This document shows, piece after piece, positions 1 through 64,000 of a stretch of DNA of 64,000 bases. The position numbers and the translations under genes are program-made. Each line of letters starts with the position of its first letter. Position 1 is the first letter of the stretch. A model generated the notes under the pieces. That model ran no database searches, was not told the DNA's origin, and saw nothing but the letters and a program-made list of their open reading frames with translations. Origin of the DNA: Desulfobulbaceae bacterium (GTDB lineage Bacteria > Desulfobacterota > Desulfobulbia > Desulfobulbales > Desulfocapsaceae); contig JAGXHG010000026.1 in assembly GCA_024636345.1 (NCBI GenBank), positions 1 to 64,000 on the forward strand, read 5' to 3'.

Positions 1-447
1 ATCCACTTTAGCAGGAATAATTACTTCCTGGGTCTTCCTGACAAAACGACAGTTTTGAGGATACATCTCCTCAAAGACCTTGGTATACGACCCGGCAATA
101 ATATTGGCTATTTCACCATACGAATCTTCAGCATCTTCATTGTATACTCCAGCGCTGACCATCTCTTCCAGCGCATCATCAGGCAGCATAATCAAAGTGC
201 CACCAAGACGAATGGCATCTTTCAGATCAAGAAGAAGACAACCCAACCCCTGAACGTCACCAGTGACATCCATCTTGGCCAGCACCTGTTTTCCCGAAAG
301 CTGTTCAAAGGCATCTTCTTTGGAAATTAACTGGCTGTGAGGGGCAGAAAGGGTAAAAGTCGCACCAATGAGTCCACTGACCTCATCCTGTATCCGCGTA
401 CCGACAGATTTCAGTATCTTATCAAATTTTTGTTGCGTTTTTTTCAT
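1..447 (-). CDS. CheX/CheC-type phosphatase-like protein, partial (3' end outside window)
   Basis: Open from an ATG at 447 to the window edge with no stop, so 149 residues are visible and the C-terminus is missing. Residues D108, E112 and N115 fit the (S/D)xxxExxN signature of CheC/CheX/FliY phosphatases, which dephosphorylate CheY-P. It is more divergent than the two paralogues upstream: the N-terminus is lysine-rich and lacks their MDI start. The family link rests on the motif and on clustering with cheX-like and cheY-like genes; activity is inferred. A sigma-28-like promoter lies at 513-539 on the same strand, which suggests late flagellar or chemotaxis expression separate from the cheY-cheX pair. 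Confidence 0.7.
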   Translation of the reverse strand, partial: MKKTQQKFDKILKSVGTRIQDEVSGLIGATFTLSAPHSQLISKEDAFEQLSGKQVLAKMDVTGDVQGLGCLLLDLKDAIRLGGTLIMLPDDALEEMVSAGVYNEDAEDSYGEIANIIAGSYTKVFEEMYPQNCRFVRKTQEVIIPAKVD

Positions 448-512
448 AAGAATACGGATAGAAACAATAGAAAGGTATTAAGAGAAGCAGAACTTTTATA
501 GTATAGTAATTC

Positions 513-539
513 TTATCGGCAAACAAATAAAATAATTAA
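513..539 (-). promoter_or_regulatory. Putative sigma-28 (FliA) promoter for the partial CheX-like gene
   Basis: Read on the minus strand, the -10 at 520-513 is GCCGATAA, an exact match to the FliA consensus. A TTAA at 539-536 sits 15 bases upstream where TAAA is expected. It points at the gene starting at 447. The -35 has one mismatch and the area is AT-rich, so the exact -10 carries the call. Confidence 0.6.
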
Positions 540-581
540 TCAATAGAGTGCTAAATAATAGATTGACTTACGACATTCTCC

Positions 582-1043
582 TTAACTGTTCACAATATAT
601 TTGAGCTCCACCAGAAACTGGCCACCCTCCATAGCAAAAGGTACTGCAACCCGTCGTGCCCCAAGCATCCCGGCAACTCGAAATGATTCGCCAACAACTG
701 ATGAAGGGATAGCGAGTTCGATTTTCATGTCATATCCGGCAAAAGCAACCTTCAGGTTTCCGGCCACCATGTTGGCAATTTCACCAATGGCATCCTTCAC
801 ATCTTCATTCAACTCATCAACATCCATACCAAGGAAACCACCGGTAATGGCCATGGCCACGGCTGCAGGACAATGCACAGCCAGCATTCCCCGAATATCG
901 CCACCCAGGCCAAGCATGGAGGTAATATTTGATAATACATCCCCATCGGCTCCTTCCAGAGGATCTCCGACATCAAGATCCATCATCAACATGGTGGAAA
1001 ATATATCCGTGGTGGCTTCTATAATATCCTGCCCTATATCCAT
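582..1043 (-). CDS. CheX-like chemotaxis phosphatase
   Basis: A 153-residue protein of CheX length. D84, E88 and N91 form the DxxxExxN catalytic signature of CheC/CheX/FliY phosphatases, and a proline follows N91 at the usual distance. These proteins remove phosphate from CheY-P and so shorten the motor-switching signal. The start ATG at 1043 is preceded by AAGGA at good spacing. It lies 97 bases downstream of a paralogue of nearly equal length with the motif at the same residue numbers, so the two look like a tandem duplication. It is probably cotranscribed with the cheY-like gene at 1982. Phosphatase activity is inferred from the motif. Confidence 0.75.
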   Translation of the reverse strand: MDIGQDIIEATTDIFSTMLMMDLDVGDPLEGADGDVLSNITSMLGLGGDIRGMLAVHCPAAVAMAITGGFLGMDVDELNEDVKDAIGEIANMVAGNLKVAFAGYDMKIELAIPSSVVGESFRVAGMLGARRVAVPFAMEGGQFLVELKYIVNS

Positions 1044-1140
1044 TCTTACATCCTTCTTTACCTAAAATTCACAAGCACACTTACAGGAAAAAACAACAAT
1101 CCTAGACAGGGCATGCGCCTAGTGACTTTTGGCAAAATCG

Positions 1141-1596
1141 TTATTTCTCAAGCTGCAACTCGACCATAAACCCACCCGCTTCTGTTTTAAAAGGTAAAAT
1201 AATCAGATCAACATCAGTGGCGGTCTTAAATCCATATTCATGACCAGAAATAGTTGAGGGAAGGGAAAGGTCAATATCTCTTCCATTTTGAGACAGGATA
1301 GTCTTCACATTGCCACCAAGCATATTGGCAAGCTCTCCCACCGCATCGCGGACATCATCGTCTATTTCCTCAACATCCATTCCCAGGAAACTACTGGTAA
1401 TGGCAATGGCTACAGGGTTAGGAATATGGATCGCCAACACCCCTTTATGGGTTCCTGCCAGACCTATCATGCCGGTAATAGAATCATTCAGAGTTCCACT
1501 CGTCTGCAACGGAGGCCCGTCAGCAGAGACATCCATCATCACCATAGTTGTAAAAATTTCTATGGTTGTCTCAATGATCTTTTCATTAATATCCAT
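1141..1596 (-). CDS. CheX-like chemotaxis phosphatase (paralogue)
   Basis: A 151-residue paralogue of the protein at 582-1043. It shares the MDI start, a similar helical N-terminus and D84, E88 and N91 at identical positions. It belongs to the CheX/CheC family that dephosphorylates CheY-P. It begins only 11 bases after the stop of the cheY-like gene, so the two are almost certainly translated from one message. That pairing suggests this phosphatase acts on that receiver. The region after residue 100 has diverged from its paralogue, which could mean different partners. Confidence 0.78.
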   Translation of the reverse strand: MDINEKIIETTIEIFTTMVMMDVSADGPPLQTSGTLNDSITGMIGLAGTHKGVLAIHIPNPVAIAITSSFLGMDVEEIDDDVRDAVGELANMLGGNVKTILSQNGRDIDLSLPSTISGHEYGFKTATDVDLIILPFKTEAGGFMVELQLEK

Positions 1597-1607
1597 AGTA
1601 CACCTTA

Positions 1608-1982
1608 TTATGTAAGAAATGGCCCAAGGATCTCATTCACCATATCCGGAGTGAATGGTTTTTTAATCGCCCCTTTCGCCCCCAAAGCTTTTGCCTCACC
1701 AATAATATCCTCTCCTGTCTCGGTCGAAATCATAAAGACCGGGATATCTTTCATATTGGCACGATTAGCTTTTTCCCTGAGAAAGGATATCCCATCCATA
1801 TTCGGCATATTGATATCACTGAGCACGATATCCACAGACTCCTTTTCCAACACTTCCAGAGCCAGTAAACCATCAGCAGCCTCAAAGATATTATCAAAAT
1901 CCAAGCCAGCCTGACGCAGAGACCTGCCTACAATTTTCCGCATGGTGCTTGAGTCATCCACCAATAAAACATTATGTCCCAT
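1608..1982 (-). CDS. cheY: Single-domain response regulator, CheY-like
   Basis: A 124-residue stand-alone receiver domain. The acidic pair D9/D10, phospho-acceptor D56 (in a SDINMPNMDG stretch), S86/T87 and K108 followed by proline form the complete receiver active site. There is no output domain, as in CheY proteins that bind FliM and FliN at the motor. I chose the ATG at 1982 over the in-frame ATG at 1994 because GGAGGT overlaps the earlier codon and sits at ribosome-binding distance from 1982. It leads an operon with one or two CheX-like phosphatases. It could instead serve a non-flagellar phosphorelay, but the flagellar context favours motor control. Confidence 0.85.
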   Translation of the reverse strand: MGHNVLLVDDSSTMRKIVGRSLRQAGLDFDNIFEAADGLLALEVLEKESVDIVLSDINMPNMDGISFLREKANRANMKDIPVFMISTETGEDIIGEAKALGAKGAIKKPFTPDMVNEILGPFLT

Positions 1983-2157
1983 AGTAACCTCCATAAAAAA
2001 ATATTTTAACCACTGATAAAATCGATCTCACAAGTTTGTATTGATGCCAATAATTATTTTTTTCGTCAATGCTAATCATAAGAGGAAATGTAAAAAAATC
2101 TCTTTTCGACACCTCCCTCCACAACCCACCGCAAGAAACAGCAAAATCCCATAAGCA

Positions 2158-2174
2158 TGGAACAGAACTTGCAT
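2158..2174 (+). promoter_or_regulatory. Putative sigma-54 promoter of the TPR/flgB operon
   Basis: TGGAACA, four bases, then TTGCA gives GG (2159-2160) and GC (2171-2172) with exactly 10 bases between, as in the -24/-12 RpoN consensus. It lies 35 bases before the TPR gene start. A near-identical match precedes motA at 15780-15795. RpoN control of early and middle flagellar operons is common in polarly flagellated Proteobacteria and Desulfobacterota. Confidence 0.65.
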
Positions 2175-2208
2175 TATAACAAACAAAACTTATCTTATAA
2201 AAAATATT

Positions 2209-4638
2209 ATGAAAAAAACATTCCTTTTCTTTCTGACAATCATCCTGATGACCATAACCGGACAGGCATTGTCACAGCCGATTATTACACAGGTCAGTAA
2301 GAGCTACAGCTACAATAGTGTCCAGCTCTTTTTCTCCTTCAGCTCTCCCCCTAAATATACCATTAGTAACAAGGGAAAACGAATAGATCTGACGCTGGAA
2401 AACACCATTTCCGCAGACAAGCTGCTGCTCCCTGAAACAGACGGAAAGATAGTCAAAGTTTTGTCACTAGCAAAAGAAAAGACAACCACCATTTCGTTCT
2501 TTTTCCGTTATCCACCCCAAAAGGTCAATGTAGTTCCGGGACAAGAAGCGAACAAGCTGATCCTTGACATCTTTCTGGGAAACAAGTTCACAACTACACG
2601 CCCATTTTCTGCAGGCCGGCTGCAAGGTATGTCCGTTTTACAACGTAAGACCGAGGACTTCTCAAACCCGGTCAAGGCGTCTCCTTACCCTGGAAACTGG
2701 AAGAGGTTCTTAAAAGAGTATGAGACAGAGCTCAAGATTGAGCCCGCCGTACAGTTTTCCATGGTACCCTTTCCTGCCATCACCCTTCTACCCCCTGACA
2801 TGGAAGAAAATATCGCTCTCCTGCCATCTGAAATCATCGAAGGTGCCAGACTGAAGTCCTGGAACGACCTGCTTCCCTTGATCGTTGAACAGCTCAATAA
2901 TGAAAAAAATCCTGAAAACAAGAAGAAACTTACCCTCACCTACGCTGATATCCTCCTGCGCGCCGGAAACTTTCAAGAAGCATATAAACAACTCTACCTC
3001 TTATCAATACAATATACCACAGAACCTATCGGCATCCTGGCAAAATATCTTCTTTTACGCCTGCAGGCAGAATACGCAGACCCTTACCTCGCCGAAATTG
3101 AGTTAAGGAACCTCGAATCAGGGATGGACAAGAACAACCCGGCACTCCCTTATCTTATTCTGACCCAGATCGAAACCACTCTGGCAACCAAGCAATTTGA
3201 ACAGATGGGCACACTTCTGGAAAGAGATAACGTCTCCTCACCTGCCACGATAGCTCCGATGAAGGCCTTACGTCAAGCAGACTACTGGCTGGCCAAAGGC
3301 GACTTCGTCAAGGCCCATGCCGGCTATCAACTCCTGGATGAAACAGGAATTTTCACAGAGCACAATTCTTCACTTAACGGCTTCTGCAGCGTCCTCTATC
3401 GCCACAAACAATTCAAACAAGCTGCTGACTGCTATGAGCGCCTGGCCAAACAATCCTCAACCAGCATCCAGCAGCAGCTTGACATGATCAGTTTCCGAAA
3501 AGCTATGGCAAAACTCCATAGCACGCAAGGAGCCACACATGAATCCGACATGATCAATGATTTCACTCAGATTGAATCGACCTACCCCAACACTGAAGCA
3601 GGAACCAGGGCAGCACTCAAACAGATTGACCTCAAGTTGCTGACCTTGAAGAACTGGGAGCAACCAGCACTTACATATTATCAAGCACTTGCTGAAACGG
3701 CGTTTTCTCGTTCAACCCGAGAAGAAGCAACCTTTAAGGTGGCCCTTGTTTACCACATGCTTGGCCAGAACACCAAGAGTACGGATCTGCTCATGACCTT
3801 TCTCAGAGATTTCAAGAGTGGTCCCCTGCATGACACGGCGCTCGCCCTGCTTATTGAGATTCTACCGGATCTCCTGAAAGAAGATATTAAAAACGGTAAG
3901 TACATTGAGGCCCTCGTTCTGGCCAAACAAAACAGATACCTGTTCATAAACAACTGGATCGACATCAGCCTGCTCATAGACATGGCCGAGGCATACCGTC
4001 AACTCGGTTTTTTTAACGAGGCATCCAAAATGTATATCTATCTTATGGATGTCAACACCCAGGAAGACAAGGAAGCCTATTACCTCCCCCTGATCAAACT
4101 CGCCTATGAGCAGGGAGATTACGAAGTGGTTGAAGAATATGCTGACCAATACGCTTATTACTACCCAAAGGGTCATGATCAAGAGGAAATCCTCTATCTA
4201 CGATTGCAAAACCTCATGACTCGTAATCACTACAAAGAGGCTCTCACCTTTTTGTCCGGGAAGAGCTTCAAAGACAGACGATTTAAATCTCTCGAGCCAA
4301 TTCTTGCCTTTTATCTCAACGATTATGCCAGGGCAAAGATCCTTCTGGAAGAAATGCAGGTAACCCCTGCCACCAAGCAAACAGACCAACTTTTCATGCT
4401 GGCTGAGAGCACCTACCAGTTAGGTGACATTCAAAAGGCAGAAGAACTGTTTACCCCCTTACAGCAAGACAGCTTACACAAAGACCAGTCACTATTCAGA
4501 TTAGCTGAGATTGCGCGAAAAAATGGACAAAGAGAGAGAGCATTAAAACTTTTCACCCAGATTGTCGAAACAGGAGACAACCCTTTGTGGAAGGAATTAG
4601 CAAAAAAAGAGCTGGTACTCACTGCGTTAAGCAAATAA
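2209..4638 (+). CDS. Exported TPR-repeat protein at the head of the flagellar operon
   Basis: An 809-residue protein with an N-terminal signal peptide (about residues 1-22: KK, a hydrophobic core, then a small-residue cleavage area). Residues about 25-125 look like a beta-rich, AMIN-like domain. The rest is helical with many degenerate tetratricopeptide units, clearest around residues 230-480 and 590-800 (for example the AEELF and ALKLF repeats near the end). It is probably periplasmic or attached to the cell wall and could scaffold flagellar assembly or link the motor to peptidoglycan. The start has only a weak ribosome-binding site. Similar large TPR proteins sit next to flagellar genes in Geobacter-like and Desulfobulbus-like genomes, but I know of no assigned function. 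Confidence 0.75.
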   Translation: MKKTFLFFLTIILMTITGQALSQPIITQVSKSYSYNSVQLFFSFSSPPKYTISNKGKRIDLTLENTISADKLLLPETDGKIVKVLSLAKEKTTTISFFFRYPPQKVNVVPGQEANKLILDIFLGNKFTTTRPFSAGRLQGMSVLQRKTEDFSNPVKASPYPGNWKRFLKEYETELKIEPAVQFSMVPFPAITLLPPDMEENIALLPSEIIEGARLKSWNDLLPLIVEQLNNEKNPENKKKLTLTYADILLRAGNFQEAYKQLYLLSIQYTTEPIGILAKYLLLRLQAEYADPYLAEIELRNLESGMDKNNPALPYLILTQIETTLATKQFEQMGTLLERDNVSSPATIAPMKALRQADYWLAKGDFVKAHAGYQLLDETGIFTEHNSSLNGFCSVLYRHKQFKQAADCYERLAKQSSTSIQQQLDMISFRKAMAKLHSTQGATHESDMINDFTQIESTYPNTEAGTRAALKQIDLKLLTLKNWEQPALTYYQALAETAFSRSTREEATFKVALVYHMLGQNTKSTDLLMTFLRDFKSGPLHDTALALLIEILPDLLKEDIKNGKYIEALVLAKQNRYLFINNWIDISLLIDMAEAYRQLGFFNEASKMYIYLMDVNTQEDKEAYYLPLIKLAYEQGDYEVVEEYADQYAYYYPKGHDQEEILYLRLQNLMTRNHYKEALTFLSGKSFKDRRFKSLEPILAFYLNDYARAKILLEEMQVTPATKQTDQLFMLAESTYQLGDIQKAEELFTPLQQDSLHKDQSLFRLAEIARKNGQRERALKLFTQIVETGDNPLWKELAKKELVLTALSK

Positions 4639-4647
4639 CCACAAAAA

Positions 4648-4680
4648 GTTTTTTTGAGAAATCAGTCTTTTCAAAAAAAC
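4648..4680 (+). other. Stem-loop between the TPR gene and flgB
   Basis: A 13-base arm at 4648-4660 pairs with 4668-4680 (one G-T wobble) around a 7-base loop. The stem is AT-rich and no T-tract follows, so it does not look like an intrinsic terminator. It could be an RNA processing or stability element that sets the expression of flgB relative to the TPR gene. Confidence 0.4.
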
Positions 4681-4711
4681 CCAAAACATAGACACAATGG
4701 AGGCGCTCCCC

Positions 4712-5122
4712 ATGGAAAGACTCTCTCTTTTTGATTCCAACATCAACCTGTTAAAAAAAACTCTGGATCTTCGTTCCGCCAATCAACGGGTTATCGCCTC
4801 AAATATTGCCAACGCCGACACCCCGGGCTACGCTCCATCTCATCTGGAGTTTGAGCAGGAGCTTCAACAGGCAATCCAAGGGAAAGGATCGGCCCAGATT
4901 ACCCATCCAGGCCATATTCCCATCGGCGCCTCAGATCTGAGCAGTGTTACCGGCACCATTGTCAAAGATCCCGACACAACAGGAATAGGCGATCAAAACG
5001 GCGTCAGCATGGATCGAGAGATGATGGCCCTCTCGGAAAACGAGCTCATCTATGAGACTGCGGCCCAATTATTAAAGAAAAAATTATCCCAGTTAAGCTA
5101 CGTCATTCAGGGTGGTCAATAA
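4712..5122 (+). CDS. flgB: Flagellar proximal rod protein FlgB
   Basis: A 136-residue rod protein that, with FlgC, FlgF and FlgG, forms the periplasmic drive shaft. The N-terminal heptad-rich segment carries the rod/hook family motif (VIASNIANADTPGY, about residues 27-40), and the C-terminal helix is typical. An in-frame ATG at 4697 exists, but GGAGG overlaps it and sits 8 bases before the ATG at 4712, so 4712 is the likely start. It is followed by flgC and fliE, the normal flgBC-fliE order. Confidence 0.95.
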   Translation: MERLSLFDSNINLLKKTLDLRSANQRVIASNIANADTPGYAPSHLEFEQELQQAIQGKGSAQITHPGHIPIGASDLSSVTGTIVKDPDTTGIGDQNGVSMDREMMALSENELIYETAAQLLKKKLSQLSYVIQGGQ

Positions 5123-5198
5123 GTTGTCGGGTACAAACAATCAGCGGTCAACTAAAAAAATAAATACTTTCTGTTCACAACCTTAACAGGAGACAATA

Positions 5199-5630
5199 AT
5201 GGATATTTTTAATACATTCGATGTGAGCGCCTCAGGTCTTAAGGCCCAAAGGATTCGTCTCGACACCATCAGTTCCAATCTGGCCAATGTGGAGACGACA
5301 TCCACCCCTGAGGGTGGACCATACAAGAAAAAGTCCGTTTATTTCCAGAGCCAGCCACTTTCATTTAAAGAACAGCTGGATGGAAATCTCAGAAATAACA
5401 TTCAAGGGGTGGAGGTCGCAAATATCCTGGAAGACCAGGACGAACCACAATTAATTTACAATCCGTCCCATCCTGATGCCAGAGAAGATGGTTATGTTGC
5501 CATGCCCAATGTGAATGTGTTAAAAGAGATGGTTGACATGACCTCAGCCACTCGGGCCTACGAGGCAAACACAACGGTTATTAAATCTGCCAAACGCATG
5601 GCACTAAAAGCGCTCGAGATAGGGAGATAA
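5199..5630 (+). CDS. flgC: Flagellar rod protein FlgC
   Basis: A 143-residue proximal rod protein. It opens with the flagellar axial-protein motif (SGLKAQRIRLDTISSNLANVETT, about residues 12-34) and ends with the family's C-terminal coiled-coil helix containing MVDMTSATRAYEANTTV. AGGAGA precedes the ATG at good spacing. The stop lies 6 bases before fliE, so the two are translationally close. It works with FlgB and FliE at the MS-ring/rod junction. Confidence 0.96.
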   Translation: MDIFNTFDVSASGLKAQRIRLDTISSNLANVETTSTPEGGPYKKKSVYFQSQPLSFKEQLDGNLRNNIQGVEVANILEDQDEPQLIYNPSHPDAREDGYVAMPNVNVLKEMVDMTSATRAYEANTTVIKSAKRMALKALEIGR

Positions 5631-5636
5631 CAGACC

Positions 5637-5933
5637 ATGAGTATCCAGATAACCGGCGCTAGTGCACCTCTTTCGCTGCGACCGGCCGACACCAGCGCTG
5701 TTTCCACTGCCAAAAGTGGTTTTGCTGACATCATGAAATCCACCATCAACCAGGTAAACCAGGCTCAAAACAGGGGGGAAAAAGCCATTGAACAACTCAA
5801 TACCGGCAACGCTGAAAGTCTGCACGAGGTAATGATTGCCGTTGAAGAGGCCGATATCTCTCTAAAGATGCTGGTTCAGATGCGAAACAAGGCCCTTTCG
5901 GCCTACGAAGAAATAATGAGAATGCAGGTTTAA
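5637..5933 (+). CDS. fliE: Flagellar hook-basal body protein FliE
   Basis: A 98-residue FliE, the small adaptor linking the MS ring (FliF) to the rod and needed for early export. The family signature is in the C-terminal half: a segment ending LHEVMIAVEEADISLKMLV, followed by the MRNKALSAYEEIMRMQV tail. Length and position between flgC and fliF are typical. It ends the first sub-cluster; a palindromic intergenic element follows before fliF. Confidence 0.95.
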   Translation: MSIQITGASAPLSLRPADTSAVSTAKSGFADIMKSTINQVNQAQNRGEKAIEQLNTGNAESLHEVMIAVEEADISLKMLVQMRNKALSAYEEIMRMQV

Positions 5934-5943
5934 TAACAGTTTT

Positions 5944-6080
5944 GATGCCTATAGATAAGGAGCCGTTACGAAATAACATGGCCATTTATATCTATTTCGT
6001 TACGGCTCCTTATGCCGCCCCGGGAAATTAAACGGCTATGTTATTTTTTTACAGCGGCTTAAAGGTTAACGGTTTTAAAA
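5944..6080. repeat. Palindromic intergenic element, copy A (upstream of fliF)
   Basis: Arms at 5955-5974 and 5994-6013 are 20-base inverted repeats with one mismatch around a 19-base spacer. The right arm with its flank (ATTTCGTTACGGCTCCTTAT, then GCCG) recurs with few changes at 15875-15898 upstream of motA. Similarity resumes at 6058-6080 (CTTAAAGGTTAACGG and an AT tail) against 15909-15934. No T-tract directly follows the stem, so it is not a plain terminator. It could be a regulator site, an RNA element or a small repetitive element. Confidence 0.7.
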
Positions 6081-6092
6081 AAGGTTTTTTTC

Positions 6093-7712
6093 ATGGTAGA
6101 CGAAAATACAGCTTCGCCACTCAACAGTGAAACGGTTGCGGCAAAACCTCCTGAGCGCAAGAACCTCCTGACATTGATCAGTGAATGGCCTCTTTCCCGG
6201 AAGATAGCTCTCGGAGCCGTTGCCCTCATCTCCATTGCACTTTTTGCGGTTATCATCATCCAGTCACAAACAGCCGCGCACCAACTGCTTTATGCCAATC
6301 TGGGCGAAGCTGATGCCGGCTCAGTAGTCAACTGGCTCAAAGGGCAGAAGATTCCCTATCAGCTGAAGAATGATGGCAAGAATATCTGGATCCCAGCTGA
6401 CAAACTGTATGAAACCCGTCTCGAACTGGCCGCCAGCGGCCTGCCATCAGGAGGTGGAATTGGTTTTGAGATATTCGACAAACAGAGTTTTGCTCTCACC
6501 GATTTTGTCCAGAAGGTGAATTACACCCGGGCCCTGCAGGGAGAACTCTCCAGAACGATCACCTCCCTGGCCCCGGTTGAGTCCACACGCGTCCATCTGG
6601 CCCTGCCGGAAAAACGCCTTTTTGAAAACCAGCAGAAAGCGGCAACCGCCTCAGTTATTGTTACCCTTATGGCAGGCAGAACCCTTGATAAAGATCAAGT
6701 TCAGGGGATCATCCATCTGGTTGCCGGATCGGTAACGGGTATGAATCCTGAGAATGTCAAGATCATCGATGCATCCGGTAAGGTCTTAAGCGGTAACGAA
6801 AAAGACAATTCTGACCAGAGTGTCTCACTCGACATGCTCGCCTTCCAGCAGGAAGTTGAGCACCGGATGGAATCCCGTGCCCTTGAACTTCTTGACAAGA
6901 CTCTGGGAGTAGATAATTCCATGGTCAGGGTGACAGCAACCCTGGATTTTGCCAAAGTAGAAAAAACTCAGGAACTCTTTGACGCTGATGACCCGGTTGT
7001 CCGCAGCGAACAAATGCAGCAGGAAGAGAGTGGCGGAAAGACAAGTGGCGGAGTGCCTGGTGTTGAATCGAACCTGCAGGGAAACGCAGCTGACAAAGCC
7101 AGCAGCACCCCCACTGCCAGCAAAACCTCCCGCACCACCAATTATGAAATCAGCAAAACGATCAGCAAAACCGTCACCCCCGTTGGCGGTGTCACCAAAC
7201 TTTCTGTCTCCATCCTGGTCGCGGACAAAACCATTCCCGGCAAGGACCAGGAACCGGCCACCAGCCAGCCCCGGACCGAAGAAGAACTAAAATCACTGGA
7301 AACCATGGTCTCCAGTGCCCTGGGACTGGTAAAGGAACGAGGCGACAGTATTAACATAGTCTCCTTGCCCTTTACCGAGACACCAAAGGATGTTACCGTA
7401 GCCGAAGCGCCACCAGCCAATATGCTGTTTCAATACCTCCCCTTTGCAAGATATATCCTGATTGCCCTGGGCGCCCTGGTCCTTTACTTTCTTCTGATCC
7501 GGCCTCTGATCAAAACGATGAAAGGAGAAGTGACCCAGCACAACAAAACCGTGGCCGACTTGGAACGTGAGCAAGCAACCCCTCCTCCGGTCGTAGAAGA
7601 ACCTTTACCTGAAATAGTTCCCGACGAAATGATCCTGCACCTGCGCAAGGAGATCGCCAGGAACCAGGTACCAACAGCCTATATAATCAAGAACTGGATA
7701 GAGGAAGGATAG
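6093..7712 (+). CDS. fliF: Flagellar MS-ring protein FliF
   Basis: A 539-residue protein that forms the inner-membrane MS ring, the base on which the rod, C-ring and export gate assemble. One membrane helix lies near residues 35-55 and another near 455-475, flanking a large periplasmic part. That part contains the YscJ-like ring-building domain and the linker rich in S, T and A typical of FliF. The cytoplasmic tail (about 480-539) would bind FliG, which is encoded immediately downstream with a 3-base gap. Expression may be affected by the palindromic element just upstream. Confidence 0.96.
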   Translation: MVDENTASPLNSETVAAKPPERKNLLTLISEWPLSRKIALGAVALISIALFAVIIIQSQTAAHQLLYANLGEADAGSVVNWLKGQKIPYQLKNDGKNIWIPADKLYETRLELAASGLPSGGGIGFEIFDKQSFALTDFVQKVNYTRALQGELSRTITSLAPVESTRVHLALPEKRLFENQQKAATASVIVTLMAGRTLDKDQVQGIIHLVAGSVTGMNPENVKIIDASGKVLSGNEKDNSDQSVSLDMLAFQQEVEHRMESRALELLDKTLGVDNSMVRVTATLDFAKVEKTQELFDADDPVVRSEQMQQEESGGKTSGGVPGVESNLQGNAADKASSTPTASKTSRTTNYEISKTISKTVTPVGGVTKLSVSILVADKTIPGKDQEPATSQPRTEEELKSLETMVSSALGLVKERGDSINIVSLPFTETPKDVTVAEAPPANMLFQYLPFARYILIALGALVLYFLLIRPLIKTMKGEVTQHNKTVADLEREQATPPPVVEEPLPEIVPDEMILHLRKEIARNQVPTAYIIKNWIEEG

Positions 7713-7715
7713 TCC

Positions 7716-8720
7716 ATGAGCATCAAAACCCTTACCGGGATCAACAAGGCGGCAGTCCTGCTCATGTGCCTCGGCGAAGCAGCCACGGCCAAGGTATTTC
7801 AGGAGCTATCTGACAGTGAGATCCGTCAGGTGACCCGCACCATGGCCACCATTGACCATATCCCCGAGCACATAAAAGACAAGGTCTTTGCCAGTTATGC
7901 TGAGATTCAGGAGGAGCTTGCCGGTCTTTTTGTCAAGGGTGCCGAGTTTGCCAAAAATGCCATTGAGGCCTCCGGTTCTGCAGAACGCACCGCCGAACTG
8001 ATGGACCAATTCGTCTCCGGCACCGAATCCCGCCCCCTGGAGACCATTGCCCTGATGCAACCCAAGATGGTAGCCGGACTGCTGGAGAAAGAACATCCGC
8101 AGACCGTGGCTTTGGTCCTCTCCACCCAGCATGTGGAGCATGCCAGCGAGATCCTCGGCAATCTGCCCGAAGATGTCCGGGCAGATGTTATCTACCGGAT
8201 CGCCAAGATTGAAAAAGTTTCGCCTGAGGTTATTACACGCATTGAAGATGCCCTGCATCGAGAGATCGGATTGGTCGCCGGCCGAGAACAGAAACAAGTG
8301 GGTGGCCTGGATAAGGTTGTGGACCTGCTGGACCATCTGAAAAACCAGATGGACAAAGATATCCTCGATACCATAGAAGAGACAGATCCGGATATGGCAG
8401 ATGAAATCCGCAAGCGAATGTTCACCTTTGAAAATCTGGTGGCACTCGATGGCCGCTCACTGCAGATGATTCTCCGTGAAGTCAGTAACGACTCTCTGAC
8501 CTTGGCGTTGAAAACTGCTTCTGAGGATATGAAGGAGAAGATCTTCGCCAATATGTCGGAACGCGCCGCCGATATGATCCGGGATGATCTGGAAGTCATG
8601 GGGCCGGTGCGCCTCTCTGAGGTTGAGACCATGCAACAGACCATCGTCAAAATCGCCATGAAACTCCAGGAGGACGGCAAACTGGTACTTGGCTCTGGAG
8701 GTGGCGATGAGCTTGTCTAA
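7716..8720 (+). CDS. fliG: Flagellar motor switch protein FliG
   Basis: A 334-residue C-ring protein that converts stator force to torque. The EHPQ motif of the middle domain is at residues 126-129. The C-terminal domain carries the charged torque helix and the conserved MFTFENLVALDGRSLQ region. Length is typical. It overlaps the fliH start by 14 bases, which suggests translational coupling. Partners encoded here are FliF, FliM and MotA. Confidence 0.97.
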   Translation: MSIKTLTGINKAAVLLMCLGEAATAKVFQELSDSEIRQVTRTMATIDHIPEHIKDKVFASYAEIQEELAGLFVKGAEFAKNAIEASGSAERTAELMDQFVSGTESRPLETIALMQPKMVAGLLEKEHPQTVALVLSTQHVEHASEILGNLPEDVRADVIYRIAKIEKVSPEVITRIEDALHREIGLVAGREQKQVGGLDKVVDLLDHLKNQMDKDILDTIEETDPDMADEIRKRMFTFENLVALDGRSLQMILREVSNDSLTLALKTASEDMKEKIFANMSERAADMIRDDLEVMGPVRLSEVETMQQTIVKIAMKLQEDGKLVLGSGGGDELV

Positions 8721-9555
8721 CGTTTACAAGAACTCGGATTCATTTGTGCCGGAGCAGATATTACCCCGGCAGGAAGCCTCCAGTGAACCAGCATGGCAGG
8801 AATTGGATGCCAGACTCTCTTCTCTGAGCGGACATCATACATCATTTATCCCGGACAAAGCTGATGGGTATGAATTCATTTCGGACAAACAACCCTTAGC
8901 GCATTTAACTCCCGAACAACTTTCAAACAAAGAGAGCACTCTCTCACCCATGCCCCTCTCTACAGGAGATGAGAACAAGGAAGTCCCTCCGGCCCCGGCC
9001 ATAGATCCTGAATTGATCCATCAAAAGGCTTTTGCTGAAGGTGTGGTTGAAGGAAGACGCCAGTCTGATGAAGATTTTGGAACATGCGCCCTTACCCTTC
9101 GTTCTGCCTGTGATCAGTTGACACTCCTCCATGAAACCATCTTACGGAATAATCTTGATGAAATGCACCGTCTGGTCATGGAGATCGCCGAGAAGATTAT
9201 CCGCCACTCAATACGAGAACAAAGTGACACAATTTTAGCCACCATTGAAGACGCCATTCGCCTGGCTGTCAAATCAGAAGAATTTCAGATCCGGGTAAAT
9301 CCTGAAGATCTCGAAATCATCAAACAGAAGAAAAAAGAACTCATCGAGGAGATCAGCGGTTTGGACAATATTGTCCTCAAGGCTGACAGCTCCGTTGAGC
9401 GTGGAGGCTGCCTTCTGGAATCTGCCAACTGCACTGTTGATGCTACAATAAACAGCCAGTTGCAGGTAATCCAAGAGGCCTTAGAACCAGAACCTGAATC
9501 CGGGACTGTTGCCTCCCAAACTACCCTGGAGAGCCATAAGCTATCCAGACCATGA
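8707..9555 (+). CDS. fliH: Flagellar assembly protein FliH
   Basis: A 282-residue stator-like regulator of the FliI ATPase in the type III export apparatus. The N-terminal 100 residues are low-complexity and poorly conserved. The C-terminal half has the FliH/V-ATPase-E-like pattern ([12 protein letters not shown], then a domain ending in a [15 protein letters not shown] segment). The open frame extends to a TTG at 8689, but GGAGGT lies just before the ATG at 8707, inside the end of fliG. The gene overlaps fliI by 4 bases (ATGA). Confidence 0.9.
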
Positions 9556-10919
9556 TCTCCCTCGCCTCCACCATAGCCAACATCAACCCCATAAAAGTAT
9601 GGGGGAAAGTCACCCGTATCGTCGGACTCGTGGTCGAAGGATACTGCCCCGCATCCTCCATTGGCTCTCTTTGCCAACTGACCCCGCTGGACAAGGGCAG
9701 TAAACCTGTATATGCTGAGATCGTAGGCTTCAAGGATTCGCGCGCACTACTCATGCCTTTGGGGGAACTGCGAGGATTAGGTCCTGGCAGCCAGATCAGG
9801 GTCATCAAAGACAGTTCCACCGTCCAGGTGGGCGACACCCTACTGGGACGGGTCATCGATGCCATGGGACACCCCTTGGACGGACTCCCCCCCCCTTTGC
9901 TCACCCATGAGAAACCTATCTATTCCCTGCCCCCAGGACCGATGCAGAGAACAAACATATCCGACCCCTTGGATCTTGGCATCCGCTCCATCAACGGCCT
10001 TACCACCTGTGGCTTGGGACAGCGCATGGGAATCATGGCTGGTTCAGGCGTAGGAAAAAGTGTGCTTCTGGGCATGATGGCCAAATACGCCAGAACGGAT
10101 GTCAATGTCATCGCCCTTATTGGCGAACGTGGACGTGAGGTACGTGAGTTTATCGAGCGGGATCTGGGAAAGGAAGGTCTGGCCCGCTCGGTGATTGTGG
10201 TGGTCACCTCGGATCAATCACCACTACTGAGAATGCGGGGGGCCTTTGTGGCCACGGCCATTGCCGAATTCTTCTGCGGTCAGGGGAAAAATGTCCTGCT
10301 GATGATGGACTCCGTTACCCGCTTTGCCATGGCCATGCGCGAAATCGGCCTGGCCGTTGGTGAGCCGCCTACCACCAAAGGCTACACACCCTCTGTCTTT
10401 GCCACCCTGCCAAAACTCCTTGAACGTGCCGGCCGCTTCACTGGTAAAGGGTCGATCACCGGCCTCTACACAGTACTGGTGGATGGTGATGATATGACCG
10501 AGCCTGTTGCCGACTCTGTACGCTCCATCCTCGATGGTCATATTGTTCTCTCCCGGGATATTGCAGCCAAAAATCATTATCCTGCCATCGACATTCTCAA
10601 CTCGGTCAGCCGGGTAATGCGCGACATCGTATCCCCCCGCCATCTTGAGCTCGCTGGTCAAGCCAGAACCATCCTGGCAACCTACAAGGAGGCAGAAGAT
10701 CTGATCAATATTGGCGCATACGCCAAGGGGTCCAATTCTAAAATTGATCATGCCATCACCAAGATAGACGCTATCAATGATTTTCTTCAACAGGGAATGA
10801 CTGAATCCACCCCCCTGAAACAGACCATTGTGCAACTCGGCGAAGTGCTCAGCGGCAGGAAGGACGACACCCAGCAAAAAAGAGACCGAAGGGGCGAAGA
10901 CCAGAGCAATGCACGATAA
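9552..10919 (+). CDS. fliI: Flagellar export ATPase FliI
   Basis: A 455-residue ATPase related to the F1 beta subunit that energises export of rod, hook and filament subunits. Walker A is at residues 164-170 (GSGVGKS). The Walker B region is [19 protein letters not shown], followed by the GEPPTTKGY segment typical of FliI. The short C-terminal tail is charged. It starts inside the fliH stop (ATGA overlap). FliH and FliJ, its usual partners, flank it. Confidence 0.97.
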
Positions 10920-10971
10920 TAACAAGCTCCTGTTCAGTCACACCACTCCTTCTTGCAACCACCGCTAGACG

Positions 10972-11406
10972 ATGAAACCCTTTTCTCTCGACACCGTACT
11001 TAAACACAGAAAAAGCCTTGAGAATCTGGCCATCCAGCGTCTGGTCAAGGCACGAGCAGAAGAGAACAGCGTGCAGCGCCAGCTCAAAGAGGAAGAAGCG
11101 AGTCTAACAGGCCTGATTGAGACCCTTGCCAGAGAGCAGACTCTGGGGATTGAAGTAGTCAAACTGGCGCAATTCGAGCAGCGGATCAACCTGATTGAAA
11201 AACAGGTCGAGGCATTACGTGTCATCCTGCAGAAGAAAAAAGAGACTGTGACCCGGGCCCAGGAACAGTTGATCTCCAAAAGTAAAGACCGAAAAATAAT
11301 GGAAACACTGCAAGAAAAACAAGATGAGGCCTGGCGACAATATCTGAGCCAGAAAGAAACTGCCACCCTTGATGAGATTGCCGTCATCTTCCACAATAGA
11401 GAATAA
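10972..11406 (+). CDS. fliJ: Flagellar export chaperone FliJ
   Basis: A 144-residue, almost wholly coiled-coil protein rich in E, K, Q and R, as expected for FliJ, the central stalk of the FliH-FliI export ATPase. The N-terminal FSLDTVLKHRKSLENLA segment is family-like. Position directly after fliI supports the call. FliJ sequences are poorly conserved, so context weighs more than identity here. Confidence 0.88.
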   Translation: MKPFSLDTVLKHRKSLENLAIQRLVKARAEENSVQRQLKEEEASLTGLIETLAREQTLGIEVVKLAQFEQRINLIEKQVEALRVILQKKKETVTRAQEQLISKSKDRKIMETLQEKQDEAWRQYLSQKETATLDEIAVIFHNRE

Positions 11407-11432
11407 AAACCCTTTACCCCCGCGACTCAATC

Positions 11433-11996
11433 ATGAAAAGAATATCCTTTTTCCTTCTTCTACCCTGTTTGTCCCTGGCTGCCCTCCTCTATCCCGCCAC
11501 ATCAATAGCTGCGGAGGGACAAAAAGAAACATCAAGCGCCGCAGCAGAAACGGACCAGAAAAAATCCTATTCCTCTGTGGATGAACGCCGACTCTTCAAT
11601 ACCCTTGAAAAGGAGAGGGCTGGTTTACAGGAAAAAATAAAAGTATTGGCCGATAAAGAAAAGGAACTAAAGACCCTGAGACAAGAGGTCGATAAGAAAT
11701 TTGAACAGATGGATAACAAGATTAAGGAACTCAAGAAGGTTCAGCAGAAAACTGAAGAGCTGCTGGCCCTGAAAGATCAGGCGGAACTAAATAAAATAAA
11801 AGAATTAAGCAAAATTTACGCCAAGATGTCTCCGGAAAAAGCTGCTCTAGCTCTGAATAGTCTGGATGATCAACAATTAGCAGCTGACCTTATTGCTAAC
11901 ATGAAAACAAAATCTGCGGCCAAGATATTGGAACAACTTGACAAACTGAAAGCAGCCGCCTTAACCACAAGATTATCCACCCTCGCACCGGAGTAA
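11433..11996 (+). CDS. MotE-like protein (MgtE N-domain type) of the flagellar operon
   Basis: A 187-residue secreted or membrane-anchored protein. Residues 1-27 form a signal peptide or anchor. Residues about 45-115 are a long charged coiled coil. Residues about 120-180 resemble the MgtE intracellular N domain (MSPEKAALALNSL and ILEQLDKLKAAAL). Proteins of this layout between fliJ and fliK are called MotE in rhizobia, where they chaperone MotC in the periplasm. Here the partner is unknown; FliK export or motor assembly is possible. The name rests on architecture and gene order. Confidence 0.72.
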   Translation: MKRISFFLLLPCLSLAALLYPATSIAAEGQKETSSAAAETDQKKSYSSVDERRLFNTLEKERAGLQEKIKVLADKEKELKTLRQEVDKKFEQMDNKIKELKKVQQKTEELLALKDQAELNKIKELSKIYAKMSPEKAALALNSLDDQQLAADLIANMKTKSAAKILEQLDKLKAAALTTRLSTLAPE

Positions 11997-12002
11997 AGTA
12001 TT

Positions 12003-13469
12003 ATGGACATATCCCTCACATCTGTCGCCCCCGCGCCAATGCCACCACAGAAAGCACCGGCTCAAGCAACCCAGACAACAGACGAGGGCACCACCCCCTT
12101 CACCGCCTTTCTGTCAGCAGCCAATACCGCACACCAAGAGAGTGGGGAAAAAACCGAAAATCCTGATACTGAATCTTCTCCAGCCACCCCCAGCCAACAG
12201 GAAATACTCAAGGCCTCAGAACTGACCGCCCTTTCTTTTCAGGACAGTTCAGCCCTTAATATCAGCCAGCTTATTCCAGGGCAGAATTTCACAGCAACTT
12301 TCACCAACAGCACTGATGGAGAGTCCCCCATCATTCTGTCTCCCGGCGACTTCAAACAATTCCAGACAATACCGACAGCAAATGGACAAACTGCCACCGA
12401 GCTTGCCCCAATCGCCACAGGGGAAGAGGTCCCAGATATTCAATTCCAAGCAATGCTGACAGCAAAAAAACAGACCACCAGCAACCTTGCCCCAATAGCT
12501 ACCGGGGAAAAGGCACCAACCGTTCTCAACGCAAACGAAACCCTTTTAACCCAGCAATTACAAGCTATCCTTACCGGTGACTCCAAAAACAGTATTGCCA
12601 TACATGCTCCTTATCAGTCGTCGCCTACTGAACCCCTGAATACCCTTTCATCCCCGTATCTCCAGTCCGCTGCCAACACACCCAACGTTTCACTGTCAAC
12701 AGCCCATACAACCATACTCGAAAAAACAGTTGACGGAACAGTGAAGACAGACACCCTTGAGGGTGTCCGCCAGAACATGGAAGAACAATACCTGACTGGC
12801 AAAATCGAGGCCTTGTCTAACAAAAATAATGCCAGAAACCAACAGCAAGAGACAGGACAGCAAGCAAACACCACTAATCAACAAAACAGCCCCACTCTGA
12901 CCACTTTACTTAACAATAACGAGCAAGCAGGTCAGTTCATCCTTACCACTCCGGGAGCTCAGGCACCGTCCTTAACGCCGGTCAGCATCCCTGTTGCTAC
13001 CCCTGCGACCTACTCACCAGGCGCTCCGGTGCCCGCCGAAGAAATCATCACTCACCTAATTGACCGTTTCGGCAGCAATCCCCGGCTGCAAACCAGCAAG
13101 ATCAGCCTGAATCTCAATCCAGCCGAACTGGGAGCGCTCAAGATCGACATCATGGTCAAAGGTGACTCCATCAAGGCACATATCATCGCCAACAGTCAAC
13201 AGATACAGGATACCATTGAAAAGCATATGCCCAAACTCCGGACTATCCTTGAACAACAGGGCTTCACCATCGAAGATTTCCAGGTAACCCTGGAGTCAAC
13301 AAATTCTGATTCCAATGATTTTTTTCAACAACAATTCTCTTCCGATCAAGATTCAGCGCCCCAGCCAACACTCGCCAGTGGCGAATCTTCTTTTGATCTC
13401 TCTTTGAATTCAGCAGAAGAGATCCTGAGCAACGCCTCTATGGACTCAGGCATCAACCTGAGCATATAA
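12003..13469 (+). CDS. fliK: Flagellar hook-length control protein FliK
   Basis: A 488-residue secreted ruler that stops hook growth and switches export specificity through FlhB. The first 340 residues are low-complexity, rich in T, S, Q, N and P. They contain an internal duplication (ELAPIATGEE and NLAPIATGEK segments about 35-40 residues apart near residues 138-176). The conserved C-terminal domain (about 345-440) has the LNLNPAELGALKIDIMV core that contacts FlhB. The gene starts 6 bases after the motE-like gene and precedes flgD and flgE, the usual arrangement. Confidence 0.9.
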   Translation: MDISLTSVAPAPMPPQKAPAQATQTTDEGTTPFTAFLSAANTAHQESGEKTENPDTESSPATPSQQEILKASELTALSFQDSSALNISQLIPGQNFTATFTNSTDGESPIILSPGDFKQFQTIPTANGQTATELAPIATGEEVPDIQFQAMLTAKKQTTSNLAPIATGEKAPTVLNANETLLTQQLQAILTGDSKNSIAIHAPYQSSPTEPLNTLSSPYLQSAANTPNVSLSTAHTTILEKTVDGTVKTDTLEGVRQNMEEQYLTGKIEALSNKNNARNQQQETGQQANTTNQQNSPTLTTLLNNNEQAGQFILTTPGAQAPSLTPVSIPVATPATYSPGAPVPAEEIITHLIDRFGSNPRLQTSKISLNLNPAELGALKIDIMVKGDSIKAHIIANSQQIQDTIEKHMPKLRTILEQQGFTIEDFQVTLESTNSDSNDFFQQQFSSDQDSAPQPTLASGESSFDLSLNSAEEILSNASMDSGINLSI

Positions 13470-13480
13470 GTGAAATAACC

Positions 13481-14290
13481 ATGAGCACTATTTCAACCGA
13501 AAACTTTTCATTCCCCACAACGGCAACTAGCAGCGCCAGCACCTCTGCCTCTGCCGCCAATGCAAGCATTATGGGAAAAGAGGATTTTCTCACTCTGCTG
13601 GTAGCCCAATTAAAAAATCAGGACCCGTTGAACCCAGAAGACGCCACGGAATTTACCTCCCAGCTCGCCGAATTCAGTTCCCTGGAACAACTTACCAACC
13701 TGAATACAAGCATGGAAAAACTGACAAATGCCCAAGCCAATTCTGAAAGGCTCTCGACTCTCAGCTTGATTGGCAAAGATATTTCCTACAACGGCAGCGC
13801 ATTCAACTTTGAGGGTCAGCCGATCGAGATGGGGTATCAAATAGATGGCACCGCCACAAGCGTCACCCTTTCCATTCAGGATGCCGATGGCAAAACCGTA
13901 ACAACCATACAGGCACCAACCACAGAACTGGATGCCGGTAATCATTTTATCACTTGGGATGGCACTGATCAAAATGGTAATCTCGTTGCCAATGGTAAGT
14001 ACAAGATTGTTCTCCAGGCTAACGCCGCAGGAGAAAACTCCAGTATTGCCGCTGCCCCTCTCATCAAATCAGAGGTAACCGGCGTTGATTTAAGCAGCGG
14101 CATGATTACCACCAGAGACGGCGAGGTCCTTTTCATGAATATCATAGGAGTCTCTGAACCAGGAACCAATTCACAAACAACGGCCACAGGGATCGTGGCC
14201 TCTTTACCCGCTGAGAATACTGCTTCCACGGATGATGGGCAGACAGCACAGGAACTTATCGATCTTTTTATTCAACAAACCCAACCCTGA
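13481..14290 (+). CDS. flgD: Flagellar hook-capping protein FlgD
   Basis: A 269-residue hook scaffold. The N-terminal FlgD signature is at residues about 30-75 (MGKEDFLTLLVAQLKNQDP and a following TSQLAEFSSLEQL). An Ig/FlgD-like beta domain follows, with the TWDGTDQNGN turn. FlgD caps the growing hook and is removed when FliK signals completion. It lies between fliK and flgE. The C-terminal 40 residues are extra and low-complexity. Confidence 0.95.
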   Translation: MSTISTENFSFPTTATSSASTSASAANASIMGKEDFLTLLVAQLKNQDPLNPEDATEFTSQLAEFSSLEQLTNLNTSMEKLTNAQANSERLSTLSLIGKDISYNGSAFNFEGQPIEMGYQIDGTATSVTLSIQDADGKTVTTIQAPTTELDAGNHFITWDGTDQNGNLVANGKYKIVLQANAAGENSSIAAAPLIKSEVTGVDLSSGMITTRDGEVLFMNIIGVSEPGTNSQTTATGIVASLPAENTASTDDGQTAQELIDLFIQQTQP

Positions 14291-14337
14291 ACCGGCAAGT
14301 AACAGGAACCACCGGAACATTTAAGGAGGCATCATCC

Positions 14338-15624
14338 ATGGGCATTACAAGCGCAATGTACAGCGGAATCAGCGGACTCAACACCAATTCACAGGCCATG
14401 ACCGTCATTGGCAACAACTTGGCCAACACTAATACCATTGGATTCAAAGGGTCACGTACCATTTTTTCAGACCTGATGTCGAGTACTGTCACTGGTTCTG
14501 GAGGCGCGTCTCAGGTTGGACGTGGTGTCGGTATGTCCAAAGTTGACAACATCTTCAGCCAGGGCACATTTGAATCTACTTCAACCAATACCGACCTGGC
14601 TATTGAAGGGGATGGCTTCTTCATGCTGAAAGAACCTGGCAATGATACCACCTTTTATTCACGCGCCGGGGCCTTTCGCTTTAACCAAGCTGGTTATCTG
14701 GTTAACCCCGAAGGATTTCGGGTTCAGGGGCAGCCCATTGACGCCGCCACTGGGAAAGTTATTCCCGGTGACCCCAAAGACATTTTTGTAGCAAGCTCAG
14801 GCCTGATCCCGGCAAAGGCTACTGACACCCTGACCTTGACCAGCAACCTCGATGCCAGCACCGTTGCCATTGCCCCAGCCATACTCTTTGACCCGGCACT
14901 ACCCGCCACCTATAATTATGCATCCTCTACCCAGACTTTTGACACCCTTGGTAATCCACATCTGGTAACCACCTATTTCCGTAAAGACGATGTAGCAGTC
15001 AATACCTGGAACTGGTACTGGAGCGCCGAAGATGCTAATGGTCTGCCCCTCGGCAGTGCGGCAGGAGCTGCGCCCGAGGGAACGATCTCATTTACTACTG
15101 ATGGCGAACTGGATGCAGCCATTGTCGGGAACGGCACCGGGGCCATTGCTGCTGCTGATCTTGCCTGGGATAATGGATCCACCGATACCGGTTTAACCTT
15201 GAATTTTGACACCACTCAATTCAACAATGTTTCAAGAGTCATTTCGCAAGACCAGAATGGCTATGGCTCGGGCGATCTCACTAATGTCACCATTAACGAT
15301 GAGGGTACTGTTATCGCCTCATATTCCAATGGTCAACAGATAGACATCGCAGCCATCTCCCTGGCAAAATTCGCCAATCCCGGTGGACTTAATCTGGTGG
15401 GCAGTAACCTGTTTACAGCCACCGATGTCTCCGGCAATCCCCGGGTCGGCCTCCCTGGCCCTGAACTGGGCAGTATCTACACCAACTCTCTGGAACAGTC
15501 CAATGTAGACATGGGACTCGAATTTGTTAATATGATCACCGTGCAGCGCGGTTTTCAGGCAAATTCAAAAATCATTACCACTGTTGACGAACTGCTTGGC
15601 GAATTGATCAATCTTAAACGATAA
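14338..15624 (+). CDS. flgE: Flagellar hook protein FlgE
   Basis: A 428-residue hook subunit. It has the N-terminal axial motif (NLANTNTIGFKGSR, about residues 27-40), the central TDLAIEGDGFFML segment and the C-terminal SNVDMGLEFVNMITVQRGFQ helix. AAGGAGG precedes the ATG at good spacing. Inserted beta domains D2/D3 of moderate size explain the length. A strong intrinsic terminator follows, ending the first large flagellar transcription unit. Confidence 0.97.
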   Translation: MGITSAMYSGISGLNTNSQAMTVIGNNLANTNTIGFKGSRTIFSDLMSSTVTGSGGASQVGRGVGMSKVDNIFSQGTFESTSTNTDLAIEGDGFFMLKEPGNDTTFYSRAGAFRFNQAGYLVNPEGFRVQGQPIDAATGKVIPGDPKDIFVASSGLIPAKATDTLTLTSNLDASTVAIAPAILFDPALPATYNYASSTQTFDTLGNPHLVTTYFRKDDVAVNTWNWYWSAEDANGLPLGSAAGAAPEGTISFTTDGELDAAIVGNGTGAIAAADLAWDNGSTDTGLTLNFDTTQFNNVSRVISQDQNGYGSGDLTNVTINDEGTVIASYSNGQQIDIAAISLAKFANPGGLNLVGSNLFTATDVSGNPRVGLPGPELGSIYTNSLEQSNVDMGLEFVNMITVQRGFQANSKIITTVDELLGELINLKR

Positions 15625-15654
15625 AATCAAAAGTTTAGTCAATTTTATGACAAT

Positions 15655-15695
15655 AAAAAGGGCCACTGGTTTCATGAAATCAGTGGCCCTTTTTT
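15655..15695 (+). terminator. Intrinsic terminator after flgE
   Basis: A GGGCCACTG arm pairs with CAGTGGCCC. The stem is extended by an A-tract and a T-tract on the outside and by a smaller palindrome in the loop, and a run of six T follows at 15690-15695. The symmetrical A/T flanks could let it act in both directions. It separates the flgB-flgE unit from the motA unit. Confidence 0.88.
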
Positions 15696-15779
15696 ATTCT
15701 TTAGGTCTCCATCAACAAAAATTTAATTTTTGACCCTTGAACAACACACCGGGCCAATTCTTTGCCTTATAAAATATTT

Positions 15780-15795
15780 TGGAATAGAAATTGCA
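15780..15795 (+). promoter_or_regulatory. Putative sigma-54 promoter of the motA operon
   Basis: TGGAATA, four bases, then TTGCA: GG at 15781-15782 and GC at 15793-15794 with 10 bases between. It differs at only a few positions from the site at 2158-2174. It lies after the flgE terminator and about 235 bases before motA, leaving a long leader that contains copy B of the palindromic element. A weaker GG-N10-GC match lies at 15751-15766. Confidence 0.62.
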
Positions 15796-15827
15796 GACTT
15801 GAGTTTTATGTAATTAAATCGTATGAT

Positions 15828-15934
15828 GCATAAAATTTAAAAGCCGTAACGAAACGGCTATTACATTTCTCACTATTTCGTTACGAGTCCTTTATGCCGG
15901 TTACTAAACTTAAAAGTTACGGTTATATTTAAAA
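15828..15934. repeat. Palindromic intergenic element, copy B (upstream of motA)
   Basis: Begins GCATAAA (15828-15834) and its palindromic part ends TTTATGC (15891-15897). Internal arms CGTAACGAAA (15845-15854) and the matching segment at 15876-15885 are inverted. The right part matches copy A at 5994-6017 closely, and 15909-15934 resembles 6058-6080. The element therefore covers most of the leader of two flagellar units. It lies about 100 bases before motA and outside coding sequence. Confidence 0.65.
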
Positions 15935-16031
15935 GACAGGCGTATAATGAAGATGAGATGGTAACAGGCAAGTAATCCTTTGTCCTGGCAAACTTTTTTA
16001 CCTTTTTTCATTCACATGGAGGTAGCACTTC

Positions 16032-16799
16032 TTGGATCTCTCAACCATTATCGGAATGGTTGTCGCCTTCGCCTTGATGCTCTGGGCAATCATGATGGGC
16101 GGCCCCCTTTCCATTTTTATCGATCCCCCATCACTGGCCATTGTTTTTGGTGGTACCATCGGCACAGTCTTTATCCACTACCCCTTCGCCAATGTCTTCG
16201 GAGCTGTCAATGTGGCAAAAAAGACATTTCTTCACAAAGAAGCTTCCTCCAATGAGCTGATTACCCAACTCATGGAGTTCGCCAACAAGGCCCGAAAAGA
16301 AGGGATACTCTCTCTACAGGGCATGATGGAAAAAGTGAATGACGATTTTCTCCTCAAGGCCATGCAAATGGCAGTGGATGGTCAAGAACCGGAAACCCTG
16401 CGCCGTATGCTCAACACCGAAATCAGCTACATCCAGGAACGACACAACAAAGGGGCAGCCATCTTCACTGCCCTTGCCGCCTATGCCCCGGCCATGGGAA
16501 TGATTGGCACCCTTATTGGTCTGGTGCAGATGCTACAGAACATGGATGACCCAAGCTCCATTGGCCCGGCCATGGCCGTTGCCCTGCTGACCACCTTTTA
16601 TGGTGCGGTTCTTGCTAATGTGCTCTTTACTCCCATGGCCGGGAAACTAAAGACTCGCTCCGCCTCTGAGGTGCTACTGAAGACCCTGATCATCGAAGGA
16701 ATGCAATCTATTCTCTCCGGCGAAAACCCACGGATCATGGAGCAGAAGCTGCATGCATTCATTGCCCCCAAGATGCGGGAATCAACCTTTAAAAAATAA
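16032..16799 (+). CDS. motA: Flagellar stator protein MotA
   Basis: A 255-residue proton-channel stator subunit with four membrane helices (about residues 5-22, 30-50, 145-170 and 180-205). It has the AAYAPAMGMIGTLIGLVQML segment of the MotA/TolQ/ExbB family and a charged cytoplasmic loop that engages FliG. The start is TTG: GGAGGT sits 8 bases upstream and no ATG begins the conserved N-terminus. motB follows after 14 bases. Confidence 0.95.
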   Translation: MDLSTIIGMVVAFALMLWAIMMGGPLSIFIDPPSLAIVFGGTIGTVFIHYPFANVFGAVNVAKKTFLHKEASSNELITQLMEFANKARKEGILSLQGMMEKVNDDFLLKAMQMAVDGQEPETLRRMLNTEISYIQERHNKGAAIFTALAAYAPAMGMIGTLIGLVQMLQNMDDPSSIGPAMAVALLTTFYGAVLANVLFTPMAGKLKTRSASEVLLKTLIIEGMQSILSGENPRIMEQKLHAFIAPKMRESTFKK

Positions 16800-16813
16800 T
16801 TCAGGTTCATCTT

Positions 16814-17584
16814 ATGGCTGATGACGAACAAGAACAAAAATGCCCGGAATGTGAAGTCGGTGCTCCCGCATGGATGGTCACTTACTCGGATATGGTGACC
16901 CTGCTGCTCACCTTTTTTATCCTCCTGGTCTCCATGGCCAGTATGGATCGGGTAAAATTCTCGGCGGCTTCGGCCTCACTCAAAAATGCCTTTGGCACTG
17001 GTGCAGGTTCAGCCTCCCAAAACGAATTCAAGATTCAAACTATTCCGTCTATACCCAGTACCCAATTTGCCCCCATTCAAAGTGACTCTGTAGCCCAGAT
17101 TCAAAAACGGATTGAAACAGAGATCAAGGGACTTAAAATTCAAAACTCTGTAGAACTGGTCCAGAAGGATGATGACACCATCATCCTTCGTCTCGATGAG
17201 GCCGTTCTTTTTAAACCCGATCAGTCCCGGGTTTCTCCTGAGGCCTACCCCCTCTTGCGTCAAATTGCCGATATCATCCGCCCCATCCCCATGCGCTTAC
17301 GCATCGAAGGACATACTGACGACACCCTGGTCCCTAAGGGTGAAAGGGATAACTGGGATCTCTCCATTGACCGCTCCGTCTCGGTACTCAGGTTTTTCAC
17401 AAAAAGCAAACTTCTGCCCCTTGACCGAATGAGCGCAGTAGGCTATGGCTATGAACGACCCATTATACCTAATACCTCGGAACAAAATCGTGCCAAGAAC
17501 CGACGGGTCGATTTTGTCCTGCGCGCCAATACAAGACTGGGATTGGGCAACAACGGAACCAAAGCTGGTGAGATTCCGCTCTAA
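16814..17584 (+). CDS. motB: Flagellar stator protein MotB
   Basis: A 256-residue stator subunit. One membrane helix follows the AWMVTYSDMVTLLLTFF motif, with D26 as the proton-carrying aspartate. The C-terminal OmpA-like peptidoglycan-binding domain is marked by RLRIEGHTDD and the NRRVDFVL end. Two cysteines precede the helix (C10, C13), which is unusual but seen in some relatives. Paired with MotA. The conserved aspartate suggests proton rather than sodium drive, but that cannot be settled from sequence alone. Confidence 0.96.
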   Translation: MADDEQEQKCPECEVGAPAWMVTYSDMVTLLLTFFILLVSMASMDRVKFSAASASLKNAFGTGAGSASQNEFKIQTIPSIPSTQFAPIQSDSVAQIQKRIETEIKGLKIQNSVELVQKDDDTIILRLDEAVLFKPDQSRVSPEAYPLLRQIADIIRPIPMRLRIEGHTDDTLVPKGERDNWDLSIDRSVSVLRFFTKSKLLPLDRMSAVGYGYERPIIPNTSEQNRAKNRRVDFVLRANTRLGLGNNGTKAGEIPL

Positions 17585-17659
17585 TTTTACATAAAGAATA
17601 TATGCTAGTTACAAACATAACGTACACTTTTTTCTTTCTACCTAAAGGACTCACCAAAC

Positions 17660-18223
17660 ATGGCTGACAAAACAGATGTCAAGAAATCGGAAGACACCTC
17701 TGCTGACCAGGGAGCCAAGAAAAAAAAGCTCATCATCATTGGAGGAGCGGCTCTTTTGCTGCTCATCATTCTTGGAGTTGTTATTTTTTTTCTCCTGAAA
17801 AAAAATGATACCAGCAAAGATAAACCAGAGAATCCCGAGGCTGCCGTTCAAATACCAAGTTTGAATCCACCCGCGGACATTGGTCCGATGATTGAGATAA
17901 AGGAGTTTGTTGTCAATATAATCAGTGAAGTCGACCGACACTACGTGAAGGCTTCCCTAACCATTGAACTCGTCAATAATCCGACAGTTGCAGATAAAGA
18001 CACAAAAGCAACCGGCAACGATCTGGCCAAGGAAGAGGCCACTCAACGCATGGCCCAGATTCGTGACAGCATACTCCTTCTGATCGGCAACAAAACCTAC
18101 GAAGAACTCCAGGATCTGCAAGGAAAAAAGCAGCTCAAAGCTGAGCTGGCCAGTAAAATCAACTCGATCCTCCGAAGCGGCCAGGTAAAAGAAATATACT
18201 TCACAGATTTTGTGGTTCAATGA
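17660..18223 (+). CDS. fliL: Flagellar basal body-associated protein FliL
   Basis: A 187-residue single-pass inner-membrane protein. It has a lysine-rich cytoplasmic start, a membrane helix at about residues 28-50, and a periplasmic FliL domain with the KEFVVNIISEVDRHYVKASLTIEL pattern and a C-terminal VKEIYFTDFVVQ ending. FliL rings surround the stator and stabilise it. Placement between motB and fliM is standard. Confidence 0.92.
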   Translation: MADKTDVKKSEDTSADQGAKKKKLIIIGGAALLLLIILGVVIFFLLKKNDTSKDKPENPEAAVQIPSLNPPADIGPMIEIKEFVVNIISEVDRHYVKASLTIELVNNPTVADKDTKATGNDLAKEEATQRMAQIRDSILLLIGNKTYEELQDLQGKKQLKAELASKINSILRSGQVKEIYFTDFVVQ

Positions 18224-18348
18224 GAATTGATTTTGAGGTGCATAGCCGTTATGTCACCGGCTGTCAGCAGCCCCATACAAACTATCCACCTGCTCGTTGA
18301 AACAACCTGCATACTTACCAATAATCTACAAATCAATCGGGGACAGCA

Positions 18349-19332
18349 GTGGAACCACTCCTTTCCAAAAAAGAAATTGCGGATCTGCTTTGTGCCATCA
18401 GAGAAGGTCAGATTGCCACCGACACGACAGGACCGGAACAGACGGCAAAATTTTCCAACGCCAAATCAATCAACCTTTTTCATGCAACCCATAAGAGCAG
18501 CCACCAACTGCGAATTCCCAATTTCGACATCATCCTCGATTCCTTTGCCCAGAACTATTCTATTTCACTGACCAACCAACTACAGAGAACCTTCACCATC
18601 AGTCGTATCGACATAGAATCCGCGATTTTCAACGAGTTCATAACCGATCCGAAAAACTCCGGTGCCATAGGAGTTATCAATCTTGAGCCGTTAAAATATG
18701 GATCACTGTTAATCTTTGATCAACAGCTTTCTTTCACCATGATAGAGATCATGCTGGGAGCATCCAGTGAGATTGACCCTCTAAAACTGGAGCGCAAGCT
18801 GACTACCATTGAACTCAATATCCTCAAATCAGTAATGAGCAAGGCCTGTGATAACCTGACCAAGGCCATGAGCCCCTTAATAAACCTCAATTCTTCACTC
18901 ATCAAAATTGAGAATAATCCCAGGCTGGTATCCATAACCGACCCCGACTCAGAGGTTCTTATCTGTCGCTTCAAAGTTCAGATTGGAAGTCAGTCCGGAG
19001 AATTAAAGCTGCTTGTTCCCGTCGCCACCCTGGAACCACTCAGAGATCGGCTCAAAGACCTGCTCTCGGTCAGAACCAGCAATTTTGGTGAATGGTCTAG
19101 ATTAATAATTGATCAGATCCTGGAAATGCCAACCACAATCATTGCCCAATCCGGGGCCCTGACCTTACCCCTGCACAAGGTACTTTCTTTCAAAAAAGGT
19201 GACATTATCCCCCTTGATTATGACCCCAATGCCCCACTGAAAGTCCTCGTTGAAGACAGTTTAAAATTTTTTGCAAGACCAGGAGTTCATGCAGGGAAAA
19301 AAGCAATCAACCTGACCGGTGCTTACAGATAA
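18349..19332 (+). CDS. fliM: Flagellar motor switch protein FliM
   Basis: A 327-residue C-ring protein. The N-terminal LSKKEIADLL (residues 5-14) is a version of the CheY-P-binding peptide. The middle CheC-like domain and the C-terminal SpoA domain (ALTLPLHKVLSFKKGDIIPLDY) follow. The start is GTG at 18349, preceded by GGGGA. Its CheY partner could be the receiver at 1608-1982. It is followed by fliN. Confidence 0.95.
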   Translation: MEPLLSKKEIADLLCAIREGQIATDTTGPEQTAKFSNAKSINLFHATHKSSHQLRIPNFDIILDSFAQNYSISLTNQLQRTFTISRIDIESAIFNEFITDPKNSGAIGVINLEPLKYGSLLIFDQQLSFTMIEIMLGASSEIDPLKLERKLTTIELNILKSVMSKACDNLTKAMSPLINLNSSLIKIENNPRLVSITDPDSEVLICRFKVQIGSQSGELKLLVPVATLEPLRDRLKDLLSVRTSNFGEWSRLIIDQILEMPTTIIAQSGALTLPLHKVLSFKKGDIIPLDYDPNAPLKVLVEDSLKFFARPGVHAGKKAINLTGAYR

Positions 19333-19400
19333 TAACCAGGAAGGCAACAGATGATTATTTCATACCGACTTTCAAGTAACAAACTTTAAAATTAACAAAT

Positions 19401-19790
19401 GTGAATACGATGAACGGAAAGCCAGACCCGGATGAACTGAAAGAGCTTCTGCAAGACGATAAAACTATCCTGACAAATACAGGAGCTCACGAAAAGCACG
19501 CAACCGCCTCACACAGTGGAGATGGGACCAACCGTGGACTTGAATTTCTCTACGACGTTCCCCTGCAGATCTCCGTTGAACTAGGGCGTAGCAAAATCCT
19601 GCTCCGTGACCTTTTGAAAATGGGTGAGGGATATGTTATCGAACTGGACAAACTGGCGGGCGAACCCTTAGACCTCTACGTCAACTCCCGCCTGATTGCC
19701 AGAGGGGAAGCGGTAATGGTAGGAGACAAATTCGGTATCAGGCTAACAGACGTGGTCAGCACTGCTGATCGCATCGAAAATCTCGGATAA
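19401..19790 (+). CDS. fliN: Flagellar motor switch protein FliN
   Basis: A 129-residue C-ring protein with a C-terminal SpoA/FliN domain (FLYDVPLQISVELGRSKILL, then GEPLDLYVNSRLIARGEAV). The first 45 residues are variable. The start could be the GTG at 19401 or the ATG at 19410; neither has a convincing ribosome-binding site, and the shorter form would lose only three residues. FliN binds FliH and positions the export ATPase. Confidence 0.94.
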   Translation: MNTMNGKPDPDELKELLQDDKTILTNTGAHEKHATASHSGDGTNRGLEFLYDVPLQISVELGRSKILLRDLLKMGEGYVIELDKLAGEPLDLYVNSRLIARGEAVMVGDKFGIRLTDVVSTADRIENLG

Positions 19791-19811
19791 GCAAGAAGAG
19801 TTGAACGTCAC

Positions 19812-20240
19812 ATGCGCCTCATCCTAGCCCTCATCACTTTTTGCCTGTCTGTAACAAACGCCTTTGCCGGGACAGAATCCCCCTTTTCGTTTGCCGCCAC
19901 GCTCAGACTTTTCTGGGGACTGCTCATCGTCCTTGGTGTCCTCCTTGTTGTTTACGCTCTGGCCAAAAAAAAACTTTCTTTCCTGAGCGCCGGTAACGGC
20001 AAAGGTGCCATCACCATTATCGAGATGCGTCACCTGATGCCAAGAAAATCACTGTGCCTGATCAAAGTCCGAGGGCAGGAATATCTTCTGGGACTGGGAA
20101 ACGACCAGATCAATCTCATTGCCGCAATTAAACCGTCCCCGCGCCTCCCCATTAGCACGACGGATAACAAAAACTTTGCCACAACGCTTGCAGCTGCAGC
20201 ATCGGACCAAGGGGTCCTTGAAGATGACAGCACACACTGA
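19812..20240 (+). CDS. fliO: Flagellar export protein FliO
   Basis: A 142-residue membrane protein with a signal-like N-terminus (about 1-19), a membrane helix at about 30-50 and a cytoplasmic FliO domain (KGAITIIEMRHLMPRKSLCLIKV). FliO helps assemble the FliP-FliR core of the export gate. Its 3' end overlaps the fliP start by 17 bases. Confidence 0.88.
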   Translation: MRLILALITFCLSVTNAFAGTESPFSFAATLRLFWGLLIVLGVLLVVYALAKKKLSFLSAGNGKGAITIIEMRHLMPRKSLCLIKVRGQEYLLGLGNDQINLIAAIKPSPRLPISTTDNKNFATTLAAAASDQGVLEDDSTH

Positions 20241-20994
20241 ACCATCACGCACCCTGCTGCTTAGCGGACTGATACTGGGGACAGGCCTTCTCTTACCATC
20301 CGCAGGTGCCGCTGTTGGCCTGCCAACCATCACCTTCGGGGTTGCAGATGCCAACACCCCAGAGCAGGTATCAACAGCTATCCAGGTACTCTTTGTCCTG
20401 ACCATCCTCTCGATTGCCCCGGCCATCCTGCTCATGACCACCTGTTTTACCCGGATCGTCATTGTTCTCGGATTTATCCGTCAAGCGATGGGCACTCAGA
20501 ACATGCCGCCCACCCAGATCATCATCGGCCTGTCCCTGTTTCTTTCCTTTTTTATCATGTCACCTACCTTCAACACCATCAACGAGAAAGCCCTGCAGCC
20601 GTACATGAAGAAGACAATCACCCAGGAACAGGCTCTGGAACAGGCCATTGGCCCCATGCGCACCTTCATGTTCTCTCAGGTAAAGGAAGAAGAGCTGACC
20701 CTTTTGGCCGGTATCACCCTGAGCAACAAACCCTTTGACCAAAACGATATCCCCACCATGACCTTGATCCCGGCCTTTATGCTTTCTGAGCTTAAAAGGG
20801 CTTTCCAGATGGGGTTTATGATTTATGTCCCCTTTCTGGTCATTGACATGGTAGTCGCCTCGGTCCTCATGTCCATGGGTATGATGATGCTGCCCCCGGT
20901 CATCATCTCGATGCCCTTTAAACTTCTACTCTTCGTACTGGTGGATGGGTGGGGCCTGATTGTCGGGTCGCTGGTTCAGAGTTTCAAACAATAG
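20224..20994 (+). CDS. fliP: Flagellar export gate protein FliP
   Basis: A 256-residue export-gate subunit. It has a cleavable signal peptide (about residues 1-27), a helix pair around residues 55-110 with the TCFTRIVIVLGFIRQAMGTQ family stretch, and C-terminal helices with SMGMMMLPPVIIS. An open frame extends back to 20119, but the ATG at 20224 fits the family length and has AAGGGG upstream inside fliO. FliP forms the pentameric core with FliQ and FliR. Confidence 0.96.
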   Translation: MTAHTEPSRTLLLSGLILGTGLLLPSAGAAVGLPTITFGVADANTPEQVSTAIQVLFVLTILSIAPAILLMTTCFTRIVIVLGFIRQAMGTQNMPPTQIIIGLSLFLSFFIMSPTFNTINEKALQPYMKKTITQEQALEQAIGPMRTFMFSQVKEEELTLLAGITLSNKPFDQNDIPTMTLIPAFMLSELKRAFQMGFMIYVPFLVIDMVVASVLMSMGMMMLPPVIISMPFKLLLFVLVDGWGLIVGSLVQSFKQ

Positions 20995-21041
20995 ACGAGC
21001 CCTTTGTGGTCAGTCAAAAATTTAAAATTTAAGAGTGCTCC

Positions 21042-21308
21042 ATGTCTCCTGAATTTATTATCGATATCGCCAGAAAAGCGATCCAGACCACACTCATGAT
21101 GTCAGCACCCATGCTGCTGTCCGGGATGATTGTCGGCCTTCTTGTCTCCATCTTCCAGGCCGCCACCCAGATCAACGAACAGACCTTGACCTTTATTCCC
21201 AAAATCGTTGTTGTCTTTCTCGCTCTGCTCTTTTTTGCTCCCTGGATGATGCATACCATGATCGCTTTTACCCTTGGTATTTTTGAGTCCATGGCCAGTT
21301 TGCGATAA
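21042..21308 (+). CDS. fliQ: Flagellar export gate protein FliQ
   Basis: An 88-residue protein of two membrane helices with the FliQ/SpaQ pattern (PMLLSGMIVGLLVSIFQAAT and QINEQTLTFIPKI). It forms the gate complex with FliP and FliR, encoded on either side. Length is exact for the family. Confidence 0.96.
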   Translation: MSPEFIIDIARKAIQTTLMMSAPMLLSGMIVGLLVSIFQAATQINEQTLTFIPKIVVVFLALLFFAPWMMHTMIAFTLGIFESMASLR

Positions 21309-21323
21309 CAGCGAGAAACGCCT

Positions 21324-22100
21324 ATGGACCTCCAGCTTATCCCCGTTCATCAATTCCAGCTCTTTCTTGTCTGTACGGCCAGAGTTGCAGGATTCATCGG
21401 TGCTATTCCTGTCTATTTCGGCAATCAGACCCCGGCAAGAATCAAGGTTTCCCTGGTCTTTACCATCTCCCTACTCCTTTTCCCTATCCTCTCACCCGCC
21501 CTGCCTGAGATCAGCTTCGAGCCAATCTCCTTCCTCTTGCTCACCATCAACGAGACACTTCTGGGCCTGCTTCTAGGCCTTATGGCTCGATTGGTATTTG
21601 TCACCGTTGAGTTTGGTGGAACACTCATAGGCTACCAGATGGGTTTTGCTGCTGCCAACGTCTTTGACCCACAGCATCAAAACCAGATTTCTCTGATTTC
21701 CCAGTTCCAGAACGTCTTTGCTATTCTCATTTTCCTGGCCCTTGACGGCCACCATATCTTCATCAAGACCGCCGCCAGATCATATCAGCTCCTGCCTCCC
21801 GGCAATCTCAATCTCTCAGGAGAGGCCATCCCCTATCTCATGGAACTCACCTCCAGAATGTTTTCTTTGGGTGTCCAGTTCAGCGCTCCTGTCCTTGTTG
21901 TTCTCCTGCTTTCAGGACTTATCCTGGGTATCCTGTCCCGGGTCTTTCCCCAACTCAATGTATTCCTCCTTTCTTTCCCCCTGAATATCGGCATTGCCTT
22001 TGTTGTCATTGCTTTGACTCTCAACATGGTCACCAGCTTACTAAGACGGGAATTTGACGCGATAGGGGAACGTATTCTCACCATTCTTCAATATCTGTGA
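21324..22100 (+). CDS. fliR: Flagellar export gate protein FliR
   Basis: A 258-residue polytopic membrane protein of the export gate, with about six predicted helices and the MGFAAANVFDPQHQNQISLI segment typical of FliR. It starts 15 bases after fliQ. FliR completes the FliP5-FliQ4-FliR1 helical gate. Confidence 0.95.
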   Translation: MDLQLIPVHQFQLFLVCTARVAGFIGAIPVYFGNQTPARIKVSLVFTISLLLFPILSPALPEISFEPISFLLLTINETLLGLLLGLMARLVFVTVEFGGTLIGYQMGFAAANVFDPQHQNQISLISQFQNVFAILIFLALDGHHIFIKTAARSYQLLPPGNLNLSGEAIPYLMELTSRMFSLGVQFSAPVLVVLLLSGLILGILSRVFPQLNVFLLSFPLNIGIAFVVIALTLNMVTSLLRREFDAIGERILTILQYL

Positions 22101-22238
22101 GCCGAATCTTGTATTACTCTACTTAAACTAGTAACCCGTAAAGATGCAGTGGAGCTGAGAAGGACATAAAGATTTCATTCTTTGTTTCTGTGTCTTGGCA
22201 GGGAAAAATACTACTCAGCAAAAAATAAGCGATAAACC

Positions 22239-23312
22239 ATGGCCGAAGAATCCCCAACCGGAGGAGAACGCACTGAAGACCCGTCGGGAAAGCGACGGGA
22301 CGATTTCCGCCAAAAAGGACAGGTTGCTCAGAGCAAAGAGGTCCACACGGCCGCCCTCTTCAGCCTGGCTCTCCTTTTCTGGCTTTTTTACATGCCCCAC
22401 TTCTGGGATGGGCTCACCACCCTGGTGGGCTCAATCTGGAGGTCAGCCTGGCAATTTCAGGGAACCCCCTCTGCGATAAGCGGTCTGTCCATTCATATTG
22501 TCAAGGAAGTCGGCCTCCTGCTGGCCCCTTTTTTTTTACTGGTACTGATCATTGGTTTTTTCTCCAGCTTCTTCCAGATTGGCTGGCTGCTCACCGCCAA
22601 GCCCCTCATGCCTGATTTCAGTAAATTTGATCCCATTGCCGGCATTGGCCGTATTTTTTCAAAAAAATCACTTGTTGAAAGTTTCAAGTCCATCGCCAAG
22701 GTTACACTCATCGGCTGGATTGCCTTCTCCACCGTGCTGGCCAAGTTCAACGAAGCATTGATCCTGGTGGATACCAGCACCAGCGCCACCATGATCTTTC
22801 TGGCCAAGACTGCAGGTCTCATTCTATCAAAGGTCTGTGCTCTGCTCATCCTCCTGGCTTTCATTGACTTTCTTTATGTCCGTTGGGAGATGGAAGAAAA
22901 GATGAAGATGACCAAACAGGAACAAAAGGAGGAGTTCAAAGAAAGCGAAGGAGATCCTCACATCAAGGCGCAGATCAGGTCCCTTCAACAACAGATGGCC
23001 AGAAAACGGATGATGGCGGAAGTCCCCAAGGCAGATGCTGTTATCACCAATCCGACCCATCTGGCAGTGGCCATAAAATATGACCAGACGGCAATGTCGG
23101 CACCCATCGTTGTCGCTAAAGGCGCCGACTTTATAGCCATGCGTATCCGGGAAATCGCCAGAGAAAACAATATCCCCTTGGTCGAAAACCCTCCTGTGGC
23201 CCGGTTATTGCATAAACTTGATCTGGGAGCCGCTATTCCCGAAGAGATGTTCAAGGCAGTGGCCGAGATTCTGGCCCATATCTATTCACTCAAAGGCAAG
23301 AACCCCCAATAA
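22239..23312 (+). CDS. flhB: Flagellar export switch protein FlhB
   Basis: A 357-residue protein: four membrane helices (about residues 38-205) and a cytoplasmic domain with the self-cleaving NPTH motif at 271-274. Cleavage there lets FlhB switch from rod/hook to filament substrates on a FliK signal. The N-terminal GERTEDPSGKRRDDFR stretch is typical. A 138-base gap precedes it, with no clear promoter or terminator. Confidence 0.97.
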   Translation: MAEESPTGGERTEDPSGKRRDDFRQKGQVAQSKEVHTAALFSLALLFWLFYMPHFWDGLTTLVGSIWRSAWQFQGTPSAISGLSIHIVKEVGLLLAPFFLLVLIIGFFSSFFQIGWLLTAKPLMPDFSKFDPIAGIGRIFSKKSLVESFKSIAKVTLIGWIAFSTVLAKFNEALILVDTSTSATMIFLAKTAGLILSKVCALLILLAFIDFLYVRWEMEEKMKMTKQEQKEEFKESEGDPHIKAQIRSLQQQMARKRMMAEVPKADAVITNPTHLAVAIKYDQTAMSAPIVVAKGADFIAMRIREIARENNIPLVENPPVARLLHKLDLGAAIPEEMFKAVAEILAHIYSLKGKNPQ

Positions 23313-23388
23313 TTACTTAGACTGGTGTAATTAAGGAGGTTCGGCTGACTGTATAGAAACTACAGACTATCCAGAAACAATTTATCTA

Positions 23389-25485
23389 ATGGAACTGACA
23401 GAAAAACAACAGATACTCAGATCACTGCATTGGAAAAGCCTTTCGCAACGTACTGATATCATGGCGTCACTGGGCATGGTGTCGATCTTGATGATCATGA
23501 TCATCCCTCTGCCTGCGATCCTCCTCGATATTTTTCTTTCCACCAATATCACCATCGCTTTACTGATTCTGGTCATCAGCCTTTACACCATCAGGGCCAC
23601 TGATTTCTCCATCTTTCCGGCAGTCCTGCTTGCTACTACCCTTTTCCGCCTGGCCCTCAATGTGGCCTCCACCAGGCTGATCCTCCTGCGTGGTGATGAA
23701 GGCCCTGCAGCCGCTGGTGCAGTCATTGAATCCTTCGGCCAGTTTGTCGTAGGCGGAAACTATGTGGTTGGACTGGTGATCTTTGCCATCCTGGTCCTGA
23801 TCAACTTTATGGTTATCACCAAAGGTGCCGGACGCGTGGCTGAGGTTGCTGCCAGATTTACCCTGGATGCCATGCCCGGAAAGCAGATGGCCATTGATGC
23901 CGACCTCAATGCCGGACTTATCAATGAAGCCGATGCCAGAAAAAGACGGGACTTGATCAGTGCCGAGGCCAGTTTTCACGGAGCTATGGATGGTGCGTCC
24001 AAGTTCGTTAAAGGAGATGCTATTGCCGGTATCATTATCACCTTCATCAACATCGGAGCCGGCTTTGTTATCGGCGTTCTGCAAAAAGGCATGCCTATGG
24101 CCGAGGCCGCCAGGAACTATACCATCCTCACCGTTGGTGACGGCCTCGTGGGTCAGGTTCCAGCCCTCATTATCTCCACCGCCGCCGGCCTGCTCGTCAC
24201 CCGATCATCGGGAGACAGTGACTTCGGAGCCGACATAAAGGTGCAGTTCAGTCGCTATTCTGTCGCCCTCTGGGTGGTATCCGGACTACTACTGATTTTT
24301 GCTCTCATTCCAGGCTTTCCCTTTGTTCCATTTATGCTTTTGTCTATTTCCCTGGCAGTTATGGCCTGGAAACTGGACAAGAAAAATCGGGCGGCCACTG
24401 CAGTTGTTACCGAAGTACCTAAGAAAGAGCCCATGCCGGCTGCCGAGAACTATGAAGAAATGCTCAACGTGGATCTGTTGGAGTTGGAAGTTGGATACGG
24501 ACTGATCCCTTTTGTCGATTCAGCCCAGAACGGGGAACTTCTCACCCGCATCCAATCCATCCGCAAACAGTTCGCCATAAACAATGGCTTTATTGTCCCT
24601 CCCGTCCACATCAAGGATAATCTCCAGCTCAATCCCAATCAATACACTCTGGCTCTGAAAGGAATTAAGATCGCTGAAGCCGAGATGCTTCCCGGCCATT
24701 ATATGGCTATGGATCCCGGTATGGTAACCGAAACGATCAAGGGTATTGCCACCACCGAGCCCGCATTTGGCCTGCCAGCTATCTGGATCACTGAAGACAA
24801 AAAAGAGCGGGCCCAGATTGCCGGATACACCGTTGTTGACTGCACTACAGTTATGGCTACCCACATCAGTGAGATCATCAAACAGCATGGCCATGAATTA
24901 ATTGGTCGCCAGGAAGTGCAGAACCTGCTGGACAATCTGGCCAAAACCTATCCAAAACTGGTGGAAGAACTGGTACCCAACATTCTCTCTCTCGGCACCA
25001 TCATGCGCATCCTCCAAAATCTTCTGGCAGAAGGGGTCTCCATCCGCGACCTGCGCACCATTCTTGAAACCATGGCCGACTGGGGGCCCGTCACCCGGGA
25101 TCCCGACGTCCTTACCGAATATGTGCGTCACGCCCTGGCTCGAACCATCAGTGCCGGACTGGCCATAAATGGTGCTATTCCTCTGATCACCCTGGCCAAA
25201 CCGGTGGAAGATGCCATCAGCAAATCAATCCAGCACAAAGAATCCGGCAGCTATCTGGCCATAGATCCACTTACAGCACAGGTCATTCTCGATTCCATCG
25301 GCAAAGCCATCACTCTGTTTTCAGGCGGTCAACGGCCGACCCTGCTCTCCGCGCCCCAGATCCGCCCCCATGTGCGCAAACTGACCGAACGCTACTACCC
25401 TTCGCTTGTGGTGCTCTCACACAATGAGATTACCCCTAATCTGAAAGTCCGTTCCCTCGGCACCGTGACCCTTGATGCAAGTTAA
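23389..25485 (+). CDS. flhA: Flagellar export protein FlhA
   Basis: A 698-residue protein with about eight membrane helices in the first 330 residues, including the conserved FHIPEP-type loop (KGDAIAGIIITFINIGAGF), and a large cytoplasmic ring domain that docks chaperone-substrate complexes. It uses proton flow to drive export. It overlaps flhF by 11 bases, so the two are coupled. Confidence 0.97.
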   Translation: MELTEKQQILRSLHWKSLSQRTDIMASLGMVSILMIMIIPLPAILLDIFLSTNITIALLILVISLYTIRATDFSIFPAVLLATTLFRLALNVASTRLILLRGDEGPAAAGAVIESFGQFVVGGNYVVGLVIFAILVLINFMVITKGAGRVAEVAARFTLDAMPGKQMAIDADLNAGLINEADARKRRDLISAEASFHGAMDGASKFVKGDAIAGIIITFINIGAGFVIGVLQKGMPMAEAARNYTILTVGDGLVGQVPALIISTAAGLLVTRSSGDSDFGADIKVQFSRYSVALWVVSGLLLIFALIPGFPFVPFMLLSISLAVMAWKLDKKNRAATAVVTEVPKKEPMPAAENYEEMLNVDLLELEVGYGLIPFVDSAQNGELLTRIQSIRKQFAINNGFIVPPVHIKDNLQLNPNQYTLALKGIKIAEAEMLPGHYMAMDPGMVTETIKGIATTEPAFGLPAIWITEDKKERAQIAGYTVVDCTTVMATHISEIIKQHGHELIGRQEVQNLLDNLAKTYPKLVEELVPNILSLGTIMRILQNLLAEGVSIRDLRTILETMADWGPVTRDPDVLTEYVRHALARTISAGLAINGAIPLITLAKPVEDAISKSIQHKESGSYLAIDPLTAQVILDSIGKAITLFSGGQRPTLLSAPQIRPHVRKLTERYYPSLVVLSHNEITPNLKVRSLGTVTLDAS

Positions 25486-26839
25486 GATCTTCGAATCAAC
25501 AGATATGGCCTCGGGCCTGAAACTGGTCAAGGAAACTCTAGGCCCGGATGCCCTTATCCTCTCCACCCGTACTATCCGCAACGGCAAGATGGGGATTCTG
25601 GGCAAACCGATTCTGGAGATCACAGCTGCGGTCGACACGCCCTGGCCTGAGGCCAAACCGAAACACCAGGCCTCGAAGAAAACTTTTTCACAGTGGACTG
25701 ACGACACACTTTCGCCAAAGCCACTAGCAGGGCAGGCAATCACCTATGATTCCCAGCTCCGCATCCTCCATGAACCCAAGGAGGTGCTAAAGCCACTCTC
25801 TAGGTCCATATCTCCCAGGACATCCGAACATCAGGGTCCCGGTTTCGTCAGTAAAGCTCCGCCGGAAATGCGGGGGGAGCTTGATGAACTCAAAGAGATG
25901 GTGAAAAAGCTGGGGCAGGAGATGTCCCGCATAAGCACTCCCGGCAGTGACCGGCAACAAAATCTGCTCCCCGAGCAGTCACCGGCCTGCGCCCCCCAGA
26001 AGCTGCCACAGGACTGCCAGGACACTGACACAGCTCAATTTATCTCCACACTTATGGCTCAAGGGGTCAGTGAGGCAACTGCAAAAGAGATCAGCTCACG
26101 CGCACAAAACATAGTGCATCCAGAAATTGCCATAGACGACAACAAGGACTGGAATAACCTGCTGCAAGACACAATTCGCGATCTCCTGCACATTGCCCCC
26201 CACCCCTTCTCAGAAGAGAAGGGGCAGCGCCGCATTGCCCTTGTCGGACCGACCGGTGTCGGCAAGACCACAACTCTGGCCAAAATCGCCGCCCACTATC
26301 TAAGTAATTTTTCTAACTCCATTGCTCTTATCACTATTGATACCTATCGAATCGCCGCTGTTGAACAACTCAAGGTTTACGGCACAATCATGAACCTGCC
26401 CGTGGAAGTGGTGATCACACCTGAGCAACTGGAACAGGCGTTATTACGCCATAGCGACAAAGAGCTTATCCTGATAGACACTGCGGGACGGAGCCCCAGG
26501 GATACCCTCTGCATCAAAGAACTCGCTACTTTCCTCCGGACAGATCTGGCTATCGACAAACATCTTGTCCTTTCGGCAACAACAAGAAGGACTGAGCTTT
26601 TCGAGGCCATCAACCGCTTTGGCCGATTGGGAATCGACAACACCATCATCACTAAGACCGACGAATGCTCGACTCTGGGTGTAATGCTCGACATCCAGAT
26701 GCATGACAGAGACGACATTACCCCTTTTTCCTGGATTACCAACGGCCAGCGGGTCCCTGAAGATCTGCTGCCTGCCAGCAGGGAACTCGTAGCCGAGCTT
26801 ATAATGACCCCTGTACAGGGAACAACTCATGAACAATAA
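25475..26839 (+). CDS. flhF: Flagellar placement GTPase FlhF
   Basis: A 454-residue SRP-type GTPase that marks the cell pole for flagellum assembly. The N-terminal B domain (MQVKIFESTDMASGLKLVKE) is followed by a variable linker. The NG domain holds the P-loop GPTGVGKTT at about residue 253, DTAGR at about 335 and TKTDE at about 392. I chose ATG 25475 over TTG 25472. Its regulator FlhG follows with an 11-base overlap. Confidence 0.95.
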   Translation: MQVKIFESTDMASGLKLVKETLGPDALILSTRTIRNGKMGILGKPILEITAAVDTPWPEAKPKHQASKKTFSQWTDDTLSPKPLAGQAITYDSQLRILHEPKEVLKPLSRSISPRTSEHQGPGFVSKAPPEMRGELDELKEMVKKLGQEMSRISTPGSDRQQNLLPEQSPACAPQKLPQDCQDTDTAQFISTLMAQGVSEATAKEISSRAQNIVHPEIAIDDNKDWNNLLQDTIRDLLHIAPHPFSEEKGQRRIALVGPTGVGKTTTLAKIAAHYLSNFSNSIALITIDTYRIAAVEQLKVYGTIMNLPVEVVITPEQLEQALLRHSDKELILIDTAGRSPRDTLCIKELATFLRTDLAIDKHLVLSATTRRTELFEAINRFGRLGIDNTIITKTDECSTLGVMLDIQMHDRDDITPFSWITNGQRVPEDLLPASRELVAELIMTPVQGTTHEQ

Positions 26840-27734
26840 CAAGCAAGAAATGACAGACCAGGCGACAACACTTCGTTCCATGGGAGCCACTGCGTCTCCT
26901 GCTGAGGATCCCCAGAAAGAGAGGGCTACGCGCGTTTATTCTATAACCAGCGGCAAAGGTGGAGTTGGCAAGACAGCTGTCACTGCCAATACCGCCGTTG
27001 CCTTAGCCAGACTAGGGAAAAAAGTCCTGATCCTTGACGCCGATCTTGGACTGGCCAATATTGACGTGGTTTTTGGTCTGGCCCCTAAGTATAATCTGAA
27101 TCATTTTTTTTCCGGTGAGCAGGAATTGAGCGCCATTCTGGTGGAAGGTCCCAACAGTGTCAAAATCCTGCCAGCCGGATCCGGCGTCCAGAACTTCACC
27201 CGCCTCAACTCCCACCAGAAACAAAGACTGCTGGAAGGCTTGGACCTGATGCATAACGATTTTGATTTTGTACTGATTGATACTGAGGCCGGCATCTCTG
27301 AGAATGTCACCTACTTCAATACCGCAGCCCAGGAGATTCTGGTGGTCACCACCCCTGATCCCACAGCGATCACAGATGCGTATGCCCTGATGAAACTACT
27401 CTCCACCCAGTATCATGAAAAACGGTTCAATCTGGTTGTCAATCAGGTCCAGAACGACGAGGAGGCCCTTGACGTTTACCGGAAACTGACCATGGTATCC
27501 AATCGCTATCTTGACATCTCTATTGACTTTCTGGGCTCAATTCCAGCTGACCGTCAAATGATTGACGCAATCAGGAAACAGAAAGTGATTGTTGAACTTT
27601 ACCCCTCCTCCCGGATCACCAGTGCCTTTATCCAACTTGCCGGCACCTTATGCTCTGAACAAATCACCTGCGAACCTAAGGGGGGGATCCAGTTTTTCTG
27701 GAAAAAGCTTCTTGATTTAGGCGGCAGGAGCTGA
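26829..27734 (+). CDS. flhG: Flagellar number regulator FlhG (MinD-like ATPase)
   Basis: A 301-residue P-loop ATPase of the MinD/ParA group. The deviant Walker A SGKGGVGKT is at residues about 40-48, followed by ILDADLGLANIDVVFG. It restrains FlhF and in some bacteria the master regulator, setting flagellar number. The N-terminal 35 residues are variable, but this family often carries a short FlhF-activating N-terminal motif. It lies between flhF and fliA as in polar flagellates. Confidence 0.94.
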   Translation: MNNNKQEMTDQATTLRSMGATASPAEDPQKERATRVYSITSGKGGVGKTAVTANTAVALARLGKKVLILDADLGLANIDVVFGLAPKYNLNHFFSGEQELSAILVEGPNSVKILPAGSGVQNFTRLNSHQKQRLLEGLDLMHNDFDFVLIDTEAGISENVTYFNTAAQEILVVTTPDPTAITDAYALMKLLSTQYHEKRFNLVVNQVQNDEEALDVYRKLTMVSNRYLDISIDFLGSIPADRQMIDAIRKQKVIVELYPSSRITSAFIQLAGTLCSEQITCEPKGGIQFFWKKLLDLGGRS

Positions 27735-27736
27735 TT

Positions 27737-28477
27737 ATGGTTTATACGAACACACCTCCCCTGAAAGATCATTCCACAATAATCAGAGACAACCTCTATC
27801 TCGTCGATATTTTGGTAGGCAGGATGGTCACTCAGGTCCCATCCTTTATGAACAGAGATGACATGCGTAGCGCCGGTATGCTTGGTTTGATTGATGCTGC
27901 CAATAAATTTGAGCCTGCTAAGAACATCCTGTTCAAGACCTTTGCTGAATACCGGATCCGTGGCGCGATCCTTGATGAGATGCGCAAGCTTGACTGGTTT
28001 TCCCGTTCTTTACGTGAGAAGCAGAACAAACTCGGCCGAGCCATGATCATGCTGGAACGCAAGCTGGGCAGGTCCCCCGAAGAAAACGAAATGGCCCTGG
28101 CGATGGATATCAGTCTTGACGAGTATCAGAAGATCCTGGGCGAGGTCAGCCATCTCGGATGTGTCAGTCTCAATGAGACCCTGAACGACTCTGGAGATGG
28201 CGCCTCTTTTCTTGATTCCCTTGCCGATCAGCGCTCAGACCTCACTCCAGCGTCCCAGCTAGAAAACAAAGAGCTAGCAAAATTAATGGCAGGAATTTTG
28301 CAAGAACTCTCTGAGAAAGAACGACTGGTAATCTCGCTTTACTATTACGAAGAACTGACCCAGAAAGAAATCGCTGAGGTTCTTGAAGTCTCAGAAGGAA
28401 GAATCTCCCAACTGCACAGTCAAGCCCTGCTCAAACTGAAAACAAAGGTTCAGATGAAAATAGGGAACAGGGACTAA
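27737..28477 (+). CDS. fliA: RNA polymerase sigma factor FliA (sigma-28)
   Basis: A 246-residue flagellar sigma factor. Region 2 is around residues 30-95 (MLGLIDAANKFEP, FKTFAEYRIRGAILDEMR). Region 4 is at the C-terminus (YEELTQKEIAEVLEVSEGRI, a helix-turn-helix). It directs late flagellar and chemotaxis genes. The sigma-28-like sites in this window (minus strand at 513-539, plus strand at 34190-34217 and 35721-35748) are likely targets. Its anti-sigma factor FlgM is encoded at 34945. Confidence 0.96.
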   Translation: MVYTNTPPLKDHSTIIRDNLYLVDILVGRMVTQVPSFMNRDDMRSAGMLGLIDAANKFEPAKNILFKTFAEYRIRGAILDEMRKLDWFSRSLREKQNKLGRAMIMLERKLGRSPEENEMALAMDISLDEYQKILGEVSHLGCVSLNETLNDSGDGASFLDSLADQRSDLTPASQLENKELAKLMAGILQELSEKERLVISLYYYEELTQKEIAEVLEVSEGRISQLHSQALLKLKTKVQMKIGNRD

Positions 28478-28529
28478 CAACCCATAACCCTTTTACTTTA
28501 CACTCTTTCAATTTACACCAGAAACTACA

Positions 28530-29231
28530 ATGAGCAGCTATCCCATCATCATCCTCTTAACAAGCATCCTGTTCTGCACCGGTACCACAGTACTGACCGT
28601 CAAGCTCAAGCGGTCAAACCGTAAAAAGGACAAACTGCTCACCGATATGCAGACAATCCTCGACAGTCTGCACCTTGGGCTTGCAGACAATGAGAATCGC
28701 CAGGAAACTGATAACACAAAAAATATTTTTGATGACAATATGCGCACGGCAGAGATTACCACCAGACTTCAGCGATCTCGCCTTATCGTGCAGCAAGGTG
28801 GTTACTCTCCTGCCACCCCTGAGCGCTACCGCTATATTCAATCAATGGTCTTTAAAGGGATGAACGTCGAGGAGATTGCAGACACTCTTTCCATGTCCCT
28901 GCATGAAGCAACTCAGATTATCAGCTTGATCAAGGTGGCGCATCCTCAGGAGGATGCCAACAAAAAGCTTTTGCCATTGCAGGATCGAGTAAACAACGAG
29001 GATCACACACCCGCAACAACGGAGCAACAGACCAGACAATCTGCCCATAAACAATTTCCAGCCCTGAGGACAGCCGGTACTGTCAACAAATCTATCAAAC
29101 TTGCCAGATGGCTTAAGTTCCGCGCCGTTGTCCCCTGGTGCCTTCGAAAACAAAGTAGCCGTGAACCACCGACACGACCATCACCGCAAGCTGAAGGGAT
29201 ATCTTTTCGGCCATTACCAGGATATACATAA
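28530..29231 (+). CDS. Membrane-anchored HTH-like protein downstream of fliA
   Basis: A 233-residue protein I cannot name. Residues about 3-24 form a membrane anchor. A charged helix follows. Residues about 97-140 resemble a helix-turn-helix (RYRYIQSMVFKGMNVEEIAD, then LSMSLHEATQIISLIK). The last 90 residues are basic and disordered. Small anchored proteins of this type (DUF2802-like) commonly follow fliA in Proteobacteria; the role is unknown. The unusual C-terminus (RPSPQAEGISFRPLPGYT) may not be the ancestral end. Confidence 0.6.
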   Translation: MSSYPIIILLTSILFCTGTTVLTVKLKRSNRKKDKLLTDMQTILDSLHLGLADNENRQETDNTKNIFDDNMRTAEITTRLQRSRLIVQQGGYSPATPERYRYIQSMVFKGMNVEEIADTLSMSLHEATQIISLIKVAHPQEDANKKLLPLQDRVNNEDHTPATTEQQTRQSAHKQFPALRTAGTVNKSIKLARWLKFRAVVPWCLRKQSSREPPTRPSPQAEGISFRPLPGYT

Positions 29232-29404
29232 CGCTATATATACAAAAAATCACGATGACAGGAACTTCGTGCCTTAAGAAACAAGCCATCTCTGTCGATA
29301 ATACAACAGAGGCAATACACAAAGCTAAGTATTGCAAGATGCCGGGCCATGAGTTATTTGAGATTTCCGGCAATGACGTCAACCTTTATCCTGTGATATA
29401 ATCT

Positions 29405-30154
29405 ATGGTATCAGGTAAATACAGCGCTCTTTCCGGGGCTATTGCCCGTGAACAAAGCATGGCCAATGTTGCTTCCAATCTGGCCAATGTCAACACGATA
29501 GGTTACAAAAAGGCAAGCGTCAGCTTCGATTCACTGCTTCAGGGAGCCAAACAGACAGAAGAAACCAAAGGTATTAATTATAGCCGCACCAAAGGTAACT
29601 TTACCGATTTCACCCCGGGTCCGATCACAGAGACCGGTAATCCCCTTGATATGGCAATCCATGGCGATGGATTTTTCAAGGTACAGGGCCCTAATGGTAT
29701 TCTCTACACCCGACGCGGAGACTTTACCTTAGACCAGAATGGTAATCTGCAGACCAGTAATGGCCTCCAGGTCCTGAACCAAGCCAATGGCCCGATCAAT
29801 ATTCCCAACACCGCAACCAATCAAATATCCGTGAGCAGCCTTGGTGAGATATCCATCATGGGACGGGATGGTAGCAGTGCTGTTGTTGGCACTGTTGGTG
29901 TGGTCACTATAAATGACCCTAGTAAACTGAAGCGGGAAGCGGACACCACCTTTTCCCTGCAGCCGGATGGCCAGGAAACAGTCGTTACCCAACCTACCCT
30001 GGCCATTGGCAGCCTGGAAAACTCCAATGTCAATATGACCGAGGCAATGACCCTGATGATTGACAGTCTCAGGACCTTTGAGACCTATCACAAAGTATTA
30101 AAGAGTTACTCTGATCTTAGCCAGAAGCAGGATGAACTGGGCAGCCTGGCATAA
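29405..30154 (+). CDS. flgF: Flagellar rod protein FlgF
   Basis: A 249-residue proximal rod protein: N-terminal NLANVNTIGYKKASVSFDSL, central PLDMAIHGDGFFKVQG and C-terminal LENSNVNMTEAMTLMIDSLR. No clear Shine-Dalgarno precedes the ATG; the bases just upstream are AT-rich (GATATAATCT). The preceding 170 bases show no recognisable promoter. Followed by flgG after 46 bases. Confidence 0.93.
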   Translation: MVSGKYSALSGAIAREQSMANVASNLANVNTIGYKKASVSFDSLLQGAKQTEETKGINYSRTKGNFTDFTPGPITETGNPLDMAIHGDGFFKVQGPNGILYTRRGDFTLDQNGNLQTSNGLQVLNQANGPINIPNTATNQISVSSLGEISIMGRDGSSAVVGTVGVVTINDPSKLKREADTTFSLQPDGQETVVTQPTLAIGSLENSNVNMTEAMTLMIDSLRTFETYHKVLKSYSDLSQKQDELGSLA

Positions 30155-30200
30155 TTGATGAAGCAATCAGTACCCATAACCTAAAAGGATACCACAACAA

Positions 30201-30986
30201 ATGATTCGCTCACTCTGGACCGGAACCACCGGTATGAACAGTCAACAGCTCAACATAGATGTTATAGCCAATAACCTGGCCAACGCGACCACCACCGGAT
30301 TCAAAAAAAGCCGGGCTGATTTTCAGGATCTCATGTATCAGATCATAAAGGTTCCAGGAAGCCAGTCTTCTGCCGACACTACATCGCCGACAGGCATCCA
30401 GATTGGTCTCGGTGTCCGCCCTGCGGCGGTGCAGAAGATATTCACCGAAGGCGACCTGATCCAGACAGGAAACGAACTGGATATCGCCATCGAGGGTGCA
30501 GGTTTTTTCCAGGTGGAGATGCCCAATGGGACCACTGCCTACACCAGAGCAGGTGCACTGAAAAGGGATGGCGATGGCCGCGTGACCACCTCGGACGGTT
30601 ACCCCATTCTTCCGGCAATCACCATTCCTGATGGCTCCCGGCAAATTACTATCGGCGAGACCGGCATAGTAAGCGCCATCATCGGAGCAGACAACACCAG
30701 CACCGAAATAGGCGCCTTTGAAACCGTGACCTTTACCAATAATTCCGGACTGACTGCCGTGGGCCGCAATCTCCTTATGGAGTCTGCAGCATCGGGAACT
30801 GCACAGACTGCTATCCCCGGAGATGATGGCTATGGTACCTTGGCCCAGAACTATCTTGAAGGATCAAACGTCAATATCGTGGAAGAGATGGCTCTTATGA
30901 TCACCACCCAACGGGCTTATGAGATTAACTCTAAATCCATTCAGACATCTGATGAAATGATGCAGACCACCAATAATCTGATTTAG
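30201..30986 (+). CDS. flgG: Flagellar distal rod protein FlgG
   Basis: A 261-residue distal rod protein of exact family length, with NNLANATTTGFKKSRADFQD near the start, the GNELDIAIEGAGFFQVEMPNG middle and a C-terminal SNVNIVEEMALMITTQRAYE helix. It forms the longest part of the rod, passing through the P and L rings encoded just downstream. Confidence 0.97.
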   Translation: MIRSLWTGTTGMNSQQLNIDVIANNLANATTTGFKKSRADFQDLMYQIIKVPGSQSSADTTSPTGIQIGLGVRPAAVQKIFTEGDLIQTGNELDIAIEGAGFFQVEMPNGTTAYTRAGALKRDGDGRVTTSDGYPILPAITIPDGSRQITIGETGIVSAIIGADNTSTEIGAFETVTFTNNSGLTAVGRNLLMESAASGTAQTAIPGDDGYGTLAQNYLEGSNVNIVEEMALMITTQRAYEINSKSIQTSDEMMQTTNNLI

Positions 30987-31012
30987 TTGAAAGGAGTTTT
31001 AACCAATAATTT

Positions 31013-32020
31013 ATGAAATCTGAATTTGCGCGACAAACCGGATGTAAAGGCCGGAAAACAGGTCGAGCCACTTGCAGTATCTTTCTGCTCATTTCTCTGC
31101 TGTTTTTGGGGACGGCTTTCCCTTGTCACGCTTTTAACATCACCTTCCGCACAACAGCTACCGTTTCAGGCTCATCTGTTACCCTGGCAGAAATTGCTGA
31201 TGTAAGCACTCATTCCGAGCTTGCAGACGCCATGGCAAAACAAACGGTGGCAGCAAGCCCTGATGCAGGACAGGAAATCGTCCTCGACACCAACAGTATC
31301 GTCCAAAAACTTACCAGAGCAGTTACGACTCCGGCTGAAATCAATTGGAGCGGGGCAGAGACCGTGACGGTTACACGTCAGGGGATCACTATTACCGCCC
31401 AGAACATACAGAAAACCATAGAGGCATACCTGGCGGAACACGGAAAAATACTGCCGAATGCCAAATACACCTTTACCCCCAAAGATCCGCCTTTACCTTT
31501 TATGGTTCCCACAGGAGACGTGGAATGGGAGGTCATCCCCTCAAATCCCGGCATTATCGGCAGCAATCGTTTCTCTCTCATTGGACGTATCGACAAACAG
31601 GTCGTTAAAAATTTTTCTGTCCGCGGTACTCTGGAGGTTTTGGCCCCGGTGGCTGTCGCAGTGACAAATCTTCGACGAGGTAATCTTGTCGCCGAGACTC
31701 AAATCCAGATGGAGCCCAGAGATATCTCCACGCTCAGAGCCCCCTGCCTGCAATTGCAGCAAGTCATTGGCAAGACGCTTCTCCAGAGTATCAAGGCCGG
31801 ATCGGTTATCGACCTGTCATCTATTGAGCTCCCGCCAGTGGTTAAAAAAGGAGCATTTGTCAAGATTCTCGGTCAAAATAATGGCATGCAACTGACTGCC
31901 AGCGGTATTGCCAAGACAGATGGCAAACAAGGGCAAATCATCAAGGTCAAAAACACCAGCTCCGATAAAGTGATTTTCTGCCGTGTGACAGCACCGGGAC
32001 TCGTCGAGGTACAGATCTGA
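31013..32020 (+). CDS. flgA: Flagellar P-ring assembly chaperone FlgA
   Basis: A 335-residue periplasmic chaperone for FlgI. A long basic N-terminus precedes a hydrophobic signal segment (about residues 23-43). The C-terminal SAF-type domain has RRGNLVAETQIQMEPRDIS and the KVKNTSSDKVIFCRVTAPG ending typical of FlgA. It is longer than the E. coli protein because of an N-terminal extra domain, as in many non-enteric bacteria. The flgAHIJ order is consistent. Confidence 0.92.
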   Translation: MKSEFARQTGCKGRKTGRATCSIFLLISLLFLGTAFPCHAFNITFRTTATVSGSSVTLAEIADVSTHSELADAMAKQTVAASPDAGQEIVLDTNSIVQKLTRAVTTPAEINWSGAETVTVTRQGITITAQNIQKTIEAYLAEHGKILPNAKYTFTPKDPPLPFMVPTGDVEWEVIPSNPGIIGSNRFSLIGRIDKQVVKNFSVRGTLEVLAPVAVAVTNLRRGNLVAETQIQMEPRDISTLRAPCLQLQQVIGKTLLQSIKAGSVIDLSSIELPPVVKKGAFVKILGQNNGMQLTASGIAKTDGKQGQIIKVKNTSSDKVIFCRVTAPGLVEVQI

Positions 32021-32021
32021 T

Positions 32022-32708
32022 ATGAAAAACTTTCTTCTCATCCTTTGCTTTGCCACGCTCCTGACGTCCTGCGCCAAGCCACACGAACAGATTGTAAATA
32101 TTCCTGAACCGCTGGAAGAGATCCAGACTGACGCAACCAAAACGACCTCCGATGGTTCCCTTTGGCCAGGAGAACAGCACTCCCTTTATGCCGATCTTAA
32201 AGGACGGGCCACAGGTGATATTGTAACTGTCACCATCTCTGAAAAGGCCAGCGCCAGCAAGGAAGCCTCCACCGATTCGGATCGGAGCAGCAGTCTGTCC
32301 GCATCTATTCCCAACTTCCTGGGCATTGAGAATTCCGACATGATAGCGCAAAATCCCAACATTGATCTTGCCACCCTGATCAAGGCCGAATTTGCTAACA
32401 ACTTTGCGGGATCCGGCAAGACTGTCCGCAAAGAAGACCTTGTCGCCTCGCTCACCACCCAGGTCATTCAGGTTTACCCCAATGGAAATTTAAAGATCAG
32501 AGGCGGCAAGGAGGTTCGGGTCAATAACGAAACCCAGGTCATCTATCTGACAGGCATTGTCCGCCCTGTGGATATCATGGCCAACAATACCATTGACTCA
32601 AAGAATGTTCTCAATGCCAGGATTTCATACACCGGCAAGGGCGCAATAAGTGATAAACAAAATCCCGGCTGGATGACCAGAGTCATTGACAATGTCTGGC
32701 CATTCTGA
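32022..32708 (+). CDS. flgH: Flagellar L-ring lipoprotein FlgH
   Basis: A 228-residue outer-membrane lipoprotein. The lipobox LTSC is at residues 15-18 and the mature protein begins at C18. The SLWPGEQHSLYADLKGRATGDIVTV and GNLKIRGGKEVRVNNE stretches are FlgH hallmarks. It forms the L ring around the rod and shows the cell has an outer membrane. Starts 1 base after flgA. Confidence 0.96.
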   Translation: MKNFLLILCFATLLTSCAKPHEQIVNIPEPLEEIQTDATKTTSDGSLWPGEQHSLYADLKGRATGDIVTVTISEKASASKEASTDSDRSSSLSASIPNFLGIENSDMIAQNPNIDLATLIKAEFANNFAGSGKTVRKEDLVASLTTQVIQVYPNGNLKIRGGKEVRVNNETQVIYLTGIVRPVDIMANNTIDSKNVLNARISYTGKGAISDKQNPGWMTRVIDNVWPF

Positions 32709-32722
32709 CCACAAGGCAAATC

Positions 32723-33835
32723 ATGAAATCCATAAAGATCCTTTGCATATTTCTTTTTTTCCTAACGGTCCTGGTTCAAACAGCAGGAGCAACCAGGATC
32801 AAGGATATCGCCCAACTAGGTGGAGTTCGTGAGAATCAATTAATCGGATACGGCCTGGTGACCGGCCTTGCCGGAACTGGCGACGACCTGAAGAAAGTTC
32901 TTTTTACCCGCCAGGCCCTCTATAATATGATGGTACGCCAGGGCATCACTATCAATCCAACCGAGTTTGAAAAGATTAAATCTAAAAATGTAGCAGCGGT
33001 CATGGTCACTGCCGCCCTTCCACCTTTTGCCAAACCAGGTTCCACTCTTGATATCCTGGTTTCATCCATCGGCGACGCGCAGAGTCTTGCCGGTGGAAAC
33101 CTGCTCATGACAGCCTTGAAAGGACCCGATAATAAGGTCTATGCCGTGGCCCAGGGCCCTATGACCTTGGCTGCCTTCTCCTTTGGCGGCAAGGCAGCCA
33201 AGGTCCAGAAAAACCACCCCACAGTGGGACGCATTTCCAATGGAGCAATTATTGAACAAACAGTGCCCGTAGCCCTTGGCCAAAATGGTACCCTCTCCTA
33301 CCGGTTGCGGTCCTCAGATTTCAGTACCGCCGCCAACATGAGCGACGCGATAAATTCAACCTTTGGCGAGGGAACGGCCACTCCCATTGATTCAACAACG
33401 GTCAACGTGACCATACCGAACGATTTCAAGGCCGAGCCAGTCCCCTTCATTGCCAGACTGGAATCTCTGGATATCAAGGTTGACACCAATGCCAAGGTCG
33501 TCATCAACGAACGCACCGGCACCATTGTCATGGGCAAGGACGTGAGACTCTCCACCGTCGCGGTTTCCCATGGGAACCTCTCGATTGTCATTAAAGAGTC
33601 TGCTGACGTATACCAGCCAAATCCACTTGCAGCTGGCGAGACAGTTGTCATTCCCCAAACCAGTGTAGCAATCACCGAAGAGGAAGGCGGACTCACAGTA
33701 GTTAAAGAAGGAGTCAGTATCAGCGCGGTAGCCGATGCCCTCAATGCCATTGGCGCCACCCCCAGAGACCTGATTGCCATTTTCCAAGCCATCAAGGCCG
33801 CCGGGGCCATGCAGGGCGAACTTGTCGTCCTATAA
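32723..33835 (+). CDS. flgI: Flagellar P-ring protein FlgI
   Basis: A 370-residue periplasmic P-ring subunit with a signal peptide (about residues 1-23). Then comes the very conserved start of the mature protein (RIKDIAQLGGVRENQLIGYG) and GLAGTGDD. The C-terminus has GGLTVVKEGVSISAVADALNAIGATPRDLI in the family pattern. It surrounds the FlgG rod in the peptidoglycan layer. Confidence 0.97.
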   Translation: MKSIKILCIFLFFLTVLVQTAGATRIKDIAQLGGVRENQLIGYGLVTGLAGTGDDLKKVLFTRQALYNMMVRQGITINPTEFEKIKSKNVAAVMVTAALPPFAKPGSTLDILVSSIGDAQSLAGGNLLMTALKGPDNKVYAVAQGPMTLAAFSFGGKAAKVQKNHPTVGRISNGAIIEQTVPVALGQNGTLSYRLRSSDFSTAANMSDAINSTFGEGTATPIDSTTVNVTIPNDFKAEPVPFIARLESLDIKVDTNAKVVINERTGTIVMGKDVRLSTVAVSHGNLSIVIKESADVYQPNPLAAGETVVIPQTSVAITEEEGGLTVVKEGVSISAVADALNAIGATPRDLIAIFQAIKAAGAMQGELVVL

Positions 33836-33852
33836 TCAACACAGAGCCAACC

Positions 33853-34164
33853 ATGCAAATTAATTCAAAAGTCATACCCAGCCCTAGTGTGCTCCCTGGA
33901 AAACAAGCCACATCACCAGACAAAGACCTGCAATCATTGCGCAAATCCTGCCGGGAATTTGAGGCAATCTATACCCAGGAGATGTATAAGGCCATGCGCA
34001 AGACTGTGCCCGACAGCGGTCTTTTTGAGAAAAATATGGCCAGTGAAGTTTATAAAGAGATGCTGGACATGGAAATAGCCAAGGCCTCCGCTGCAGATAA
34101 GGGCAATGGAATTGGCGAGGCCATGTATGAGCAGATGAAAGACAAGGTAGGTCCTCAAAAATAA
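33853..34164 (+). CDS. flgJ: Rod-binding protein FlgJ, short form
   Basis: A 103-residue protein matching only the N-terminal rod-capping domain of enteric FlgJ (LRKSCREFEAIYTQEMYKAMR, then a KEMLDMEIAKASA helix). The muramidase domain is absent. This single-domain form is normal outside the Beta- and Gammaproteobacteria, where another enzyme opens the cell wall. Directly downstream of flgI. Confidence 0.9.
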   Translation: MQINSKVIPSPSVLPGKQATSPDKDLQSLRKSCREFEAIYTQEMYKAMRKTVPDSGLFEKNMASEVYKEMLDMEIAKASAADKGNGIGEAMYEQMKDKVGPQK

Positions 34165-34189
34165 TTACCAAACCACTTAAAAAAAATCC

Positions 34190-34217
34190 TAAAGTTTTAT
34201 CCTTCCTCTGACGATAT
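34190..34217 (+). promoter_or_regulatory. Putative sigma-28 promoter upstream of the flgM block
   Basis: TAAAGTTT (34190-34197) matches the FliA -35 exactly. GACGATAT (34210-34217) matches the -10 except at two positions. The spacer from TAAA is 16 bases, the same as in the flgK promoter at 35721. It would drive the hypothetical gene, flgM and flgN as class III genes. Confidence 0.7.
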
Positions 34218-34317
34218 TATTTATAAGTGAAGATTATAAAATCTTTCAAAAAACATTGTTATCATACAGTATTCCCCCGCAAGGATGCATGGGGACAACG
34301 CAAGGAGGCGAATTTTC

Positions 34318-34917
34318 ATGACAAACCCAGTCAGTATTCAAGCACACTTAGACCCAAAACTCCTGCGGCAACACAACAATAAAAATCTTCAATCACTGGA
34401 GCCTGACACAACGGCAACTGAGAAAAGCCCCTTTGATAAAGCCAGCGTTACCAGTGATACCGTCACCATCAGCAAGCAATCAGAGACAACAGTAACCTAC
34501 TCAAACGCTCTGACAATGGAACAGAATGTCGCAGGAGATGGATTTAACCTTCTGCGTGGTCTTGTGTTAAATATGCTCAAGGAACAGGGCATTGATTATA
34601 AAGTTGCAACCGGTGCCACAACTGGCTCCCAGGAAATTGACATCAGTCAACTGAGTCAGGAAGAGGCTCAGGCGCTTATTGCCGATGATGGCTATTTTGG
34701 CGTTAAAAAAACCTCTGACCGGATTGTAGATTTTGCCATTGCTACAGCAGGCAACGATCCTTCCCGCTTGGCGGCAATTAAAGAGGGGGTGGACAAGGGA
34801 TTTAACGAGGCACTGAAAGCCTTTGGCGGACAGCTTCCTGACATGTCCTACGCTACCTATGACGCAGTTATGGAAAAGCTTGATAAATGGGCAGAAAAGA
34901 TAAATTCTGAGCAGTAA
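34318..34917 (+). CDS. Conserved flagellar-cluster hypothetical protein
   Basis: A 199-residue soluble protein with no signal peptide. The N-terminal 70 residues are low-complexity. Residues about 75-199 are well ordered, with SQEEAQALIADDGYFGVKKT and DRIVDFAIATAGNDPSRLAA. Similar proteins occur in flagellar clusters of Geobacter- and Desulfovibrio-like bacteria, sometimes mislabelled as hydrogenase-4 component G; no function is established. The ATG at 34318 has AAGGAGG upstream and is preferred over 34285. It lies behind a sigma-28 promoter with flgM and flgN, so a late-stage role is likely. Confidence 0.72.
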   Translation: MTNPVSIQAHLDPKLLRQHNNKNLQSLEPDTTATEKSPFDKASVTSDTVTISKQSETTVTYSNALTMEQNVAGDGFNLLRGLVLNMLKEQGIDYKVATGATTGSQEIDISQLSQEEAQALIADDGYFGVKKTSDRIVDFAIATAGNDPSRLAAIKEGVDKGFNEALKAFGGQLPDMSYATYDAVMEKLDKWAEKINSEQ

Positions 34918-34944
34918 TCATCAGAAAAGATCCCAGGTGATATT

Positions 34945-35241
34945 ATGAGTATTGATTTTTTTGGAGTTGGCGGACTTGGTCAGATAGGCGCCATGAAAAA
35001 GGCTGAAAAGACACAGACCACCAATAAGCCAGGCGAAAGCAAGGGCAAGGATCAGGTGCAGTTTTCATCTGTCCTCCAAGATGTGCAAAAGGCGCAGAGC
35101 AGCAGTGGCACCATGCAGACACAACGAAATGAGCGCGTCCAGGAACTCAAGGCCCAAATTGCCGATGGTTCCTATCATCCTGACCTGAATAAAGTAGCCA
35201 CCAGTCTGTTGCAGTTTATGATAGAGGAGAAGCAATCATGA
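34945..35241 (+). CDS. flgM: Anti-sigma-28 factor FlgM
   Basis: A 98-residue FlgM. The N-terminal half is disordered and polar. The C-terminal half carries the FliA-binding region (RNERVQELKAQIADGSYHPD, then VATSLLQFMIEE). It holds FliA inactive until it is exported through the completed hook. Its stop overlaps the flgN start (ATGA). Confidence 0.94.
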   Translation: MSIDFFGVGGLGQIGAMKKAEKTQTTNKPGESKGKDQVQFSSVLQDVQKAQSSSGTMQTQRNERVQELKAQIADGSYHPDLNKVATSLLQFMIEEKQS

Positions 35242-35591
35242 CCACCGGAAAAACCCATGATTATCTTATTCGCCTCAGAGACTTGATCCTCCAGGAAAGG
35301 GAATACGCAAAGACGCTGGATCTGACGGCCATGGCCCAGATCCAGCACGAGAAAGAGGAACTGATGCAAATTTTAGCCCATGTTCAAACTATTGAGCAGG
35401 CAGATAAAAGCATTGCCACCCAAATCCGCCATGAAAATCGCCGTAACGCCTATCTGTTCAAGGCCACTTTGGGCTGGATCAGGGACACAATGGAGTTTTT
35501 TGGCAAACAATCCACTACCTCCACCTATTCTGCCAGTGCCGGAACCATATCCGCGCCCGTGAACGGCAGACTCCTCTCCGGAAGAATCTAA
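35238..35591 (+). CDS. flgN: Flagellar export chaperone FlgN
   Basis: A 117-residue helical protein resembling FlgN, the chaperone for hook-filament junction proteins FlgK and FlgL, which are encoded just downstream. The long amphipathic N-terminal helix (YLIRLRDLILQEREYAKTLD) and a short disordered tail fit. Translationally coupled to flgM by a 4-base overlap. FlgN is poorly conserved, so order adds weight. Confidence 0.88.
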   Translation: MTTGKTHDYLIRLRDLILQEREYAKTLDLTAMAQIQHEKEELMQILAHVQTIEQADKSIATQIRHENRRNAYLFKATLGWIRDTMEFFGKQSTTSTYSASAGTISAPVNGRLLSGRI

Positions 35592-35720
35592 TTTCCCACC
35601 AAACGTTCAACACTTTTTCTATCTTTTTATAAGTGCCCTCTGGTTCCCCTTTGCGGTGCATAGAAACCAAAGAATTTCCCTTTATTAGTACGCACAATCG
35701 CTTTTCCTCCCCCCTACACC

Positions 35721-35748
35721 TAAACAATCCCTCCCATTTTGCCGATAT
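35721..35748 (+). promoter_or_regulatory. Putative sigma-28 promoter of flgK
   Basis: TAAA (35721-35724), 16 bases, then GCCGATAT (35741-35748, one mismatch to GCCGATAA). It lies 74 bases before flgK in a 230-base gap. The 15 bases at 35734-35748 are repeated exactly at 63948-63962 near the right edge. Confidence 0.75.
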
Positions 35749-35821
35749 AACAGTACGCAGAATACAATGGCTACCATAAAAAGTTAAGTGGCCACTTTTC
35801 TCCAACTAAGGATAATGCAAT

Positions 35822-37213
35822 ATGGCCGGACTAATCACCGCACTCAATGCCGGAAAAACTTCTCTTGAAGTCAATCAAAAGTCCATTGAGATCATCGGCA
35901 ACAATATCTCCAATGTCAATACCGCAGGATATTCCCGACAAAGCGCAGTATTAACCCCTTATCCCTCCATGAATTTTGGCGGTTTCTTCATTGGCCAGGG
36001 AGTGTTAGTCTCCGATGTTCAGCGTGCCAATGACTCCTTTGTCACAGGTCAGCTCCAGGAGAAATCCTCGGAATATGGTCTTCAGAGCGGACAAGCAAAT
36101 CCCTTAGCCGAATTGGAACGCATCTTCAATATCACTGATAATAACCTCGCCACTGATATCGACACTTTCTTTGATTCCTGGCAGGAACTTTCTGCTAACC
36201 CCAGTGGTCTTGTGGAACGGGATATAGTCATTCAACGTGGAGAGCTACTGGCCGAAAGTTTCCACAGCATCACGAATGACTTGAATACAGTTCAGCAAAA
36301 CATCAACAGTTCTCTTGCATCCAAGGTGGATGACGTCAACTCAAAAATTACGGAAATCGCCGAACTCAACTCCCGGATCTTCACCATTGAGATTCAGGGC
36401 CAGACTGCAAACAGCGCCAGGGATCGTCGCGATATGCTTGCCAAAGATCTGTCCTCAAGTCTTGGTGTACAGACATACACTGATTCTAAGGGTATGATGG
36501 CGGTTCAACTCCCAGGCGGCCTGCCATTGGTTCAGGGCACAGCAGCCATGACCATCGAGGCAGTTCCCAATGGCCAAACACTTGATCTGGTACTGCACAC
36601 CGGAGGCGTCACTCGAAATATTGGCTTGAACAACCTTGGCGGTGAGTTTTATGGCCTGGTTAATATCCGTGACACAGTCATCCCCGGGCTAAATGCCAGT
36701 CTGGACAAACTAGCTTACAGTCTCATTACCGAAGTCAATGCTGCTCATAAACTCGGGACGGGACTTGATAATTTAAACAACCGGGATTTCTTCACCTCGA
36801 TCCCTGAACTCGACGCAGCCCGCAACATCTCCGTGGCACTTACCGACTCAAACCAGGTGGCGGCAGCACTACCTGTCCCACCTGAATCAGTGGCCCCCGG
36901 CGACAACCGCAATGCTCTGATCATTGCCGGTCTTGGCGGAAAATTATCCGTCAATATGGAGGATACGTTTAACTCCTACTATGGGAAAATGGTATCCACC
37001 GTCGGTATCATGGCCAATCAGAACAAACTTTCTCTCGGCGGGGCCGAAGACGCCATGGTGCAATTACAGAATCTGAGGGATGGACTGGCCGGTGTCTCTC
37101 TGGATGAAGAAATGATCAGCCTTATCCAGTTTCAGCGCGGCTTCGAATCTTCCGCCAAATTTCTCTCCACTATAGATGAGATGATGGCATCTCTTATGGA
37201 TTTGAAACGATAA
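35822..37213 (+). CDS. flgK: Flagellar hook-filament junction protein FlgK
   Basis: A 463-residue first junction protein (HAP1). The N-terminus carries GNNISNVNTAGYSRQSAVLT, and the C-terminus ends with SLDEEMISLIQFQRGFESSAKFLSTIDEMM, both family hallmarks. The central insert is shorter than in enterics. Late gene behind a sigma-28-like promoter, with flgL downstream. Confidence 0.96.
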   Translation: MAGLITALNAGKTSLEVNQKSIEIIGNNISNVNTAGYSRQSAVLTPYPSMNFGGFFIGQGVLVSDVQRANDSFVTGQLQEKSSEYGLQSGQANPLAELERIFNITDNNLATDIDTFFDSWQELSANPSGLVERDIVIQRGELLAESFHSITNDLNTVQQNINSSLASKVDDVNSKITEIAELNSRIFTIEIQGQTANSARDRRDMLAKDLSSSLGVQTYTDSKGMMAVQLPGGLPLVQGTAAMTIEAVPNGQTLDLVLHTGGVTRNIGLNNLGGEFYGLVNIRDTVIPGLNASLDKLAYSLITEVNAAHKLGTGLDNLNNRDFFTSIPELDAARNISVALTDSNQVAAALPVPPESVAPGDNRNALIIAGLGGKLSVNMEDTFNSYYGKMVSTVGIMANQNKLSLGGAEDAMVQLQNLRDGLAGVSLDEEMISLIQFQRGFESSAKFLSTIDEMMASLMDLKR

Positions 37214-37387
37214 AGAATAATGGAGATGGCAAAGTATAAAGGCACAAAGACGAGTCTGCGAAGAAAAGCAAGCCTACGAGACTCCGAATCCTGAGGAATT
37301 AACGTACAATAGATACGCCGCAGTGACGAAAGTTGCAGTTCAAAGAAGTATTTGGAACTTTTCACGACGACATCAAGGTAAACAACT

Positions 37388-38398
37388 ATGAAAGTAACAG
37401 ACGGCACTACCTACCGCATGCTCCAAACCAATCTGGGCAGGATTACCACCAGGCTTGAGAATCTACGTCTCCAGGGCGCTACCGGTATCAAGCTGAACAA
37501 GCCATCAGATGATCCTGCCTCTATCCGGCCCGTTCTCACCACCCGGACCCAGATCAGAAGCACCGAACGCTACCTCGATACCATGGGTGTATCACTGGAC
37601 AAAATGGAGTCCACCGACGGCCACTTCGAGCATGTGGAAAATATCCTGCAACGGGTCAAGGAGATCACCATCAACTCCATTAACGCCGCCATGTCTCCTG
37701 CCGACATGAACGTTTTTGCCGATGAGGTCAGTAATCTGCGCCAGGAGCTCCTGGATTCAGCCAACGCTATGGTGGACGGCAAGTATATCTTTGCTGGATA
37801 CCAGGAGGACGTCAAACCCTTTGTCCAAAATACTGCGTACGACCCAGCATTATACGACCAGGCAGACTCTACAACCTGGCCTTATATCTACAAGGGCGAT
37901 CCAAACCCCACCAAACTGGAGATCACTCCGGGTGAACAGTTAGAGGTCAATCTGACCGGCAATGATCTGTTCATGGGAATCAGCAACAGCGTCATGCAGT
38001 TAGGCGGCCCCACTCCACCAGCCATCTATGCTTCGGACGCTGGAAGAGTTGATATTTTCAGCGTTCTCACCCGGGTAGAAGAAGCCCTGCGTGCCGGCAA
38101 TATCGACGATCCGGCAGGCGCAGGAGGCGGACTGCAACAGCAGCTGACAAATTTGGACACCGCAGCCGACCAGGGCCGCCGACTGCGCAGTCAGCTTGGC
38201 AACAGGGCCAGCAGAGTTGAAACTGCAATGATGCATCAGGAGGATGTGCTGATTGATCTGAGCCAGATCCTTTCCCGATACCAGGACGCCGATGCCATTG
38301 ACACCTTCGCCGAAATCAGCAAGCAGGAGACCGCCTTCCAGGCAGCACTCAGCATCACCGCTAAAATATCAAAAATCTCTATCCTTGATTATTTATAG
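37388..38398 (+). CDS. flgL: Flagellar hook-filament junction protein FlgL
   Basis: A 336-residue flagellin-like junction protein (HAP3). It has a coiled N-terminus (MLQTNLGRITTRLENLRLQG, then LNKPSDDPA), a central beta insert and the C-terminal ISKQETAFQAALSITAKISK helix. A 174-base gap separates it from flgK with no recognisable promoter. It joins FlgK to the flagellin filament. Confidence 0.95.
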   Translation: MKVTDGTTYRMLQTNLGRITTRLENLRLQGATGIKLNKPSDDPASIRPVLTTRTQIRSTERYLDTMGVSLDKMESTDGHFEHVENILQRVKEITINSINAAMSPADMNVFADEVSNLRQELLDSANAMVDGKYIFAGYQEDVKPFVQNTAYDPALYDQADSTTWPYIYKGDPNPTKLEITPGEQLEVNLTGNDLFMGISNSVMQLGGPTPPAIYASDAGRVDIFSVLTRVEEALRAGNIDDPAGAGGGLQQQLTNLDTAADQGRRLRSQLGNRASRVETAMMHQEDVLIDLSQILSRYQDADAIDTFAEISKQETAFQAALSITAKISKISILDYL

Positions 38399-38435
38399 CA
38401 GATAGCATACGCTTGAAAAACTTTAGATTACAATA

Positions 38436-38469
38436 TTTTTGTTCCCTTGTTGAAACAGGGGAGCAAAAA
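38436..38469 (+). promoter_or_regulatory. Long hairpin in the csrA leader
   Basis: Arms 38436-38451 and 38454-38469 pair over 16 positions with two G-T wobbles. No T-tract follows, so it is not a standard terminator. The 3' arm contains AGGGGAG, and a smaller hairpin (38480-38495) and a GGA-containing ribosome-binding site follow before csrA. CsrA binds GGA in loops or exposed RNA, so this leader may mediate autoregulation. That is inference. Confidence 0.45.
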
Positions 38470-38522
38470 TACTTGCGCCTCAGACCTACGTCTGATCTTC
38501 ACTCATATTACGGAGTTCAACC

Positions 38523-38765
38523 ATGCTGGTTCTTACCAGAAAGCCCGGTGAAGGATTTGTTATCGGGGACGATATAACGATCAAGATCGTCGAGATGAAA
38601 GGTGGCGGTGTTCGCATCGGTATCGAAGCGCCTCAAGACAAAAAAATCTACCGGCAGGAGATCTATGACCGTATCACAATGGAGAACCAGGCCGCAGCAC
38701 AGTGGAATATGACCGACCTGAATACCCTCAGCGACAACCTTTCAGTGGAAATAAAGAAAAAATGA
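38523..38765 (+). CDS. csrA: Translational regulator CsrA
   Basis: An 80-residue RNA-binding dimer with the near-invariant [18 protein letters not shown] start and the [20 protein letters not shown] core. In flagellated bacteria that also have FliW, CsrA represses flagellin translation until FliW binds it. The ATG of fliW overlaps its stop, so both come from one message. The C-terminal 20 residues exceed the E. coli length, as in FliW-type CsrA proteins. Confidence 0.97.
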
Positions 38766-39181
38766 AAAAAATAGAGACACGCTTTGGCGAAGTTGAATAC
38801 GACCCGGAAAATCTGCTCATCTTTCCAGCCGGCCTGATCGGCTTCCCCACCCTACGCTCCTTCATTGTTATGCCTAACAAAAAACAAGGCCCGCTATTCT
38901 GGATTCAAAGCGTTGATGACCCGGATATAGCCTTTGTCCTCACCGATCCAACCAATTTTTTCCTCGATTATAAGGCTGCACCTGATAATGCGGAGAGAAA
39001 CTCATTACAGATAAGTCCAGAAGACGAGTACTATGTCCTCAGCGTGGTCACCGTACCACCAGACCAAAAGATCAGCTTAAATCTGGCCGCACCCATATTC
39101 TTTGCCCCCAAGACCAACAGGGCTATTCAGGTTATTCTCGAAAACACAGAATATCACTCTCGAACGCCACTCCCAAGCTGA
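38762..39181 (+). CDS. fliW: Flagellar assembly factor FliW
   Basis: A 139-residue FliW that binds CsrA or flagellin in a partner switch and so couples flagellin synthesis to export. The [20 protein letters not shown] and GLIGFP motifs are typical. The ATG at 38762 lies in the csrA stop (ATGA); an upstream in-frame start at 38702 lies inside csrA and is unlikely. It is the last gene of the flagellar cluster and converges on the minus-strand glycan operon. Confidence 0.95.
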
Positions 39182-39287
39182 TGAAGGCCTGACCCTTTTA
39201 GTTGAAACCCGACAATATTTCTTATGCATCTGATCTGTCCGTTTTCTCCCGAACATCTTCTTTCTGCACGGGACAGAACCGAGAAGT

Positions 39288-41264
39288 CTATTCTTCCACG
39301 CTCAATTCAACAGAAAACGGCATCAATCTCCCCCCAGCACATGCGGTATCATCCAATTCACACAAGGAAAACGAAACCCTGGTTAAATGACGGTCACCCG
39401 CCCATTGATGTTTGAGCATGGGGATTGCCGCGCAGTCTGCTGGGTTCCAGGAAAAAACCAGTTTGCGGCCTGTGGAATCTTCAATCATGAGACGCCCATC
39501 CGTTGCCCCGAAAGCTGCCGTACTTGAAACCAATGTTGAAGCAGGGTAGCCATGCGTAACCTCTTGGTCGATCTGAAACGACTCAATTTCAGGCCCGCCA
39601 TTAACACAAAGTACGACCAGAGGGGATGAAAAAAATTCAGGAAGCAGTGTGACAATTCCAACGCGAACGATCCCCAGTGGCCGTTCTAACTGCTGGAAGT
39701 CGTACGACAACCTCACCCGCTCGTTTTTAGCATCAATCGCAATTTCCTTTGCCAAAGTGCCCTGAGCCAGTGGAACCATAGCGCTGATGAGCAGCTCAGT
39801 GCCTTGCTGCCGGATATTTGGCGTAACCCATTCAAGATCAGTCATGCGATTGCGCTCACCGGGCACCTCAATGAGAACCCCCCCAGAATAGAAGTCGGCA
39901 CCAAGCTCAATGGATTTGAAGTAACCCTGCGGCAGCGAACCAATGATTGGCTCATAGTTCTGTGACTTAAACGCCAGAGAGTTGATTGCCAGACCCCGAC
40001 GCGCGTTCAGAACAAGGTGCATATTGGGCGTTGTGATCGTCCACAGTATCCCTTCCTCGTCTCGAACAATCTGAACACCATCCGGCAGACTTTTTTCAGT
40101 CAAAAAGTGATGCTGTCCCACCTTTTCACAGCTCTTACGCTCCGATTCCACCATACCCAATCGACGACTTGCCGCGGCAACACGCTCGCATGTTTCACTC
40201 CATCGATCATCAGTGATGTGAGTGCGCAGATCGCTTGCCCAAAACTCACAAAGTTCTCGCCTGGCATCGTCAGGCGCATCACCATTTCGCATTAATAGCT
40301 GATGGATCTGATGACAAATAGTGTTCAGCCACAAATCGTCCCTGCCAGTCACGGCCCAACGGTTGATGTTGTACTTTGCCTGCTTTTTGACAGGAATCGG
40401 CTGACTCACGGAAGTCAACCGCTGGATATTGGGGTTTTGCGTTGCGCCTTGGGATTTTAACGCCTCGCTGGGACTCAGCCAGTCGAGTGCCAGTTCTTCC
40501 TGCAAACGGATACAGATCCGTTCAAATCGTCCCCACTCCCCGCCGGGGTGAAGACGAGACTCAGCCGTAAATCTTCCCGGCCGATAGTCAAAGATCTCAA
40601 CGTCATTACAATAGATGGGCAGAACAGCATCGTCCTGCTCAGCTCGTTGTTTCACATATGCCAGATATTCGGGGACAGGAATATCGCCATGCACGACCCG
40701 CTGTAATCGTTGAAACAATATCGAATCGGACCAGAGCACGGGCATCGACCGCTCACCACACCCCAACGCATGGGTTGGGGTCGCGATAAGCGGAGCATGA
40801 TTCAGCCCCAAAGCCAAGCGCACATTGTCACGATCCATAACGATGCCTTGGTAACCAGCCTCTACATACAGATCCACCATACCGGTCGAAAAGGCCATTT
40901 CGTTCACCAACGCGATGCAGGGCATAACGCCCAGTATCGCCTGGTATTCATCTATCCCCAGTTTCTGGTTCCAGTGATTCACCTGGTAAGGCACCAGTGG
41001 GCCGATGATCTGACCCCATCCACTGCCGATCAATTCACACTGATGATTTTCAAGCATCTGGCGAAAGCGTTCCACCCACGATTGATCCAGCAAAGCAATC
41101 TGCTGCAGCGTCCAACCGGTCAGCTCGATACCAACGGGGATACCCGTGCGCTCAACCAATTCCAGCACCGGCCAATAACACTTGCTGATGACCTCGGACC
41201 GTGCCTCCGTCTTGACCGAAGAAAACGCCAGATTAAGGTGAAAAATCAAATAACCCTGTGCCAT
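39288..41264 (-). CDS. GH57-like glycoside hydrolase family protein
   Basis: A 658-residue cytoplasmic protein with no signal peptide. The first 300 residues resemble the GH57 alpha-amylase/glucanotransferase barrel (start YLIFHLNLAFSS, then ELTGWTLQQIALL, and an IYCNDVEIFDYRPGRF segment around the expected catalytic aspartate). The C-terminal half is beta-rich. GH57-like proteins of unknown substrate occur in surface polysaccharide loci, where they may act on a glycan precursor rather than starch. It is the last gene of a six-gene operon and starts 2 bases after the PseG-like gene. Hydrolase activity is not proven by the motifs I can see. Confidence 0.7.
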   Translation of the reverse strand: MAQGYLIFHLNLAFSSVKTEARSEVISKCYWPVLELVERTGIPVGIELTGWTLQQIALLDQSWVERFRQMLENHQCELIGSGWGQIIGPLVPYQVNHWNQKLGIDEYQAILGVMPCIALVNEMAFSTGMVDLYVEAGYQGIVMDRDNVRLALGLNHAPLIATPTHALGCGERSMPVLWSDSILFQRLQRVVHGDIPVPEYLAYVKQRAEQDDAVLPIYCNDVEIFDYRPGRFTAESRLHPGGEWGRFERICIRLQEELALDWLSPSEALKSQGATQNPNIQRLTSVSQPIPVKKQAKYNINRWAVTGRDDLWLNTICHQIHQLLMRNGDAPDDARRELCEFWASDLRTHITDDRWSETCERVAAASRRLGMVESERKSCEKVGQHHFLTEKSLPDGVQIVRDEEGILWTITTPNMHLVLNARRGLAINSLAFKSQNYEPIIGSLPQGYFKSIELGADFYSGGVLIEVPGERNRMTDLEWVTPNIRQQGTELLISAMVPLAQGTLAKEIAIDAKNERVRLSYDFQQLERPLGIVRVGIVTLLPEFFSSPLVVLCVNGGPEIESFQIDQEVTHGYPASTLVSSTAAFGATDGRLMIEDSTGRKLVFSWNPADCAAIPMLKHQWAGDRHLTRVSFSLCELDDTACAGGRLMPFSVELSVEE

Positions 41265-41266
41265 AA

Positions 41267-42253
41267 CTAAACCATCAACCTCGATACGGCCTGCGAAAAT
41301 TTATGCCCACCCGGAACCGACAGCCTCTGTCGCGCGCTCCGTGAAAGCGAGGCTGCCAAGGTATCATCCGCCATCAATTCATTCAGCTGAGCCACCGCCT
41401 CTTCCTCATTTCTTACCACCAATGCAATACCTTCTGCGGCAATTGAGGCCAGTTCAGCGTCATCCTTGTTGCCATACGGGGAAAAGACGACGGTTGGCAC
41501 ACCGTAATAAAGCAACTCAAAAAAACTGACGCCATAAACTGTCACCGCATAACTGGCCCCCACCATCAGATCATCCAAACCCGATGGCGACTGATGATTC
41601 ACCTTGGAAAAACGTGGCGAAGGTGGCCAAACCGGTTGCTGGGCATAAGGCCCGGTCACCCAGTGCAATTCAGTATCATCAGGAAGTTCCGCATTGAGCA
41701 ACGATGGCAGAGTTTTGCCTAAACCTGTTGCATCGCTGCCTCCAGCCAGGGCAAGGACTTTTCTGCCTGGATGCCATGCCTTGGAGGGATATTTCACATT
41801 GAGCAGAAAACAGTCCCAGCCATAAATAATTGGGGCGGAACCGGTAATGCTCTCAGGTGGAGAAAAACGAAACGAGGGAATAAAGACCAAGTCGAGATTA
41901 CGGTAATGGCTAACAAGACTATCCACGCCGATGACCTTGTGCCCGCCCTGCCGCAGGACCTTCAGAAAAAGATCCAGATCTGCAGGTATCAAGCGCGGAT
42001 GCAAATCAAGAATCACAATTTGGGCGTCACAATGATGTGTTTGTTGCCTGATCTTGTCGATCAGGTTTTCCTCAATCCCCATAAACTGGTGCTTAAACTC
42101 AGCCAGATCACCACGCTGAACCGGATCACCCTGAATGAGAAGATCCACATTGGCACCAAGGTCATAATGCAGGGCACGAGCCACCACAAGGGAGCGGGCC
42201 AAATGCCCAAGACCCAACCCTGCGCCGGCATGGCAGACAATGAGAGCGTTCAT
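41267..42253 (-). CDS. PseG-like GT-B fold nucleotide-sugar hydrolase or glycosyltransferase
   Basis: A 328-residue protein with a PseG/MurG-like pattern: N-terminal GLGLGHLARSLVVARAL, a middle VLALAGGSDATGLG and a C-terminal YGVSFFELLYYGVPTVVFSPY. PseG removes UDP from a pseudaminic acid precursor; relatives do the same for legionaminic acid or transfer sugars. Beside a NeuB-family gene, the natural reading is that it supplies the free sugar for that synthase. No acetyltransferase domain is fused. The exact substrate is unknown. Confidence 0.68.
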   Translation of the reverse strand: MNALIVCHAGAGLGLGHLARSLVVARALHYDLGANVDLLIQGDPVQRGDLAEFKHQFMGIEENLIDKIRQQTHHCDAQIVILDLHPRLIPADLDLFLKVLRQGGHKVIGVDSLVSHYRNLDLVFIPSFRFSPPESITGSAPIIYGWDCFLLNVKYPSKAWHPGRKVLALAGGSDATGLGKTLPSLLNAELPDDTELHWVTGPYAQQPVWPPSPRFSKVNHQSPSGLDDLMVGASYAVTVYGVSFFELLYYGVPTVVFSPYGNKDDAELASIAAEGIALVVRNEEEAVAQLNELMADDTLAASLSRSARQRLSVPGGHKFSQAVSRLMV

Positions 42254-42269
42254 GTTAGAGCAATAAATT

Positions 42270-43130
42270 TCAATTGGATAACTTCCATTGGGCGCGAATC
42301 TCTTTCATCGGCCGTAAGCCATCAGACGGATCGGCACGCCACAAACGGTCAGCCAGTTCAGAGGGGACGGCCTCCTTGACCCCATTGCCATCAGCCTCAA
42401 AACCCTTTTCAATATCCTGAATCACCGCACCAATCTGATCCGGCAGCCAGCAATGCCCGGCCCCGAACTCTTCGCCCTTGCCATCGAGATCAAGATGAAA
42501 TTCTATGACCCTTGCCCCCCACCGATGAATTGCCCGATGGATAACGACGGGCTCCACCGTATGATCAGACCACCCGACCTCACATCCGGTGGCCTGCCTA
42601 ATGGTGTCAATGGCGGCGAGGTTAGCCTCAGCATAAGGTGTGGGATAGGCAGAGGTGCAGTGCAGCAGGCTGGGCGACGAGCAGCCATTTTGCCGTAGTA
42701 TATCAGCAGCATGCCTGATCTCATCTATGGTCGCCATGCCGGTAGAGAGAACCACCGGCTTACCGGTTCTGGCACAGGCTACCAACAGGGCATCCCAGAG
42801 CAATTCATAGGAAGCAATTTTGTAAAAGGCCACATACGGTTCAAGCTCAGCAACCGCATCCAGATAGAAAGGAGTGCAGGAGAAATCGATCCCCAATTCG
42901 CGGCAGCGTTGCGCCAGTTTAGGGACAAATTCCAACGGCAGTTCCCATTCCTTGCGCTGACGATGCTGCTCTGAGCGCTCGAGAATTTCTGGAGAAAACA
43001 ACTGTTCAACCTTAAAAAGCTGGAACTTCACAGCTGAACATCCAGCACGGGCCGCTGCCTCGATAAAGTCAAAAGACCGTGACAAATCACGATGATGGTT
43101 ACTTGAGACTTCAGCAATAAAGCGAACCAT
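42270..43130 (-). CDS. NeuB-family nonulosonate synthase-like protein lacking the SAF domain
   Basis: A 286-residue protein equivalent to the TIM-barrel part of sialic, legionaminic and pseudaminic acid synthases (PEP plus an aldose gives a nonulosonate). Visible family blocks are the AEVSSNHH start, AVKFQ, KIASYEL, VVLSTGMATIDEI, LLHCTSAYPTPYAEANL and VGWSDHT. The C-terminal SAF/antifreeze-like domain of about 60 residues is absent. The metal-binding region is altered: EFHLDLDGKGEEFGAGHCWL stands where classical enzymes have EKHFTLD and GPDH. ATG at 43130 overlaps the upstream stop by 1 base; the TTG at 43133 is rejected. It may act on an unusual acceptor. Confidence 0.78.
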   Translation of the reverse strand: MVRFIAEVSSNHHRDLSRSFDFIEAAARAGCSAVKFQLFKVEQLFSPEILERSEQHRQRKEWELPLEFVPKLAQRCRELGIDFSCTPFYLDAVAELEPYVAFYKIASYELLWDALLVACARTGKPVVLSTGMATIDEIRHAADILRQNGCSSPSLLHCTSAYPTPYAEANLAAIDTIRQATGCEVGWSDHTVEPVVIHRAIHRWGARVIEFHLDLDGKGEEFGAGHCWLPDQIGAVIQDIEKGFEADGNGVKEAVPSELADRLWRADPSDGLRPMKEIRAQWKLSN

Positions 43131-44350
43131 CAACCGACCTCCACCTGAATACTAGCCAAAGCCTGCTTTACACGAGTCAACACTTCATCACGATTCTCCC
43201 CGGAAACAATCACATACCCAAACCTGTCAGGATGCATATGAATTTTCGGCTGCATCTCACCCTCCCTACGGAAAAAGCCATATGCAAGCAGCCCCGGGAT
43301 CTGTTTGAGTTTCTCTTCGCCGGTTATTTGTTTAATCTTCCCTTCCGTTGGAAACCAATAGCGAATAGCAGTGGCACGATCATATTTGGGAATGAGTTGT
43401 AATGGACTTACGACCTCTCCCAGCGAATATAAGATCACAGCCTCCACCAAACTGACTCCCGATGCAGCCGGAATCTGATGGGTCGCAAACCAGCCACCCG
43501 AAAGACGGGCGGCAAGTTCAATGATAAGCGGCCTGCCGGTATTATCAATGACGATATCTCCCTTAATGAGGCCTTCAGTGATTCCCAGTGCCGATGCCCC
43601 ACGAAGAATCAAATTGTCTATCGCTTTTTTCGTTGTGGTATCGAGGAGAGCAGGGATTGTCCCACCATCCTCAATGATATTTGGCCGGAACTGTTCAAGG
43701 CGGGAATAATTCCGCTCGGCAATGGCCGGAGTATAACACTTGCCATCAAGGATATAGGACTCCGTGGAAAGCTGCATCCCCGGGATAAACTCCTCAAGGA
43801 TCAAACGCCCGGAATCCCCCCAACGCCTTGACTCTGCAAACACCCAATCGAAATCAACACTGGTGTCAATCAGCAATACCCCCCGCGCACCCCGCCCATC
43901 AACAGGTTTGAGGACAAAATCGCGTCTGCTGCCGTCATTGACAAATGAACGTAATTGCTCCACATTATCAACACTTGCAAACCATGGACAGGCGACACCA
44001 TGCGACTTAAATCGTTCCTTCATCAACAACTTATCGATCACACACCTGGCAGCTTCCAAGCTGATTGAAGGAAGCCCGATTGCGTGTGCTACGCTGGCAA
44101 CCGTATAAGGGACATCATTGGCAATCGTCATTACACCGTGCACAGGACGCGATGCATGAAATTTAACGGCCTGTTTTTTAGTGGCCTCGGCATCACGGGT
44201 GGATACGAGGATTTTGTAATCAGCAAGTTCAAACCCCGGCGCATCGGGATTCATATCGGTGCCGACAACCAGCAGACCGCGCCGTTTTGCGGCCTCATAG
44301 GCTGGAACCTGCTCAACTCCGGCCCCTATAATCATCAGGGTCTTAGCCAA
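43130..44350 (-). CDS. ATP-grasp domain protein
   Basis: A 406-residue ATP-grasp enzyme resembling carbamoyl-phosphate synthase or PurK-type ligases. It has an N-terminal pre-ATP fold (LMIIGAGVEQVPAYEAAKRRG), FVLKPVDGRGARGVLLID (the ATP-binding strand-loop), LILEEFIPGMQLS and IELAARLSGGW (the metal-binding E/N region variant). Such enzymes join a carboxylate to an amine or thiol with ATP. In an operon with a NeuB-like synthase, the carboxylate could be the nonulosonate or an amino acid. The substrate is unknown. It overlaps both neighbours slightly, indicating coupling. Confidence 0.82.
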   Translation of the reverse strand: MAKTLMIIGAGVEQVPAYEAAKRRGLLVVGTDMNPDAPGFELADYKILVSTRDAEATKKQAVKFHASRPVHGVMTIANDVPYTVASVAHAIGLPSISLEAARCVIDKLLMKERFKSHGVACPWFASVDNVEQLRSFVNDGSRRDFVLKPVDGRGARGVLLIDTSVDFDWVFAESRRWGDSGRLILEEFIPGMQLSTESYILDGKCYTPAIAERNYSRLEQFRPNIIEDGGTIPALLDTTTKKAIDNLILRGASALGITEGLIKGDIVIDNTGRPLIIELAARLSGGWFATHQIPAASGVSLVEAVILYSLGEVVSPLQLIPKYDRATAIRYWFPTEGKIKQITGEEKLKQIPGLLAYGFFRREGEMQPKIHMHPDRFGYVIVSGENRDEVLTRVKQALASIQVEVG

Positions 44351-45089
44351 AATACATGCCTCCGTTCACATTCATTGTCTGCCCGGTAATATAAGAGGCC
44401 TCATCCGACGCCAGGTAACAAACGGCACTCGCCACCTCTTCAACTGTGCCGATGCGGCCGGCGGGTATTCCCTGCACCTTTTTCAGCCCCGCCTCGCTTG
44501 AAAGTTCCTTGGCAACCATATCAGTTGCAACCAGGCCCGGTGCCACCGCATTGCAGGTGATCCCCTCCGCAGAAAACAACTTGGCAACCGAGCGGGTTAG
44601 ATTAATCAATCCTGCTTTGGCAGCGGCATAATGCACCTGATTAAATCCCCCCCATTGCCCACCGATTGACGAAATGTTAATGATCCTCCCCCATCCTTTT
44701 TGACGCATTGCAGGCAATGCCTCTTGAATGGCAACAAAAGGGCCCCGGAGGTTCACGGCCATCATGTGGTCCCAATCATTATCCGTAATTTCAAGGAATG
44801 GTTTTTCTTGCGCCATAGCGGCATTATTGACCAATACATCAACGTCACCGGCAAAATGATCTCTGATTGCCCCCATGGCCTCCTGTAAACTGTTCCGGCT
44901 ATGAACATCAACCTGCACCGGCAATATCCTCTCAGAGGGATACGGGGCAAAATTTTCTCTATCTACCGGATGATTGCAATAACCGACAGCGACCCGAAGC
45001 CCGTCTGCTAAAAAACGACCGGCTATGCCACGGCCAATGCCGCGGCTTGCTCCGGTTACAAAAACTATACGAGGATCACGCTCACTCAT
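44343..45089 (-). CDS. Short-chain dehydrogenase/reductase (SDR)
   Basis: A 248-residue classical SDR. TGASRGIG is at residues 12-19, the NNAA motif follows, and the catalytic set is S141, Y154 and K158. The C-terminal YITGQTMNVNGGMYFG is FabG-like. Flagellin glycosylation loci often contain such an SDR (PtmA in Campylobacter). Here it probably reduces or oxidises a sugar keto group; involvement in fatty acid synthesis is less likely, given the operon. It overlaps the ATP-grasp gene by 8 bases. Confidence 0.85.
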   Translation of the reverse strand: MSERDPRIVFVTGASRGIGRGIAGRFLADGLRVAVGYCNHPVDRENFAPYPSERILPVQVDVHSRNSLQEAMGAIRDHFAGDVDVLVNNAAMAQEKPFLEITDNDWDHMMAVNLRGPFVAIQEALPAMRQKGWGRIINISSIGGQWGGFNQVHYAAAKAGLINLTRSVAKLFSAEGITCNAVAPGLVATDMVAKELSSEAGLKKVQGIPAGRIGTVEEVASAVCYLASDEASYITGQTMNVNGGMYFG

Positions 45090-45197
45090 TCATATGCCTT
45101 TCTTTTAACAATTTTAGTACGTCAGAGGTCTGATATTAAAAGGACATCAGACTGATTCAGCAGCTCGTCCTTTGGCACAGGCATCATACCAGCCATC

Positions 45198-46892
45198 CTA
45201 TCCTGCATTCCACATCTGATCCAGCGCCTGCCCCCCCAGCAGCATCGGCGAAACGGGTGCATCTTTTTGCACCCTGACATGAAGCAGTGAAGCCCCCTCT
45301 TCATCCAGCCAATCCCGGACAAGGTCTTCATCAAAGTTCTCCATATGACGAGCAACAACGCCATACGCACTGGCAATGGCGCAGAAATCAGGCGACTTGA
45401 AGTCTCCAGTTGTCGGATCATCGTTAAAGGTTATCTGCTGGAATTGAGAAACGATCCCCAACCGACTATTATTCATCAGGAGGATTTTAACATTCAGGCC
45501 CAACTCTTTTATCAGGGACAGCTCTTGAATATTCATCTGAAAAGAACCGTCACCGTCCACGGCAATGACAAGACGCTGCGGATCAATGCGCTTGACGCCT
45601 AGGGCAATTGGCAGGGCAAACCCCATTGTTCCGTGACCGGCCGATGTGTAAAGCTGCTTGTCAGGGGTGTCGAAAGAGAGATAACGCATCACCCACTGTT
45701 GGTGAGACCCGACTCCTGTGATCACTGCCGACCGTTTATCTCTCGTTAAAGCGTCAACATGGAGCAGCAACTTGTCGGGTGGGACCCCCGGCGCAGTGCC
45801 ATGATCCCCTAAGCTCATGACTCTTTTGTAACCGTTAATGGCCTCTTTCCAGACGGCCCAATCCGGCAGAGAATTTAACTCGAGCATTATTAGCTGCCGA
45901 AGGAATTCTCCGCTATCTGCATATATTTTCATGGCAGGCTCAATTCTTCCTGAACCCAGTTCGGCCTCATCGATATCTACATGGATCACCTTTTTTTGGC
46001 TGAAATGTGCCAGTTCTGATCCCGTCTGGCGGATATCAAGACGGTTGCCGAGGACAAGCACACAATCGGCATCCAGTAGCGTTTTGTTGGCCCAAGGAAA
46101 ACCTGTATGACCCACCCAGCCAACATTCAAGGGATGATCGGTGGGAAGAACACCAATGCCACGGATACTTGACAGCAAAGGGATTCCTCCTCGCCCCACA
46201 AGTTCCCGGACCAGCGCCTCTTTTCCCCGACATCCTCCTCCGACAAGGACAACAGGACGCTCTGCCGCCATTAAAAGGGAAAAGACTTCCTGAACAGGAA
46301 AAATCTGCCCATCAGGTGAAACCGAGGGTCCACCGCTTGACAGGAGCAGAGGTTCAAAGGCATCTAGCAACTCCGGGGCAATCTTTTCCAACTGAACATT
46401 CATGGGGAGATCAATTAACACCGGTCCCGGACGTCCATCGCAAGCCAGACTAATAGCCTCTCTGACCACTTTGCCGAGCTCATTTCCGTCAGCGGGCTGG
46501 AAACATCTTTTCGTTATCGGGCCAACCATCTTGAGAATCGGAACCTCCTGAAAGCCCCTCTGTCGCAAGAACTGTGAACGTGAAAGATCCGCCGTCCCCA
46601 CCTGACCCGTAAAAACGACCAGCGGGATACTGTCGTACCAGGCATCAGCCAGACAGGTGATTAGGTTGGTTGCCCCGGGTCCACTCGTTACAGCAACAAA
46701 GGCCGGTGCGGATTGGTGCAGGGCGTCAGCAATTGCCATGTAGCCAGCACCCTGTTCGGTTTTGGGGACGATAAACTCAATTCCGGCCCTTTTACATTCA
46801 TGGAGAAGGGGGGCTATGGTTCCACCAGGGTAAACATAGAGAGAACTACCGAGTTTCTTAATCTGTTTTGCGATAAAAGCCGTAGCGAACAT
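45198..46892 (-). CDS. ThDP-dependent acetolactate synthase-like enzyme
   Basis: A 564-residue protein with the three-domain layout of the acetohydroxyacid synthase family. The N-terminal Pyr domain has E46 (in TEQGAGYM), the glutamate that activates ThDP. A central FAD/DHS-like domain (VLVGGGCRGKEALV) follows. The C-terminal PP domain has GDG at 447-449 and NNSRLGI. The ATG at 46892 has AAGGA upstream and begins the conserved part; an in-frame start at 46955 adds 21 atypical residues. It is unlikely to be housekeeping IlvB: no ilvN or ilvC lies nearby and it heads a glycan operon. It might add a two-carbon unit from pyruvate to a keto sugar, as YerE does. Confidence 0.8.
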   Translation of the reverse strand: MFATAFIAKQIKKLGSSLYVYPGGTIAPLLHECKRAGIEFIVPKTEQGAGYMAIADALHQSAPAFVAVTSGPGATNLITCLADAWYDSIPLVVFTGQVGTADLSRSQFLRQRGFQEVPILKMVGPITKRCFQPADGNELGKVVREAISLACDGRPGPVLIDLPMNVQLEKIAPELLDAFEPLLLSSGGPSVSPDGQIFPVQEVFSLLMAAERPVVLVGGGCRGKEALVRELVGRGGIPLLSSIRGIGVLPTDHPLNVGWVGHTGFPWANKTLLDADCVLVLGNRLDIRQTGSELAHFSQKKVIHVDIDEAELGSGRIEPAMKIYADSGEFLRQLIMLELNSLPDWAVWKEAINGYKRVMSLGDHGTAPGVPPDKLLLHVDALTRDKRSAVITGVGSHQQWVMRYLSFDTPDKQLYTSAGHGTMGFALPIALGVKRIDPQRLVIAVDGDGSFQMNIQELSLIKELGLNVKILLMNNSRLGIVSQFQQITFNDDPTTGDFKSPDFCAIASAYGVVARHMENFDEDLVRDWLDEEGASLLHVRVQKDAPVSPMLLGGQALDQMWNAG

Positions 46893-47338
46893 AGACCAGT
46901 CCTTACCCTGAAATGAGTTTTTAAAAAAAAGATCATATACATGAGAAATCAACAAACTCTAGAATAACAGTTTGCCCGTAATCCCTAAAAAAAACAACTC
47001 CGAAGAAATAAAATCCGAAAGAACAACCTTCCAATCTTATCCATAGTCTCTTAACTCCATCAGAATAGCCGAGAAATATGCCCAGAACCGTGAGGATTCA
47101 TTCAAGCTACGAATGAGAGAATCAGATATGTTCAATTCAAGAATGGATAACGACTTAATTTCTTAAAGGAAGGCGAACCTGGCAGGCCTGCCGTTTGAGA
47201 ATGATTTTTTCACCCACCTAACTTGACTATAACTCTTTTTTATTGTTTTAATTAATAAATTTCAATACTGTTAACATCTCGTTTTTGTTTTGATCATTTC
47301 TACAGCTTCTCATTCTAGACTCAACCGGACGGTATTTT
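46893..47338. promoter_or_regulatory. Divergent intergenic region between the two glycan operons
   Basis: 446 bases separating the ThDP operon (left) from rfbF (right). For rfbF, TTGACT (47224-47229), 18 bases and TTTAAT (47248-47253) form a plausible sigma-70 promoter. A perfect 12-base palindrome, GGCAGGCCTGCC, lies at 47181-47192 and could be an operator. I see no convincing minus-strand promoter, no ORF of note and no RNA gene. The region is AT-rich. Confidence 0.5.
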
Positions 47339-48118
47339 ATGAAAGTTGTTATCTTAGCAGGTGGCTTGGGCACAAGAATATCGGAAGAGTCATTTCTGAG
47401 ACCGAAACCAATGATCGAAATCGGCGGCAAGCCGATTCTCTGGCACATCATGAAAATCTTTGAAGCGCAGGGGTTCAGAGACTTCATCATTTGCCTCGGC
47501 TACAAAGGCTACATGATCAAGGATTATTTCATTAACTACTATCTTTACAACTCCGATGTCACGATCGATCTCGCCAGCAACAGCCTGAATATTCACCGTA
47601 CAAACTCCGAAAATTTTAAAGTCACTCTAGTGGAAACAGGCCTGCACACCCTTACGGCCGGACGACTGAAGCAGGTCCGTCGCTACCTTGGCCAAGAAGA
47701 TTTTCTCATGACTTACGGCGATGGCTTGGCCGATGTCGACCTTCAGAAGCTCGTTGCCTTTCATAAAAAACAGAAAAAGCTGGCCACGGTCACGACCGTT
47801 CAGCCGGCGGGACGTTTCGGACTCGTCGGTGTTGATCAAAATGACATTGTCACCCATTTCCAAGAAAAACCCCTGGGAGATGGTGGTTGGATCAACGGCG
47901 GATTTTTTGTCATGAGCCCTGGCATTTTCCCCTATCTACCGGAAAACGCTGATGCCCAGATGCTGGAGCAGGACACTCTGGAGGGCCTCGCCCGTGATCA
48001 ACAACTCGCGGCTTTCAAGCACCATGGTTTCTGGAAATGCATGGATGCACTCAGAGATAAAGAGGATCTTGAAAGACTCTGGAATTCAGGACATCCTGCC
48101 TGGAAATTGTGGCCATGA
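47339..48118 (+). CDS. rfbF: Glucose-1-phosphate cytidylyltransferase
   Basis: A 259-residue nucleotidyltransferase that makes CDP-glucose from CTP and glucose-1-phosphate. The N-terminal AGGLGTRISEESFLRPKPMI is specific to the RfbF/AscA/DdhA group. The LMTYGDGLADVD and ILWHIMKIFE blocks agree, as does the length. It is the first gene of a five-gene CDP-3,6-dideoxyhexose operon; its stop overlaps the rfbG start. Confidence 0.95.
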   Translation: MKVVILAGGLGTRISEESFLRPKPMIEIGGKPILWHIMKIFEAQGFRDFIICLGYKGYMIKDYFINYYLYNSDVTIDLASNSLNIHRTNSENFKVTLVETGLHTLTAGRLKQVRRYLGQEDFLMTYGDGLADVDLQKLVAFHKKQKKLATVTTVQPAGRFGLVGVDQNDIVTHFQEKPLGDGGWINGGFFVMSPGIFPYLPENADAQMLEQDTLEGLARDQQLAAFKHHGFWKCMDALRDKEDLERLWNSGHPAWKLWP

Positions 48119-49200
48119 CAGGAAATTTCTGGCAGGACAAGACTGTTTTCATCACGGGACACACAGGTTTTAAAGGTGGATGGCTGAGCCTATGGCTCGG
48201 ACATCTCGGGGCAAAGGTTTCGGGCTATTCTCTGCCTCCGGCCAGCACCCCCAACCTCTTTGAAGTGATCTCCCTGCAGGAGCTTGTCTCGTCCTGCACC
48301 AACGATATTCGCTCCCTTGAATCCCTAGTCCAGGAAATGCAACAAACGCGGCCGGAAATCGCCTTTCACCTGGCAGCACAACCACTGGTGCGCAAATCCT
48401 ACCAGTCCCCCGTCGAAACCTATGATGTGAATATCATGGGCACCGTCCATTTTCTGGAAGCCGTCCGCCAGACGCCCTCGGTCAAAGTGGCTATTGTCGT
48501 CACATCCGACAAATGCTACGAAAATCGAGATTGGCTCTGGGGATATCGGGAATCCGACACCTTGGGGGGACACGACCCCTACTCAAGCAGCAAAGGGTGT
48601 GCAGAACTGGTTACCTCTGCCTACCGTGACTCCTTTTTGTCACAGGCACAGGTTCAGATTGCCACAGTACGTGCCGGCAACGTGATCGGCGGAGGTGACT
48701 GGTCGGAGGACCGTTTGATCCCTGACATGGTACGCGCCTTCTCTTCAGCACAGAATCTACACATCAGAGCCCCCAAAGCCATCCGTCCGTGGCAGCATGT
48801 ACTGGAACCCTTGAGAGGCTACCTCGTGCTGGCGCAGAAGATGTGGAAAAGAGTCCCTGACTACTGCTGCGGTTGGAATTTTGGACCTTCTGAAAGGGAT
48901 ATCCGCACTGTCGAGGAGGTCATCCGGAAATCTGCCACCCTCTGGGGAGGAGAGGTCCATTGGTCTGTCGCTCCCGGCCCCCATCCACACGAGGCCATGA
49001 GTCTCAAACTAGACTGTTCCAAAGCGATCAGTCTGCTAAAGTGGAGGCCTGTGCTCGACCTGGATGTTGCGCTGGAATGGACCGTCAACTGGTACAAGAC
49101 CCAACAAACAAAAGCCATGAACATGCGAACTCTGACATTGCAGCAGATCACGGCTTACGAAACGCTGGTCCAAAAGCAATCTTCAGGTGAGACACCTTGA
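48115..49200 (+). CDS. rfbG: CDP-glucose 4,6-dehydratase
   Basis: A 361-residue NAD-dependent extended SDR converting CDP-glucose to CDP-4-keto-6-deoxyglucose. [11 protein letters not shown] at the N-terminus is diagnostic for Rfb[12 protein letters not shown] (in VTSDKCYE form) and [12 protein letters not shown] (catalytic Y and K) follow. I take the ATG at 48115, which overlaps the rfbF stop as ATGA, rather than the GTG at 48109. It ends on a TTGA overlap with rfbH. Confidence 0.95.
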
Positions 49201-50549
49201 CTCAGAATCTGCGCGTAGCATTAAGGGAAAAGGCCATCGAGGCAGCAATGGCCTATCAACAGCAGGTCCAATCTGAAAAAAAGCCCTACACCCCAGGGGA
49301 CTATATCCCCTATGGGGGAAGAGTCTACGATGAAGATGAGATGGCATACCTCATTAACTCATCCCTTGATTTCTGGCTCACCGCCGGGCGCTACGCCGGG
49401 GAATTTGAAGACGAATTCGCCCGCTATCTCGGAACTGCTCACTGTTCACTGGTCAACTCTGGTTCTTCGGCTAATCTGCTCGCCTTCATGGCTCTGACTT
49501 CACCTAAACTCGGTGAAAGACGAATCATACCAGGAGACGAAGTCATTACCATTGCAGCAGGCTTCCCGACCACTGTGGCCCCGATCATCCAGTTTGGAGC
49601 CATTCCAGTCTTTGTCGATGTGACACTGCCAACCTACAATATTGATGTTACCCAGCTCAATGCCGCCCTTTCGGAGCGGACAAGAGCAGTCATGATCGCC
49701 CACACCCTTGGTAACCCCTTCGACCTGCGCGCACTCAAATCCTTCTGTGACCGCCACAATCTCTGGCTGATAGAAGACAACTGCGATGCACTCGGTTCGA
49801 CCTACCTGATCGACGAAGAGTGGAAACGAACAGGAACCATAGGCCACCTTGGCACTTCCAGTTTTTACCCACCTCACCACATGACCATGGGGGAAGGAGG
49901 AGCCGTCTATACCGATGATCCCCTCCTGAAGCGAATTGTCGAGTCGTTCAGAGACTGGGGTCGTGACTGCTGGTGCCCCGGCGGGAGTGACAACAGCTGC
50001 CGCCAGCGCTTCGACAGAAAATACGGAGAGCTCCCCATCGGCTACGACCACAAATATGTCTATTCCCACTTTGGATACAACCTCAAGGCGACAGAAATGC
50101 AGGCGTCCATAGGCTGCGCTCAGCTCAAAAAACTTTCTCGCTTTACCGATGCACGTATAAAAAATTGGCAACAGCTCCATGACGGGTTGCAGGAACTTGG
50201 AGACATCTTCATTCTGCCCCAGGCCACCAAGAATTCAATTCCGTCCTGGTTCGGTTTTCTACTCACGGTCAGACAAGAAGCTCCTTTTGGGAGGGACAAA
50301 ATCGTTCAACACTTGGAAATGAAAGGGATACAAACCCGCATGCTCTTTGCCGGCAACCTCATCAAACACCCATGTTTCGATGAAATGCGCAGCACCGGCC
50401 GAGGATATCGTGTTATTGGAGACCTGCCCACAACCGACCGCATCATGAGAGACACTTTCTGGGTGGGTGTCTACCCCGGTCTCACCCCGGCAATGATCGA
50501 CTATATGATAGAGGCCATTACAGAATTTACAAAGACACCATGCAGCTGA
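49197..50549 (+). CDS. rfbH: CDP-4-keto-6-deoxyglucose 3-dehydrase (E1)
   Basis: A 450-residue PMP- and [2Fe-2S]-dependent dehydrase that, with a reductase (E3), removes the C3 hydroxyl. It has the aminotransferase fold, but the usual PLP lysine is replaced by histidine ([12 protein letters not shown]227/H228), as in true E1. C258, C260 and C268 in the [13 protein letters not shown] stretch match the iron-sulfur binding region. TTG start at 49197 overlaps the rfbG stop. These features predict a 3,6-dideoxy sugar. The E3 reductase gene (rfbI/ascD) is not in the window. Confidence 0.94.
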
Positions 50550-51100
50550 CCCTGAACGAAACAGAGCTCCCCGGTTGCTACGAAATCATTCCCAAGATCA
50601 TCGAGGATGACCGGGGGATCTTCGTCAAGACCTTTCATCGTGAGGCATTTTTATCAAAAAACCTCTGCGCTGACTGGCCAGAAGAATATTACTCCGTATC
50701 CCGCAATGGTGTCTTAAGAGGGCTCCATTTCCAAAGCCCTCCACATGATCACAACAAACTGGTATACTGCACCGAAGGAAACATTCTCGATGCCGTGCTG
50801 GACTTAAGACGGGGGGCTCCCACCTTTGGTATGCATTTCCAGATTGAACTCTGCGCAAAGAAGAGAAACATGCTCTACATTCCCAAGGGACTGGCGCACG
50901 GATTTTATGTCACCAGTGCCAGCGCAACCATGCACTACAAAGTATCCAGCCTCTATGCCCCTGAACACGACATGGGGATCAGATGGGATTCAGCGGGCAT
51001 TCCCTGGCCTGACAACCATCCGCACATTTCGTCCCGCGACCTTTCATTCCCTTTGTTGAAGAATTTCGACACCCCCTTCCATTTTGAGAGAATCCGATAA
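50540..51100 (+). CDS. RmlC-like sugar 3,5- or 5-epimerase
   Basis: A 186-residue cupin of the dTDP-4-dehydrorhamnose epimerase family. It has VLRGLHFQ (catalytic histidine), a [10 protein letters not shown] stretch and [12 protein letters not shown]. No rmlA or rmlB is nearby, and it overlaps rfbH by 10 bases. It therefore probably acts on the CDP-4-keto-3,6-dideoxy sugar at C5, like AscE of the ascarylose pathway, giving an L-series product. The assignment to AscE rather than RfbC is from context. Confidence 0.82.
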
Positions 51101-51107
51101 GGTGTCC

Positions 51108-51965
51108 ATGCACATTCTGATGACAGGAGGGACTGGATTTATTGGCAGACATTTGATCAGGGTACTCCTTGACAGAGGCCACAGGGTCAGTCTCCTCATC
51201 CGTCCCATGCCGAACAGACCAATGAGTTCATGGCCTCAAGGTGTTAGCGTCATCTCTGCCGACATTCATGATGAATCCTTTTATAAGCAGATCCCGAATG
51301 AGCCCTTTGAAGCCTTGGCCCATCTGGCCTGGTCAGACCTGGAAAACTACCGGTCACTCAACCACATGGAGAAGGTGCTTCCAGGAGACATGAAATTTCT
51401 CAAGACAATGGCCGAGAAACAAATCCCGAAAATTTTCGTCTCCGGCACCTGTTTCGAGTATGGTTTGCAAGAGGGGTGTATGTCGGAAACAATGCCCAGC
51501 GCCCCCATCCTCCCCTATGCTCTGGCCAAAGATTTCCTGCGGAAATACCTCCAGGAGCTGCAGAAAAAACATCATTTCCACTTACAATGGGGTAGACTCT
51601 TCTATATGCATGGCCCGGGACAGAGCCAAAAAAGTCTGCTTTCCTTACTCGATCAAGCCATCACAAGAGGAGATAGCATCTTTAATATGTCAGGGGGAGA
51701 GCAGCTCCGCGACTACCTCCCTGTCGAAACAATGGCCGAAAAGATAGCCATGATTCTGGAAAGTGACGATCTGGACGGCATCATCAATATCTGCAGCGGT
51801 AGACCCGTTTCAGTGCGGCATCTTGTCGAACAACACATCAAAAAAGTAAAAGCCTCTATCCAACTGAACCTTGGTTATTACCCCTATCCCGATTATGAGC
51901 CGATGGCCTATTGGGGAAACGATGCGACATTCGAGGCCATGATTAACCAGGTTCCAAATTCATAA
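51108..51965 (+). CDS. NAD(P)-dependent sugar 4-ketoreductase/epimerase (extended SDR)
   Basis: A 285-residue SDR: MTGGTGFIGRHLIRVLL at the N-terminus binds the dinucleotide. The catalytic tyrosine and lysine are in LPYALAKDFLR (YxxxK). It resembles AscF/RfbJ-type reductases that finish CDP-dideoxyhexoses, and its position after the epimerase fits that step. The ATG at 51108 has AAGGTG just upstream; a TTG at 51084 would overlap the epimerase gene. A YerF-like role is also possible if the ThDP enzyme builds a branched sugar. Confidence 0.8.
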   Translation: MHILMTGGTGFIGRHLIRVLLDRGHRVSLLIRPMPNRPMSSWPQGVSVISADIHDESFYKQIPNEPFEALAHLAWSDLENYRSLNHMEKVLPGDMKFLKTMAEKQIPKIFVSGTCFEYGLQEGCMSETMPSAPILPYALAKDFLRKYLQELQKKHHFHLQWGRLFYMHGPGQSQKSLLSLLDQAITRGDSIFNMSGGEQLRDYLPVETMAEKIAMILESDDLDGIINICSGRPVSVRHLVEQHIKKVKASIQLNLGYYPYPDYEPMAYWGNDATFEAMINQVPNS

Positions 51966-51981
51966 GATTGGTATAACAACA

Positions 51982-52998
51982 ATGAAAGCAGAGATCAAAC
52001 CACGCATCAATCAGGAAGGCAGAACCCGTCTCGAAGAAGTGATTCCCCTGGCGACCCCCTTCGTCCTTTTTGTCGATCCCTCCAGCGCATGCAATTTTCG
52101 TTGTAAATTTTGCCCCAATGGAGAGCAAGATCTCATTCGGGCCGCCGGTCGCTGGCAGGGAAATATGGACTTCGACCTCTACAAAAAGATCATCGACGAC
52201 CTCAAAGACTTTGACCAGCCATTAAAAGTTCTTAGACTCTACAAAGAGGGAGAGCCCTTTCTCAACCCCCGCTTTGCCGACATGGTCCGTTACGCCAAAG
52301 ATTCTGGATGTGTCGAATCAATCGACACCACCACCAACGGCTCGCTGCTAACTCCCGAAAGAATCAAGCCAGCCCTGGAGGCAGGACTTGACCGCATCAA
52401 TATCTCTGTGGACGGTCTTAGCGACCAGCAGTTTCTTGAATTTACCCGTACCAAAGTAGACTTTCAAAAGTTCGTGGAAAACATCAAACGGCTTCATGAG
52501 ATGAAAGGGGGCTGTGAGATATGTATCAAAATAGCCGGCGATTTTCTCTCCGACGAAGACAAAGAAATGTTTTACAGCACTTTTGGCAACTACGCCGACC
52601 GAATCTTTATCGAGAACATTGCCCCTTGTTGGCCAGAATTTGACATTCAAGAAAAGCTAGACATCAAAATCACAAAAGGCATCTATAATCAACCCATCAG
52701 TGAAGTGATGACCTGCCCCTACATCTTTTACTCAATGGCGGTCAACTCCGACGGTACGGTCAGCCTCTGTTTTCTCGACTGGGCCAGAAAGCTACAGATC
52801 GGAGATGTAAAAAAAGAGAGCCTCAAAAAGATCTGGCAGGCCCCTCCCATTCATCAGCACCGTTTAAAACACCTGCGAGGCAAAAGAAAGGAGAATGCTG
52901 TCTGCGCTGCCTGTGGTCAGCTATCCCACTGTGCACCCGACAACATCGATCCCTATGCCGCTCATCTGCTAAAAAAGCTTACAACTTTGCGCCCATGA
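51982..52998 (+). CDS. Radical SAM/SPASM domain protein
   Basis: A 338-residue radical SAM enzyme. C37, C41 and C44 form the CxxxCxxC cluster site (in ACNFRCKFC). The C-terminal SPASM region has cysteines in MTCPYIF, SLCFLDW, VCAACGQLSHC. SPASM enzymes modify peptides or sugars using extra iron-sulfur clusters. In this operon the target could be a nucleotide sugar, a glycan or the glycosylated protein. The substrate is unknown. It overlaps the next gene by 4 bases, so it is coupled to the glycosyltransferase. Confidence 0.85.
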   Translation: MKAEIKPRINQEGRTRLEEVIPLATPFVLFVDPSSACNFRCKFCPNGEQDLIRAAGRWQGNMDFDLYKKIIDDLKDFDQPLKVLRLYKEGEPFLNPRFADMVRYAKDSGCVESIDTTTNGSLLTPERIKPALEAGLDRINISVDGLSDQQFLEFTRTKVDFQKFVENIKRLHEMKGGCEICIKIAGDFLSDEDKEMFYSTFGNYADRIFIENIAPCWPEFDIQEKLDIKITKGIYNQPISEVMTCPYIFYSMAVNSDGTVSLCFLDWARKLQIGDVKKESLKKIWQAPPIHQHRLKHLRGKRKENAVCAACGQLSHCAPDNIDPYAAHLLKKLTTLRP

Positions 52999-54281
52999 CC
53001 AAAAAGATTCAGGTACTTCATATAACCGCTCACTTGGGTGGTGGTATTGGTAAAGCCTTGAGCGGCCTGACGCAAAACACTCCAGGCATTTCTCATTCGA
53101 TTGCTTGCCTGGAGCGACCCGAAAAATTTCAGTTCGTTAATCAGATTAAGCAATCAGGAACAGAGGTCATCCTTGCACCATCTCAACGACAGCTGAGAAA
53201 CCTTATTGGAGACGCAGATATCGTCCAGGTTGAGTGGTGGGGGCACCCTGCCATCATGGCCGCCCTGTGCAGCACCCCGCCGCTACCCGCCATGCGACTA
53301 CTCCTCTGGTGCCATGTCTCAGGCCTTCACACCCCTTCCATTCCAGCAGCACTGATAAAAATTGCCCACAGATGTCTTTTTACATCACCGTGTTCACTGA
53401 AAACTGAGGAGGTCCAAGAACTTTCCCCTGAGGAGAGGAAAAAACTGGGGGTTATCCACAGTGCCGGAGGCATTGATGAACTGCCTCTACCTGTTCGCAG
53501 CGTCGAAGAACCTCTGACGGCTGGTTACCTGGGCAGCCTCAACTTCGCGAAGCTTCATCCTGACTATGTCAATTTTCTAGCCAGCGTTACCCTCCCTGAT
53601 TTTCGGGTTCGTATGATTGGAGACGAGACCAACAGAGATATTTTGGAATCTCAGTGCCGCCAGGCTGGTTGTGAAGGAATGTTGGAATTTCGTGGTTATT
53701 GCCATGACATTGTCACCGAACTTAAGAATATCAATGTCATTCCCTACATCCTCAATCCTCAACATTACGGTACGACAGAAAATGCTCTGCTCGAAGCCAT
53801 GGCCATGGGTGTAGTTCCCGTTGTTTTAAACAACCCGGCCGAAGCAAACCTTATCACAAATCGTAAAACAGGCCTTATCGTCAATACCCCTGAGGAATTT
53901 GGCGAGGCCATCAGATGGCTTCATGAGAATCCTTCGGAACGACTGACGTTATCAGAACAAGCCACTAAGGAAGTGAAAAGTCGATTCAGTCTTGATCGAC
54001 TTGAAACAGGCATGAAAGAGCAATATCAAGCAATTATCCAAGAGGAAAAAATTCTCATATCCTTTCAAGAAAAACTGGGAACCGATCCATCGCAGTGGTT
54101 TCTGATGCAACAAAGAGAACCGTCTCTTTTTTCAACACCATCCAATAGATCGGAAATTCCACCCTATTCGTGGCATGGCCTTGTGGAGCAAAAAAAAGGA
54201 TCAGTGCACCATTTTTGCATTTACTTTAATGATAATCAACAGCTCAGGAGTTGGAGTCAATGGCTCTCTACGATGAAATAA
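52995..54281 (+). CDS. Glycosyltransferase, GT4-like
   Basis: A 428-residue GT-B fold enzyme. The glycine-rich N-terminus (HLGGGIGKALSGL) and the C-terminal donor site with YGTTENALLEAMAMGVVPVV (E-x7-E pattern) are typical of family 4. Residues 350-428 form an extra C-terminal segment of no recognised type. It probably transfers the sugar made by this operon. It overlaps the methyltransferase gene downstream by 22 bases. Confidence 0.82.
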   Translation: MTKKIQVLHITAHLGGGIGKALSGLTQNTPGISHSIACLERPEKFQFVNQIKQSGTEVILAPSQRQLRNLIGDADIVQVEWWGHPAIMAALCSTPPLPAMRLLLWCHVSGLHTPSIPAALIKIAHRCLFTSPCSLKTEEVQELSPEERKKLGVIHSAGGIDELPLPVRSVEEPLTAGYLGSLNFAKLHPDYVNFLASVTLPDFRVRMIGDETNRDILESQCRQAGCEGMLEFRGYCHDIVTELKNINVIPYILNPQHYGTTENALLEAMAMGVVPVVLNNPAEANLITNRKTGLIVNTPEEFGEAIRWLHENPSERLTLSEQATKEVKSRFSLDRLETGMKEQYQAIIQEEKILISFQEKLGTDPSQWFLMQQREPSLFSTPSNRSEIPPYSWHGLVEQKKGSVHHFCIYFNDNQQLRSWSQWLSTMK

Positions 54282-55447
54282 TCTTCCCCTCGGCACCAGA
54301 TCGTGACGAGTCTTTGGTCCTATTGGAAAGACTTTGCTCTACCCCGCCATGTGAGAGTTATCCTCAGCTTGACGGCCCCCTGATTCTTTACGGTGCCGGA
54401 AAGCTTGGGAAATTGGCCTACGACTATTTACAAAGAGTAGGCCAGACCTTTCTCTACATAGTTGATCGTAATGCCAGCACAGCTAGAGAAGAAGAATTCT
54501 GGAAGAACGTACAGATCCTCAATCCAAATGAAGTGCCTCTTATGGATAAGAAAAATGCAATACTAGCCATTTGCATATCTTCTTTATCCTGGAATAATGT
54601 AGTACGCCCCCTGCAAGAACAGGGTTGGAAAAAAATCATTCCCTTCTATGACCTAACTCACCAATTTATCGAACGACATCCCTTAAACAATGGTTGGTTC
54701 GGTCATCGTTTTTCTGAACAAGACAGACAAATTCACGCTTCTCTCATTGAGACATGGCAGGACAATCACTCACGTGCTAGTCATTTACAATTTTTAGCAT
54801 GGAGAATGCTTCGTGAAGAATGGTCTTTTCATAAAGCCGAAGTTGATACTTCCTCCAGATACTTCATCCCCGAGGTCACAAAAGCTCTGACCACCAGTGA
54901 ATGTTTTCTTGACGTTGGAGCACACCATGGAGAGGTTATTCCCCAGTTTCTAGACCGAGTTTCAGGTAAGTTCATGAAAATAATGGCCATAGAAGCTGAC
55001 CCCGAAAACATGATCATTCTTCAAAAGACCATCCTCCAATCATTGCCTTCCGATTCGAGAAAAAAAGTATTTTGTAAAGAGCTTGTTATTGGAAGAATGA
55101 ACCATGAAAGCTCTTTTATTTATGGACTTAACTATGCCAGCCAACTTGGAAAAGGTGGTAAAACAGTACAAGTCATCGCATTAGACAGTTTAGAGTTTTG
55201 CCCAACCTTCGTTAAGGTGCACCTAGAAGGAGGGGAGCTCGATGCCTTGCAAGGCGGCCTGACAAAATTACAACAAAATCGGCCAATAATAGCTGCAACG
55301 GTCTACCATGGTGAGCATCACATGAAAGATCTTGCCACATGGCTCATGGACCATTTATCCAACTATCATTTCTATCTTAGATTACACGGATGGTGGGGAA
55401 CGGGATTGGTCGTTTACGCTTTACCAAAGGAAAGGACTAACGCTTAA
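54260..55447 (+). CDS. Two-domain protein: Rossmann-like domain plus FkbM methyltransferase
   Basis: A 395-residue protein. Residues about 35-135 contain a Rossmann-like nucleotide-binding segment (LILYGAGKLGKLAYDYLQ, then IVDRN). Residues about 205-385 are a FkbM-type SAM methyltransferase (ECFLDVGAHHGEVIPQFLD, MAIEADPENM, KVHLEGGELDALQGGL). It probably O-methylates a sugar hydroxyl in the glycan. ATG at 54260 has AGGAG upstream and is preferred to TTG 54251. A similar GAGxxG-type domain is fused to the methyltransferase at 59493, in the reverse order. Confidence 0.78.
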   Translation: MALYDEIIFPSAPDRDESLVLLERLCSTPPCESYPQLDGPLILYGAGKLGKLAYDYLQRVGQTFLYIVDRNASTAREEEFWKNVQILNPNEVPLMDKKNAILAICISSLSWNNVVRPLQEQGWKKIIPFYDLTHQFIERHPLNNGWFGHRFSEQDRQIHASLIETWQDNHSRASHLQFLAWRMLREEWSFHKAEVDTSSRYFIPEVTKALTTSECFLDVGAHHGEVIPQFLDRVSGKFMKIMAIEADPENMIILQKTILQSLPSDSRKKVFCKELVIGRMNHESSFIYGLNYASQLGKGGKTVQVIALDSLEFCPTFVKVHLEGGELDALQGGLTKLQQNRPIIAATVYHGEHHMKDLATWLMDHLSNYHFYLRLHGWWGTGLVVYALPKERTNA

Positions 55448-55571
55448 CCAAAAAACACACGATAAGAATATAATAATGATAAAAATTGAGCTAACACTTA
55501 GCTCATTTACATTTCACAGCCCCAAGGCATAAAGTCAACTTCATATATTGGTATTTAAGGAACTACAAACA

Positions 55572-56309
55572 ATGGACAACAACTTGATATTCGACCTGGG
55601 TTTTCATATAGGTGAAGATACTGATTTCTATTTAAAAAAAGGGTTCAAAGTTATTGCCGTAGAAGCGAATCCTGAATTATACAACCTTGGCCTTGAAAAA
55701 TTTTCAGAAAATATCGAAAAAGGCCAGTTAGTATTGTTGAATCGTGCGATTTCAGACGACACAGGAAAAATAAAATTTTACATACACCCAACAAACAAGG
55801 ATTGGAGCTCATGTTTCAAGGAGTTCATAAGAACTGACAAAGAAAAACTCAAGGAAATTGAAGTAGATGGTATAAGCCTGAAAGAGTTATACCGCAACTT
55901 CAAAAAACCAAGATATATTAAAGTTGACATTGAAGGTGCTGATGTAATTGCTGCCAAACAACTATTTGAATTAGAATATAAACCCAAATTTGTCTCATTT
56001 GAGACAAGTAGACGAGACTATGCTAAACTTTTTGCTTATTTATTATTATCAGGCTATGCAAAATTTCAGCTTATAAACCAGTTGAATTACAAAGACTTGA
56101 CAGTAAAAGACATCAACAATGAAGGGAACAGTATCGACTACACCTTCCGCTTTGGCTCCTCAGGACTATTTGGCGAAGACCTTCCTAGTGACAAATGGAT
56201 TAATTATGACGAATTATTATTTAGATATCTAAAATACATAGAATTAAGATCTGCGGACCACGAAAACTTATCACTCGGCTGGCTAGATATTCATGCAAGG
56301 CTTAATTAA
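55572..56309 (+). CDS. FkbM family methyltransferase
   Basis: A 245-residue FkbM-type SAM-dependent methyltransferase. LIFDLGFHIGEDTDFYLKKG and VIAVEANPELY bind SAM, and RYIKVDIEGADVIAAKQLF is the family's central block. The ATG at 55572 follows AAGGA; TTG 55548 is less likely. It is much more AT-rich than the operon before it, with many AAA, TTA and ATA codons, and is the first gene of a low-GC segment. It probably methylates a sugar. Confidence 0.8.
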   Translation: MDNNLIFDLGFHIGEDTDFYLKKGFKVIAVEANPELYNLGLEKFSENIEKGQLVLLNRAISDDTGKIKFYIHPTNKDWSSCFKEFIRTDKEKLKEIEVDGISLKELYRNFKKPRYIKVDIEGADVIAAKQLFELEYKPKFVSFETSRRDYAKLFAYLLLSGYAKFQLINQLNYKDLTVKDINNEGNSIDYTFRFGSSGLFGEDLPSDKWINYDELLFRYLKYIELRSADHENLSLGWLDIHARLN

Positions 56310-56346
56310 CTGACCATAGGCAAAATAGCACAGGAAAAATATAAGC

Positions 56347-58050
56347 ATGGACCATTTCAATAACACAGAAAACGTCATAGACAGCAACAGTCATAATAAT
56401 CAAAAGAATATACTTTTTATCATTCCACCATACTTTAATTTTCAATCACTAAATAGTGACAAACTAGATTCTATTCCGGTATTTACGGTCCCATATGGAA
56501 TACTATCAATCGTATCTTATTTGAGAAAATATTCGTTAGTTGAATTAGATATTGACCTGATTGATTTAAACTTAGAAGCTTTTGAATTTTTAAGTAGCAA
56601 GGAAAGTTCTCATAGTAAAACAAATGTCAATAATTCATTATATGAAACGGTACGGAACAAACTTCTAGAAAAGAATTATGACATCGTTGGCATTTCGGCA
56701 TTATTCAACAATGCCTATAAATACATTGAAGACTTATCAACTATCGTTAAAAGTACAAAAAAGCCACCACTGTGTATCATCGGTGGTGGGCTAGCCTCTA
56801 ATCTCTACAGCAAAATATTGAACAATTTCATCAATGTAGATGCAGCTTGCCTTGCAGAAGGTGAGATACCTATGCTTGACTTATTAAATTCTCAAAATAT
56901 GCAATTAGCTTTTAATACTAGCAACAGTTGGATTACTAGAGAAAAAATAAAGAAAGAGCTCACATTCAAAGCATCTTATATCGACAATTTGGATAACATT
57001 CCAATATTGGAATATGATCTAATTGATCTAACAAAGTACAATGGCAGATCTATTGATAAAAGATACGCCAACTCTTTGTTAAAAAGAGAATTTTCGATAC
57101 ACACATCGAGAGGTTGCCCTTATAGCTGCATCTATTGTTCGAACACATCAATTCATGGCAAAATCATACGGAAGATGAGTCTAGCAAGAATTACCTCGGA
57201 GTTAGATTCCATGATTATTAATTATGGGATGAATGTATTACTCATTGAAGATGATCATTTCTTAGCAGATATAGATCGGGCAAAGGCGGTTTTAAAAGAA
57301 ATAGCAAAAAGAAACATAAGGGTAGAGTTTCCGAATGGGATTTCGGTAAGAGGAATTGATTCCGAATTGGGGATTGCTCTAAAAAATGCTGGAGTTTCAG
57401 CTGTTAACCTAGCAGTCGAATCTGGTTCTGACTTTGTGCTCAGCAAATTAATAAGAAAACCTCATCTAAATAAGCACATAAAGCCAGCTGTTCAATTCTT
57501 GAGAGATCAAGATATCCGTGTGCATGCATTTATAGTTCTAGGATTACCAGGAGAACTACCAGAACATAGACTTGAGACAGCGGAGATGATTCAAGATGTT
57601 GGTTTTGACTGGGTTTATTTTTTCCTAGCAGTTCCAATAGTTGGCAGCAGATTATACGACCAATGCATTGAAAATAATTATATTGCTGAGAATGATTTCT
57701 CCAAACATCTAATTTCTAATGCAACTATTAAAGCTCCAGGAATTGACCCGAGCACAATTAGTGATGAAATGTATCATATGAATCTTGATGCTAATTTTGT
57801 CAACAACTGGAACCTAAAAAACAATCGACATAAAATAGCCCTACCATATTTTGAATCTATGGTACGAAAATATCCATCACATGCATTTGCATACTATGTT
57901 TTAATACAAATCTATATCTCACTAAACTACAGTATAGATAAAATCAAAGAACTATCTAACAAGTACAACGAAATTATCAACAAAGACAAAAACTGGAAGA
58001 ATTATTCTGAGACTTTCAATCTGAAGAAAACAAATTGTTCGCAGCATTAA
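56347..58050 (+). CDS. B12-binding radical SAM protein
   Basis: A 567-residue class B-type radical SAM protein. The N-terminal about 200 residues resemble a cobalamin-binding domain (IVGISALFNNAYKYIED, LCIIGGGLASNLYS). C257, C261 and C264 form the CxxxCxxC cluster site in the SRGCPYSCIYCSNTS stretch. The C-terminal 90 residues are helical. Such enzymes methylate unactivated carbons or rearrange sugars and lipids. Codon use is strongly AT-rich. The target is unknown; a glycan or its precursor is likely from context. Confidence 0.82.
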   Translation: MDHFNNTENVIDSNSHNNQKNILFIIPPYFNFQSLNSDKLDSIPVFTVPYGILSIVSYLRKYSLVELDIDLIDLNLEAFEFLSSKESSHSKTNVNNSLYETVRNKLLEKNYDIVGISALFNNAYKYIEDLSTIVKSTKKPPLCIIGGGLASNLYSKILNNFINVDAACLAEGEIPMLDLLNSQNMQLAFNTSNSWITREKIKKELTFKASYIDNLDNIPILEYDLIDLTKYNGRSIDKRYANSLLKREFSIHTSRGCPYSCIYCSNTSIHGKIIRKMSLARITSELDSMIINYGMNVLLIEDDHFLADIDRAKAVLKEIAKRNIRVEFPNGISVRGIDSELGIALKNAGVSAVNLAVESGSDFVLSKLIRKPHLNKHIKPAVQFLRDQDIRVHAFIVLGLPGELPEHRLETAEMIQDVGFDWVYFFLAVPIVGSRLYDQCIENNYIAENDFSKHLISNATIKAPGIDPSTISDEMYHMNLDANFVNNWNLKNNRHKIALPYFESMVRKYPSHAFAYYVLIQIYISLNYSIDKIKELSNKYNEIINKDKNWKNYSETFNLKKTNCSQH

Positions 58051-58119
58051 TGATTTGGTCTCCACTATTGTCGACCGACCCCAGATCAAACTCAGTTACA
58101 GAAAGCAGCATTATAATAT

Positions 58120-59175
58120 CTAAATAATTATAGAACCTATAGGTAAATCATATGGTGGTGAAGTTCCGCATATTGCATCATTGAGAAATTCTTTTTTAAA
58201 AATATCGAACATGGCCATATCAATATTATTTTGAGATTCTATATTTTTTTCTAAGTAATTAAACAGTTTTGAACGATAGAGCGATACGTCATATGAAGCA
58301 GCTGCCAAAAGATATTCTAAAGCCAACTTATACTCCTTATCTCTCATCATAGTTGGGATAAATTGCGTACAATACTTAATCATAAATTGATTTACATTTT
58401 TTTTTAGTTCTTCGATTCTGCTTTCGAATCCTTTAGGAAGATGATTTTCAATTATATCCATCTTAATGGAATAAATGAAATTTGGGGCAAGCTTATTTCT
58501 GATCCTTGTAGATGTCTCACTCGTGCCAGACTTTGTATAATTAAATAATGGTTTATTAATATAGCCAACATCATACAAGGAGTTAAGCCGTAAAACCAAA
58601 TGCATGTCTGCAAACACTCTAAATCTCGTATCAAAGTTACCTACATTCTTCAGAGCCTTATTATTAAATAGTATCTGCCCAGGAGAGATACTATAGCCTT
58701 TCATATTGATTTTGAACTGTTCATGCCCTTGTATAAATGCACTATGCTTATAAAAAGCATCTTTCTCCAAAACTTGTCCGTCAACGACATCATGTCTATG
58801 CGTAGAAACATATCCCAAAAAAGTTTTGGATTGTTGATATGCCCTCATACATTCAATAATAAAACTCGGCTCCAAAGTGTCATCAGCAGACAGAAAGTTA
58901 ATATAATCATAATCCTGAGTATACTCTAACAGCCTATTGCCAGTGTAATCTAATGGCAAATGCACATCATTTTTATAGACTTTTATATTTTCAAACTTTT
59001 CTGCATATTCCCGAATAATATTCCATGAATTATCAGTAGAAACATTATCAACAACTACTACTACAGATTCATACGTTTGAGCTAAAGCACTTTCAATTGC
59101 TCTGGCAATGCTACTGCTCATATTGAAGTTTGATATACATATTGCAGCAACACCTTTCTCTTTTCCCGCTTTCAT
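58120..59175 (-). CDS. Glycosyltransferase family 2 protein
   Basis: A 351-residue GT-A enzyme. The N-terminus has AAICISNFNMSSSIARAIES and VVVVDNVSTD, and FLSADDTLEPSF carries the DxD-like acidic site that binds the metal and nucleotide sugar. The C-terminal half is helical. It is AT-rich like its convergent neighbour and is separated from the methyltransferase upstream on the same strand by 317 bases. Donor and acceptor are unknown. Confidence 0.85.
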   Translation of the reverse strand: MKAGKEKGVAAICISNFNMSSSIARAIESALAQTYESVVVVVDNVSTDNSWNIIREYAEKFENIKVYKNDVHLPLDYTGNRLLEYTQDYDYINFLSADDTLEPSFIIECMRAYQQSKTFLGYVSTHRHDVVDGQVLEKDAFYKHSAFIQGHEQFKINMKGYSISPGQILFNNKALKNVGNFDTRFRVFADMHLVLRLNSLYDVGYINKPLFNYTKSGTSETSTRIRNKLAPNFIYSIKMDIIENHLPKGFESRIEELKKNVNQFMIKYCTQFIPTMMRDKEYKLALEYLLAAASYDVSLYRSKLFNYLEKNIESQNNIDMAMFDIFKKEFLNDAICGTSPPYDLPIGSIII

Positions 59176-59492
59176 ACGTCTCCTAAGGCTTATTCAGGCA
59201 CATCTGTAATACTGTTAATCCAACCCCATTTAATTGTGGGAACTAAAGAGGTAATTCATTATTGACTCACTGTTTCTGTAAAAAGATTGAAACTCCCGCA
59301 TATTATACGGGTAGGATTTTGCCAGCAGTTGGCTTGAAATACCGTGGGGAAAACCATGCAAGATGCGAAAATGAGTGTCATTATGTTTTTTGATTAGCTG
59401 AGTATCAGCTTCATATTATGATGCAAAGAAATCTACCTAAATTAACTATACATTTAGCTCCAGAAGGAGAGCAAAAGGCCTCGTCTCTCTGC
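59176..59492. other. Intergenic stretch with nothing recognised
   Basis: 317 bases between the GT2 gene and the methyltransferase stop. A minus-strand TATAAT occurs near 59290-59296, but no matching -35 is at the right distance. I found no tRNA, terminator or repeat. The short plus-strand frame from 59418 runs into the methyltransferase gene in antisense and is probably not coding. Confidence 0.5.
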
Positions 59493-60722
59493 TTAGTAGA
59501 CATGGACGCTGTCATAAAATTTAACGATTTTCTCTTCAGGAACTCCTATCATCAAGGCACTCTGGGCAATAGCCTCCTGCCCTCCATAACTGGAGACCAC
59601 GAGGGTTGTCTGAGACCAATCTAGCTGCGACAGGCAACTGGGGTCATAAATCGAAATTCCACGCCAGCTGCGTCCCTGTTTCAATTTATCGGAATCGACA
59701 ATCACACAATCTCTATCAGGTGACATTTCTAATAGCTGGGTCACCTGATAGAGAAATTCAAGATGCATCCCCCCTCCCCAGATCACGAGACGGTCGGTAG
59801 CGGGGACAACGGATAACTTTTCACTGACAGAACGAACGACGGAATACCACCAACTCAGATAGTCGAGCGACCGGTTCAGATCACTAGGATCTGCAACAAT
59901 ATTTTCTTCAGCTACACATGGAGTCGCCAGTACCCTATACCCGTTATAATCAGCGGCCTCCATCTCATCAACGATAGCCCATCCGGAAAGTTTCATGGCG
60001 TTTGCAAAACTGTTACGGCTAAAGTGAGTCATATGTTGAACAGAGAAGAATCCGTTGATATCGTTGGTTTTCCCATTCTCTAAGATGGGAATCTCAAGCA
60101 CCAATTTGGTGTTTCCGTGTGAGAATTGGCGCAGATTTTTTAGGGCGGCAACGGGATCAGGCAAATGTTCAAGAACATGGTACATGGTGATGACATCAGG
60201 AGCCTCTTGGGGGCAAAAATTCTCAAAATCACCATGAATAAACTGAATATTTTTGTCCGAAAACAGATCGCGCCCTCGTTCGATTGCCGGAGCATCTATG
60301 TCAAAACCAACTTTATGAATATGATCAGGAAGTTCGGACAAAAATCTGCCGTCATAGCAACCGACATCAAGCAAGTTCAGACCCGGTTTGAGTAATTCTC
60401 TTGTTGCCAGCCAGTCTCTTTGTTCCTGAGATCTTACGGAAGTCGCACCATAGGAACATCCCGCTTCTGCAAACAGAACACGAAATCCGTATGAGGAGTA
60501 TCCCGGATTGAGGTAGATTGCAAAACAGAGACGACACTGCACCTGATGGAGCGTCATCCGCTTTGGAAGACAGACAGAATCCGAAAAAAATTGAAAATCC
60601 TTCAGCGTCAGCAGAATTCTATTGCCCAGTGATTGACAGACGGGACAAGCCCGGGATTGTCCCGTGGCTGAATTCGATCCGTTTCCGTGAAAGGAATCGA
60701 TGGAACACCAGGTTAGGCTCAT
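59493..60722 (-). CDS. SAM-dependent methyltransferase with zinc-binding N-terminus and Rossmann C-terminus
   Basis: A 409-residue protein resembling sugar C-methyltransferases. CPVC (about residue 26) and CRLC (about 61) form a likely zinc site. The methyltransferase core has LLDVGCYDGRFLSELPD and VITMYHVLEHLPDP. The C-terminal domain (about 315-405) starts RLVIWGGGMHLEFLYQV and is nucleotide-binding-like, as in TylC3/NovU-type C-methyltransferases. It follows pseF by 23 bases on the same strand. It may methylate a keto-sugar or pseudaminic acid derivative. Confidence 0.8.
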   Translation of the reverse strand: MSLTWCSIDSFHGNGSNSATGQSRACPVCQSLGNRILLTLKDFQFFSDSVCLPKRMTLHQVQCRLCFAIYLNPGYSSYGFRVLFAEAGCSYGATSVRSQEQRDWLATRELLKPGLNLLDVGCYDGRFLSELPDHIHKVGFDIDAPAIERGRDLFSDKNIQFIHGDFENFCPQEAPDVITMYHVLEHLPDPVAALKNLRQFSHGNTKLVLEIPILENGKTNDINGFFSVQHMTHFSRNSFANAMKLSGWAIVDEMEAADYNGYRVLATPCVAEENIVADPSDLNRSLDYLSWWYSVVRSVSEKLSVVPATDRLVIWGGGMHLEFLYQVTQLLEMSPDRDCVIVDSDKLKQGRSWRGISIYDPSCLSQLDWSQTTLVVSSYGGQEAIAQSALMIGVPEEKIVKFYDSVHVY

Positions 60723-60745
60723 TTAATTCGATCCTTTTTCAATCA

Positions 60746-61510
60746 TTAATTACTCTTTTTAGTCATGTTGCTGTTCTTCAATGAGGGGGGAGGCGGGGCG
60801 TCGTTGTTACCAGCTGGAAGATTCAATGAACGCCATGCTTCAAACATCAGCTCAGCACGCTGCCAATCTTCTAACGTATCGATATCCTGAACTTGACATC
60901 TGGGAAGGATCAACGCAACGGCTGCATCTGAAAATGCCGACACGCCACTGAGGCAAGCATCAGTTCTTGCCCAGTAGAATTGGCCAGCATCATGATATGC
61001 ATGCTCCAAATCCTGTGATCGTGTGGTGTAATGTTCCGGTTGAAACATTTCAACTCTGCCATTTTTGGTAATCTTGATGGCACGCTGGATTGGGAAAGGG
61101 AAACTCGTCGCCGTGAATACAATCTGACTGCCGCTCTCCAAAAGTAAGTCCAAGCCATTAATCAGATCAGTGGGCTGTATGAACGGAGCAGTGGCGTAGA
61201 TGGTACAAACGAACTCGATCGGCCCCAGATTTTTGATGCCCCATTCAAGAGCATGTTGAGCTACTGCGCCTGTCCCGACATAATCATCGGCAAGCTCTGC
61301 CGGTCGCATGAACGGCACTTCCGCACCCCACTGTATAGCAACCTCGGCAATCTCGTCATCGTCGGTGGAAACAATAATGTGATCAAATAAGTCGGAATTC
61401 TTAGCAGCCTCAATCGACCACGCTATCATCGGTTTGCCACAAAAGGGTTTAATGTTCTTGCGTGGGATACGCTTGCTTCCGCCACGAGCTGGGATAATAG
61501 CAATTTTCAT
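60746..61510 (-). CDS. pseF: Pseudaminic acid cytidylyltransferase
   Basis: A 254-residue CMP-sugar synthetase that activates the nonulosonate with CTP. AIIPARGGSKRIPRKNIKPF at the N-terminus and VSTDDDEIAEVA are family hallmarks. Linked pseB and pseC favour pseudaminic acid over legionaminic or sialic acid. The last 25 residues (rich in P, N and S) are an unusual tail. It starts with a 4-base overlap on pseC (ATGA). Confidence 0.88.
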   Translation of the reverse strand: MKIAIIPARGGSKRIPRKNIKPFCGKPMIAWSIEAAKNSDLFDHIIVSTDDDEIAEVAIQWGAEVPFMRPAELADDYVGTGAVAQHALEWGIKNLGPIEFVCTIYATAPFIQPTDLINGLDLLLESGSQIVFTATSFPFPIQRAIKITKNGRVEMFQPEHYTTRSQDLEHAYHDAGQFYWARTDACLSGVSAFSDAAVALILPRCQVQDIDTLEDWQRAELMFEAWRSLNLPAGNNDAPPPPSLKNSNMTKKSN

Positions 61511-62664
61511 ATACTTGCCTCTCGTACCGCCTCCACCACTTTATCTTGCTGAGCATCCGTCAGACCCGGATACATCGGCAAACTGATGGCTTCGGCGTAG
61601 TAGTGATTCGCCTCTGGAAAATTTTCCGGTTTGAAACCCATATGCTGGTAGTAGGGTTGAGTATGTACCGGGATGTAATGTAAATTGACGCCAATGTTCT
61701 GTTCGCGCAGTGATTCAAACACCTGCAGATGGGTTTTCTGAATCTTTTCCAGTTGAAGACGAATCACATAAAGATGCCATCCAGAATAACTGTCAGGATG
61801 CTGCCAGGGTGTAATAACTGACAGACCAGAGAACATCTGATCGTATCGTCTGGCGATGGCGTTTCGTTTAGAGACAAATTCGTCCAATCGGTGCATTTGG
61901 CTCAAACCGAGCGCGGCTTGTATATCTGTCATGCGGTAGTTGAATCCCAGGTCGACTTGCTGATAGTACCAAGGGCCATCCGGTACATGAGTCATATCGG
62001 CTGCATCGCGAGTAATGCCGTGGCTACGAAGCAACTGCATGCGCTTTGCTAACTGGCCATCATTGGTTACCGCCATCCCGCCTTCACCTGTGGTGATGAT
62101 CTTGACCGGGTGGAAACTGAACACGGTGATATCACTGTAGCGGCAGTTGCCGACAGGTTCGTTTTGGTAGCGACCGCCGATGGCATGCGAGGCATCTTCA
62201 ATGATCTTGAAGCCATATTGCCGACTGAGTGCGTGAATGACGGCCATTTCACAGGGCTGCCCACACAGATGAACGGGGATCACCACCTTGGGTAACTGCC
62301 CAATTTTTTCAGCGTAAGCCAGTTTTTCTGCCAGCCGCTCCACACTCAAACTATAGGTGCGTGAATCGATGTCAACGAAATCAACTTCGGCACCGCAATA
62401 CAAAGCGCAGTTGGCACTGGCCACAAAGGTAATCGGTGTTGTCCAAACCACATCGCCTTTACCAACACCTAAAGCCAGACATGCAATATGTAGGGCACTG
62501 GTGGCGCTATTAACCGCTACCGCATGCTGCGCACCACAGTAACCGGCCACCTCAGTTTCAAATGCAGGAACAAACGGTCCCTGGGTCAGGAAGTCTGAAC
62601 GCAATACTTCTACGACCGCGTCAATGTCGGCCTGGCTGATATCTTGTCGACCGTAGGGAATCAT
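61507..62664 (-). CDS. pseC: UDP-4-amino-4,6-dideoxy-altrosamine aminotransferase
   Basis: A 385-residue PLP-dependent DegT/DnrJ/EryC1 aminotransferase. K188 in FHPVKIITTGEGG is the Schiff-base lysine, and EDASHAIGG carries the PLP-binding aspartate. The MIPYGRQDIS start and length agree with PseC. It converts the PseB product to a 4-amino sugar. It starts 5 bases after the pseB stop, so they are cotranscribed. Confidence 0.92.
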   Translation of the reverse strand: MIPYGRQDISQADIDAVVEVLRSDFLTQGPFVPAFETEVAGYCGAQHAVAVNSATSALHIACLALGVGKGDVVWTTPITFVASANCALYCGAEVDFVDIDSRTYSLSVERLAEKLAYAEKIGQLPKVVIPVHLCGQPCEMAVIHALSRQYGFKIIEDASHAIGGRYQNEPVGNCRYSDITVFSFHPVKIITTGEGGMAVTNDGQLAKRMQLLRSHGITRDAADMTHVPDGPWYYQQVDLGFNYRMTDIQAALGLSQMHRLDEFVSKRNAIARRYDQMFSGLSVITPWQHPDSYSGWHLYVIRLQLEKIQKTHLQVFESLREQNIGVNLHYIPVHTQPYYQHMGFKPENFPEANHYYAEAISLPMYPGLTDAQQDKVVEAVREASI

Positions 62665-62669
62665 GGATG

Positions 62670-63668
62670 TCAGTTCTTGCCGATCTTTTCGCGATTTTGC
62701 TCAATCCATCCACGTAAAGTTTCAATGCTCATCCACTCAGTATTGTTATCTGAACAATAAGTGAAATCAGGGGGTACCAACCGACCCGCACCAATACGCT
62801 CAGGGTCTTGGCACCACTTATGGATCGCGGGCAGGATTTTGTAGTGCTCGGCATATTCGTAGGTGTAAAGTGCGTCCTCGGCACTAATCATCTGCTCATG
62901 GAGCTTTTCACCGGGACGAATACCGACGATGTCATGCCTCGCATCGGGTGCAATTGCGCGGGCGATATCAGTGACCTTCATGGAAGGGATCTTTTTCACA
63001 TAGATCTCTCCACCAACCATGTCATCAAAGGCATGCCAGACGAGATCCACTCCCTGCTCCAGGCTGATCATGAAGCGGGTCATGCGTTCATCGGTAATCG
63101 GTAACACCCCCTTATCGGCAAGGGAGAGGAAGAAAGGGATCACCGAGCCGCGCGAGCCCATGACGTTCCCGTAACGCACCACCCCAAAGCGGGTATCATT
63201 TTTCCCCGCATACGAATTACCAGCGATGAAAAGCTTATCGGAGGTCAGCTTAGTGGCTCCGTACAAATTCACGGGACTGCTGGCCTTGTCGGTCGAAAGC
63301 GCCACCAAACGCTTAACCCCTTGATCAATACAGGTATCGATGAGGTTCATGGCACCGATCACATTGGTTTTAACGCACTCGAAGGGGTTGTATTCCGCCG
63401 TTGGCACGATTTTGGTGGCAGCCGCATGAACCACGTAATTGATGCCGTTGAGGGCACGCGACAAACGATCTTTATCACGCACATCGCCAATAAAAAAACG
63501 TACTCGTTTGTCATCGCCATAGAGTTTAGCCATTTCCCATTGCTTCATTTCATCACGCGAGTAGATGACCAGACGACGCAGATTATATTTAGCTAAAGTC
63601 AGAGGAACAAAGGTATGACCAAAAGAACCAGTACCCCCGGTAATCAAAATGGATGAGTTTGTTAACAT
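62670..63668 (-). CDS. pseB: UDP-N-acetylglucosamine 4,6-dehydratase (inverting)
   Basis: A 332-residue extended SDR, the first step of pseudaminic acid synthesis. GGTGSFG (residues 10-16) binds NADP. NLYGATKLTSDKLF holds the catalytic tyrosine and lysine, and RFGVVRYGNVMGSRGSVIPF is specific to the FlaA1/PseB group. The ATG at 63668 gives the usual family length; an in-frame start at 63794 adds 42 residues unlike the family. The upstream region is shared with a plus-strand sigma-28-like site. Confidence 0.94.
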   Translation of the reverse strand: MLTNSSILITGGTGSFGHTFVPLTLAKYNLRRLVIYSRDEMKQWEMAKLYGDDKRVRFFIGDVRDKDRLSRALNGINYVVHAAATKIVPTAEYNPFECVKTNVIGAMNLIDTCIDQGVKRLVALSTDKASSPVNLYGATKLTSDKLFIAGNSYAGKNDTRFGVVRYGNVMGSRGSVIPFFLSLADKGVLPITDERMTRFMISLEQGVDLVWHAFDDMVGGEIYVKKIPSMKVTDIARAIAPDARHDIVGIRPGEKLHEQMISAEDALYTYEYAEHYKILPAIHKWCQDPERIGAGRLVPPDFTYCSDNNTEWMSIETLRGWIEQNREKIGKN

Positions 63669-64000
63669 GTCATAAGCCCGTATTGCATATTTATAAAAAT
63701 GATTGTCAACCCGAAGTTTCGAATTGTTCCGGCAGGACGGAAACAAACGCTTCAAATAGAGCGATCTTGATGGCGCGCTGCACTTCCATATCATCTATCT
63801 ATTTATTTGGAATCCCAAAAGCCATATCACATCTGAGCGTATCACCAGTAAGATAAGATAAATGGATTTGAGCACATAGCCAATCTAATCCTGCCATTGA
63901 CGTAATGATAATGCAACTTTTTTCTATAAATTCGTTACCCCTTCATTCCATTTTGCCGATATCTTTAATAGCGCTACCAGGCGGAGACATCAAAACCATT
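63669..64000. promoter_or_regulatory. Right-edge intergenic region with outward sigma-28-like -10
   Basis: No gene recognised in these 332 bases. GCCGATAT at 63955-63962 is preceded by the same CCATTTT as the flgK promoter; the 15-base block 63948-63962 equals 35734-35748. The -35 position (TTAC at 63935-63938) is poor, so the match is partial. TTCGTTACCCCTTCATTCC at 63931-63949 faintly resembles the right arm of the palindromic element before fliF. The site would transcribe rightwards out of the window, perhaps a flagellin gene. Confidence 0.45.

Follow-up and report, generated by a model that had tools for sequence, protein, structure and literature searches.

Six genes lie on the minus strand of the 64,000-nucleotide stretch of Desulfobulbaceae contig JAGXHG010000026.1 analysed here (hereafter, the window). 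They encode, in order, an acetolactate-synthase-like ThDP enzyme (45198–46955; Pfam TPP_enzyme N/M/C), an SDR reductase (44343–45089; adh_short), an ATP-grasp ligase of the L-amino-acid-ligase type (43130–44350; LAL_C2, 52.1 bits with a cut-off of 29.4, and ATP-grasp_3/4), a 287-aa NeuB/PseI-type synthase lacking a SAF domain (42270–43133; NeuB PF03102, 211.3 bits), a PseG-like protein predicted to be a UDP-sugar hydrolase (41267–42253) and a GH57/GH38-fold protein resembling retaining glycosidases (39288–41264; PF03065, 41.3 bits with a cut-off of 21.2). All six open reading frames (ORFs) were confirmed on the strand and at the positions given in an initial annotation of this DNA, and its family assignments hold against Pfam profiles; the PseG-like protein, however, falls far below the TIGR03590 cut-off (43.3 bits, E = 3.3e-11, against 153.55), leaving no PseG above that threshold. 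A TTG at 46955 begins the ThDP ORF (585 aa from this codon), and an in-frame ATG, which had been used as the start, lies at 46892. Recomputed from the coordinates, the junctions are tight, as had been described: the SDR and ATP-grasp genes overlap by 8 bases and the ATP-grasp and NeuB genes by 4, gaps of 16 and 2 bases separate NeuB from the PseG-like gene and the latter from the GH57-like gene, and the only large gap, of 108 bases, runs from the ThDP stop at 45198 to the SDR start at 45089.

Co-occurrence of the six families elsewhere, on which the initial annotation had made its reading depend, is borne out. The complete order ThDP–SDR–ATP-grasp–NeuB–PseG–GH57 recurs in three related loci (L004, L005 and L012), and L015, L016, L018 and L019 share the ThDP–SDR–ATP-grasp–NeuB part of it, the NeuB gene of L019 being cut by the contig end. 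The gene order of the cassette is conserved across phyla, and its recurrence in relatives is not due to chance.

Flagellar and sugar genes around the operon

At a distance of 14 kb from the operon, also on the minus strand, the window encodes PseF, a CMP-pseudaminate synthetase (60746–61510; TIGR03584, 332.8 bits), the aminotransferase PseC (61507–62664; TIGR03588, 585.1 bits) and PseB, an inverting UDP-GlcNAc 4,6-dehydratase (62670–63794; TIGR03589, 523.3 bits, with the match starting at residue 43 of the ORF), all above their curated cut-offs of 205.7, 423.5 and 407.75, respectively. Next on the contig, just beyond the window, come two MptE-like genes and flagellin; the MptE-like genes reach only 59 bits with the PseD model, for which 670 are required, and ‘Maf-type’ is our own label for them. 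The six genes probably form the latter half of a pathway that makes a nonulosonate for flagellin. Downstream of PseF, a SAM methyltransferase gene (59493–60722, minus strand; Methyltransf_23) has a homologue (53%) in L003, upstream of FkbM and transketolase genes, and is a possible acid O-methyltransferase.

The CDP-glucose dideoxysugar genes RfbF, RfbG and RfbH adjoin the operon. We rejected the assignment of the operon to this CDP-dideoxyhexose cluster because most relatives carry the cassette without matches to the cluster. A scan for sigma-28-like promoter patterns gave no match, a search for sigma-70 sites ahead of the ThDP gene gave 1 site against 1.5 expected, on the opposite strand, and Rfam and tRNA scans found nothing. 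A plasmid search yielded a single close relative, L020.

A synthase without a SAF domain

A Pfam search of the 287-aa NeuB gave no match to the SAF domain, and the protein scores 168.3 bits against the PseI model TIGR03586, for which the cut-off is 340.25. The genome, which is 83% complete, has a single NeuB above cut-off and one PseI-model match; neither a canonical PseI (TIGR03586 above cut-off, barrel plus SAF) nor a PseH was found in it, the best PseH match reaching 22.2 bits against a cut-off of 93.1. The short NeuB proteins form a single clade with a support of 100 in a tree of 23 short and 31 long sequences (of 25 short ORFs, two with fewer than 250 aa were left out, and L013 was trimmed to its last 290 residues).

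The tail of the short form is invariant, reading WRADPSDGLRP in the window, and its DPxDGLRP motif has Asp for the Arg of RPxxGLxP, the SAF loop with which it aligns in the long enzymes. Structure prediction, which the initial annotation had proposed as a check, yielded an AlphaFold2 model with a pLDDT of 91.6 that has the NeuB family fold, its best match being NeuB 1xuu (TM 0.79 by query length). The 290-residue Leptospira NeuB chain 6ncs was also considered as a holder of the whole short-clade tail and was rejected, as the match ends at residue 285 and so cannot contain the entire tail. On the broader reading set out below, the core synthase has lost its SAF domain, and the Asp in its tail would be suited to a substrate with a free amine instead of an N-acetyl group.

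The PseG-like protein carries the sequence GLGHLARSL, which we take to be the PseG motif. In the GH57-like protein, E122 and D221, presumably the catalytic acid residues, are retained by 93% or more of 30 homologues and invariant in the 23 aligned; its model (pLDDT 89.5) matches GH38 mannosidases and a GH57 4-alpha-glucanotransferase. The scheme proposed below assigns no step to this protein.

An ATP-grasp ligase proposed to replace PseH

That the ATP-grasp enzyme is of the amide-ligase type, as had been supposed, agrees with its closest solved structure, the L-amino acid ligase BL00235 (3vot), and the LAL_C2 domain is also present in 9 of 10 relatives scanned. The enzyme is predicted to amidate a sugar amine with an acid. 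An ATP-grasp gene is found in 22 of the 31 short-NeuB loci and in 7 of 8 loci combining GH57 with a long NeuB, against none of 20 canonical PseI loci (Fisher 1.7e-7 for 22 of 31 against 0 of 20; the canonical loci are the first 20 by score of 36 PseI genomes above cut-off, all from the window's phylum and therefore not a matched sample). Nine short-NeuB loci have no ATP-grasp gene in the fetched stretch; L010 and L035 are short contigs, and the contigs of L036 and L037 carry the gene outside that stretch (L100 and L102).

PseH-like GNAT genes show the reciprocal pattern. With a local GNAT model, they were detected in none of the 31 short-NeuB loci, none of the 8 GH57-plus-long-NeuB loci and 11 of the 20 canonical loci, including 4 of the 13 that were not model seeds. 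The lack of PseH above the TIGR cut-off (0 of 23) was discarded as a sole argument, since only 2 of 36 canonical-PseI genomes pass that cut-off, and the local model was used instead.

The type of ATP-grasp follows its neighbourhood. Mapping ThDP neighbourhood onto the ATP-grasp tree takes 3 changes, compared with a mean of 13.3 for shuffled labels, and 0 of 500 shuffles is as low; the labels were assigned by hand, and the tool warned of long branches in the tree. Three loci labelled ‘none’ (L093, L096 and L099) fall within the ThDP part, and L097_10650 was labelled transketolase though the transketolase genes are downstream, those of L101 being several kb away. Of 41 ORFs, two were removed (one in L033, a fused duplicate, and L103, which is the same gene as L034), one gene was counted twice (L032_14923 and L101_1, from overlapping stretches of one contig), and the ATP-grasps of L138 and L139 were left out.

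Exchangeable modules predicted to build the acid

The ThDP enzyme scores 398 bits against TIGR00118, below the cut-off of 538.35, and is by this test not the biosynthetic IlvB; the genome's own IlvB is elsewhere (C33, 836.4 bits). The E of EQGA, the R of RQTG and the F of QFQ are kept in 11 of 11 cassette ThDP enzymes, and we take the conserved AHAS-type Arg column to be acceptor-binding. SDR homologues with 52–64% identity adjoin ThDP or transketolase genes in L003, L004, L005, L012, L015, L016, L018 and L019. The earlier proposal that these two enzymes shape a precursor remains tenable: the ThDP enzyme is predicted to form a C–C bond of the acid, and the SDR to reduce its product. Among the 120 ThDP homologues listed, most of them without a name, there is no named Shewanella protein.

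The module next to the ATP-grasp gene varies among loci and can be acetolactate-synthase-like, a split transketolase, UxaC with an SDR, KduI with SDRs, or a mannitol-dehydrogenase-like protein with an inositol-phosphatase-like one. Relatives thus retain the sugar genes and exchange those predicted to build the acid. Our count of loci with any ThDP gene includes weak transketolase-C matches (25% in L033 and 27% in L141).

Proposed pathway and alternatives

In the reading that we favour, and hold with about even confidence, the ATP-grasp ligase caps the amine made by PseC with a purpose-built hydroxy acid, replacing PseH in a pseudaminic-acid-type flagellin pathway. We infer its chemical steps, alongside the observed gene content, conservation, reciprocity of ATP-grasp and PseH, and module swapping, as follows. 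PseB and PseC would produce a UDP-4-amino sugar. Starting from pyruvate, the ThDP enzyme would create a C–C bond, yielding a keto acid of the acyloin or acetolactate kind, which the SDR would reduce to a polyhydroxy acid. Either ahead of the NeuB reaction or following it, the ATP-grasp ligase would activate this acid at its carboxylate and link it to the amine as an amide. UDP would be released by the PseG-like protein, and the sugar condensed with PEP by the SAF-less NeuB; addition of CMP by PseF and transfer to flagellin by Maf would complete the route. That the product shares PseF was anticipated by the initial annotation and fits the PseF gene in the window; its other option, use without CMP activation, is unlikely, given that 22 of the 31 short-NeuB loci have a PseF-type gene in the stretch fetched.

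Published data on Shewanella oneidensis MR-1 bear on this pathway. Its flagellin, whose modification requires the operon sfmABCDE (SO_3261–SO_3265), carries a mono-N-acetyl nonulosonate (C11H18N2O6) and a further moiety predicted to be nitrogen-free, of formula C9H16O7, C10H18O7 or C11H20O7; the nonulosonate oxonium ion, C11H19N2O6, has the formula of mono-N-acetyl pseudaminic acid (PMC3765264). With this core formula and an attachment predicted to be nitrogen-free, an acid joined to the free amine of the sugar is a better fit than amidation of the nonulosonate's own carboxylate, and the free acid C9H18O8 has one unsaturation, which permits an open-chain hydroxy acid. The mutants agree with capping in part only. 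In-frame loss of sfmB (ThDP), sfmC (SDR) or sfmD (methyltransferase) leaves flagellin at its unmodified mass, a stronger effect than that of losing sfmE (ATP-grasp), after which flagellin is slightly less shifted and cells swim (PMC3765264); capping predicts equal effects of sfmB–sfmE losses, unless mis-acylation blocks transfer.

A broader reading, which we offer tentatively and hold to be less likely than not, is a modular acylation system in which ATP-grasp ligases with exchangeable acid-building modules replace the acetyltransferase and create lineage-specific flagellar caps, with a synthase that works without SAF on a free-amine substrate. The modules would be a pyruvate-using ThDP enzyme, a split transketolase or uronate enzymes, together with a reductase. 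If true, this would supply a genetic logic for the Shewanella flagellin glycan, whose outer moiety of 236 to 264 Da stayed unsolved (PMC3765264), and would name the enzyme likely to attach it. It would also provide an ATP-grasp toolkit for designed acyl groups on sialic-acid-like sugars and a natural test of what NeuB enzymes need the SAF domain for.

In yersiniose synthesis, YerE puts a two-carbon branch on a keto-sugar. The ThDP enzyme and SDR of the cassette could similarly branch a keto-sugar intermediate, leaving the ATP-grasp ligase a separate late step, as the RfbF, RfbG and RfbH genes beside the operon might suggest; the sfm phenotypes imply that ThDP, SDR and methyltransferase may precede the ATP-grasp step or not depend on it (PMC3765264). 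We consider such branching unlikely, as the 274-Da core matches plain mono-N-acetyl pseudaminic acid in formula, with no branch or methyl (PMC3765264), ThDP neighbourhood and ATP-grasp type associate in the tree, RfbF/G/H-type genes are unmatched in most ThDP-bearing relatives, and the AHAS-type Arg column is kept throughout the cassette enzymes.

It is also improbable, in our estimate, that the short NeuB builds the extra acid from PEP and a nitrogen-free aldose, for reduction by the SDR and attachment by the ATP-grasp ligase, with a second, long NeuB making the core. This would account for L138, where a long, SAF-bearing NeuB, the short NeuB immediately next to it and an SDR come in succession, and for L136 and L137, where NeuB is directly followed by an SDR; Pse genes are absent nearby at both, as at L140. 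By our arithmetic on the published formulas, C9H18O8 corresponds to a reduced 3,9-dideoxy-nononic acid (PMC3765264). However, the short NeuB is the only one found in 18 of the 29 genomes that have it (searches at E ≤ 1e-30 in one case and 1e-25 in the other), yet all 29 have a PseC match at E ≤ 1e-60, 24 of them above cut-off, and in L017, L034, L035 and L037 the short NeuB sits directly between PseC and PseF. The remaining 11 genomes show a further NeuB-family match, which counts against amine capping, as do the arrangement in L138, the nine short-NeuB loci whose fetched stretch has no ATP-grasp gene and the lack of nearby Pse genes at L136, L137 and L140.

A conventional Pse5Ac7Ac pathway whose synthase has diverged, in which ThDP, SDR and ATP-grasp serve an unrelated glycan, would explain the standard PseB, PseC and PseF and could draw on the other sugar cluster in the window, but is very improbable given the mono-N-acetyl core published for a species with the same gene set (PMC3765264), the reciprocity of ATP-grasp and PseH-like GNAT across loci and the gene order conserved across phyla. 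The initial annotation had the ligase amidate the C1 carboxylate of the nonulosonate with an amine. In its favour, the ATP-grasp ligase superfamily uses many carboxylates, and the enzyme in the window is of the amide-ligase type (LAL_C2). We regard this version as the most improbable of all, because the nonulosonate fragment C11H19N2O6 corresponds in formula to the intact acid, a nitrogen-free composition is predicted for the attached moiety (PMC3765264), and ATP-grasp genes adjoin sugar-acid-type modules in several loci.

Comparison with known systems

The window resembles the Campylobacter-type CMP-pseudaminate pathway (PseB, C, H, G, I, F) in its PseB, PseC and PseF above cut-offs, its PseG-like and NeuB-like genes and the Maf-type genes and flagellin nearby. 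It differs in that no PseH was found, NeuB has no SAF domain, and an amide-ligase-type ATP-grasp and a ThDP–SDR module are present instead. The Clostridioides difficile type B locus likewise has an ATP-grasp gene acting in a flagellin glycan: according to the available part of that report, CDR20291_0245 is needed to extend the glycan with a peptidylamido part. There, the product is a sulfonated peptidylamido sugar beyond a trisaccharide, and the same part of the report mentions neither NeuB nor a nonulosonate (PMC5207246).

The closest likeness is to the sfm operon, which encodes a 290-aa NeuB-domain protein, an IlvB-like ThDP enzyme, a 3-oxoacyl-reductase SDR, a SAM methyltransferase and an ATP-grasp protein near a Maf gene, in a genome with PseB and PseC homologues from which PseH and PseI are reported missing (PMC3765264). 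Judged by published lengths and annotations, the two share a short NeuB, an IlvB-like ThDP enzyme, an SDR and an ATP-grasp (PMC3765264). Gene order differs, the methyltransferase is inside the sfm operon and outside the six genes of the window, and the GH57-like gene of the window is not listed for sfm; moreover, the authors saw no clear PseG or PseF orthologue in S. oneidensis, whereas the window has PseF above cut-off and a PseG-like gene (PMC3765264). The initial annotation is thus supported in its nonulosonate-like pathway, to which the NeuB-like, PseG-like, ThDP and SDR genes, an amide-ligase-type ATP-grasp and a PseF to share all point, but not in putting it forward as undescribed: it knew of no characterised pathway with this combination, and sfmABCDE has a short NeuB, ThDP enzyme, SDR, methyltransferase and ATP-grasp, with mutants and mass spectra (PMC3765264). 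The window operon is a variant of this already published, sfm-type kind.

Flagellar setting of the operon

The six genes, encoding a ThDP enzyme, an SDR, an ATP-grasp protein, a short NeuB, a PseG-like protein and a GH57-like protein, occupy the minus strand at 39288..46955. ORF coordinates confirm their positions, single strand and tight junctions as described in the initial annotation; profile matches uphold its family calls, and the NeuB is indeed SAF-less (287 residues, no SAF match). The window is a flagellar region, with FliF (6093-7712), FlgK (35822-37213), a flagellin-domain protein that we take as FlgL (37388-38398) and FliW (38702-39181). PseF, PseC and PseB, all above curated cut-offs, lie at the far end of the window on the strand of the six genes, separated from them by a plus-strand cluster (47339-58050) that starts with glucose-1-phosphate cytidylyltransferase, CDP-glucose 4,6-dehydratase and RfbH, all above cut-off. 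Just beyond the window on the same contig, two MptE-like genes (C1:64714-68823), which we label Maf-type and both of which also hit the model for the flagellin-modification protein PseD, at 59 bits (cut-off 670), are followed by flagellin (C1:69126-70013) and FliD.

The source genome (2.96 Mb, 83% complete) encodes a single NeuB above the Pfam cut-off, has the short NeuB itself as its sole PseI-model match, and yielded no PseH above its cut-off; IlvB is encoded separately. Given this inventory, the six genes supply the PseG-like and PseI-like functions missing here from the standard pseudaminate set, and we argue that they also supply a replacement for PseH.

Lying between the six genes and PseF, PseC and PseB, 47339-51965 on the plus strand holds the CDP-sugar genes RfbF, RfbG and RfbH (above cut-offs), an RmlC-like gene and an epimerase gene. 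Similar CDP-sugar genes lie close to transketolase, SDR, ATP-grasp and GH57 genes in L098, one of our numbered loci from other genomes.

Distribution and exchangeable modules

A genome scan found 17 loci with a close short NeuB, in Chlorobiaceae, Proteobacteria, a Geobacteraceae, Desulfocapsa, Acidobacteria and a Chitinophagaceae MAG. Six further loci came from the window's phylum (7/395 genomes, including the window's own) and another six from the class of the L008 genome (7/369, including that genome); one locus, L020, is on a plasmid. The window's genus, sampled by 17 genomes, has a short NeuB in the window's own genome only, the other match being a 38% NeuB. Co-occurrence of all six families, which the initial annotation had proposed as a check, was found in L004, L005 and L012, where the order ThDP-SDR-ATP-grasp-NeuB-PseG-GH57 is entire; it is partial or rearranged in others. 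PseB, PseC and PseF are often within the same cluster in these relatives.

The ATP-grasp gene is the commonest partner, and the genes adjoining it vary between loci. An acetolactate-synthase-like enzyme with an SDR is one module type; the others are a split transketolase (two genes) with an SDR (L003, L020, L034, L097, L098, L104 and L100, which runs on into L036), the glucuronate isomerase UxaC with an SDR (L008), a mannitol-dehydrogenase-like and inositol-phosphatase-like pair (L006), KduI with two SDRs (L009) and a GFO/IDH oxidoreductase (L011, L013). Several of these families, named here from their Pfam matches, belong to uronate or sugar-acid metabolism.

On a tree of 39 ATP-grasp sequences, 3 changes suffice to explain the ThDP neighbourhood, compared with an average of 13.3 after shuffling. 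The NeuBs of L005 to L009, L011 and L012 are 72-79% identical to the window's, yet their loci carry several module types. Both the ATP-grasp tree and the NeuB tree pair L003 (transketolase) with L004 (acetolactate-synthase-like) as sisters, which suggests that one ThDP type can stand in for the other. In the ATP-grasp tree, L007 and L008 are grouped with the long-NeuB clusters L090 to L092, indicating that modules cross between short- and long-NeuB clusters. In L097, L101 and L020 the cluster includes multiple ATP-grasp genes or a second transketolase pair, a pattern that may reflect successive addition of two or more acyl units.

Of the 395 phylum-sample genomes, 19 encode the GH57-like protein, including all seven with a short NeuB (Fisher 1.8e-10, a statistic that ignores relatedness). 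Eleven of the other 12 have another NeuB-family gene within 25 kb (the exception is genome G092), making this protein a marker for such clusters with or without SAF. It has two conserved acid residues, and its predicted fold resembles GH38/GH57 retaining glycosidases.

Gene content relative to canonical PseI loci

Counts cover 3 to 33 kb of sequence surrounding each gene, cut short in some loci where the contig ended. On this basis, the 31 short-NeuB loci contain PseC in 20, PseB in 17, PseF in 22 and a PseG-type gene in 21. They also contain ATP-grasp (22/31, versus 0/20 canonical PseI loci), GH57-like (17/31 versus 0/20), SDR (19/31 versus 1/20), methyltransferase (20/31 versus 2/20) and ThDP genes (19/31, 11 acetolactate-synthase-like and 8 transketolase-like, versus 0/20). 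ATP-grasp is likewise present in 7/8 loci combining a GH57-like gene with a long NeuB. A GNAT model seeded with seven PseH-like domains from canonical loci (E<=1e-3) matched 0/31 short-NeuB loci and 0/8 GH57-like, long-NeuB loci; it matched 11/20 canonical loci, or 4/13 among those not serving as seeds.

Aldo/keto reductase (12/31 short-NeuB versus 3/20 canonical loci) and class III aminotransferase genes (8/31 versus 6/20), seen for example in L006, L009, L011, L013, L017 and L036, may perhaps put a further amine on the sugar. B12-binding radical SAM proteins, perhaps with a methylation or rearrangement role, recur (window 56347-58050; L012, L020, L036, L096-L099, L101, L141) as weak matches, 22-25% to the window protein, and also in 3/20 canonical loci (L116, L117, L125).

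Short NeuB and ThDP enzyme

One branch with support 100 splits 23 short from 31 long NeuB proteins, and in L017, L034, L035 and L037 the short NeuB gene lies immediately between PseC and PseF. The barrel retains the residues that we assign to the active site: E8, K36, K105, H191, H213 and others are invariant, and a separate alignment compares them with N. meningitidis NeuB. A C-terminal WRADPxDGLRP is invariant in 28 aligned proteins, of which the P rows were picked by similarity to the window. By our reading of the columns, this tail stands at the SAF loop RPxxGLxP of the long enzymes, with Asp replacing an Arg that is presumably R314 of N. meningitidis NeuB, a residue with solved mutant structures. 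In the predicted structure the tail reaches a confidence of just 60 to 77.

In L136 (4127-5074) and L139 (9019-9948), a gene of ~310 codons with no Pfam match immediately precedes the short NeuB gene. The short-NeuB Chlorobiaceae MAGs of L003 and L004 carry a further NeuB-family gene with in-frame TGA codons, perhaps a sign of decay or recoding (G409:C36:15654-16481 and G410:C3:60075-60905).

The Glu of EQGA and an Arg column aligned with IlvB are present in all 11 cassette ThDP enzymes, in which Phe replaces the IlvB Trp; these are functionally meaningful positions. The window's enzyme is 55% identical to that of L019 and 40-44% to nine of the other ten.

Comparison with known systems

The initial annotation regarded the combination as uncharacterised, which does not hold: the Shewanella oneidensis flagellin operon sfmABCDE has the same gene set (PMC3765264). 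By our arithmetic, the free acid corresponding to the C9H16O7 outer moiety of its flagellin glycan, C9H18O8, has one unsaturation and allows a C9 skeleton bearing no O-methyl group, a C8 skeleton bearing one or a C7 skeleton bearing two; extending a hexuronate by two carbons from pyruvate, followed by reduction and a single methylation, arrives at precisely this formula. The paper reports no m/z 265 oxonium ion in flagellin spectra, and its authors conclude that the outer moiety is without nitrogen. Neutral lactone loss from a hydroxy-acyl amide would likewise give no m/z 265; a glycoside might. Mutants in sfmA to sfmD have flagellin at unmodified mass, and the sfmE mutant is motile with flagellin slightly less shifted (PMC3765264). 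The sfmE phenotype fits an enzyme that would attach the outer part; the greater severity of the sfmB to sfmD mutants does not fit the model, unless wrong acids block transfer.

In other reports, the peptidylamido end of a C. difficile flagellin glycan needs an ATP-grasp gene (PMC5207246), proteins with an N-acetyltransferase domain are credited with N-acylating Pse and Leg precursors (PMC13317340), and densities are described at the glycosylated sites of S. oneidensis flagellin, with no glycan structure given (PMC11839096). Titles and abstract openings of open-licence literature contained no description of the modular ATP-grasp and acid-module pattern. The operon likely encodes a nonulosonate pathway for flagellin, of a kind already described in part. 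Its new part is the swap of the acetyltransferase for an ATP-grasp enzyme with exchangeable acid modules, well supported as a genomic pattern and, as chemistry, a proposal.
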